Shown piece after piece: positions 1 to 33,399 of a stretch of 33,399 nt of DNA (the first letter of the stretch is position 1; every line of letters begins with the position of its first letter). The stretch is taken from NCBI GenBank assembly GCA_035541755.1, contig DATKMQ010000044.1:1-33399 (forward strand). Reading direction: 5' to 3'. The notes under the pieces are model-generated. The model saw only the letters and a program-made list of their open reading frames with translations, ran no database searches and was not told the DNA's origin. Made by a program: the position numbers and the translations under genes. This DNA is from Syntrophorhabdaceae bacterium. GTDB lineage: Bacteria; Desulfobacterota; Syntrophorhabdia; Syntrophorhabdales; Syntrophorhabdaceae.

Positions 1-89
1 CAAAAAACGGCTTGTCATCCCTCCCTAGGCAGGTGTAGTATTGTAAAAAGGGTTGAGATTATCGATCGCTCGGCAAAGGAGGCTCCATT

Positions 90-674
90 ATGGATGACAA
101 ACTGACACAACAGATCCGAAGTAATATGGAGTCGATGAAAACGGCCGATCTATTGAAAATCTGGGAATCGAATAACAAAGATGAGTACTCCGAAGAGGCA
201 TTCCATGTTGTGAAAGAAATCCTTGAGGAACGCGGTGAACGTTTGCCAGATCAAAAAGTGCCTGAAGACAAAGATAAACGTTACGCCAAAAAGAAAACAC
301 AGCAAGATCCAGTTAAACTTGCTCAAGGTGCGATTCTTTGGATAGGAATGGGCTGTCTGTTTTGGTTTCTTCTACATTTGATAAACTTTATTCCAGGTTT
401 CGACAAGTATACGTGGCTGGATCTGTTCCTCGGCTGTACCTTCATTGTGTTATGGGAACGGGCGAGAAAGCGCAGTAGGGCTGCTTTCGTCATTGCAATC
501 GTTCTGACGGGCATTATTAACATCTATAATATTGTCAATTTGCTGCAAATTCTGTCCCATGGTGACATTCCGCTCGGGATCGGTGGGTTTATACTGACAA
601 TCTTTTTATTCATCTGGATGATAAAAGGGCTGCGTGCTATGAAGACAGTAGCCCCTTCGCAAAACAACGGCTAA
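90..674 (+). CDS. Membrane protein with N-terminal helical motif shared with the 1323 gene
   Basis: 194 residues. The ATG follows a strong AAAGGAGG at 75-82. Residues 1-55 form a soluble charged segment with the pattern IRxNMExxxTxDLLxIW, then SxEAFxxV, then ERGExxPxQ. The HEAT protein starting at 1323 carries nearly the same pattern. A lysine-rich linker follows, and from about residue 78 there are four hydrophobic stretches, including segments beginning GAILWIG, LFLGCTF, FVIAIVL and FILTIFL, so the C-terminal half is an inner-membrane domain. Similar short motifs, in which an LL-[IV] helix is followed by EYxxEAxxxxxxxLxxRG, occur at the front of many uncharacterised bacterial membrane proteins. 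I know no function for it. It is probably co-transcribed with the secreted protein 57 bases downstream. The gene call is secure, the role unknown. Confidence 0.8.
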   Translation: MDDKLTQQIRSNMESMKTADLLKIWESNNKDEYSEEAFHVVKEILEERGERLPDQKVPEDKDKRYAKKKTQQDPVKLAQGAILWIGMGCLFWFLLHLINFIPGFDKYTWLDLFLGCTFIVLWERARKRSRAAFVIAIVLTGIINIYNIVNLLQILSHGDIPLGIGGFILTIFLFIWMIKGLRAMKTVAPSQNNG

Positions 675-731
675 AGGTTGAGGACTGACTGGGCATTACG
701 AGTCGCGGACTACCATAAGGAGGATACGCAA

Positions 732-1172
732 ATGAATTCGAAAAGCCGAACAGCGCTGTTGAGTGCGGTATTTTGTATCGCGATGAGTTGGATTGTTTGT
801 TATCCCGCAGCTTTTAGCGCCGATGAAAGTGCGCCGCCGACGATGAAGCGTCTCAAGAGCGAGATGGCTTCTGAACCCGCGACTATCAGACTATCACAGG
901 ATGGCAAGAAGGGAATCCTGGTAGAGGTGATAAAAGGTAAGGTGACGGTAACTTCCGAGGTAAAAGTACTGAAGGGTAACTGGACAATAAAGGATCCGGG
1001 GATGCAGTTTGACAAAGGATCTGTATTCCGCGCTGAAAACACTGATGCCATCCAGCTCGATCCCTCAATGAACATAATCGTCTCGAGGGGTAAAATTCGT
1101 ATCAGGGGAACCATGTATGATCAAGGAACGAACCTGATCGTAAGCCAGGACGGTAAATTGGTAAAGAAATAG
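732..1172 (+). CDS. Small secreted protein of unknown function
   Basis: 146 residues from the ATG at 732. This start is preferred over an upstream in-frame start at 678 because AAGGAGGA lies at 718-725 and a clean signal peptide begins here: MNSKSR, a hydrophobic core through ALLSAVFCIAMSW, and a likely cleavage after AFSA near residue 30. The mature part is basic and beta-rich, alternating short strands and turns (KGKVTVTSEVKV, GKIRIRG, GTNLIVSQDGKLVKK), with no cysteines and no motif that I recognise. It is probably periplasmic or exported. It lies between the two genes with the shared N-terminal motif, which suggests one operon. The family is not recognised. Confidence 0.7.
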   Translation: MNSKSRTALLSAVFCIAMSWIVCYPAAFSADESAPPTMKRLKSEMASEPATIRLSQDGKKGILVEVIKGKVTVTSEVKVLKGNWTIKDPGMQFDKGSVFRAENTDAIQLDPSMNIIVSRGKIRIRGTMYDQGTNLIVSQDGKLVKK

Positions 1173-1322
1173 TTGATGTCACCAAAGATCGATTTGCTGG
1201 TAAAGGCTATCCGGCATCTATAATAGAAAAGAAATGATGGATGTCAGGAATGAGGAGGAAAAAGGGCTGACAGATGGTCTTCCGGTTCGTACGGTTTCTT
1301 GGGAATACAAGGAGAACCCAGA

Positions 1323-2153
1323 ATGAATAATCTCGAGTATATTCGGAAGAATATGGAAACAAAGACCACAGAGGATCTGCTGAGGATATGGACGGAAAAT
1401 GATACAGACCAGTGGTCGCCAGAGGCCTTTGAGGCGGTACATCAATTGCTTAAAGAGAGGGGCGAGATAATGCCGTCGCAGAAAGACCTGTTCGATCGGA
1501 AGATGGGGGACCTGAAAAACGGAAATATTAAAGTGCGAAATGCAGGAGCTGTGGCATTGGGCGATATCGGAGATCCGCGGGCGATTGATTCATTAATTGC
1601 CGCAATGAGCGACAAATCAGGATACGTGCGCTTGGCCGCCGCCGAGGCATTGGGAAAGATAGGGGAGCGGCGAGCGGTTGATTCTCTGATTGAGGCTGCG
1701 AGAGATGAAAATGACCTGGTCCGCAAGAATGCCGTTATAGCATTGGGAAAGATTGGAGATGATCGCGCATTTGATGCATTGGCCGGCTGTCTTGCAGACG
1801 GAATGATGCCTATAAGTGAGGCTGCTGAGGATGCCATGAAGATGAACGGTTGGTTTGATCAGGCTCGCTCGGCTGCTAAGAATGCCGTTGCCAACTATAA
1901 CTACAGAAAACTGATAATGATGGGTGAGTCAGAAGGGGTGCTAATCTTGGCAATAAAGAAGTACGCCTCCGGATTCCACAAGAGGATGGCATTTGAGTAC
2001 TTGAACTGCGGTAACGACAGGCTGAAGTGGGCGGCCGAACTTTGGGCGGCCAGAACAGGTCACAGGACGTTTAAGTTAAAACCAAGCCCCGGACGCAGAA
2101 CAGATGATGGCCCACTCGTTATTTGGGGATCTCATCGAGGAAAAGGAGTTTAG
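1323..2153 (+). CDS. HEAT-repeat protein with N-terminal motif shared with the 90 gene
   Basis: 276 residues. I chose the ATG at 1323 because AAGGAGA lies just upstream and the resulting N-terminus (MNNLEYIRKNMETKTTEDLL) aligns with that of the protein starting at 90. Residues 1-50 carry the shared helical motif ending ERGEIMPSQ. From about residue 60 to 165 there are three PBS-lyase-type HEAT_2 repeats, recognisable by VRxxAxxALGxIGDxRAxDxL in successive copies (VRNAGAVALGDIGDPRAID, VRLAAAEALGKIGERRAVD, VRKNAVIALGKIGDDRAFD). The C-terminal 100 residues are helical and unclassified, ending in a basic tail. HEAT repeats usually mediate protein-protein contacts. No signal peptide or membrane segment is seen. 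The gene converges on the minus-strand arm of the integrated element. Confidence 0.85.
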   Translation: MNNLEYIRKNMETKTTEDLLRIWTENDTDQWSPEAFEAVHQLLKERGEIMPSQKDLFDRKMGDLKNGNIKVRNAGAVALGDIGDPRAIDSLIAAMSDKSGYVRLAAAEALGKIGERRAVDSLIEAARDENDLVRKNAVIALGKIGDDRAFDALAGCLADGMMPISEAAEDAMKMNGWFDQARSAAKNAVANYNYRKLIMMGESEGVLILAIKKYASGFHKRMAFEYLNCGNDRLKWAAELWAARTGHRTFKLKPSPGRRTDDGPLVIWGSHRGKGV

Positions 2154-2304
2154 AGAAAGAAGAACAGAGAGAGTAACCGCTCGCGTCCAGGTGTCCAGTC
2201 CAGAAAAAACCAGGCTTGACGGTCGGAACAAGAATCCTCAATTCTTCAGCGGAGGCTCGATGCTTTACTCCTGTATCCAATCCCATCCACTGCTCTTCGG
2301 TCAC
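2119..2304 (-). CDS. Possible small protein at the left end of the integrated element
   Basis: 61 residues from a GTG that overlaps the stop of the preceding minus-strand gene (GTGA). The first 40 residues (MTEEQWMGLDTGVKHR, then SAEELRILVPTVKPGFF) look protein-like and helical. The last 20 are rich in serine and leucine and look like run-on translation. The reading frame overlaps the 3' end of the HEAT gene on the other strand by 35 bases. One possibility is a phage-type gene whose 3' end was lost at the element boundary. It could also be a chance frame. No family is recognised. Confidence 0.3.
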   Translation of the reverse strand: MTEEQWMGLDTGVKHRASAEELRILVPTVKPGFFWTGHLDASGYSLCSSFSKLLFLDEIPK

Positions 2305-2471
2305 TCCCTCCTGATGCCGGCATTGATGCTCATCAGATCAACTATCTTGTCGAGACGCTCAACAATGTGGTTGATCCTGAATGCCCACCGCATAATCACG
2401 ATGGAAATGACGAAAAAAAGAAGCGCGAAAAACATCGATACGAACGCACCACCGACTGCATATGCTCCCAT
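2301..2471 (-). CDS. Tiny single-pass membrane protein
   Basis: 56 residues, beginning at an ATG preceded on the minus strand by a GGGGGA Shine-Dalgarno sequence. The sequence starts MGAYAVGGAF, has a strongly hydrophobic helix at about residues 8-30 (VSMFFALLFFVISIVIMRW), then a charged amphipathic helix containing HIVERLDKIVDLM. This small-TM-plus-helix layout is common among phage and plasmid accessory proteins, including holin-like ones, but nothing identifies a specific family. It lies in the same minus-strand operon as the repressor, 34 bases downstream of the previous gene, and its stop overlaps the next candidate start. It is too short for most automatic callers. Confidence 0.55.
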   Translation of the reverse strand: MGAYAVGGAFVSMFFALLFFVISIVIMRWAFRINHIVERLDKIVDLMSINAGIRRE

Positions 2472-2505
2472 GGTATTCCCCCTGTGTGTAGTTTATTAAC
2501 TGCTT

Positions 2506-2724
2506 TTAGACGAAATCGAGCCAGTCGGCCCAATCCGCCATCATCATACCCGCCCAGGCAACAAACAATATGAGCTTCTTGGCTATTTCAGGTATTGCGG
2601 GGTACAGGTCGCGCACCTTCCGCGATATGGAGTCGATCATCACGACGCGGTTGCGCTGAAGCGCCTCAGTCGTCCTTTCGCGCCGTTCCTTACGCTCGCG
2701 GCTCCTCCCGCCGCCAGTAATCAC
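2506..2724 (-). CDS. Small protein with basic N-terminus and C-terminal hydrophobic helix
   Basis: 72 residues. The ATG overlaps the stop codon of the repressor gene (ATGA), so translation is likely coupled. The N-terminal 25 residues are very basic and arginine-rich (GGGRSRERKERRERTT). The middle is a charged helix, and the C-terminus holds a hydrophobic stretch with tryptophans (KKLILFVAWAGMMMADWADW). It could be a small membrane-anchored or lysogeny-expressed accessory protein. No family is recognised. The gene call rests on its open frame, the overlap with the repressor and the sensible membrane segment. Confidence 0.5.
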   Translation of the reverse strand: MITGGGRSRERKERRERTTEALQRNRVVMIDSISRKVRDLYPAIPEIAKKLILFVAWAGMMMADWADWLDFV

Positions 2725-3194
2725 TTTCCATGCCCGCCCGCTCGAAATTTCTTCTTCTCCCCCTTGGCTTTTGACGGATCGCCTCTGGCCTGAATAAGGC
2801 TTAAGAATCCCCCTAAACTTTTCCTGGCGAGAGTCTTCACGATCTCGTCGTCCGAGGCCAATATCTGAGCAAGTGCTTCGTAGGCCGCCTGATCATCTTG
2901 CGGCGCCAAATCACAGGCGCTGCTCGGCGTGATAGACTGCTCCTCAGTCGCGGCTGGCACGGAAACAAACATCTCCCCTTTTCCCGTTTCCAACCAACCA
3001 GTGTTGACCTGAGGGAAAACCCGACTAATCGCTTGCTTCATCTTTCTTGTCAGGGCGATTTGGCCGTTCTCTACACGGGAAATCGTACCCTGAGAGTACC
3101 CTATCTTAAGGGCAAAGCTCTTCTGATTCTCGCTTAGATTGCGGTATAGCTCTCTAAATCTGTTGGCTATAATCAGTTGTGTATTCTTTTGCAT
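2721..3194 (-). CDS. HTH-type phage-like repressor without a protease domain
   Basis: 157 residues. An N-terminal helix-turn-helix of the XRE/CI type spans about residues 10-60: FRELYRNLSENQKSFALKIG, then SQGTISRVENGQIALTRKM. It is followed by the NTGWLETGKGEMF motif typical of phage repressors, in which a tryptophan-containing segment follows the HTH. The remaining 80 residues are low in motifs, and the Ser/Lys autoprotease domain of LexA/CI proteins is absent, so control by RecA-stimulated cleavage is not expected. The C-terminal tail is basic. It is transcribed leftward from a promoter that faces the plus-strand arm, the classic divergent lysogeny switch. It probably represses the 3646 gene and its own promoter. 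Confidence 0.85.
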   Translation of the reverse strand: MQKNTQLIIANRFRELYRNLSENQKSFALKIGYSQGTISRVENGQIALTRKMKQAISRVFPQVNTGWLETGKGEMFVSVPAATEEQSITPSSACDLAPQDDQAAYEALAQILASDDEIVKTLARKSLGGFLSLIQARGDPSKAKGEKKKFRAGGHGK

Positions 3195-3203
3195 ATTTTC
3201 TTC

Positions 3204-3231
3204 TTGACAGAATTATGCATTTGCATATATC
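3204..3231 (+). promoter_or_regulatory. Candidate rightward promoter of the element
   Basis: TTGACA (3204-3209) is followed after 16 bases by TATATC (3226-3231). It is back to back with the leftward promoter and shares the palindrome between its boxes. If it drives the plus-strand arm, its transcript first runs antisense through the 3260-3454 gene before reaching 3646. A nearer promoter could exist. Confidence 0.45.
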
Positions 3232-3241
3232 CTGTTTCCAA
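3212..3241 (-). promoter_or_regulatory. Candidate leftward promoter of the repressor operon
   Basis: On the minus strand, TTGGAA (3236-3241) is separated by 18 bases from CATAAT (3212-3217). Transcription would start about 10 bases before the repressor ATG at 3194, giving a very short leader. The -10 box overlaps the palindrome at 3214-3227, which fits autoregulation. Confidence 0.5.
3214..3227. promoter_or_regulatory. Palindromic operator candidate between divergent promoters
   Basis: TATGCA-TT-TGCATA is a perfect 6-base dyad lying inside both candidate promoters. A further TGCATA half-site (3190-3195) covers the repressor start codon. This is the expected place for repressor binding. The assignment is inference from position and symmetry. 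Confidence 0.5.
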
Positions 3242-3259
3242 TGACAGGGAATTTGGAAA

Positions 3260-3454
3260 CTAAATTGGAAAATCACGTCCCCTTCTCTTTGGCCCGGCCA
3301 TGACCGCCTTGCAAAAAGGACATTTCATGGCCCACAGCTTCTTTAAATTCTCCAGGCTCACACTCACTCTTGCCCGGCAGGCCCGGCAAGGGATCATCAC
3401 GCGGCCCTCGGTCCCGACGGCAAAACTTCTGTTGGGCTTGGTCAAAGCTCTCAT
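3260..3454 (-). CDS. Small zinc-ribbon protein
   Basis: 64 residues from an ATG preceded on the minus strand by GGGGGAGC. The sequence holds two CxxC knuckles 23 residues apart (IPCRAC and MKCPFC) flanked by basic residues, a compact zinc ribbon reminiscent in layout of small phage zinc-finger proteins such as the Mu Com type, though I cannot assign it to that family. The C-terminus is basic (GPKRRGRDFPI). It lies directly upstream of the repressor in the same direction, within the region that would otherwise be an untranslated leader for the plus-strand arm. A competing minus-strand frame (3273-3512) and a plus-strand frame (3300-3659) look less protein-like. Confidence 0.5.
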   Translation of the reverse strand: MRALTKPNRSFAVGTEGRVMIPCRACRARVSVSLENLKKLWAMKCPFCKAVMAGPKRRGRDFPI

Positions 3455-3596
3455 GCTCCCCCAGAATAAAGTGGCCCCCGCCCTCAAACATGGCAGTTTC
3501 ACACTCTCGCAAGGTAATTCTGTCACGCGGGCGGGGGCATTGTCAATTATTTTCGAGTCTTTGGCAGCCACAAAAAAATTTAACCAAAATCGAGAC

Positions 3597-3633
3597 CTGA
3601 AACGCACTGAAACATTCTTTCAACCTGTTTCAG
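3597..3633. repeat. CTGAAAC direct and inverted repeats before the CII-like gene
   Basis: CTGAAAC occurs at 3597-3603 and 3607-3613 (10-base period), with the inverted copy GTTTCAG at 3627-3633. The centre also reads TGAAA-N5-TTTCA. The cluster ends 12 bases before the start codon at 3646, so it is a likely operator for a regulator of the plus-strand arm. Confidence 0.45.
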
Positions 3634-3645
3634 CCGGGGGGATGA

Positions 3646-4035
3646 ATGGGCGCCAATAACAGGTTGAGCCAGGGCCGCCTGTTCTTTGAGGATGAGTACG
3701 ATGTGCTCACCTACACCATAGCCACATCCGGCAAACCGCCGAAGTTGATCGCGAGCAGGATATATCCCGGCGTTGAGGAAAGGACGGCCACGGCTCGCCT
3801 AAGCCGCCTGCTGTCTCCGGACTCCACGGACGTGCCCCTCAAATGGGAAAAGATCAAGGCGATCCTCGATGAAACAACCCCGGAGCACTGGATGAGGTAC
3901 ATGGCGCAGATATTCGGTTATAAATCACCGGAGAAAGACAGCGGGCTCACGCCGGAAGAAGAGAACCGGCAGATCAAGGAAACCTTGCGCAAGCTCAAAC
4001 TCCACCATATTCCCGATCTAAGGAGATTCACGTGA
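3646..4035 (+). CDS. CII-like phage regulatory protein
   Basis: 129 residues, with the ATG preceded by GGGGGG at 3635-3640. The first 80 residues (EDEYDVLTYTIATSG, then KLIASRIYPGVEERTATARLSRLLSP) look like a helix-turn-helix in which a helix is followed by an xIAxxI-P segment and a threonine-rich helix. This resembles the phage regulatory protein CII/CP76 type that often opens the lytic operon of P2-like and related prophages. The C-terminal third is charged and helical. It is the first gene of the rightward arm and faces the repressor, which supports a regulatory role. The family assignment is moderate and the DNA-binding call is inference. Confidence 0.6.
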   Translation: MGANNRLSQGRLFFEDEYDVLTYTIATSGKPPKLIASRIYPGVEERTATARLSRLLSPDSTDVPLKWEKIKAILDETTPEHWMRYMAQIFGYKSPEKDSGLTPEEENRQIKETLRKLKLHHIPDLRRFT

Positions 4036-4067
4036 TCCGCAAGAATTCTAAACGAAAGGAGGATTGT

Positions 4068-4289
4068 ATGAGCGCAGCACTACCGATATGGGGCGTCGGC
4101 TCCGAAAAACAGTTTATAAACGGTATTGGTAACTTCTCCAACCAGGGCAAGATCGCGGGTAGGAAAGCGTGCTTGCGGGGATACATAAAAGCCCTCGAAA
4201 CGTTACCCTCTTGCAAGCTCGGTTTTTCGAGGAATCAAATAGCCGATTTATTAGGTTACGCACGTGAGGCCTTATCACTATGCGCTTGA
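4068..4289 (+). CDS. Small phage-type protein of unknown function
   Basis: 73 residues. I chose the ATG at 4068 because AAAGGAGGA lies directly before it. A GTG at 4032, overlapping the previous stop, is the alternative. The segment GKIAGRKACLRGYIKALE followed by NQIADLLGYAREAL looks like two helices and recurs in small phage proteins, but I can attach no function. Its stop overlaps the start of the next gene, at the beginning of a run of overlapping small genes. Confidence 0.6.
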   Translation: MSAALPIWGVGSEKQFINGIGNFSNQGKIAGRKACLRGYIKALETLPSCKLGFSRNQIADLLGYAREALSLCA

Positions 4290-4498
4290 AAGTCAGCGGT
4301 AGTGAAGCGGTACTCGTCTTTAGCGGTCTCGTCGGCGCCGCTTTCAACGCCGCAGGCTCGCCCTGGGGATTTGCAATCTGGCTTCCGGGAAATATCGGCC
4401 TCGTCTGGCTCAACCACAAGCGCGGCCTCTACTGGCAGGCGATGCTCTTTGCCGCCTATTCTCTCACGTCCCTCTGGGGACTCTGGAGGTCGCTATGA
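4280..4498 (+). CDS. Small polytopic membrane protein
   Basis: 72 residues, starting inside the end of the previous gene. It has three short hydrophobic stretches (EAVLVFSGLVGAAFNAAG, then FAIWLPGNIGLVWLNH, then WQAMLFAAYSLTSLWGLW). The pattern WxPxNxGLxWxNHxRGLxWQAxLF is familiar from small phage membrane proteins that resemble fragments of nicotinamide-riboside-transporter-like proteins. A role in transport is not supported at this length. It overlaps the preceding and following genes (ATGA at 4495), indicating coupled translation. Confidence 0.6.
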   Translation: MRLKVSGSEAVLVFSGLVGAAFNAAGSPWGFAIWLPGNIGLVWLNHKRGLYWQAMLFAAYSLTSLWGLWRSL

Positions 4499-4794
4499 AA
4501 GCCAAACTGTTAAAGAAAGGATTGCTGGCCGCCGCGCTCCTCTGCGCCTTCCTCGCCGGAAGGCAGTCGATGGGCGATAGCGACATGTTCCAGAAGGGCT
4601 ACGACACGGCCATGGATCACGTGCGTTCGACGATCAATACCAGGATGCCCGAACTCAGACCCTTTTACATACACGACCTTGGCATCCGCTTCACCCCGCA
4701 CGGCGGCAACATCGTCTCAGTCAGGTTCTATGGTTCGGTTCACCCATCTGACGATTTGGCTGACCGCAAGCTCGCGGAGGCCTCATGCAAGTGA
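4495..4794 (+). CDS. Small membrane-anchored protein
   Basis: 99 residues, with the ATG overlapping the previous stop and GAGGT just upstream. A basic start (MKAKLLKKG) and one hydrophobic helix (LLAAALLCAFLAG) anchor it in the membrane or act as a signal. The rest is soluble and ends in a short beta-like region (FTPHGGNIVSVRFYGSV) and an acidic and basic tail. The size and anchor recall phage lysis accessory proteins, but no holin, endolysin or spanin motif can be read. The function is unknown. Confidence 0.55.
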   Translation: MKAKLLKKGLLAAALLCAFLAGRQSMGDSDMFQKGYDTAMDHVRSTINTRMPELRPFYIHDLGIRFTPHGGNIVSVRFYGSVHPSDDLADRKLAEASCK

Positions 4795-4835
4795 CCTTCG
4801 GTGATACTCATCAAAAGATAGCGGGGGATTCGTGA
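4785..4835 (+). CDS. Possible 16-residue coupling peptide
   Basis: An ATG at 4785 with GGAGG at 4776-4780 opens a 16-codon frame (MQVTFGDTHQKIAGDS). It starts inside the end of the previous gene, and its TGA overlaps the GTG start of the next one. It would bridge the only gap in an otherwise overlapping chain. It may be translated only to deliver ribosomes to the next start, or be chance. Confidence 0.25.
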   Translation: MQVTFGDTHQKIAGDS

Positions 4836-5038
4836 CAAGGCCGCCTATAGAACTGACGCCCGAAAGTTTCGTAGCCGAAGAAACGCTTGCCGCCACAGAC
4901 GCCACTCCGTTCGTGCTCACTGCGCACGATGCGCGCGGCCAGAAGTTTGCCGTAAGGTTCCTGGTGCGCAACGCACGCGTGTCAGTACTGGCCAAGGCGC
5001 TCAAGTATTTGTTCACCCCGCAGAGGTTTCAATGGTAG
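4832..5038 (+). CDS. Small protein of unknown function
   Basis: 68 residues from GTG at 4832, with GGGGGA nearby. The sequence (TRPPIELTPESFVAEETLA, then DARGQKFAVRFLVRNARVSVLAKALKYLF) has a proline-rich start and a basic helix-strand end, with no membrane segment and no motif that I know. It is kept as a gene because it fits exactly between its overlapping neighbours and has the same codon character. Confidence 0.45.
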   Translation: MTRPPIELTPESFVAEETLAATDATPFVLTAHDARGQKFAVRFLVRNARVSVLAKALKYLFTPQRFQW

Positions 5039-5127
5039 CCGTCCTCGCCTTCATCGCCGGTTTCTACGCAGGCATCTTGTGTGTCTGCCTTTTGATTTCT
5101 TTACGTCACGGAGGGAGCGATGCTTAA
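5032..5127 (+). CDS. 31-residue single-helix membrane peptide, DUF3789-like
   Basis: The frame MVAVLAFIAGFYAGILCVCLL followed by ISLRHGGSDA is one transmembrane helix with the GFxxGxxxVCLL pattern of the very short DUF3789-type peptides that occur in phages and mobile elements. The start overlaps the previous gene by seven bases and the end overlaps the next start by eight. The family assignment is by pattern only. The short length makes it easy to miss. Confidence 0.45.
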   Translation: MVAVLAFIAGFYAGILCVCLLISLRHGGSDA

Positions 5128-5317
5128 AGCGTATCGGTTGAACGATTATGAGGCATGGGACGACGAAAGTTTACAAGAAGCCATAGCCATAGAAGAGAAG
5201 GTTGAGAACGCCCTGCGTGAGCGCGGCACGGCGGTGAGTGAGGTAGGTTGGAATTTGAAGGTTTTACGGGGCGGCGGGCATTTTCTTAGTATCCCAAAAA
5301 GGGACGCGCGAATATAG
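5120..5317 (+). CDS. Small charged helical protein
   Basis: 65 residues with a strong GGAGGGAG just before the ATG. It is acidic and helical in the first half (YEAWDDESLQEAIAIEEKVENALRE) and basic at the end (LSIPKRDARI). There is no recognised domain and no membrane segment. It overlaps the 31-residue peptide gene upstream. A 50-base gap with a weak hairpin follows. Confidence 0.5.
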   Translation: MLKAYRLNDYEAWDDESLQEAIAIEEKVENALRERGTAVSEVGWNLKVLRGGGHFLSIPKRDARI

Positions 5318-5367
5318 CCCAAATCCTGTCCGACAGGTGAAAATGCCCTGCCCCTCCGTATGTTTTG

Positions 5368-5664
5368 ATGCAACTTCGAAAGAAGAAGGATAGGAAGTAC
5401 CGAAAGTTCGAACCAGAGGAAGCCGGCTTCAAGATACCGGGATACACCTACGGCTCTTTTGGTGATATGTGGCTTCTGACAGGGAAAGGATGGGCAAGCA
5501 TACGTCACGTCAATCAATACTATCTGGTCAACACGAGGAACGCCATGAGTGAGAACAGCCACGAGGCCCATGTAGTGTACGGCGCGATCATGGCCGAGAT
5601 TGACCGCCGCGTCCGAAACGATGAATGGCAGGGCGTCACCCCCGCCCTCGGAGTCGCCGCATGA
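5368..5664 (+). CDS. Small protein of unknown function
   Basis: 98 residues from the ATG at 5368. A TTG three bases earlier is in frame, and neither start has a clear ribosome binding site. An upstream 16-codon frame (5343-5393, after AGGTGA) overlaps the start and could feed ribosomes to it. The N-terminus is very basic (MQLRKKKDRKYRKFEPEEAG). The middle (YTYGSFGDMWLLTGKGWAS) is aromatic and glycine-rich, followed by a helix. It overlaps the next gene by ATGA. The family is not recognised. Confidence 0.45.
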   Translation: MQLRKKKDRKYRKFEPEEAGFKIPGYTYGSFGDMWLLTGKGWASIRHVNQYYLVNTRNAMSENSHEAHVVYGAIMAEIDRRVRNDEWQGVTPALGVAA

Positions 5665-5846
5665 TCGACGAAGAGCAGGCCGCCCGCATGGAGCACAAAC
5701 TCGATCTCATCCTTCACGCTTTGGGCCTTGACGGCAAGAAATCGAGCCTCGACATAAAACAGCATGTGAAGGTGATCGCGATCCAGCTTAGAGAAAGACA
5801 ATTGACTAAACACGCCAAGAAGCATATAACAGAGGCATGTCCGTGA
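5661..5846 (+). CDS. Small helical protein preceding the integrase
   Basis: 61 residues from the ATG at 5661, which overlaps the previous stop. An upstream in-frame start at 5625 would put an unlikely arginine-rich stretch in front. The sequence is one or two amphipathic helices (MIDEEQAARMEHKLDLILHALGL, split by glycine) with a basic end. Its position immediately before and overlapping the integrase is where excisionases or recombination accessory proteins often sit, but no winged-helix motif of an excisionase is visible. Confidence 0.45.
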   Translation: MIDEEQAARMEHKLDLILHALGLDGKKSSLDIKQHVKVIAIQLRERQLTKHAKKHITEACP

Positions 5847-6826
5847 GAAAGCGTGGTGACGGTTGGCACGTCGATATTCATGTGTCAAAAAGCGAACGGT
5901 ATTATTACACGGTCAAGGGCACCAAGGAAGAGGCCTATGAATACGAGCAGGAATTAAGGCGGGAACTCGCCCACAAGAAACCGCTCATCAGGGCCACGAT
6001 CTCCGACAAGGTAGTCGACTATCTCAGATGGGTCAAGCAGCAACAACCCAAATCCCACCGCATAAAGAAATACATGCTCATGACCCGGATCATTCCCTTC
6101 TTCGGGAACATCACGCCGGACCGCATCACGCCCGAAATGATTTTACTCTACAAGGAAAAACGGAAACAGGAGATAGCGTCCAAGATGGCCAAGGGTGGAA
6201 GCAGGATGATCAACCTTGAGCTTCTGTGCCTTCAGCACATGATACGGCAGATGTGGGGAGAGCGCGCAAAGTTCGAGCAGCTGCCCTGGAAGGCAGACAA
6301 ACCGATGATCCTGAGCAGGGATGAGATACGGTCCTTCATCAACGCCCTTGAGCCCGAATACGGAGTCCTGTTTTTCTGCATCTACCAGACCGGTATGAGA
6401 AAATCCGAGGCGTTAAACCTTACATGGGACAGAGTGGATCTTGACGAGGGCTATCTCCTGGCGAAAGGTAAAGGGGACAAGACGCGCGTCATCCCCATGA
6501 CGCCTTTGCTAAAAAAATATCTGATTTGTTACCATAATTTCGTCCATGGTGACAAATTGGTGTTTCCGTCTGCCAGGACGGGTAAGCCTCTGGTCGGCAT
6601 CTACAAGGCCATAGCCAGGGCCAAGAAGGCCGCGGGGATAGAGAAGAGAGTGTACCCTCACCTGCTCCGTCATTGTTTCGGCACACATATAATAGACGGG
6701 GGCAGCGACGTGGCGAGCCTCCAGGAATTGTTGGGCCACGCAAATATCAGCACAACGGCCATATATACGCATCTGTCAATGGACTACAAGCGTGAGGCCG
6801 TAAATAAAGGCGTCGGGGAATGGTGA
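5837..6826 (+). CDS. int: Tyrosine site-specific integrase
   Basis: 329 residues, with an ATG overlapping the previous gene. There is an N-terminal arm-binding region (residues 1-50), a SAM-like core-binding domain (about 55-145) and a C-terminal catalytic domain. The full catalytic set is visible: Arg188 in TGMRKSE, a lysine in KGKGDKTR (212-215), His275 and Arg278 in HLLRH, His301 in LLGHAN and the nucleophile Tyr310 in AIYTHL. The length is normal for the phage integrase family. The gene points at, and ends 61 bases from, the 3' end of a tRNA-Lys gene, the usual target of such enzymes, so this is the recombinase of the element and the right-hand junction is nearby. It appears intact. Confidence 0.95.
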   Translation: MSVRKRGDGWHVDIHVSKSERYYYTVKGTKEEAYEYEQELRRELAHKKPLIRATISDKVVDYLRWVKQQQPKSHRIKKYMLMTRIIPFFGNITPDRITPEMILLYKEKRKQEIASKMAKGGSRMINLELLCLQHMIRQMWGERAKFEQLPWKADKPMILSRDEIRSFINALEPEYGVLFFCIYQTGMRKSEALNLTWDRVDLDEGYLLAKGKGDKTRVIPMTPLLKKYLICYHNFVHGDKLVFPSARTGKPLVGIYKAIARAKKAAGIEKRVYPHLLRHCFGTHIIDGGSDVASLQELLGHANISTTAIYTHLSMDYKREAVNKGVGEW

Positions 6827-6846
6827 CAAATGGTGACGATGGTGAC
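6820..6846. repeat. Three ATGGTGAC repeats at the integrase end
   Basis: ATGGTGAC starts at 6820, 6830 and 6839, spanning the integrase stop codon and the gap to the tRNA. A further copy (ATGGTGACAAA) lies within the integrase gene at about 6546. Short direct repeats near an attachment site are typical arm-type sites for integrase or accessory proteins. That function is inferred from position. Confidence 0.4.
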
Positions 6847-6887
6847 ATTTTGTGCGGGCTAATATCGCGCGGATGGTTGATTTTATT

Positions 6888-6961
6888 TGGGCCGTGGAGG
6901 ATTCGAACCTCCGACCAATTGATTAAGAGTCAACTGCTCTACCGGACTGAGCTAACGGCCC
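6888..6961 (-). tRNA. tRNA-Lys (anticodon CTT)
   Basis: A 74-base cloverleaf on the minus strand. The acceptor stem GGGCCGT pairs with ACGGCCC plus discriminator A, the D arm is GCTC/GAGC, and the anticodon stem GTTGA/TCAAT encloses the loop CTCTTAA with anticodon CTT, reading AAG. The T arm is GGAGG-TTCGAAT-CCTCC. CCA is not encoded. The gene is intact despite serving as the integration target, because the element restores its 3' end. Confidence 0.97.
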
Positions 6962-6971
6962 AACGTGCATC

Positions 6972-7001
6972 TTTATAGCACAGAGGCACTCTGCCATTCA
7001 A
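6972..7001 (-). promoter_or_regulatory. Candidate sigma-70 promoter of tRNA-Lys
   Basis: On the minus strand TTGAAT (6996-7001) and TATAAA (6972-6977) are 18 bases apart, and the -10 box ends 10 bases before the tRNA 5' end at 6961. This is a normal arrangement for a tRNA gene. Confidence 0.55.
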
Positions 7002-7071
7002 CACAATTCTACCCGTCGAGGCAGCATCGAGACTCGACACAACGTTAAGACGGAAAAATCCCTGCAAAAAA

Positions 7072-7097
7072 TGTAGTTACTCCTACAATAAGTGTAG
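7072..7097 (+). promoter_or_regulatory. Upstream activator element 1 (TGTAG-N6-CTACA-N5-TGTAG)
   Basis: TGTAG (7072-7076), CTACA (7083-7087) and TGTAG (7093-7097) form a dyad plus a third half-site exactly 21 bases, two helical turns, after the first. It ends 75 bases before the sigma-54 promoter. The same layout occurs at 12027-12052. It is a likely binding site for a sigma-54 enhancer-binding activator. Confidence 0.6.
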
Positions 7098-7171
7098 CTC
7101 CACGGGGGCAAAAATTCATCATACCATCTGCAAAGTTAAACAGAGCAACACATTCCGAAATGGCCACGCCG

Positions 7172-7187
7172 TGGCATGTGATTTGCT
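7172..7187 (+). promoter_or_regulatory. Sigma-54 (RpoN) promoter 1
   Basis: TGGCATGTGATTTGCT matches the consensus TGGCAYRNNNNTTGCW at every defined base, with the GG and GC 10 bases apart. It faces the EPS genes, about 500 bases before the candidate small gene at 7691. Such promoters need an AAA+ activator bound upstream. Confidence 0.7.
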
Positions 7188-7290
7188 CTTAAATGAGCGA
7201 CTGAAAAAATGGTGTTAGTTTGTATGAACTTAAGTTGACATGGATACGATAAACATTACCTGAAGATAGGCGTCTAATAACAGTAAATTA

Positions 7291-7319
7291 TTGACAAAAC
7301 GAAAATTATCTATTATCAT
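7291..7319 (+). promoter_or_regulatory. Candidate sigma-70 promoter
   Basis: TTGACA (7291-7296), a 17-base spacer and TATCAT (7314-7319) in an AT-rich stretch. It could give basal transcription of the EPS locus independent of sigma-54. Confidence 0.45.
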
Positions 7320-7690
7320 GAAGTAGGGGGTGTCGGGCTTGTATCTTGAAAGACTAGCAGGGAGATTTGGAAGCCGAACAAAAAGACCGGCTGAGCCATT
7401 GCCAGACCTATCAAGAATTATTGATAACCCCTTGAAATATGCGATTGTCATACATAGAGTTTTCTATCTGTAGTGGAAAGAGAAGTCTGGTATAAGATTA
7501 AGAACCGTGCGCATGTAAATCCATACGCGACGGTGATGCAAAGCGGTGAAAAAAGGGTGGCACTTGTCGTAACCATAATCATGGAATGGCGGTAGCTTAT
7601 ATTTATGATTGCTCTTTGCGAGCCTGGCGGGCAAACCTAGAGTGACAAACGGATGAACATGTTCTTAACACTACAGGAGATGACAGGCTC

Positions 7691-7816
7691 GTGGCTTGGG
7701 TTCATCTTCCGTCGCGCCCGCGGGATATAAATCAGGTACTAAGGACCTCAGGGAAGCTGAAATTGCACGGGGCTACCCTGCATGATATAATCGACGTGAC
7801 GAACGGGAGGTCGTAA
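7691..7816 (+). CDS. Possible small protein coupled to the first EPS-locus gene
   Basis: A 41-residue frame from GTG at 7691 with AGGAGA ten bases upstream. The sequence (AWVHLPSRPRDINQVLR, then KLKLHGATLHDIIDV) is protein-like, with alternating strands and helices. The open frame extends upstream to 7646 without a better start, so it may be the remnant of a longer gene. Its end contains the GGGAGG ribosome binding site of the next gene, so the two would be translationally linked. No family is recognised. Confidence 0.35.
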   Translation: MAWVHLPSRPRDINQVLRTSGKLKLHGATLHDIIDVTNGRS

Positions 7817-7823
7817 AATCATC

Positions 7824-8126
7824 ATGAAGAAAACATGTAGGCTCGCGGGACTCACTTCTGTTCTCGTCTTTGCCCTTGCTCCATTGAGCACGGGATTCTG
7901 TCAGGCCGATCGTTGCATCGTTCTGGAAACAAAGGATAGCACGGCGCTCGTCAGCTGCGGCGATGGCACGACCCGTATCACAGACGTGAGCGGCAGATCA
8001 CAGCAGTACAAGGCAGGTGACAGCATCAGCCTTCCAAGGACTGATGTTCCGGGAGGCAGAGAGACGGAGAGATCGAGAGGCTCAGGACCTTCTTCCTCCG
8101 ACGTGCCGGCTGCGAGGACCCGCTAG
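7824..8126 (+). CDS. Small secreted protein opening the EPS locus
   Basis: 100 residues with GGGAGG upstream of the ATG. The signal peptide is MKKTCRLAGLTSVLVFALAP and onward, with a likely cleavage near FCQA at residues 25-28. The mature protein has a short beta-like domain (RCIVLETKDSTALVSCGDG, then TTRITDVS) containing two cysteines that could form a disulfide. It ends in a disordered basic tail rich in serine, arginine and proline. It is probably periplasmic or extracellular. I do not recognise the family. As the first signal-bearing product after the sigma-54 promoter, it is likely part of the polysaccharide system. Confidence 0.65.
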   Translation: MKKTCRLAGLTSVLVFALAPLSTGFCQADRCIVLETKDSTALVSCGDGTTRITDVSGRSQQYKAGDSISLPRTDVPGGRETERSRGSGPSSSDVPAARTR

Positions 8127-8291
8127 TCACCAGGACCCGTAGTGCGCTAGGGGCGTTTGAAGCACGACTTATGAAGCACCGGAAGGGCTTGCGCTTCTGT
8201 CTTGCGCAGGCATAGGCGATTATGCATTTTCCTAAACCGTATGGCAAGCTTGCGGTAAATACAACACATTAAAGTTATAGGAGGGACGCAC

Positions 8292-9074
8292 ATGAAATTG
8301 AGAACGCTTATGAACATAGGTCTTTCAATGCTCGTTGTAATGGCAGCGGCATGCGCTCCAAATGCTGTCAGGAACCCGGCCTCCATCAGTCAAATGGAAC
8401 AGCAGGCAAAGAGCTCCCCGCAGAAGGAGTATGTAATAAGCTCCGGTGACGTGCTCGACATCAAGTTCATGCACAATCCTGACCTCAATGAGCTCGCTCT
8501 TCCCGTGAGGCCGGACGGCCGCATTTCTCTGCAACTGGCTCCTGACATCATGGCAGCCGGGCTCACTCCGAACCAATTGAAGAATGTGCTCACACAAAAA
8601 TACTCTTCCGAGCTCAAGGAGCCCGAAATAGCGGTGATCGTGCGGTCTTTCGCGGGTGAGAAGATCTTTGTGGATGGCGAGGTGGCGTTTCCCGGGCTCG
8701 TCGACTTAAGAGGCCCCACCACGGTAATGGCGGCCATCGCCCAGGCTCGAGGGCTTCGCGACACGGCACGCTTAAGCAATGTCATTGTGATTCGTAACGA
8801 CGCCAATGGAAAACCCATGGCAGCGAATCTCGACTTAAGAAAGGTCATCAATGGGACAGATATGAGCCAGAATATCTTTCTCATGCCTTACGATATCGTG
8901 TATGTCCCGAGATCCAATATAGCCCGGATCGATAAATTCGTGGATGAGTATATAAACAGGGTCGTTCCTGGCGGATTTCCCGGGTTCTCCGGCTTTCACA
9001 ACCCTTACGCATACGCTTTCGGCGGATTTACCCAGGTGTATCCCGATACCGGCGCTACTATAACCGTCCATTAA
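8292..9074 (+). CDS. Wza-type outer-membrane polysaccharide export lipoprotein
   Basis: 260 residues with GGAGGG before the ATG. The lipoprotein signal has a lipobox (MAAAC) with Cys21. The Poly_export domain covers about residues 46-120 (YVISSGDVLDIKFMHNPDL is its typical opening), followed by an SLBB-like domain (about 125-210: EKIFVDGEVAFPGLVDL and the AQARGL segment). The C-terminal 40 residues are rich in glycine, phenylalanine and proline. Proteins of this type form the outer-membrane channel for polysaccharide secretion and work with a Wzz/Wzc-like inner-membrane partner, which is the next gene. The length is shorter than Escherichia coli Wza, as in many EPS systems of the PEP-CTERM-associated kind. 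Confidence 0.9.
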   Translation: MKLRTLMNIGLSMLVVMAAACAPNAVRNPASISQMEQQAKSSPQKEYVISSGDVLDIKFMHNPDLNELALPVRPDGRISLQLAPDIMAAGLTPNQLKNVLTQKYSSELKEPEIAVIVRSFAGEKIFVDGEVAFPGLVDLRGPTTVMAAIAQARGLRDTARLSNVIVIRNDANGKPMAANLDLRKVINGTDMSQNIFLMPYDIVYVPRSNIARIDKFVDEYINRVVPGGFPGFSGFHNPYAYAFGGFTQVYPDTGATITVH

Positions 9075-9110
9075 ACGGATGACCCTAACCACAACCGAGG
9101 TCAATGATCG

Positions 9111-10499
9111 ATGATGGAACAGAATTACCAACCTTTTGATTTTACCAACATACGTGATCTTCTTACGATCGTGTTTAAGCACAAGTACAAGATCTTCATT
9201 ACCTTTCTCGTGATCTTTATCGGGGTCACCGCTCTCGCCCTGATCATGCCGCGGCCGTATGAGTCGAAAAGCGTGTTGCTCGTAAAGCTTGGACGGGAGT
9301 TTATGAACCGCCCCGAAGTGAACGGAGGAAGCGGATTTTCCGTTCCACCGGACACAATCCTGAGAGGTGAGATCAGCATACTGACGAGCAGGGACCTCAT
9401 CAGTAAGGTCATCAATACCATCGGCGTTGAAAAACTCTATCCCACGACAAACAAGATCACCGCCGGTACGGAAACGCCGGAACAGAAGGCGATCAAGTCA
9501 TTTGAAGAGAACTTGAGCGTTACGAACGTCCCCGGCTCGAGCCTGATACAGGTTACCTTTACCCATTCCGACTCGTACCTGGCGCCCCGGGTGGTAAATA
9601 CGCTGGTCGACGCTTTCAAGGACAAGCACCTGGAAGTTTTCAGCGGGAACAGCACCGAGTTTCTGGAAAATCAACAGAAGGCCATCGAGGAGAAGCTCAA
9701 ACAATCGGAAGGCAATCTCGCCACATTCAAGCAGAAACACGGGGTCTTTTCCTTCGATGAACAAAAAACTGCACTGATACAACAACGGAGTATGCTCGAC
9801 ACGGCGCTCAAGGCCGCCCAAAACCAGATGACCGAAGTCGATCAAAAGATCGCCTTCATACGAAGCCCCAAATGGATGGCCGATACCCCCCAGGAGATGC
9901 GATCACAACTGGCCGCCCTTCAGCAGAGAGAGAGGGAGCTTTCTGAGAGATACACGGACAATAGCCGGGCAATCCAGAACGTGCGTCAGGAAATCCAACT
10001 GACAAAGGATGCCATGGGCAGAAACAACGAAGAATTGAGACAGATAGAACTCGGGAAGGCTGAAGGAGACCTGGCCGTGGTCAAAGCTAAGGTCGAAAAT
10101 CTGAAACGTCAGTTTTCTCAGGTAGAGGGTGAGGTTTTTGCCCTCGATGCGCGTGGGCGCGAGTTACAAGATTTGAAACGTGAGGCGACACAGCAGGAAC
10201 AAAGCTACGATACCTATGCACGAAAGCTTCAGGAGTCCCTCATTATGGACGACATGGACCGGCATAAGATGGTCGCCATCAGTGTGGTCGAAAAAGCAAC
10301 CATTCCTGCAACGCCAAAGAAACAGAAACTCGACAAACACCGGATGGTAGCAGCAGGGTTCCTGGGCGGTATTGCGGCGGGTTTTGCCCTCGCATTTTTC
10401 CTTGAATTCAGCGCTTCAGGCATGACAACACCCTATAGCGCTGAACGACGCCTGGGCCTGCCCGTAATGGTTGCGATCGCAAAAAAACAGAGCATTTAA
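9111..10499 (+). CDS. Wzz-type chain-length determinant / co-polymerase
   Basis: 462 residues, starting at ATG 9111 or the adjacent ATG 9114. The Wzz domain is at the N-terminus with a first transmembrane helix at about residues 27-47. A periplasmic region contains a long coiled coil (about 185-385, rich in Q, E, K and heptads), then a second transmembrane helix near residues 408-430 (VAAGFLGGIAAGFALAFFLEF) and a short cytoplasmic tail. No kinase domain is fused. The kinase-like partner is a separate gene at 12311. The layout matches the GNVR/Wzz proteins of EPS loci that set chain length and couple the inner-membrane machinery to the Wza channel. It lies 36 bases after the export lipoprotein gene. 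Confidence 0.9.
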   Translation: MMEQNYQPFDFTNIRDLLTIVFKHKYKIFITFLVIFIGVTALALIMPRPYESKSVLLVKLGREFMNRPEVNGGSGFSVPPDTILRGEISILTSRDLISKVINTIGVEKLYPTTNKITAGTETPEQKAIKSFEENLSVTNVPGSSLIQVTFTHSDSYLAPRVVNTLVDAFKDKHLEVFSGNSTEFLENQQKAIEEKLKQSEGNLATFKQKHGVFSFDEQKTALIQQRSMLDTALKAAQNQMTEVDQKIAFIRSPKWMADTPQEMRSQLAALQQRERELSERYTDNSRAIQNVRQEIQLTKDAMGRNNEELRQIELGKAEGDLAVVKAKVENLKRQFSQVEGEVFALDARGRELQDLKREATQQEQSYDTYARKLQESLIMDDMDRHKMVAISVVEKATIPATPKKQKLDKHRMVAAGFLGGIAAGFALAFFLEFSASGMTTPYSAERRLGLPVMVAIAKKQSI

Positions 10500-10584
10500 C
10501 GCTGTATGGGACTTTGCAAAAGCTGCTTCAAGAGTGCAGGTTTCTTAATGAGCGTTCACATTCCTGCCGGGATATAAGTGAGCT

Positions 10585-11847
10585 ATGTATTTGAGTTTTT
10601 ACAACCTCAAGAAACAACCCTTTCACATCACTCCGGACCCGGAGTTCCTCTACTTAAGCCCGAGCCATAAAGAAGCTTTGGCCGCCATCATATATGGCAT
10701 AGAGCAGAGGAAGGGATTTATTGCCATCGTTGGTGCCGTTGGGGTCGGCAAGACAACGATCCTTCGATCATACCTGGAAAGTGCAGAGAGAAAACACCTC
10801 AAGATCATATACGTCTTCAATGCAAAGCTCACCTTCAACGAACTCCTCAAAACCATTTATCAGGAGCTCGGCCTTCCCGTGGAAAGTAATGACGTTCTGG
10901 AGATGGTCAACAAGCTGTACGAGGTCTTAATCGAAGAATACAAGAAAGATAATACGGTCATACTGATCATCGACGAAGCCCAGAATATGCCTGTGGATAC
11001 GCTTGAGAGCTTGCGCATGCTTTCGAACCTCGAGACGTCCAAAGACAAGTTGATTCAGATCGTGCTCGTCGGTCAACCCGAGTTCGAAGAGCAGCTCAAC
11101 TTGAACAGGTTAAGACAGCTAAAACAACGGCTTGCCATCCGATCGACGATTTTGCCTCTCACGCCGCACGAAAGCATCGAGTACATCCGGTTCAGACTGC
11201 AAAAGGCCGGCTCCAACCCAGGCTCGGTTTTCTCGCCAGGCGCCTTGAAGACGATTGTGCGAAGAGCCAAGGGGATTCCCAGGGTACTCAACATTCTCTG
11301 TGACAACGCCCTGATCACGGGGTTCGGTTACCGCAAAAAACCTGTTTCGCAGAAAATAACAAAAGAGATAATCCGGGACTTTGAAGGGCTCAAACAGTCC
11401 TCGACTGCTCGATGGTGGGTATCTGCGGTTTCGGCCATGATCTTATTATTTCTCGGCGGCACGGTTTGGCTTGCGCTCTATAAGGAAGCCGATTTCGATA
11501 AGATCTCTGTGATGCTATCGCGCGGGCACAGGCATCTGACTGATTCTGCGAGTCAGCCGGAACGGGTTGAGACCCCGGCCGCGCGCGATGATCACGATAC
11601 CCCGGCGCAGTCTTTGCCGCCCAAGGGGGAGACACCGCCCCCTGCCGTGAATGACGACCACAAGGCCGTCACCAAAACGGTGGTACGTGGCGACACCCTT
11701 TCCAAATTAGCACAGGAAGTGTACGGCAACTCAGATACAAAGGTTTTACAATTCATCCGTAAAAGCAATCCTCAGATTGCGGACCCGAATCTCATTCTGA
11801 GAGGCAGTACCATTACTTTTCCCACATCTCACAAACAAGAAGAGTAG
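10585..11847 (+). CDS. ExeA/GspA-like AAA+ ATPase with C-terminal LysM domain
   Basis: 420 residues. The N-terminal ATPase begins MYLSFYNLKKQPFHITPDP, the hallmark of ExeA-like secretion ATPases found in EPS/PEP-CTERM loci. Walker A is GAVGVGKT (50-57) and Walker B is VILIIDEAQN (Asp130, Glu131). A sensor-like Arg/Gln-rich segment follows. A transmembrane helix lies at about residues 274-295 (WWVSAVSAMILLFLGG), then a proline-rich periplasmic linker, then a LysM domain (about 365-415: VVRGDTLSKLAQEVYGNSD, ending with LRGSTITFP). So a cytoplasmic ATPase is tied to a glycan- or peptidoglycan-binding module across the membrane. It probably energises or positions the export complex at the cell wall. 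It is the last gene before the second promoter region. Confidence 0.9.
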   Translation: MYLSFYNLKKQPFHITPDPEFLYLSPSHKEALAAIIYGIEQRKGFIAIVGAVGVGKTTILRSYLESAERKHLKIIYVFNAKLTFNELLKTIYQELGLPVESNDVLEMVNKLYEVLIEEYKKDNTVILIIDEAQNMPVDTLESLRMLSNLETSKDKLIQIVLVGQPEFEEQLNLNRLRQLKQRLAIRSTILPLTPHESIEYIRFRLQKAGSNPGSVFSPGALKTIVRRAKGIPRVLNILCDNALITGFGYRKKPVSQKITKEIIRDFEGLKQSSTARWWVSAVSAMILLFLGGTVWLALYKEADFDKISVMLSRGHRHLTDSASQPERVETPAARDDHDTPAQSLPPKGETPPPAVNDDHKAVTKTVVRGDTLSKLAQEVYGNSDTKVLQFIRKSNPQIADPNLILRGSTITFPTSHKQEE

Positions 11848-12026
11848 CAGAGCATTAGTAGTAGTCGGATCGCCCTGGATTTGGCTATCTTTATACTACG
11901 AATTACATAGATTTTCTAGGTAGTAATTGGGTGATTTTATGATCTTTATTCCGCGGTGGCGGCGTGCGAGATTGTCTTGTGTCGCAAAAGAATGTCTCAT
12001 CACGTAAGATTATGTATCGCCAAATA

Positions 12027-12052
12027 TGTAGCCTTACCCACAAAAAATGTAG
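12027..12052 (+). promoter_or_regulatory. Upstream activator element 2 (TGTAG-N6-CCACA-N5-TGTAG)
   Basis: TGTAG (12027-12031), CCACA (12038-12042) and TGTAG (12048-12052) have the same order and spacings as the element at 7072-7097. The second half shares the 13-base stretch CAAAAAATGTAGT with the first site. It ends 74 bases before the sigma-54 promoter, against 75 bases in the other copy. Confidence 0.6.
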
Positions 12053-12125
12053 TATTTTGCTGGAGATAATTGAGTCGTTGTAATACAGGTCAAATATTTC
12101 AATATGTTACGATTCTATGTTACTG

Positions 12126-12141
12126 TGGCACATAAGTTGCT
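12126..12141 (+). promoter_or_regulatory. Sigma-54 (RpoN) promoter 2
   Basis: TGGCACATAAGTTGCT fits TGGCAYRNNNNTTGCW at all defined positions. The expected start, about 12 bases after the GC, gives a leader of roughly 155 bases before the gene at 12311. It would drive the kinase-like protein and the long gene run after it. Confidence 0.75.
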
Positions 12142-12212
12142 AATTGATGCTGAGGAGTAGCAGAAGGAAACGGTTACGCGAGAAATCTTCGGGTAGCCGG
12201 CAACACAGGGGA

Positions 12213-12314
12213 ATGTGTTGGTACATCAACAAAGAGAACATGAAAGCTCTTCAGACCATCCATATAAAGAAATGGAACGGCGGTAGCGTGACCGCCGGCT
12301 GGAGGTTAAGGTGA
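12213..12314 (+). CDS. Possible 33-residue leader peptide overlapping the kinase-like gene
   Basis: The ATG at 12213 follows AGGGGA and opens 33 codons (MCWYINKENMKALQTIH, then a basic end WRLR). Its TGA overlaps the GTG start at 12311. The overlap suggests translational coupling, and the frame covers the hairpin at 12278-12297, so translation would melt that hairpin. The ribosome binding site is unusually close to the ATG and no family is known. Confidence 0.3.
   Translation: MCWYINKENMKALQTIHIKKWNGGSVTAGWRLR
12278..12297 (+). promoter_or_regulatory. Hairpin directly upstream of the kinase-like gene
   Basis: CGGCGGT (12278-12284), loop AGCGTG, ACCGCCG (12291-12297): a perfect 7-base-pair GC-rich stem ending three bases before the GGAGG ribosome binding site. 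No U-tract follows, so it is not a terminator. It may modulate translation or RNA stability. Confidence 0.4.
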
Positions 12315-13069
12315 GTAAGATCTTCGAGGCTATCGAGAATGCCCGCAGGGGAGAATCGGCGCCGGATAAACCTGAGTCCCGTGCCCCTTCCGTCTCGCTG
12401 CCCGTGTCTCGTCAACCCGGCAGGGTCGACGTTGACATGGAATCGGAAATGATTTCTCTGTATCAAACGATTACTGCAGCACTCCCCGGGATCAATCATC
12501 GCTCAGTCCTCTTTGTGGGGTCAAGATCGAATGAAGGCACCTCCACAGTCGCGCGGGAACTGGCCAAGGCCGCCTCTCTACGGATGGAAAAAAACGTTCT
12601 TCTCATAGACCTCGATAGAAGTAGACCGGAACACCACATATACACAAAGGTAAGCCGGAGAAACGGCGACGAAGATGTACCGGAAGACAAGGAAAAAGCC
12701 GCAGATCCGATGGAAGACTCCTTGTGCCAGGTCGAGGAGAGTAGCCTTTATGTAATGCCACTCTTCCAGAAGACCATGGTTACACCGCGCACCCTTGATT
12801 CAGCCAAGGGCCAGGGATTTTGGGAACCCTTGAAGGAAAGGTTTGATCTCATCATTGTGGATTCTCCGCCAACCATGATGTTTCCCGACGGGCCCGCTGT
12901 TGCTTCCCAGGTAGATGGCGTAATCCTCGTTGTTGAAGCGGAGAAAACCCGCTGGCAGGTGGCCTTAAGCGTGAAAGAAAAGATAGAGAAAAGCGGCGGG
13001 GTTGTACTGGGCATTGTTTTCAATAAAAGGAAATACTACATACCGCAGTTCATTTACAAGCATCTGTAG
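12311..13069 (+). CDS. BY-kinase-like (CpsD/CapB type) protein with altered P-loop
   Basis: 252 residues from GTG with GGAGGTT upstream. The N-terminus MSKIFEAIENA is typical of the separate tyrosine autokinases in EPS/PEP-CTERM loci. The nucleotide site shows GSRSNEGTST at residues 70-79, where most family members have EGKST, so the P-loop lysine is replaced by Thr77. Walker A-prime (VLLIDLDRSRP, 96-106) and the Walker B segment (FDLIIVDSPP) are kept. The C-terminus has a small tyrosine cluster (KRKYYIPQFIY) that would be the phosphorylation target. It would partner the Wzz protein at 9111. The lysine loss raises the possibility of a weak or inactive kinase acting as a scaffold. Confidence 0.8.
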   Translation: MSKIFEAIENARRGESAPDKPESRAPSVSLPVSRQPGRVDVDMESEMISLYQTITAALPGINHRSVLFVGSRSNEGTSTVARELAKAASLRMEKNVLLIDLDRSRPEHHIYTKVSRRNGDEDVPEDKEKAADPMEDSLCQVEESSLYVMPLFQKTMVTPRTLDSAKGQGFWEPLKERFDLIIVDSPPTMMFPDGPAVASQVDGVILVVEAEKTRWQVALSVKEKIEKSGGVVLGIVFNKRKYYIPQFIYKHL

Positions 13070-13090
13070 AGGAGAGAGCCGTAAAATTCT

Positions 13091-14617
13091 ATGGATAAGA
13101 AAAGAAAATGGAGAGAACAGAATCCTGACCTCTCTTACCCCCCGGTAAACGAGATAGCGTCTCATCACGGGGGTGACCTCGCGTCAGAATCGCCATTTGT
13201 CATCTCCATCTCCAGGAAAGATGATACGACGAGGAACACCGGCGGGGTCTCCGTAGGGTTCCCCCGGTTCCGCTGGCTCCTCTTTATGGGCGATCTTCTG
13301 CTCGTCATGTTCGCCAACTTCTTGAGCACCTGGATCCGGTTCGGTATGCCGTTGAACACCCTCAAGGAGTATACCGTGGCCTCGTTCATTACCATCGTGA
13401 TCTATCCGGTTACCCTCTACATCTTCGATCTCTACAATGTAGAACGTTCGTTCCGTTCCTGGGAGATGGCTTACCGGAGCGCTTTTGCCGTAACCGCCGG
13501 CGGTCTTGTGGCCATGATCGCCTTCTATCTCGTACCTTATGGCCCATACGGACGGGGTATTATGGCCATCGAGGTACTCCTTGTCTGGGGGCTTTTCAAT
13601 ATCTGGCGGTTTCTCTACGGTCTTATCTTCCAGAAGACTGCCCCTAGGGTACCCGCTTTGATCGTGGGTGCAGGTGCCTGCGGCAGGGCCATCTATGAGG
13701 TGCTCAAGTCCCCGCTCTCTCCCTATGAGATCAGGGGGTTCTTAGACGATGATCCGGCGCAGCTCGGTAAGAGCAGATCACCGACCATCATGGGTAGCTC
13801 CCGGCAGATTACAGAGATCGCGAGAAAGGTGGGGGTCCATACGGCGATCCTTGCTATCCCCAAGAACAGATCCGCTTCTCTCATACGGAACATCCTTGAC
13901 GCCCGTCTTCAGGGCATCAATATCCGGGACATGGCCGATGTATACGAAGAGTTGACCGGACGGATTCCGGTGCGTAACATCGGCGACCAGTGGCTCCTCT
14001 TCGCAGAAGGCTTCTATCTGCTCCACAAGGAGTATATCCAGAAGTTCAAGCGTCTTATGGATCTTATCACCTCGGGGTTGTTCCTTCTCTTTATCGCCCC
14101 CCTCATGGGGCTTATCGCGCTTGCGGTCAAGCTTGATTCCCCGGGCCCTGTGCTCTACAGCCAGCGCAGGATGGGTAAAGGACAGCAGATCTTTACGATC
14201 TACAAGTTCAGGTCCATGCGCCATGATGCAGAGACCGAAGGCGTCCGCTGGGCACAGGAGAAAGACCCGAGGGTGACTAAAATCGGGAGGTTCTTACGAC
14301 TCACCCACATGGATGAGATCCCCCAGATATGGAACATATTCAAGGGCGACATGAGTCTTGTGGGGCCGAGGCCTGAACGGCCGGAATTTGTCGCGCTTCT
14401 CGAAAAGGAAGTGCCCTACTACTTCGCCCGCCACTCAGTAAAGCCCGGTATGACCGGATGGGCCCAGATAAACTACCAGTACGGTGCGTCTATTGAAGAC
14501 GCGAAAAACAAGCTTGAGTACGATATTTACTACGTGAAGAACATGTCCCTCATGCTCGATTTCAAGATTCTTCTTCGCACTATAGGCGTGGTCCTCTTGA
14601 GCGACGGGGCTCGGTAG
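13091..14617 (+). CDS. Polyprenyl glycosylphosphotransferase (initiating sugar transferase)
   Basis: 508 residues. After a soluble 55-residue start there are about four membrane helices (for example GDLLLVMFANFLSTW and SFITIVIYPVTLYIF). A CoA-binding-like Rossmann region follows (PALIVGAGACGRAIYEVL), then another hydrophobic segment (LITSGLFLLFIAPLMGLIALA) and the catalytic bacterial sugar-transferase domain. Signature segments are KLDSPGPVLYSQRRMG, FTIYKFRSM, DEIPQIWNIFKGDMSLVGPRPE and the ending YDIYYVKNMSLMLD. The family (WcaJ/WbaP/PglC type) transfers a sugar phosphate from a nucleotide sugar to undecaprenyl phosphate, starting repeat-unit assembly at the inner membrane. It lies 21 bases after the kinase-like gene. 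The length is normal and all key motifs are intact. Confidence 0.93.
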   Translation: MDKKRKWREQNPDLSYPPVNEIASHHGGDLASESPFVISISRKDDTTRNTGGVSVGFPRFRWLLFMGDLLLVMFANFLSTWIRFGMPLNTLKEYTVASFITIVIYPVTLYIFDLYNVERSFRSWEMAYRSAFAVTAGGLVAMIAFYLVPYGPYGRGIMAIEVLLVWGLFNIWRFLYGLIFQKTAPRVPALIVGAGACGRAIYEVLKSPLSPYEIRGFLDDDPAQLGKSRSPTIMGSSRQITEIARKVGVHTAILAIPKNRSASLIRNILDARLQGINIRDMADVYEELTGRIPVRNIGDQWLLFAEGFYLLHKEYIQKFKRLMDLITSGLFLLFIAPLMGLIALAVKLDSPGPVLYSQRRMGKGQQIFTIYKFRSMRHDAETEGVRWAQEKDPRVTKIGRFLRLTHMDEIPQIWNIFKGDMSLVGPRPERPEFVALLEKEVPYYFARHSVKPGMTGWAQINYQYGASIEDAKNKLEYDIYYVKNMSLMLDFKILLRTIGVVLLSDGAR

Positions 14618-14808
14618 CCAGGAAAGCAGTCTATCTGTTGATGGGATTTGGGAATCAATCAGATTTTATATTTCGGTAACAAGATTCACGCCGCAAACGA
14701 AGGGCTTGTAATCTGCATGAGTATGGCGGTAGTATATACCGGCGATACGAAAAGTCCTTCCATTGGGCGATCAACTCGACGTTCAGATTAACCTTGTCAG
14801 GAGCAGGT

Positions 14809-15093
14809 ATGGAACAAAACATCAAGCAGCAGATAATCGATTTCATAACCACAAATTTCCTTTTCGATGATTCCCAGACCGTAATCGGGGAAAAAGACTC
14901 TCTCCTTGAAACCGGCGTCATCGATTCTACCGGTGTGCTTGAATTGATCGCCTTTATTGAAGAAACTTACGGAATCAAAGTGGATGACGAGGAAATCACA
15001 CCGGAGAATCTGGACACCATACTCGACATCACCTACTTCATTCAACAGAAATTGACCCAGAGCTCCGTAAGATCGAGTTCATCGGGGCTGTAA
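14809..15093 (+). CDS. Acyl carrier protein
   Basis: 94 residues from the ATG at 14809, preferred over a TTG at 14794 because AGGAGCAGG precedes it. This is a typical four-helix carrier protein. Ser40 in ETGVIDSTGVLELIAF is the phosphopantetheine attachment site, and the acidic helix 2 is present (IEETYGIKVDDEEITPENL). It is clearly not the fatty-acid ACP of the cell by context: it sits inside an EPS locus and is followed by an asparagine synthase-like protein, a PP-loop enzyme and an AMP-forming acyl ligase. It probably carries an acyl or aminoacyl group destined for the polysaccharide. The serine-rich tail is disordered. Confidence 0.9.
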   Translation: MEQNIKQQIIDFITTNFLFDDSQTVIGEKDSLLETGVIDSTGVLELIAFIEETYGIKVDDEEITPENLDTILDITYFIQQKLTQSSVRSSSSGL

Positions 15094-15161
15094 CGTTCGC
15101 ACCGGATTAAGCGAATCGAACCCGGACAGTCCCCTAATCCAATAAATTAAACAACTTTAGC

Positions 15162-17147
15162 ATGTGTGGAATAGCCGGCACAATTGATTTTAGCGGTAAG
15201 GCGCCTGATGACGGCCTTCTTCGCCGTATGCTCGGCCTTATACGTCACCGCGGGCCCGATGCTTTCGGCATCTACATGGATGACACCGCCGCGCTCGCCT
15301 CGACGCGTCTCAGCATCATCGACTTGCCCGGGGGCGATCAACCGATCCATAATGAGGATCAAACGCTTTGGATCGTTTACAACGGGGAAGTCTTTAACTA
15401 CGTAGAGCTGAGGCCTGACCTGGAGGCCCGCGGCCACCGATTTTATACCAATACCGACACTGAAGTCCTCGTGCATCTTTACGAAGAAGAGGGTCCCGAC
15501 ATGCTCAGGCTTTTGAACGGTCAGTTCGGCCTTGCCCTGTGGGATGCGAAGAAGAGAGAGTTGTTTCTGGCCCGGGATCGCATGGGTATCAGGCCACTCT
15601 TCTATAAACGGGACGGAAGCCGCATTCTCTTTGCCTCCGAGATCAAAGCAATCTTTGCCGACCCTAAGATCGAGAAAAGCCTTGACCTTCAAACGCTTTC
15701 CGACATCTTTACCTGCTGGAGCCCGTTAAATGGTCAAACTGCGTTCCAAGGGGTCCATCAGCTCATGCCCGCCCATTATGCCGTCATCAACAGCACGGGG
15801 ACAAAGATTCATCGCTACTGGCAGATCCCCTACGGACAAGAGTACGATCGGGGCCGCAGCTTGAGCGAGTGGAGGGACGAACTCAACGATCTTGTTCGGG
15901 ACGCCTGTCGTATCAGGCTCAGGGCCGACGTGCCTGTCGGGGCCTATCTGAGCGGAGGTCTTGATAGCACTTACACTACCTCGATCGTAAAGCGGTTCTT
16001 CAATAATCAGCTCTGTACCTTCTCGGTCAGCTTCACGGATAATCGTTTCGACGAAGCCGCTTTCCAGATGAGGGCTGTTGAGTCCCTTGGCACCGATCAT
16101 CGAATGATCCGGTTGAGCGATAGAGATATCGGCGATGTTTTTCCCGACGTGATCTGGCACGCCGAGACTCCCTTGCTACGGACCGCGCCCGCGCCTCTGT
16201 TCCAGCTCTCCAAGCTTGTTCGTGAAAACAACTTTAAGGTGGTCTTGACCGGTGAAGGGTCAGACGAGATCTTTGCAGGCTACGACATCTTCAAAGAGGA
16301 CAGGATAAGACGCTTTTGGGCCGAGGAGCCGGAATCGAAACTACGTCCCAAGCTCTTGAGAAAATTATATCCTGACATCTTTTCGCATGCCGATTCGCGG
16401 GCAACAATCTTTCTGGAGAACTTCTTCAAAAAAGGGCTGTCCCGGGTGGAATTACCGTTCTATTCGCATATGATCAGATGGGAAAATACGGCGCTTATCA
16501 AGGGCTTCTTTTCAGACGAACTCAAAGCCAACACGGGAGAGGCGGACGGTTTCACGGGCCGATTCGCATCGCAGCTTCCCGCAGACTATTATAATTGGGA
16601 CCCCCTGTCCAGAGCCCAGTATACAGAGAGTGTTATCTTTCTCTCAAACTATCTTCTGTCTTCTCAGGGAGACCGTATGGCCATGGCTCATGCCGTGGAA
16701 GGTCGTTTCCCTTTTCTTGATTACCGGGTTGTGGAATTTGCTTCCCGCGTCCCGCCCACTTTGCGGCTTCGCGGACTGAGAGACAAGTTCATCTTGCGGG
16801 ACGCCGCCACGGATCTCATCCCGAAGGAATTGGCATACAGGCAGAAACAGCCGTACAGGGCGCCGATCAGTCGGTGTTTCTTCGGCGGGACGCCGCCCGA
16901 GTACGTGAGCGAGCTTCTCTCGGTGGAAAGCCTGCGCCGGAAGGGATACTTCCATCCGGGCAAAGTCACCAAACTCGTGGAGAAAATTACGCGTCAGGAA
17001 GGGCAGCTCCTAAGCGAGCGAGAAAATATGGCGCTTATCGGCGTTCTCTCGACTCAGCTCGCGGATGAAGCTTTTATAAGTAACTTTCCCTATCACGCTA
17101 TCGTTGAACCTGAGAACGTTAAGATATATGACTTTAGACGGAAATAG
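15162..17147 (+). CDS. Asparagine synthase (glutamine-hydrolysing)-like amidotransferase
   Basis: 661 residues. Cys2 after the initiator Met (MCGIAG) is the Ntn glutaminase nucleophile, and the class-II glutaminase domain spans residues 1-215 with RHRGPD, NGEVFNY and the FLARDRMGIRPLFY segment. The synthetase domain has the PP-loop SGGLDS at 264-269 and a GEGSDEIFAGY motif. EPS loci often contain such proteins, where they are thought to amidate a sugar acid or acyl group and not to make free asparagine. No Shine-Dalgarno sequence is visible before the ATG, which is unusual for this window. It is only distantly similar to the second copy at 32546. The substrate is not deducible. Confidence 0.88.
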   Translation: MCGIAGTIDFSGKAPDDGLLRRMLGLIRHRGPDAFGIYMDDTAALASTRLSIIDLPGGDQPIHNEDQTLWIVYNGEVFNYVELRPDLEARGHRFYTNTDTEVLVHLYEEEGPDMLRLLNGQFGLALWDAKKRELFLARDRMGIRPLFYKRDGSRILFASEIKAIFADPKIEKSLDLQTLSDIFTCWSPLNGQTAFQGVHQLMPAHYAVINSTGTKIHRYWQIPYGQEYDRGRSLSEWRDELNDLVRDACRIRLRADVPVGAYLSGGLDSTYTTSIVKRFFNNQLCTFSVSFTDNRFDEAAFQMRAVESLGTDHRMIRLSDRDIGDVFPDVIWHAETPLLRTAPAPLFQLSKLVRENNFKVVLTGEGSDEIFAGYDIFKEDRIRRFWAEEPESKLRPKLLRKLYPDIFSHADSRATIFLENFFKKGLSRVELPFYSHMIRWENTALIKGFFSDELKANTGEADGFTGRFASQLPADYYNWDPLSRAQYTESVIFLSNYLLSSQGDRMAMAHAVEGRFPFLDYRVVEFASRVPPTLRLRGLRDKFILRDAATDLIPKELAYRQKQPYRAPISRCFFGGTPPEYVSELLSVESLRRKGYFHPGKVTKLVEKITRQEGQLLSERENMALIGVLSTQLADEAFISNFPYHAIVEPENVKIYDFRRK

Positions 17148-17240
17148 CCACGAATTCACAGCGGCAGGGCCGTTATGGTTCCCAAGCTTTACCCGCGTCG
17201 TGATCGTTTGCTTTCCGTCATGGTAAACTGAGGTAACCTT

Positions 17241-18278
17241 ATGAAGCAAGATCAAGTAAGTAAGTCGATTGAACCTCGTATCTGCTCGCACTGTATTCTA
17301 CCGGAGACTTTTCCGAATATCAGATTCGATGCAGAAGGTGTATGCAATCATTGTCTTCAGGAAAAGTCCATGCTGGCCAAGCGAGACGCCAAGACACTCG
17401 AGTACCGGGAAAAGCTCGACGATCTTATAGCGTCAACCAAGGGTACCGGCCCCTGTTACGATGCCATCATGGCGTACAGCGGCGGTAAAGATTCTTCGTA
17501 CACGCTCAAGCTTCTTCGCGAACGGTACGATCTCAAAGTGCTCGCCCTTACCTTCGACAATCATTTTGTCTCACCCACTGCCCTGGAAAACATCAGAAAG
17601 GTCACCGATAGTCTTCAAGTAGACCATATTCATTTCAAGGCGCCGTGGGCCGCTATGAAATCGCTCTTTTCTCTCACAGCGTCCGCTGATATCTTTTCCG
17701 CGGCCACCCTGCTCAGGGCAAGTTCCATTTGTACGGCCTGCATCGGGATCGTCAAAAGTCTCACCCTGAAGACGGCTATCGAAATGGCAATCCCCCTGTC
17801 TGCTTTCGGCTGGTCACCGGGACAGGCCCCCATCCAGTCGGCCATAATGAGGACCAACGCATCTCTCATTCGGCAGAATCAGAGGGCTCTGCTCAGTGGT
17901 TTTCCAACCGATGTTCAGGTTCAGATGAGTTCCTACTTCATCCCTGAAAGTTACTATCAATCATATGCCGGCCGTTTTCCCACCAACATACACCCATTGG
18001 CGTTCTTCGAATATGATGAACAAAAGATCACGGATGAGCTCAAACAGATCGGGTGGATCCTGCCGACCAACACGGACACGAACTCAACCAACTGTCTTCT
18101 CAATGCCTTTGCAAATCAGGTTCATCTGGAACGTCACAAGTTTCATCCATACGTCTGGGAGATAGCCAATATGGTGCGTCAGGGCGTCATGACCCGTGAA
18201 GAAGGCATGGAAAAGATATATTCACCGCAGAACGCCGAACAGGTAGCCTACGCCAGGAGTATGCTCGGATTAGATTAA
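17241..18278 (+). CDS. PP-loop N-acetyl sugar amidotransferase-like protein (WbpG type)
   Basis: 345 residues with GAGGTAA before the ATG. The N-terminal zinc-binding pair CSHC (15-18) and CNHC (35-38), then the PP-loop MAYSGGKDSS (SGGKDS, 80-85), are the signature of WbpG-like N-acetyl sugar amidotransferases. A third cysteine pair (CTAC) follows near residue 163. In Pseudomonas O-antigen synthesis WbpG turns an acetamido group into an acetamidino group using ammonia from a HisH/HisF-type partner. No HisH- or HisF-like gene lies in the window; the neighbouring asparagine synthase-like protein might supply ammonia, which is inference. It adenylates its substrate with ATP. Confidence 0.8.
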   Translation: MKQDQVSKSIEPRICSHCILPETFPNIRFDAEGVCNHCLQEKSMLAKRDAKTLEYREKLDDLIASTKGTGPCYDAIMAYSGGKDSSYTLKLLRERYDLKVLALTFDNHFVSPTALENIRKVTDSLQVDHIHFKAPWAAMKSLFSLTASADIFSAATLLRASSICTACIGIVKSLTLKTAIEMAIPLSAFGWSPGQAPIQSAIMRTNASLIRQNQRALLSGFPTDVQVQMSSYFIPESYYQSYAGRFPTNIHPLAFFEYDEQKITDELKQIGWILPTNTDTNSTNCLLNAFANQVHLERHKFHPYVWEIANMVRQGVMTREEGMEKIYSPQNAEQVAYARSMLGLD

Positions 18279-18301
18279 GAAGTCTCATAAAGAGCCGTAT
18301 C

Positions 18302-19906
18302 ATGGTCCCGATAATTCCCCTAAATCCCGATATAACACTTGTCCATCATTTCCTCGAGAAGAGCGCGGAGCGCTTTCCCGGTAAAACAGCTATCGTACAC
18401 GGTCCGACCCGCGTTACATATGCTGAGTTAAATAATCGGGCGAGTGCCCTGGCAGATTATCTCTTGACCATCGGCCTAAAACCCGGTGACCGCGTGGCCT
18501 TGCTCATGGAAAATAGTCTTGAATACGTTATCGGTTATTACGGAGCGCTCAAGGCCTCCGCGGTGGCAGTACCTTTAAACAGCGACTTGAAGGCCGAAGG
18601 ATTGCGCTATGCCATAGAGGATTTAGAGGCCGGAATAATGGTGTCTTCGTCGAAGTTTGAGAAGCTCATAGCTGCCTCAAACCTGGAGGGCCTGGGACTG
18701 AAGCACCTCATTCTCAAGGGACGTTCCGTATCGGCAGGCATTCGCACAACCACGGTCAATTTCGACGACGTCACCCCCTCTTCCTTTACCAGTACAGTGC
18801 GTTGCGAGATAACTTCCCGCGACCTCGCGAGCATCATCTATACGTCAGGATCGACCGGTGGCCCAAAGGGGGTGATGCTTTCACATCAGAACATCGTGGA
18901 CAACACCTTCTCGATCTGCCAGTATCTCGGCCTCACGAGTGACGATGTGCAGATGATTGTGCTACCGTTCTTTTATGTCATGGGAAAATCGCTGCTCAAT
19001 ACCCATTTTGCAGTCGGCGGTACGGTCATCCTCAACAACCAGTTCGCCTTTCCGGCCACTGTCATTAAAGAAATGATCGCGGAGAAGGTCACCGGTTTTT
19101 CCGGGGTTCCTTCTACCTTTGCGTACCTCGTGCATCGATCTCCGCTTGCCGCTAATCGGGAGAAACTTCCCTGTCTCCGTTATGTGAGCCAGGCCGGCGG
19201 GCACATGGCAAAAGCCGTCAAAGAAGAGCTCCGTCGGGTACTTCCGGCGCACACCCAAATAGTCATCATGTACGGTGCGACCGAAGCTGCGGCCAGGCTT
19301 TCCTACCTCGAAGCTCCGCGTTTTGCGGACAAAACGGAATCCATTGGAAAGGCCATACCCGGCGTCACATTGAAGGTAGTGAACCAGGACGGGCGGGACG
19401 CAGACATCGGTCAAGTCGGCGAACTCGTTGCCACGGGGACCAACATCATGCAAGGTTATTGGAAAAATCCCGAAGCCACTGCAAAGGTCCTTACAGATGG
19501 CTGGTATCACACGGGTGATCAGGCGTATATGGATGAAGAGGGCTTTTTCTTTGTTGTGGGACGCAAGGACGACCTTTTGAAGGTAGGCGGCCACAGGCTC
19601 AATCCACAGGAAATAGAAGATATATTGCTCGAGTCGGGTATGTTTGTTGAGGCGGTAGTGCTTGGCCAACCGGATGAACTGCTGGGGATGCGTCTTGTTA
19701 CCCTCGCCGTTCCGAAAAGCGACGAGTGCACCTCTCAAAAGGTGATGAACTTCTGCGCAGAGAGGCTGCCCAAATACAAGATACCGAGCGAGGTGCAATT
19801 CACTAAGAATCTGCCAAAGAAGACAAGCGGCAAGGTTGATCGAAAAAGTTGCCTTGCTTTGTTCAGTCAGTGTCAACCGAATTCACAGCATGCCGCAGAA
19901 AAATAA
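18302..19906 (+). CDS. AMP-forming acyl-CoA/acyl-ACP ligase
   Basis: 534 residues. This is an ANL-superfamily enzyme with all core motifs: the P-loop IIYTSGSTGGPKGVML (near 178-193), YGATEAA, GWYHTGDQAYMDEEGFFFVVGRKDD, GGHRLNPQEIE and the catalytic Lys511 in TSGKVDR. It activates a carboxylic acid as an acyl-adenylate and passes it to CoA or to a carrier protein. The ACP gene at 14809 is the obvious acceptor. It resembles the acyl-CoA ligases that accompany exosortase A-type EPS loci, which are usually paired with a PLP-dependent decarboxylase; none is seen here. The start is 23 bases after the PP-loop gene. The substrate is unknown. Confidence 0.9.
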   Translation: MVPIIPLNPDITLVHHFLEKSAERFPGKTAIVHGPTRVTYAELNNRASALADYLLTIGLKPGDRVALLMENSLEYVIGYYGALKASAVAVPLNSDLKAEGLRYAIEDLEAGIMVSSSKFEKLIAASNLEGLGLKHLILKGRSVSAGIRTTTVNFDDVTPSSFTSTVRCEITSRDLASIIYTSGSTGGPKGVMLSHQNIVDNTFSICQYLGLTSDDVQMIVLPFFYVMGKSLLNTHFAVGGTVILNNQFAFPATVIKEMIAEKVTGFSGVPSTFAYLVHRSPLAANREKLPCLRYVSQAGGHMAKAVKEELRRVLPAHTQIVIMYGATEAAARLSYLEAPRFADKTESIGKAIPGVTLKVVNQDGRDADIGQVGELVATGTNIMQGYWKNPEATAKVLTDGWYHTGDQAYMDEEGFFFVVGRKDDLLKVGGHRLNPQEIEDILLESGMFVEAVVLGQPDELLGMRLVTLAVPKSDECTSQKVMNFCAERLPKYKIPSEVQFTKNLPKKTSGKVDRKSCLALFSQCQPNSQHAAEK

Positions 19907-19919
19907 ACAGAGCGTGTCT

Positions 19920-20786
19920 ATGAAGAGAGAAATACCCCGGAGTGGCAGCCTTACAAACAGTCTCCTACCGCTCTTCACGGTTCTCACTCTCCTCATAACT
20001 CTTACGGCGTGCTCGGGAGGAAAAATGGAACCGAACACAATAACCCCGCCGTCGATCGCGGATGTACCGCCCGAATCATGGCTCAAGCTTTCCGGGAAAA
20101 GGATCTATTTCGGCCATCAATCAGTGGGCTTCAACATCCTGGAAGGCATGAAAGACCTGATGAAAGAAAATCCCCGGATTAAGTTGAACATCGTAGAGAC
20201 GACCGATCCCGCTGCCTTCGATGTACCTATTTTCGCCCACTCGACAGTAGGCCAGAACGGCAGCCCTCAATCCAAATGCAATGACTTTGCCAGATTTATG
20301 GATGCAGGAATAGCCGAGAAGATCGATATAGCCCTGTTTAAATTCTGTTACGTGGATTTTGATTCCGACACCGACGTGACAAAGGTTTTTGAGAATTATA
20401 AGAACACCCTGTCGTCGCTTCGCGCACGCCATAAGAAGGTTATCTTTGTCCACCTCACTACTCCCCTCACCACCGTTCAATCAGGGTTCAAGGCCTTAAT
20501 CAAGAAGGCTATCGGCAAGACGGTTACGGGCTATGCCGAGAATATCAAGCGGGAGCAGTTTAACGAGATGCTGCGAAAAGAATATCAGGGGAAAGAGCCG
20601 ATTTTAGATGTGGCTGCCATCGAATCGGTTCTTCCGGACGGTTCGCAATCGGCTTTTGAAAAGGACGGCAAAATGAACCGTTGCCTTGCCCCGATTTTTT
20701 CTGCTGACGGAGGGCATCTCAACAAGGTGGGCAGTCAGAGAGTGGCAGCGCAGCTTCTCGTGTTGCTCGCCAACGTGTCGGGATAG
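19920..20786 (+). CDS. SGNH-hydrolase-like lipoprotein
   Basis: 288 residues from the ATG at 19920, preferred because it gives a clean lipoprotein signal (MKREIPRSGS, hydrophobic core, LTAC with Cys31). In-frame starts at 19890 or 19836 would add a non-signal extension overlapping the ligase gene. The mature domain has GHQSVG near residue 65-70 and a closing D-x-x-H dyad (Asp263, His266 in SADGGHLNKVG), the arrangement of SGNH/GDSL esterases and of some O-acetyl transfer partners. A catalytic serine is not certain. The expected location is the periplasmic face of a membrane, where it could add or remove ester groups on the nascent polysaccharide. Confidence 0.7.
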   Translation: MKREIPRSGSLTNSLLPLFTVLTLLITLTACSGGKMEPNTITPPSIADVPPESWLKLSGKRIYFGHQSVGFNILEGMKDLMKENPRIKLNIVETTDPAAFDVPIFAHSTVGQNGSPQSKCNDFARFMDAGIAEKIDIALFKFCYVDFDSDTDVTKVFENYKNTLSSLRARHKKVIFVHLTTPLTTVQSGFKALIKKAIGKTVTGYAENIKREQFNEMLRKEYQGKEPILDVAAIESVLPDGSQSAFEKDGKMNRCLAPIFSADGGHLNKVGSQRVAAQLLVLLANVSG

Positions 20787-20838
20787 GATGATCCCACTCA
20801 ATCGATCGTTGCATGCCAGGAGTTGAACCGGGACACCT

Positions 20839-21894
20839 ATGGGCTATCAGATAATACCGATGGACCTCGAGCAACATCGTCAAGCCCTGCTTGCGCTCTG
20901 GAGAGAGGGGTTGGAGGAGTGCACCGACGAGCGCTTTGATTGGCTTTACACGAGAAACCCGTCGGGCGTGACTAGAACCTATCTCGCCCTTGATGAAAAG
21001 TCGCGCAGCATAGTAGGTTGTGCCTCCCTTGTTCCGAGGCATATCAATATGGCAGGGAACGATGTTGTGATGGGCGTGGCTGCAGACTTTATCATCACTG
21101 CCCGTCACAGGGCGTTTGGCCCTGCCCTTAAACTGCAGAGGGAACTCTTTGCAAAACAGAAGGAGCACGGTTTTTGTGCTATCCTGGCCTTTCCTAATGC
21201 ATCAGCAGAGGGCGTTTTCAGCCGCACCGGTTACAAACCGCTGGGCAAGGCTATCCGTTATGTGAGGCTCATAAAGGCCGAGATAAAACTGAGAGAAACG
21301 GTCAAAAATAGAATGCTCGCGAAGATCCTCGGTTTCGTACTCGACAACGTTTGGTCTATCATGAGTCTCGATATAAGGAGGATCTTGACGGCCAATACCT
21401 ATACGTTTGAAACGGTTGACAATTGCGATAGTCGGTTTGACACCCTCTGGGACAAGGCAAAGCAGGGGTATCCGATTACCGGCGAGAAAGTCTCTTCATA
21501 TCTGAACTGGCGATACCCCGGCGATCCTTCCCGTCGCCATCGGTTCTTCTGTATCCTTTCCAGGACGGGAGAATTGCTCGGATATCTGGTCTACATCGTA
21601 AGAGAGGGCGTTGCAATGGTAGGCGATCTTTTTTTTGTGACTTCCGACGAACAGATATCCCGCCGCCTTCTCACGGGATTCGTCAAAGAGATGAAAGCAC
21701 AGGGTGCCCACTCCGTTACCCTGACCTATCTCGGATCCGGAGCACTTGCTGAAAATCTGAGAAAGGCCGGATTCTTCCCACGAAAGGAACAGGAGAGGAC
21801 GGTCTTTCTCGGACAGAACGTGACTGGCGGGGAGGTAGGCCTTGAGCGAAACGGTGCGGATTGGTGCCTGCTCGACGACGAGCTCGATCTATAG
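20839..21894 (+). CDS. GNAT-type acyltransferase
   Basis: 351 residues. The first half has the GNAT pattern: an N-terminal strand, VGCASLVPRHINMAGNDVVMGVAADFIITARHRAFGPALKLQ with the acetyl-CoA-binding R-x-x-G/A-like loop (RHRAFGPA), then NASAEGVFSRTGYKP. The second half (from about residue 200) looks like a repeat of a GNAT-like fold (YLNWRYPGDPSRRHRFF, then LGYLVYIVREGVAMVGDLFF). Such double GNAT proteins occur in EPS loci and are thought to acylate an amino sugar or a lipid-linked intermediate. No signal peptide is present, so it is cytoplasmic. It could act on the product of the ACP/ligase cassette upstream. The donor and acceptor are unknown. Confidence 0.75.
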   Translation: MGYQIIPMDLEQHRQALLALWREGLEECTDERFDWLYTRNPSGVTRTYLALDEKSRSIVGCASLVPRHINMAGNDVVMGVAADFIITARHRAFGPALKLQRELFAKQKEHGFCAILAFPNASAEGVFSRTGYKPLGKAIRYVRLIKAEIKLRETVKNRMLAKILGFVLDNVWSIMSLDIRRILTANTYTFETVDNCDSRFDTLWDKAKQGYPITGEKVSSYLNWRYPGDPSRRHRFFCILSRTGELLGYLVYIVREGVAMVGDLFFVTSDEQISRRLLTGFVKEMKAQGAHSVTLTYLGSGALAENLRKAGFFPRKEQERTVFLGQNVTGGEVGLERNGADWCLLDDELDL

Positions 21895-22021
21895 TTACCA
21901 TGTGATGGCTCAAGCCGTGTTCAGACCTCTCGCGACCGATCCAGCCGAAACTTGAGAAGTGCCCCGGTTGATGATAGTGCAAAGATGTTTTGAGGCATGT
22001 TGAACGGTGAATGGAAAAATA

Positions 22022-23089
22022 ATGGATAGGAAACTCAAAATTGGCTTGATAGGGTGCGGGCAGATAGCCGACGCACATCTTTTGGAACTCGGATTTCTTA
22101 AAGATGTGAGGGTGGTCGGGGTCTGCGATCTCGTCGAGTTCTTAGCCCAGGATACGGCGGAACGATTTCATGCCGAGAAGGCCTATACAGATTACCGTAA
22201 GATGATAGAAGAAATGAAACCGGATGTGGTTCACATCACGACCCCGGCGCAAACCCACTTTTCTATCGGAACGGATGTGTTGAAGGCAGGGTGTCACGCC
22301 TACATTGAAAAGCCTTTTGGAATCGATTATCAGGAGGCTTTGGGTATTATAGAACAAGCGAAAGAGAGTGACAGGATCGTCTGTGCGGGATTCAGTCAGT
22401 GGTTTGATAAGGTTACGTCCAGGCTACGGCATAGTCTCGAACATAACGATCTGGGAGAGGTGGTCCATGCAGAATCTTACTACGGAAACGCTATAGACGG
22501 CAGCTTTTCGAAATTATTCCTGCAAAACAAGACCCACTGGGTGCATAAGCTCCCCGGCAAGATGATCCAGAACATCATAAGCCATCCGCTATATCACTTG
22601 ATACCTCTTTTGGGCGGCCCCGTGGATGAGGTTTCCTGCGTGGCGCTCGACAGGTCAAGAAACGGCGTTTTCAATGATGAGCTACGGATCATCATGAGAT
22701 CGGAACGAACGACCGGGACTCTGACCATCACCTCGAACGTAAAACCGATCATCCAATTTGTTCGAGTTTACGGCACCAGGGCCGTGGCCGAGATCGATCT
22801 CGCAAATCACCTCTTTTCGATGGTAAAATCCACAAACCTTCCGGGACCTGCGGCCCGACTGAACAGGGCTTTTGGAGCGGCAAGGCATTTGATGGGGCAA
22901 GGTCTAGGCAACCTTACGGACATGATAAAAGGAAGAGACAGATACTTTGCCGGACTCGGAGGCCTCTTTCATAATTTCTATGAAAATATCAGGAACGGCT
23001 CGGGTAAGCCTCCTATCCCTTATGAGGTGGTATTAGAGGTCTCAAGGGTAACGAATCTCGTTAACGAGCAAATTAGAGAGCGGACGTAA
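22022..23089 (+). CDS. Gfo/Idh/MocA-family NAD(P)-dependent oxidoreductase
   Basis: 355 residues from the ATG at 22022; a GTG at 22007 is in frame but has no better ribosome binding site. The Rossmann motif is IGLIGCGQIADAH (7-19), and the family signature EKPFG lies at Glu96, Lys97 and Pro98. The C-terminal alpha/beta domain extends to the end. Family members oxidise or reduce sugar carbonyls, for instance the C3 oxidation of UDP-GlcNAcA before transamination. With an epimerase-like gene directly downstream and an amidotransferase upstream, it probably takes part in making a modified uronic acid or amino sugar. The exact substrate cannot be read. Confidence 0.88.
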   Translation: MDRKLKIGLIGCGQIADAHLLELGFLKDVRVVGVCDLVEFLAQDTAERFHAEKAYTDYRKMIEEMKPDVVHITTPAQTHFSIGTDVLKAGCHAYIEKPFGIDYQEALGIIEQAKESDRIVCAGFSQWFDKVTSRLRHSLEHNDLGEVVHAESYYGNAIDGSFSKLFLQNKTHWVHKLPGKMIQNIISHPLYHLIPLLGGPVDEVSCVALDRSRNGVFNDELRIIMRSERTTGTLTITSNVKPIIQFVRVYGTRAVAEIDLANHLFSMVKSTNLPGPAARLNRAFGAARHLMGQGLGNLTDMIKGRDRYFAGLGGLFHNFYENIRNGSGKPPIPYEVVLEVSRVTNLVNEQIRERT

Positions 23090-23099
23090 CGCGAAACGG

Positions 23100-24098
23100 G
23101 TGAAGAGAGTGAAAGCAATGGTAACAGGAGCTTTAGGGTACATAGGCCAGGGGGTGGTCCGCTCCCTCCACAGGCGGGATATCGAGGTGTTCGCCGTGGT
23201 AAGGACGGGAAGCGATATCACCCCGATTCGCGATTCAGTCAAAGAAGTAATCTTCTGGGACCTGGCAAGTGAGGGCAGTCCGGAAGCAATCCCGGAAGAC
23301 ATAGGGTGTATCTATCATCTGGCCGCGGCCACACAGGGTAGCCACTTTGAAATGATGATGAACACAGTCGTAGCCACAGACAACCTGATGCGGGCGCTCG
23401 CCGATAAGAAGGTGGGGCGATTCGTCCTGGTGAGTAGTTTCAGCGTATACAAGATGACGAGCCTCAAGAGAGGAAGCGTCCTGGACGAGACATGTCCTAT
23501 CGAGGATCGCCTCGTGGCCAGGGACTCCTATTCGAACACCAAGGTTCGCCAGGAAGCCCTGGTTAAGAAGATATGCGCGCAAAGAGGTCTCCCGCTCGTG
23601 ATCGTCCGTCCCGGAAAGATTTACGGTCCCACAACTTATCCCATACCCCCTCAGATGGGCCTTAATATCCCCGGTATCTGTTATCTGTACATCGGGGGGA
23701 GGAGCGTTCTCCCGCTGACTCACGTTGCTAACTGCGCTGAAGCCATTGTGCTTGCGGGTCTTGCTAAAGGCATAGAAGGCGACACCTTTAATATCGTTGA
23801 CGACGACCTTCCTACACAGGGTCAATTCGTGCGTCTGTATCGGAGGCACCTCGGGAGCTTTCCCACGAGGATATGGGTACCGTATGGCATGTTCAGGCTC
23901 ATGGCCCTGATATATGAGTATGTGTCACGCAAGACCAAAGGAAACCTTCCGCCGCTCATCTCCCGCTACCGTGCTGACAATCTCTGGAAAAGTTTGAAAT
24001 ACACGAATCGAAATGCCAAGGAAAAACTGCACTGGGCGCCGCAAAAAGCCACCGGAGAAGGTCTCGTAGAGATGTTTGAAAGCGTCCGGGACAAGTAA
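23100..24098 (+). CDS. NAD-dependent epimerase/dehydratase (extended SDR)
   Basis: 332 residues from GTG at 23100, ten bases after the previous stop; ATG at 23118 is an alternative but would trim the first strand. The nucleotide motif is TGALGYIGQG (9-18), the catalytic YxxxK is Tyr144 and Lys148 (SYSNTK), and VLVSSFSVY supplies the conserved serine. The conserved RPGKIYGP follows. Members epimerise, dehydrate or reduce nucleotide sugars, and this one would prepare a precursor in the cytoplasm. It sits between the oxidoreductase and the deacetylase in a nearly gap-free run. Confidence 0.88.
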   Translation: MKRVKAMVTGALGYIGQGVVRSLHRRDIEVFAVVRTGSDITPIRDSVKEVIFWDLASEGSPEAIPEDIGCIYHLAAATQGSHFEMMMNTVVATDNLMRALADKKVGRFVLVSSFSVYKMTSLKRGSVLDETCPIEDRLVARDSYSNTKVRQEALVKKICAQRGLPLVIVRPGKIYGPTTYPIPPQMGLNIPGICYLYIGGRSVLPLTHVANCAEAIVLAGLAKGIEGDTFNIVDDDLPTQGQFVRLYRRHLGSFPTRIWVPYGMFRLMALIYEYVSRKTKGNLPPLISRYRADNLWKSLKYTNRNAKEKLHWAPQKATGEGLVEMFESVRDK

Positions 24099-24132
24099 GC
24101 TATATGTTCGAGTGAAGTGGGAGAATCAATTC

Positions 24133-25209
24133 GTGAAGAGAAGAATACTCATTCGGCTCATCTGCTATTTCTTCTATTTTACTGGACTGCATATCGTATG
24201 GAGAATGATAAACGGGAGATTAGGGAGATACCCGATCATTATGTATCATAGTGTGAGCGGTGAAGGGTCAAGCGCACAGACGCCTTCATGTCTCGCGCTC
24301 CTCGGTATGACAGTTTCAAAAAAAAGGTTCGAGGAACAACTGGGATATGTTTCGAGGAATTATACGGTTATCGGTATGGAAAAGTTGATACGTTATTTGA
24401 AGAATGGCGGTCCCATGCCGGTAAACCCGCTCGTAATCACCTTTGATGATGGGTTCAGGGATAACTCCGTGGTGGCGTATCCTCTGCTCAAGAAAAGGGG
24501 CATGAAAGCGACATTCTTTATTCCCGGCGATCCCGTGAAAACCGGCGAGACGGTGTGGCTCCATATGCTTTACGGGCTGGTGGACAAACAAACTGAGAGG
24601 GAAATTCAGCATGCCGGCGCCTACCCTGACCGGCAATACGTGTGCCAAAAGAAGCAGGCGATGACATTGAGAATGAAAAAGGCAGTGGAAGGATGCTCCG
24701 CCGCGGCCAAAAAGGAGTACGTTCGTGGCTTCGCCAAAGAGCATGAGATAGAACTCAGGGAAGTCAAGACAGACATACCGTACATGAGTGCTCAGGAGAT
24801 AGAAGAATTGTGCACAGCCGGACATACCATAGGCGCTCACTCAATGACGCACGTGCGTCTGAGCGAGTTACCGCGGGACCAAAAAGAAATGGAGATCCGG
24901 GAATCAAAGGACATGGTGCATAAGATATGCGAGCAACAGTTTATCCCCTTTGCCTACCCGTTCGGGGATACAGGCTCTTTTGATGAGACCGATAAGGCAC
25001 TGTTAAAAGAGAACGATTTTGCCTGTGCGGTGACCACATCCGAAGGCCTGAACGGTCGCGCGACGGATGTCTACGAGTTAAGGAGAGTTGAAATAGGTGA
25101 TTTTGGCCGCATCGATTTTGCGGTACACCTAAGCGGTATTGTGGGCGATCTGAAGATGCTCGCAAAAAAGACAGTCAAAAAAGCAGGAGGTTTACGTAGC
25201 AACCCATGA
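24133..25209 (+). CDS. Polysaccharide deacetylase
   Basis: 358 residues from GTG at 24133, chosen for the GGGAGA eight bases before it and because the earlier frame would overlap the epimerase gene. The N-terminus has a short hydrophobic segment (LIRLICYFFYFTGLHIVW), likely a membrane anchor. NodB-fold motifs are present: TFDDGF (Asp105, Asp106), GAHSMTH with metal ligands His236 and His240, and FAYPFG. The insertion between the first and second motif is long (about 130 residues). It removes N- or O-acetyl groups from the polysaccharide or a precursor. EPS loci of the PEP-CTERM type commonly carry such an enzyme. It overlaps the next gene by ATGA. Confidence 0.88.
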   Translation: MKRRILIRLICYFFYFTGLHIVWRMINGRLGRYPIIMYHSVSGEGSSAQTPSCLALLGMTVSKKRFEEQLGYVSRNYTVIGMEKLIRYLKNGGPMPVNPLVITFDDGFRDNSVVAYPLLKKRGMKATFFIPGDPVKTGETVWLHMLYGLVDKQTEREIQHAGAYPDRQYVCQKKQAMTLRMKKAVEGCSAAAKKEYVRGFAKEHEIELREVKTDIPYMSAQEIEELCTAGHTIGAHSMTHVRLSELPRDQKEMEIRESKDMVHKICEQQFIPFAYPFGDTGSFDETDKALLKENDFACAVTTSEGLNGRATDVYELRRVEIGDFGRIDFAVHLSGIVGDLKMLAKKTVKKAGGLRSNP

Positions 25210-26024
25210 ATGATAAACCCGAACAAAAAAATATTTGGTCAACCTGGTCCGAGGATTACTTCAAAACCCTCTACAAGGACGTCACGGAATATCCAGCTCT
25301 GGTACTTCGACATAAATACATTCTGGACCTGTTTGATCTGGACGGAAAGAAGATTCTTGATATCGGGTGCGGTCCCGGTGAAATGGTCAAGGACTTGCTT
25401 TCACGCGGGTGCCAGGTCTTTGGCATGGATATCGCAGAGGGCATGTTAAAAGTGGCCAGGAACAATCTGGAAAAATGGTCAGGCAATGGCGCCTTCGGTT
25501 TCGGCTGTGGAGATATAGAGCACTTAAGCTTTAAGGACAAAACCTTCGACGGCGTAGTATGCGCCGGAGTCATTGAGTATTTGAAGGAAGATAGTAAGAG
25601 TCTTGGTGAACTCAATCGAATTCTGCGAAAGGACGGGGAACTCATCCTCACGGTGAGAAATGCCGCTTGTGGCGCAAGGGTTTTCGACTCATTAACGAAT
25701 ATCCCGAAGAGCAGCAATCTGGGCCGCAGCCTGATTAAGCCCATCAAGAGGCTCACCTCCCGTGACGGTAAAAAGGAGATGGATCCCTATATCCCTTATC
25801 GAAAGCACACGCCATGGAAACTGGATAAGAAACTTGCGACCTTTGGATTCGTAAAACAAGGTTTCCACTATTTTCATTTCTATCCGTTCTTCGTCCCTTT
25901 TGATAAGGTCTTTCCCAAAACCTTCATCTCACTGGGCTTAAGGATGGAGAGATTTTCCCAGAAGCGTCTCGGGATACTGGCCTCAGGATACATCGTGAAG
26001 GCAAGAAAGGTCCGCGATGTCTAA
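25206..26024 (+). CDS. SAM-dependent class I methyltransferase
   Basis: 272 residues, ATG overlapping the previous stop. The SAM-binding motif ILDIGCGPGEM is at residues 50-60, the acidic residue ending strand 2 is in VFGMDIAEGM, and the later motif FDGVVCAGVIEYL is present. A C-terminal basic region (KPIKRLTSRDGKKEMDPY) and a hydrophobic end may touch the membrane or a lipid-linked sugar. It probably O-methylates a sugar of the repeat unit. It is tightly coupled to the deacetylase. Confidence 0.85.
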   Translation: MNDKPEQKNIWSTWSEDYFKTLYKDVTEYPALVLRHKYILDLFDLDGKKILDIGCGPGEMVKDLLSRGCQVFGMDIAEGMLKVARNNLEKWSGNGAFGFGCGDIEHLSFKDKTFDGVVCAGVIEYLKEDSKSLGELNRILRKDGELILTVRNAACGARVFDSLTNIPKSSNLGRSLIKPIKRLTSRDGKKEMDPYIPYRKHTPWKLDKKLATFGFVKQGFHYFHFYPFFVPFDKVFPKTFISLGLRMERFSQKRLGILASGYIVKARKVRDV

Positions 26025-26060
26025 ACAGGGGCAGGTATCACTGAAACAGGGGCTAAAGGC

Positions 26061-28115
26061 ATGGAGCGTACACATATGATATCTCAGGCTCAAAGCTTCA
26101 CGACGACTACGGCCGGTTGGCCGATTGTCTTCTCAGACGATTTCAATTCTTATGATATAGGCGATTTCTCCGATGGTTACAGCCCCGTTCGTGAATTTCA
26201 TTTCCCGCCAAGAATAAGGAATCAGGGTGAGTGGCAGGAAATTGCAAGCCATCATCTCTGGGATCCCTCCCGAAATCCTGATTTTCCAAATTGGAAAATC
26301 ATTGGTGAAGACGGTGGGAAAAGGCTCAAACAAACGCTCAACAACATGCTGAACCGGAAGGACTGGAAGTATCCCATTAAGAAGCTTCTTTTCCCGTCTC
26401 GTCTGCAGCTCCTGCTCACGATGCCGGCCCTTGCGGCCGGCGATTTTCGCTGGTCCGATTATGCAGTGAGGCTTGAAGGTAAGGCGCTTCAAAAAGATGA
26501 CTATTACGGGTTGATGTTTCGATCCGTGGACGGACAACAGCATTATCTATTTGCATTGAAAGACGACAAGGCTTTTCTTATGAAAAGACAAATGGATCGA
26601 TTATATGAGCTGAAATCCGTACGATACAGATACACATGTGGGGAGTCGCTCTCCCTGTCTATCGTCGCGGAGGGAGATCGCATTCGATGTTTTGTCGATG
26701 ACCGCATGGTTATGGAAGGGAAAGACAAGGCCTACGACCGAGGCAGGATGGGCATAGCGAGTAACGTCCCTGCCTTGTTTACGAAGGTCGAGGTCTTCAT
26801 GAAAGAAGAAACATCGAGGACATTCCTCGCGGCGCAAAGCAGAGCGGAACGCGAACAAAAAGAGCTAACACGGGCACTACCCTCGTTAGAACTATGGAAA
26901 AGGATACGAATACCGGACCTCTGCTCGGGAAGATCCGTGCGATTTGGCGATCTCACGGGCAACGGCACCAAGGACCTGGTGATGGCCCAGGGAACGGAAC
27001 TGGCGGCCGATCATTGCGCCATCAATGCCCTGACCGCGATCGATTGTGATGGCAACATCCTCTGGAAAAGAGGTGTTCCCACAGGAGAGCGGAAATGCCT
27101 GCCCTGCGATCTTCCATTTCAAATCTACGATATTGACGGTGATGGCAAAAATGAGGTGATCTGCGCGATAAACTTTGAGATTCAAATCCTTGATGGGTCT
27201 ACCGGGGAAATAAAGGCAAAACGACCTACCCCGCAATCAACGTCTCCTCTGAACAAATTTGAAAGAATTCTGGGTGACTGTTTATACTTTGCCAACCTTA
27301 GGGGCAATGCCCGGCCCCAGGAAATCCTGTTCAAGGACAGATATTCCGAGCTCTACGCCTATGACAGCAGTTTGAATCCATTGTGGGAATACCGATGCAA
27401 CACGGGCCATTTCCCATTCACGTTCGACCCTGAGGATAGAGGTGAGGAGAAGATCCTTATCGGATACACCTTGCTCGATGGAGCGGGAAAGAAAATATGG
27501 AGTCTCCCTCTTAACGATCACGCCGACGCAGTGGCGGCCTTTAAATTTCCCGGGGATAGCGAGTTTACTATTCTGATAGCGGCATCGGATGAGGGAATGA
27601 TATTCGCCGATATGAAAGGCCACATAAAGAAGCACTTGCGATTAGGCCACGTGCAGACCGTCACCATTGCCAACCTCATGGGGACGCCCGGCGAATTCCA
27701 GATCGCGACCAATACCTTCTGGGGCAATCCGGGAAACATCTATATACTTGATAAGAGAGGGTCCCTCCTCTCATCCTTTCAGCCTTCCGTCTATGGAAGC
27801 CCTCTCTACCCGGTGAACTGGGCAGGCAACGGCGAGAAACTCTTGCTGCTTGGTGCAGCAAGCACGTCAGAAGGAGGCCTGTACGACGGCTTTGGAAGAC
27901 AGGCTGTTTGTTTTCCCGATGACGGCCACCCTACCCTGTGCTACAATGCAGTCGATTTTGCGGGCGACTCTCAGGACAGCATCGTGTGCTGGGATTTTGA
28001 AGAGCTGTGGATCTACACCCGTTCCGGAGCCAAAACCGAGAGGGCACCGCACCGTCCAACCATCAGGCCTTCTCTGTACAACGCCTCCAACTATCGTTCA
28101 AACATCTCCATATAG
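26061..28115 (+). CDS. Large propeller protein resembling polysaccharide (rhamnogalacturonan) lyases
   Basis: 684 residues. Residues about 20-250 look like a concanavalin-type beta-sandwich of the LamG / 3-keto-disaccharide-hydrolase kind (FSDDFNSYDIGDFSDGY, then DYYGLMFRSVDGQQHYLFAL and a strand GRMGIASNVPALFTKVEVF). From about 285 there is a beta-propeller with FG-GAP-like calcium loops (DLTGNGTKDLVM at 298-308, DIDGDGKNEVICA at 357-369). The last residues (LYNASNYRSNISI) resemble the end of rhamnogalacturonan lyase-type propellers. No signal peptide or anchor is seen, which is odd for a glycan-acting protein. It may cleave, bind or measure the polysaccharide. The catalytic site cannot be confirmed. 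Confidence 0.65.
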   Translation: MERTHMISQAQSFTTTTAGWPIVFSDDFNSYDIGDFSDGYSPVREFHFPPRIRNQGEWQEIASHHLWDPSRNPDFPNWKIIGEDGGKRLKQTLNNMLNRKDWKYPIKKLLFPSRLQLLLTMPALAAGDFRWSDYAVRLEGKALQKDDYYGLMFRSVDGQQHYLFALKDDKAFLMKRQMDRLYELKSVRYRYTCGESLSLSIVAEGDRIRCFVDDRMVMEGKDKAYDRGRMGIASNVPALFTKVEVFMKEETSRTFLAAQSRAEREQKELTRALPSLELWKRIRIPDLCSGRSVRFGDLTGNGTKDLVMAQGTELAADHCAINALTAIDCDGNILWKRGVPTGERKCLPCDLPFQIYDIDGDGKNEVICAINFEIQILDGSTGEIKAKRPTPQSTSPLNKFERILGDCLYFANLRGNARPQEILFKDRYSELYAYDSSLNPLWEYRCNTGHFPFTFDPEDRGEEKILIGYTLLDGAGKKIWSLPLNDHADAVAAFKFPGDSEFTILIAASDEGMIFADMKGHIKKHLRLGHVQTVTIANLMGTPGEFQIATNTFWGNPGNIYILDKRGSLLSSFQPSVYGSPLYPVNWAGNGEKLLLLGAASTSEGGLYDGFGRQAVCFPDDGHPTLCYNAVDFAGDSQDSIVCWDFEELWIYTRSGAKTERAPHRPTIRPSLYNASNYRSNISI

Positions 28116-28142
28116 GCAGCGTCGATTGACGGAGCTTTTCCG

Positions 28143-29579
28143 ATGAAAATGGAATTACGCATATTCAAGAACACGGTCGTTATGATAATACAGCCTCTGA
28201 TCTTGAATCTCATATCTCTGTCCGTCATCGGCTACACGGCGAGAAAGCTCGGCATCCAGGACTTCGGTACGTTCAATTTAGCGCTTCTGTTCTCCACGTT
28301 ATTCTATCCTTTGGGTGTTATGGGCTTAAACAGCGTCTTTGTGAGGGACGTCTCGAGAGTGAGGGAGAACAAAGAGACGTCTGAAGCATATATAGGAAGA
28401 TTATTGGGGCTCAGATGGTGCATTATCGGCGTCGCCGTTATCATGGTCATCCTGGCCGCACTCATCATGCACTATCCGCCGAAAGTTTTCAAGGCAATCT
28501 GTGTTGCTGCGCTCATACTGGGCGCCCAGCTCTTATCCGAATCAATCTGCGATGTCTTTTCAGCCCATGAGCGTATGGAGTATACGGCCTTTGTCGGTTT
28601 TATTTCCGGTCTCACACTTACCGTATTATCGGTGGTTGTTCTTTACCTGGGAATGGGGGTATTGGCTGTTCTATTCGTATACGCCCTCGGCCAGATACTG
28701 GGTGTGGCACTATCCATGCTCATACTGAAGAAGCGCTTCGTCAGATTGAGGCTGGCTATCGACTACCTTTTTTGGAAAAAGAAACTACTGGAGGGTTTGC
28801 CCTTTGTCGGCATGTCCCTTATCTGGGCAGGCATGCTAAGGTTTGATACGATAATCCTGTCAAAAGCCGTAAGCGCGATCGATCTCGGACTCTACACAAC
28901 CGGAATGATGCTCATAACCAAGATTAACCTGATTCCGGAAGCGGCGGGGAGTTCCCTCTATCCTGCAATATCGAATCTCCATGCCAATAAACGTGATGAC
29001 GACATCCGATACGTCATCCAAAAGACGCTTTCATCTATTTTGACTATCGCACTGCCCATCTCTATAGGAACCTGTTTCTATGGAAAGGAGATTATCCGCC
29101 TGATTTTTGGCTCAAGTTATGAAAGGGCCGGTTGGATTTTGTCTGTCGCAATTTGGGCCCTGGTTATGAGGTGCTACCAGTTTGTTGAGTTCAGCGCTCT
29201 GGCGGCAACAAATAAGCACCAGACAACGTTAAGGGCGTACATAGTCGCCGGTCTTTCGTGCTTAGTTCTCAATCTGCTCCTCACTTTGCCATTCAAGATG
29301 GGGGGCGCCTTAGCGTCCTTCTTGGGGGCGCAGCTAGTTCTGACAGTCCTTTTTACCGTGGCCACCGTACGAGAACACCCGGGGTGTGTCAGTCTATCAG
29401 GGATGAAAAGAATGCTCACTCTTAATGTCTGTTTAGTCATGTTGCTCGTTCTGTTGAAGCCTTTCAGCTTTCCGATCGTCCTGGTGGTAAGTGGCTTGTT
29501 CTATGTGTGCGGAATCCTTGGATTTGGAATCATATCGGTAAGTCAACTAAAACAGTTCAAACAAGCGTATAGGAGATAA
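28143..29579 (+). CDS. Wzx-type polysaccharide flippase
   Basis: 478 residues with about 12-14 predicted membrane helices covering nearly the whole chain. It shows the oligosaccharide-flippase layout: an N-terminal LNLISLSVIGYTARKLGIQDFGTFNLALLF, mid-chain GLPFVGMSLIWAGMLRFDTIILSK and ...DLGLYTTGMMLITKINLIP. The family moves undecaprenyl-linked repeat units across the inner membrane. It is directly followed by a hexapeptide acetyltransferase and the polymerase, so the locus uses a Wzx/Wzy route. The start at 28143 has GGAGC upstream. Confidence 0.9.
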   Translation: MKMELRIFKNTVVMIIQPLILNLISLSVIGYTARKLGIQDFGTFNLALLFSTLFYPLGVMGLNSVFVRDVSRVRENKETSEAYIGRLLGLRWCIIGVAVIMVILAALIMHYPPKVFKAICVAALILGAQLLSESICDVFSAHERMEYTAFVGFISGLTLTVLSVVVLYLGMGVLAVLFVYALGQILGVALSMLILKKRFVRLRLAIDYLFWKKKLLEGLPFVGMSLIWAGMLRFDTIILSKAVSAIDLGLYTTGMMLITKINLIPEAAGSSLYPAISNLHANKRDDDIRYVIQKTLSSILTIALPISIGTCFYGKEIIRLIFGSSYERAGWILSVAIWALVMRCYQFVEFSALAATNKHQTTLRAYIVAGLSCLVLNLLLTLPFKMGGALASFLGAQLVLTVLFTVATVREHPGCVSLSGMKRMLTLNVCLVMLLVLLKPFSFPIVLVVSGLFYVCGILGFGIISVSQLKQFKQAYRR

Positions 29580-29580
29580 G

Positions 29581-30156
29581 ATGTCTAACGACAAAAAAGC
29601 ACGTCTTCGCGATATCATTTACGAAGAAGGAAGATTGTACGCGGAGAGAGACAGCGTGAAGATGCGGACCATTCTTTACCTGCTCTTCATGCACTGCGGG
29701 TTCTTTCTCGATGTCTGCTACCGGATCGCCAATGCGCTATCGATGAGGTACCGAAACGCTTATCTGGGAGAACTTTTGCCAAAGATCATCATGCAGTTTG
29801 CCCGTATCATCACGTCCTCATCGATCAGCCATAAAGCAAAGATAGGGAGACGGTTCGTAATCGCTTACGGAATGAATATAGTGATAGGCGAATACGTTGA
29901 GATAGGAGACGATGTGATCGTATTCAATGGAACTTCATTCGGGTCCACTATACCGGGACGAGCGGAAGTCAAACAGCCGACCATAGGGGACCGCGTATTG
30001 ATCGGGGCCGGCGCAAAGGTTCTTGGAGGAATCCGTATAGGAAACGACGTGCGCGTCGGGGCCAATTCTGTGGTTCTTCAGTCCTGTCCCGACAATGTCA
30101 CGATAGCCGGTATTCCCGCAAAGATCGTAAAAGGTCCGGAGAAAGATTCCCGGTAG
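29581..30156 (+). CDS. Serine acetyltransferase-like hexapeptide transferase
   Basis: 191 residues, with AGGAGA immediately before the ATG and the preceding stop one base upstream. A helical N-terminal part is followed by a left-handed beta-helix of hexapeptide repeats (KIGRRFVI, IGEYVEIGDDVIV, IGDRVLIGAGAKVLGGIRIGNDVRVGANSVV), ending in the typical AGIPAKIV. It resembles CysE-type serine O-acetyltransferases in fold and length, but in an EPS locus it more likely acetylates a sugar hydroxyl or amine with acetyl-CoA. It is cytoplasmic. A true serine acetyltransferase is the alternative. Confidence 0.85.
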   Translation: MSNDKKARLRDIIYEEGRLYAERDSVKMRTILYLLFMHCGFFLDVCYRIANALSMRYRNAYLGELLPKIIMQFARIITSSSISHKAKIGRRFVIAYGMNIVIGEYVEIGDDVIVFNGTSFGSTIPGRAEVKQPTIGDRVLIGAGAKVLGGIRIGNDVRVGANSVVLQSCPDNVTIAGIPAKIVKGPEKDSR

Positions 30157-30177
30157 CAAACGTGCTTTGACATAGCG

Positions 30178-31404
30178 ATGCTCAAACCCCTTACGATAAT
30201 TCTTGTCTTCTTCTCTATCGCCCAGCCTGGGGTCATAGTACCTGCCCTGGAAGAATACCGGATATTCTTTCTGCTCAGTCTCTTTGCCCTCATTCTCTAT
30301 ATAGTGAAACCTAAGGAAGGCAGACTTCGGGTCCATCTCCCTCAAAACAAATATATTTATGGAATGGTCATCGCCTACACTTTCTCTGAGGCGCAGTATT
30401 TCTGGTTAAGCGGTACTATTGACGTATTTTCGTTCTGGCTGAAAAAGATTCTTCTATTCTTTCTTGTCATCCACATTATTGAAACGGAACGCGATCTGAA
30501 GAGGATCCTCTGGACCATACTGCTTGCCGCCTGTGTACTCATAGTGATGGGATGGGAAATGTACTGGTATGAACCGAACTTATTGGCCAATGCCGGAAGA
30601 TTGCAGTCAATCGGCAACTATAACCTGTCAAACAGCTTCGCTCTCCTTCTGGCAGTAGTCTTTCCTTTGGCGTTTTGCCTTATGGAAGTGGAGGATAGCC
30701 TTTTGAAGAAGCTATTCTTGATGGTTTTTATGCTGGTAGTTGTCATCTCCTGTGTTTACACAAAGTCCCGCGGAGGGGCGCTGGGAACCATGGCCGGAGT
30801 CGTGCTGAGCATTCTGTTCAGTCGAAAATATTTCACCAGCAAGCCGATCAAGATAACGCTCTCCGCCACAGTCGTCATGGTGTTTATCGTATTTGGCGTC
30901 AAGCTTATACTATCAAGGGCCGATGCGACCACGTTTTTTGGAACGGAAGAACAATCCGCGGGCGACCGGCTCATGGCCTGGACCGCAGCCATCAGAATGT
31001 TCATAGATCATCCTATTTTCGGCGTTGGATGGGCCAAGTTTCCCGAGTACGCTTTCGCGTACGGTATGGACAAAAGGCTTTTGGCGCACAACACCTTCAT
31101 CTCGGTCCTGGCAGAGACAGGGATCGTTGGGTTTGTCTGTTTCATAGGTATGGTCTTCTTCTCTTTCAAACAGGTTATCTTGATCCGAAGAGCGTGGTCC
31201 AGGATAAGAGAAAAACAGACCTCGTATATAATTGCTAACGGGATACTGATAAGTTTCATATGCTTCTTTATCAACACGTCGTTTTCGGTAAAGGATCACG
31301 ATCCCATGTTTTGGACATTGCTTACCCTCATCGGCATATTGTCGGTTATGAGGGCTCGAGAACTGACCGGTCCGGAAAGCTTACCAAAAGGCAAAGCCGA
31401 GTGA
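30178..31404 (+). CDS. Wzy-type polymerase / O-antigen ligase family protein
   Basis: 408 residues, polytopic, with about 11-12 membrane helices. The large periplasmic loop typical of the O-antigen ligase/Wzy_C family is recognisable by TKSRGGALGTMAGV and by HPIFGVGWAKFPEYAFAYG followed by LLAHNTFISVLAETGIVGF; the HN-x-F/Y-xxxxxETG motif is characteristic. In an EPS locus with a Wzx flippase it most likely polymerises repeat units at the periplasmic face. The XrtA-associated O-antigen ligase family is the closest named group. There is no clear ribosome binding site. Its stop overlaps the start of the next gene (GTGA). Confidence 0.88.
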   Translation: MLKPLTIILVFFSIAQPGVIVPALEEYRIFFLLSLFALILYIVKPKEGRLRVHLPQNKYIYGMVIAYTFSEAQYFWLSGTIDVFSFWLKKILLFFLVIHIIETERDLKRILWTILLAACVLIVMGWEMYWYEPNLLANAGRLQSIGNYNLSNSFALLLAVVFPLAFCLMEVEDSLLKKLFLMVFMLVVVISCVYTKSRGGALGTMAGVVLSILFSRKYFTSKPIKITLSATVVMVFIVFGVKLILSRADATTFFGTEEQSAGDRLMAWTAAIRMFIDHPIFGVGWAKFPEYAFAYGMDKRLLAHNTFISVLAETGIVGFVCFIGMVFFSFKQVILIRRAWSRIREKQTSYIIANGILISFICFFINTSFSVKDHDPMFWTLLTLIGILSVMRARELTGPESLPKGKAE

Positions 31405-32543
31405 ATCGAAAGATCCGAGTAATGCACTTTGTTGAATCCCTTGGGGCCGGGGGCATGGAAAACGGTATTGTGAATCTGGCCAATCATTTTGATCGTTCAC
31501 GATTTGATTACATGATCTGCTGTTTCGGGCAGCCGGGCGCAATGGCGCAAAGGCTCGACGCGGTCAACACGCCTCTGTATGCGCTCAACTACGGAGACGG
31601 TTTTCACTTTTCATCGGTTTTGTCGTTGGGAAGGTTCTTGCGGAAACAAAGGATTGACATTCTCCATACCCATGGATGGGGCAGCCGTTGCTTTATTGGG
31701 TTGGTCGCGGCAAAAATAGCCCGCATCCCTCTTTGCATTAATGGGGAACATGGCCAGTTGCACATTGAAAAGACAGGCCGGTTCCTGGCCCAACGGGTGA
31801 TTCTTCCCTTATACGATGATAACCTCTCGGTCTCGGAAGACCTCAAATATAAGATCCGACGGGAATTGCGTTTACCCCGGCTTCCCGTGACCGTTATCAC
31901 CAATGGGGTAGACACCGAAAAGTTTCACGGAAAGTACAACGTCGATCAGCTGAGAGCGACTTTGAAACTTGAAGCAAACGATCTCGCTATCGGCGTCATC
32001 GCATCACTCAAGTGGCAGAAGAATCAACAGGTAGTGTTGCAAGCAGCTCACCGGCTTTCATCACACGGGAAGAGGATAAGGGTTATCTTTGTAGGTGACG
32101 GCCCGGATCGACAGATGCTTGCAAAAATGGCAGCCGATCTCTCCATCGACCGGAACACGGTATTCCTCGGCATACGCTCCGACGTACCTCAAATCCTCTC
32201 CCTGCTTGATATCATGATCTTACCGAGCGTCCCTAACTCCGAAGGCCTATCCAATGTAATTCTCGAAGCCATGGCTTCAGGCGTGCCGGTCATCGCCACC
32301 AATTCGCTGGGGACAGGGGATATTATTCAAGAGGAAATAACGGGCATGCTTTTTGATCCTCAGGATCCGGCCGAATTAGCCCGTAAAATTGCGTTGATCG
32401 ACGGAGATAGTGACCTGCGTCAAAGGGTAGTCGGCAACGCCAAAGAGCGTATTCTGAAAGATTACAGTTTGAATGTAATGGTGAAACGTTATGAAGATTA
32501 CTATTTGGATCTTTTTAACAAGGCTCACCGCAAGGACCGTTGA
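31401..32543 (+). CDS. GT4-family glycosyltransferase
   Basis: 380 residues from GTG at 31401, which overlaps the polymerase stop. A longer upstream frame from 31260 would run inside the polymerase gene and is rejected. GT-B fold: MHFVESLGAGGMENGIVNLA is the usual N-terminal motif with the glycine-rich loop, the middle has the ...NGVDTEKF segment, and the C-terminal E-x7-E motif reads SEGLSNVILEAMASGVPVIATN. It resembles the sugar transferases tied to PEP-CTERM/EpsH-type loci. It adds a sugar from a nucleotide donor to the lipid-linked repeat unit on the cytoplasmic side. Confidence 0.9.
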   Translation: MNRKIRVMHFVESLGAGGMENGIVNLANHFDRSRFDYMICCFGQPGAMAQRLDAVNTPLYALNYGDGFHFSSVLSLGRFLRKQRIDILHTHGWGSRCFIGLVAAKIARIPLCINGEHGQLHIEKTGRFLAQRVILPLYDDNLSVSEDLKYKIRRELRLPRLPVTVITNGVDTEKFHGKYNVDQLRATLKLEANDLAIGVIASLKWQKNQQVVLQAAHRLSSHGKRIRVIFVGDGPDRQMLAKMAADLSIDRNTVFLGIRSDVPQILSLLDIMILPSVPNSEGLSNVILEAMASGVPVIATNSLGTGDIIQEEITGMLFDPQDPAELARKIALIDGDSDLRQRVVGNAKERILKDYSLNVMVKRYEDYYLDLFNKAHRKDR

Positions 32544-32545
32544 TT

Positions 32546-33399
32546 ATGTGTGGCATCTGCGGATTTGCAGCATTCGATAGAGACTACCGTGTGGATCAAA
32601 CCCTGATAAGGGAGATGGGTTATGCGATCCGGCACCGAGGGCCCGACGACGAGGGCTACTATTTCGGAGAGGGCATCGGCCTGGCTCACAGGCGGTTGAG
32701 CATCATCGACCTCAGCACGGGTAAGCAGCCCATCTATAACGAAGACAAGAGCAAGTGTATCGTTTTCAATGGTGAGATATACAATTATCAGGATTTGCGG
32801 CAATACCTTGCGGGTCTGGGACACACATTTCAGACAAAGACCGATACAGAGGTTATTCTCCATCTGTTCGAAGAGAAAGGCGAGGCCTGTGTGGAGGACC
32901 TTCGCGGAATGTTTGCCTTTGCCATCTGGGATAACAGAGAAAGAAGCCTTTTTCTCGCGCGCGATCGTCTGGGCATCAAGCCCCTGTATTACTGGCGTTC
33001 CGAGCAAGGGGTTTGTTTCTCTTCCGAGCTAAAATCCATCCTGGTTTTCAACAAACCAAACCGATTCGCAGTCAACTATCCGCTGATCGATCAGTATCTC
33101 GCTTTAAATTATACAATGGGCCCGGAAACTATGATTCAAGGGATAGAGAAACTCATGCCCGGTCATACACTTACCCAGAAGGACAGCAGGGTGACGGTCA
33201 GGCAATATTGGGATTTTGATGGTATAAAGGAGCGTGGAGATTCTTTTGATGAGTGCCTTGAGAAGACAAGGGCCCTCCTTGAAGAAACGACCAGGATACA
33301 CTTGATCAGCGACGTACCCCTTGGGGCTTTCTTAAGCGGCGGCATCGATTCAAGCCTCACGGTTGCCATTATGGCACAATTGACGAACAGGCCCGTGAA
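32546..33399 (+). CDS. Asparagine synthase-like amidotransferase (XrtA-locus type), cut by the window edge
   Basis: 284 complete codons are visible before the right edge. Cys2 in MCGICG is the glutaminase nucleophile, with RHRGPDDEG, HRRLSIIDLSTGKQPI, FNGEIYNYQDL and FLARDRLGIKPLYY. The synthetase domain begins with DVPLGAFLSGGIDSS (SGGIDS at 264-269). The wording of these motifs is very close to the amidotransferases that accompany exosortase A EPS loci, and closer than the copy at 15162. It starts two bases after the glycosyltransferase stop. The C-terminal half is outside the window. Confidence 0.9.
   Translation, partial: MCGICGFAAFDRDYRVDQTLIREMGYAIRHRGPDDEGYYFGEGIGLAHRRLSIIDLSTGKQPIYNEDKSKCIVFNGEIYNYQDLRQYLAGLGHTFQTKTDTEVILHLFEEKGEACVEDLRGMFAFAIWDNRERSLFLARDRLGIKPLYYWRSEQGVCFSSELKSILVFNKPNRFAVNYPLIDQYLALNYTMGPETMIQGIEKLMPGHTLTQKDSRVTVRQYWDFDGIKERGDSFDECLEKTRALLEETTRIHLISDVPLGAFLSGGIDSSLTVAIMAQLTNRPV

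Follow-up and report, generated by a model that had tools for sequence, protein, structure and literature searches.

What would an acyl carrier protein (ACP), an asparagine synthetase-like amidotransferase (AsnB), a PP-loop (AANH) enzyme (hereafter PPL) and an AMP-forming acyl ligase make together inside an exopolysaccharide (EPS) locus, and which atom would PPL deliver? We considered these questions for a window of 33,399 nucleotides, which is an entire contig (Table 1).

The cassette and its setting

An earlier note had reported the four genes as a consecutive set, and they are indeed open, intact and co-directional reading frames at positions 14809-19906, separated by about 69, 94 and 24 bp (ACP/AsnB, AsnB/PPL and PPL/ligase). 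Their catalytic motifs are intact as well, namely the DS motif of the ACP with Ser40, MCGI and SGGLDS in AsnB, and SGGKDS in PPL. The cassette sits inside an XrtA-type polysaccharide locus, in line with the EPS setting proposed earlier, where genes for export, chain length, an XrtA-associated ATPase, a BY-kinase and an EpsB_2 protein precede it. The exosortase of the source genome lies outside the window, on a different contig.

Table 1. Features of the cassette and of the surrounding locus.
Feature	Position	Strand	Remarks
XrtA-type EPS machinery, upstream	8292..14617	+	export protein, chain-length determinant, XrtA-associated ATPase, BY-kinase, EpsB_2 glycosylphosphotransferase
ACP	14809..15093	+	phosphopantetheine Ser40, codon 14926-14928
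AsnB	15162..17147	+	N-terminal glutaminase (Cys2), SGGLDS synthetase site
PPL	17241..18278	+	AlphaFold pLDDT 94
PPL zinc-type tetracysteine			C15/C18/C35/C38
PPL PP-loop motif SGGKDS	17478-17495	+
PPL C164xxC167	17730-17741	+
PPL C285	18093-18095	+
AMP-forming acyl ligase	18302..19906	+	PF00501 and PF13193
SGNH/GDSL-like lipoprotein	ATG 19920..20786	+	lipobox LTAC, conserved Ser68 and D263xxH266
Tandem-GNAT fold N-acyltransferase	20839..21894	+	candidate for ACP-to-amine transfer; model pLDDT 85.6
EPS genes, downstream	22007..33397	+	Gfo/Idh/MocA, SDR, deacetylase, methyltransferase, Wzx-like, serine-acetyltransferase-like, PEP_O_lig-like, glycosyltransferase, second AsnB

The ACP matches NCBIfam ACP models below their cut-offs (AmcB ACP, 48 bits; OlsHI ACP, 45 bits). 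It has the DS motif of an acyl carrier protein, and 89/89 aligned ACPs share the serine of this motif. AsnB starts with MCGI, scores 491 bits against TIGR01536 (cut-off 267) and belongs to the glutamine-dependent asparagine synthetase family, while its score against TIGR03108, the XrtA amidotransferase, is 403 bits (cut-off 817). The second AsnB, of XrtA type and located at 32540, is cut by the contig end and in proportion to its length lies nearer TIGR03108 than the cassette protein. SGGxDS is kept in 56/56 relatives of AsnB.

Recurrence of the gene set and placement of the ligase

That the genes are kept together in relatives was confirmed by a neighbourhood search, in which the set recurred, in variable gene order, around 98 distinct PPL genes spread over several phyla. 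Among the 42 distinct PPL loci with full context (at least 5 kb on either side), the ligase was present in 41, the ACP in 39 and AsnB in 28. Since the set recurs around 98 PPL genes while ACP and ligase are absent from 8/8 control loci around other AANH/WbuX genes, the arrangement is not due to chance. The cassette occurs in Desulfobacterota, Nitrospirota, Omnitrophota, Zixibacteria and others, amounting to dozens of lineages, mostly uncultured and from sediment and groundwater. Cultured bacteria with PPL loci include Desulfocicer vacuolatum DSM 3385 and Geobacter sp. OR-1. No PPL relatives were found in the viral contigs scanned.

The ligase presumably loads the ACP. Its scores against TIGR03098, the exosortase A acyl ligase (391 bits, cut-off 592), and against the PRK06187 long-chain ligases (387 bits) are nearly equal, which would fit ordinary fatty acylation by a fatty-acid CoA ligase and a fatty-acid ACP, with AsnB and PPL as unrelated neighbours. 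However, the window ligase and 51 cassette ligases form a clade of their own (SH support 0.945) that contains no ordinary fatty-acid ligase; the grouping with fatty-acid CoA ligases that the earlier note had named as grounds for refutation was not seen. Furthermore, the ACP falls below the cut-offs of the fatty-acid ACP models, and both ACP and ligase travel with PPL. The tree thus largely refutes the ordinary fatty-acid CoA ligase, and we regard fatty acylation as very improbable.

The adjoining clade comprises three TIGR03098 proteins above the cut-off and 35 cassette ligases. Like the cassette, the classical set of exosortase A ligase and PLP decarboxylase (TIGR03098, TIGR03099) lies in XrtA EPS loci, and the AMP ligases of the two are related, but that of the window does not reach the TIGR03098 cut-off. 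The decarboxylase adjoins the classical ligase in 3/3 loci examined (L207, L208, L209), as the first reading had stated for such ligases, whereas it occurs neither in the window, where its absence had been noticed, nor in any of the 98 cassette loci. No PPL match was found in the three genomes with classical TIGR03098 loci.

NAD synthetase (NadE) is, like AsnB, a carboxylate-to-amide enzyme, and an in-operon NadE paralogue takes the place of AsnB in L095, L098, L164, L173, L177, L181 and L182. A sister cassette holds AsnB and NadE without PPL (L211, L213, L217-L221), an indication that PPL and NadE might carry out comparable amidations. That AsnB and NadE exclude each other was considered as proof of AsnB replacement by NadE, but these cassettes weaken the argument; so does family f34, where the sole NadE match found lies on the opposite strand. 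In nine loci, the cassette includes a paralogue of PrmC, a Gln-N5 methyltransferase whose family methylates amide nitrogen. A link to oxygen was set aside as too weak: COX1 was found in 9/31 PPL genomes versus 5/7 NadE-variant genomes without a cassette PPL (Fisher p 0.05 one-sided, 0.08 two-sided; post hoc, with the relatedness of genomes ignored).

Nitrogen or sulfur at the PP-loop enzyme

The earlier note counted two amidating enzymes. Its set of activation, carrier and amidation holds, but the assignment of PPL to amidation was too firm, given a sub-cut-off WbuX score, no HisH/HisF and a CxxC...C triad. PPL has the WbuX tetracysteine (C15, C18, C35, C38) and SGGxDS, here SGGKDS, and the structure nearest to its model is WbuX 8wex (Z 24), followed by TtuA/NcsA/LarE/NadE, with thiolases at Z ~11. 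Fold, zinc tetracysteine, PP-loop and polysaccharide context are common to PPL and the WbuX/NASAT proteins that work with HisH and WbuZ (TIGR03573, 8wex, PMC10607449). In contrast, PPL scores 144.5 bits against TIGR03573 (cut-off 203), has constant ACP and ligase neighbours, and has the ammonia partners HisH/HisF at 0/98 loci versus both in 6/10 control loci. On the score and the missing partners, we rejected a plain WbuX identity for PPL.

PPL may still be a second nitrogen-transfer enzyme, making an amidine via ammonia or amidating a second carboxylate, so that the decoration would be an amide or amidine. The fold and motifs in common with WbuX and the NH3-type NadE that takes PPL's place in the sister cassette argue for this. 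Against it stand the lack of HisH/HisF near the 98 PPL genes and the low WbuX score, with a true WbuX encoded in the same genome on a separate contig. Moreover, AsnB keeps its own synthetase site and is therefore not a spare glutaminase. On balance, we consider nitrogen transfer a serious but somewhat doubtful explanation.

The triad C164/C167/C285 is invariant in 98/98 distinct PPL proteins. In a profile alignment with TtcA (hhalign, E 1e-6), SGGKDS and CxxC are in register, and the aligned region does not extend to the third Cys. The TtcA/TtuA/NcsA tRNA thiolases ([4Fe-4S]) also have a related fold, but they act on tRNA, whereas the context of PPL is a carrier protein, and the overall sequences are distant. 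Another parallel is CtaC, the thioamide synthetase of closthioamide biosynthesis, which acts only on carrier-bound amides and uses D77/S78 and the Fe-S cysteines C154/C157/C284 (PMC6772006). PPL D84/S85 and C164/C167/C285 resemble these in residue spacing. Both are AANH proteins from pathways that use a carrier protein, both have relatives linked to NRPS, and both occur in many anaerobes; the CtaC pathway, however, has ATP-grasp and transglutaminase genes, whereas the window has an EPS locus, AsnB and an AMP ligase.

The triad was dropped as proof of sulfur chemistry. The same triad occurs in some true WbuX proteins coupled to HisH and WbuZ (L036, L037, L039; in L036 beside a pseudaminic acid synthase), which favors nitrogen transfer. 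Because PPL lies below the WbuX cut-off, is without HisH/HisF and carries CxxC...C as do TtcA and CtaC, sulfur insertion appears, on sequence, about as likely as amidation. That PPL swaps in sulfur to yield a thioamide falls a little short of an even chance; an amidine or second amidation is only slightly less likely, and any other outcome is improbable.

A possible route to a decorated polysaccharide

We propose, as an even chance and leaving aside the atom of PPL, that the cassette builds a carboxamide-derived acyl group, bound to its carrier protein, for an XrtA-type polysaccharide. Judging from the families, the ligase would adenylate an acid with a second carboxylate (dicarboxylic-type) and load it on the ACP, and AsnB would convert the free carboxylate to a primary amide with glutamine. 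PPL would then use ATP to adenylate the amide oxygen, which would most likely be exchanged for sulfur from a putative [4Fe-4S] cluster at C164, C167 and C285. The product would be a thioamide, like that of CtaC on carrier-bound amides; the main alternative is nitrogen, giving an amidine. Finally, the tandem-GNAT protein may transfer the acyl group to an amino sugar, with the SGNH lipoprotein as a possible editing or acylating enzyme for the polymer after export.

Both followers named in the earlier note are present, the lipoprotein first. GNAT is an N-acyltransferase fold, and the best Foldseek matches of the predicted model are tandem-GNAT Eis-like and N-myristoyltransferase (NMT) structures (E ~1e-14 to 1e-12; ~1e-14 for 2i00 and 2hv2, 1e-13 for NMT structures), consistent with two GNAT domains in an Eis/NMT-like fold. 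Homologues occur at only 11/98 distinct PPL loci, and those of the lipoprotein at 15/98. GDSL matches to the lipoprotein family are weak (7/16 members, best 1.7e-5), and its profile gave no convincing match to solved structures.

Attachment to the polysaccharide is read from gene context. Among the full-context loci, 30/42 carry an XrtA/EPS marker (TIGR03006 deacetylase 19/42, exosortase 16/42), and none was seen in 12/42. The latter would fit a free small molecule (thioamide or amide metabolite, or chelator), with the EPS location reflecting co-regulation. PPL relatives outside EPS loci adjoin, or are fused to, NRPS proteins, AsnB being present there too in a Streptomyces plasmid and L101, and the product of CtaC is a free antibiotic (PMC6772006). 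However, XrtA-type EPS loci form the majority of those with full context, the cassette is not regularly accompanied by an NRPS or a dedicated exporter, and an N-acyltransferase fold lies downstream in the window. A free product is thus unlikely, though not negligible.

Cross-phylum co-conservation, the invariant triad with its CxxC aligned with TtcA, the CtaC spacing, the NRPS-linked relatives, the missing HisH/HisF, NadE in place of AsnB, the PrmC paralogues, the EPS markers and the GNAT fold speak for the proposed route; the triad in HisH-coupled WbuX, the sister cassette, the nearest fold, the rarity of GNAT and the loci without EPS marker speak against it. The full reading, in which an Fe-S AANH enzyme makes a thioamide on the ACP for transfer to amino sugars of an exopolysaccharide, is speculative and rather unlikely as a whole. 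To our knowledge, no thioamide-bearing exopolysaccharide of such kind is known, and our literature search on thioamide and exopolysaccharide found none.

The occurrence of this uncharacterised cassette in dozens of lineages points to a chemical group that is widespread on the polymers of biofilms. If this group is a thioamide or amidine, it would bring metal binding or a change of charge, which would matter in sulfidic, metal-rich habitats. PPL is also a practicable enzyme in which to examine what decides between nitrogen and sulfur at a PP-loop.

The cassette and its surroundings

The window is one entire contig (33,399 bp) in which the polysaccharide genes, the four-gene cassette, and the downstream EPS genes share the + strand with short gaps (see table). 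For each reaction of the cassette enzymes, the motifs are intact. A search for the PP-loop enzyme (PPL) in 99 relatives found full-length relatives in three other families (47 to 64% identity), each encoded close to ACP, ligase, and AsnB genes; neither ACP (0/8) nor ligase (0/8) was present in control loci built around other AANH genes. Surveying 395 genomes from the phylum and scanning genome contigs yielded 112 PPL loci, 98 of them distinct, assigned by record titles (mostly metagenome bins) to Desulfobacterota, Nitrospirota, Omnitrophota, Zixibacteria, Latescibacteria, Dehalococcoidia, and Spirochaetes. Of the distinct loci, 42 have 5 kb or more on both sides of PPL; in these, the ligase was present in 41, ACP in 39, AsnB in 28, any XrtA/EPS marker in 30, TIGR03006 deacetylase in 19, exosortase in 16, SGNH in 9, and GNAT in 7. 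Gene order varied across cassette loci, yet the strand was nearly always common, a pattern favouring a functional unit over an inherited neighbourhood alone.

Features of the window and of side loci
Feature	Position	Strand	Remark
XrtA-type polysaccharide machinery	8292-14617	+	precedes cassette
ACP, AsnB, PPL, ligase	14809-19906	+	followed by SGNH-like lipoprotein, GNAT-type protein, more EPS genes
Small HTH-like protein	2721-3194		left of EPS locus
Tyrosine recombinase	5837-6826		left of EPS locus
684-aa protein	26061-28115		between methyltransferase and flippase genes; no NCBIfam match
Second asparagine synthetase	32540-33397		cut by contig end
Exosortase, same genome (L206)	G000:C25:11899-12594		different contig
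Roseovarius pelagicus plasmid (L028)	9415-17463		PPL-like domain within large NRPS gene
Streptomyces plasmid (L029)	11196-17118		AsnB, NRPS, condensation-domain protein with PPL-like domain, adjacent

For the GNAT protein, the predicted fold is a tandem-GNAT one resembling that of Eis-type and N-myristoyl transferases, which is an N-acyltransferase architecture. Since GNAT homologues occur in 11/98 loci and FemAB-type proteins in 11 others, the identity of the transferase may differ among loci. Support for the SGNH label comes from weak GDSL hits (7 of 16 members) together with conservation at the Ser and DxxH positions.

The recombinase and HTH-like genes suggest a mobile element or an integration boundary. 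Relative to its length, the truncated AsnB matches TIGR03108 (XrtA-type) far better than the cassette AsnB does. The exosortase is found on a separate contig that also holds EPS-type genes of its own (L214), so the genome may carry two XrtA-type loci.

Ligase clades and the PLP decarboxylase

The window ligase falls in a clade with 51 other cassette ligases (SH support 0.945) and no ordinary fatty-acid ligase from three sampled genomes or E. coli; 35 further cassette ligases group with the classical exosortase ligases. The earlier note rightly remarked that the PLP decarboxylase is missing: it is absent from the window and from all 98 cassette loci, whereas a homologue adjoins 3/3 classical ligases over cut-off (that of L209 exceeding the TIGR03099 cut-off). 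The cassette and the classical ligase/decarboxylase set are distinct gene sets.

Possible sulfur or nitrogen chemistry on a carrier

PPL scores 144.5 bits against the WbuX model (cut-off 203), and a true WbuX (293 bits) is encoded elsewhere in the genome. Among solved structures, the WbuX-type enzyme 8wex resembles the PPL model (pLDDT 94) most closely (Z 24), with TtuA, NcsA, LarE, and NAD synthetases next at Z about 11. PPL shares the PP-loop and zinc tetracysteine typical of the WbuX-type family (PMC10607449), and beyond these carries C164xxC167 and C285, a triad kept in 98/98 distinct cassette relatives and 6/7 more distant ones, and missing from 4/5 WbuX-type proteins in a first comparison. 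Profile comparison aligned SGGKDS and CxxC with E. coli TtcA. The residue spacings resemble those of CtaC, an enzyme that forms thioamides on substrates bound to a carrier and requires D77/S78 and C154/C157/C284 (PMC6772006). Some PPL relatives are fused or adjacent to NRPS proteins, with AsnB on a Streptomyces plasmid and in L101. Next to the L028 NRPS gene lie the EPS genes YjbF/YjbH as well as genes for a free-standing carrier protein and for an adenylation enzyme; L029 is a candidate natural-product cluster.

A thioamide end group is our leading, still tentative, guess. An amidine or a second amide follows closely. The WbuX proteins of L036, L037, and L039, partnered by HisH and WbuZ/HisF, carry the triad that other WbuX enzymes lack. 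The triad alone is thus no proof of sulfur chemistry, and we rejected it as a sufficient sign; these proteins are possibly a metal-cluster subgroup of sugar amidotransferases (L036 and L037 also have a pseudaminic-type synthase). PPL differs from them in that HisH/HisF occurs in 0/98 PPL loci and the carrier protein is constant.

In seven loci, an NAD-synthetase-like paralogue replaces AsnB (additional NadE in 6/6 tested genomes). A sister cassette (L211, L213, L217-L221) combines ligase and/or ACP with AsnB and such a paralogue (PRK00876) and lacks PPL; in L215, ligase, ACP, and NadE occur but AsnB does not. Common to the cassette versions seen are a ligase, an ACP, and one or more ATP-dependent enzymes that form amides. 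The PrmC family methylates amide nitrogens; nine loci hold a PrmC-like paralogue inside the cassette, with a housekeeping copy in 7/7 tested genomes. In L122, L144, L149, L152, L166, and L168, this second, PrmC-like N5-glutamine methyltransferase lies between ligase and PPL, where it possibly N-methylates the carrier-bound amide. These variants and paralogues say amide chemistry on a carrier, the PPL atom being sulfur or nitrogen. Overall, the cassette is conserved and uncharacterised, is associated with polysaccharide loci of the XrtA type, and putatively performs amide chemistry on a carrier protein.
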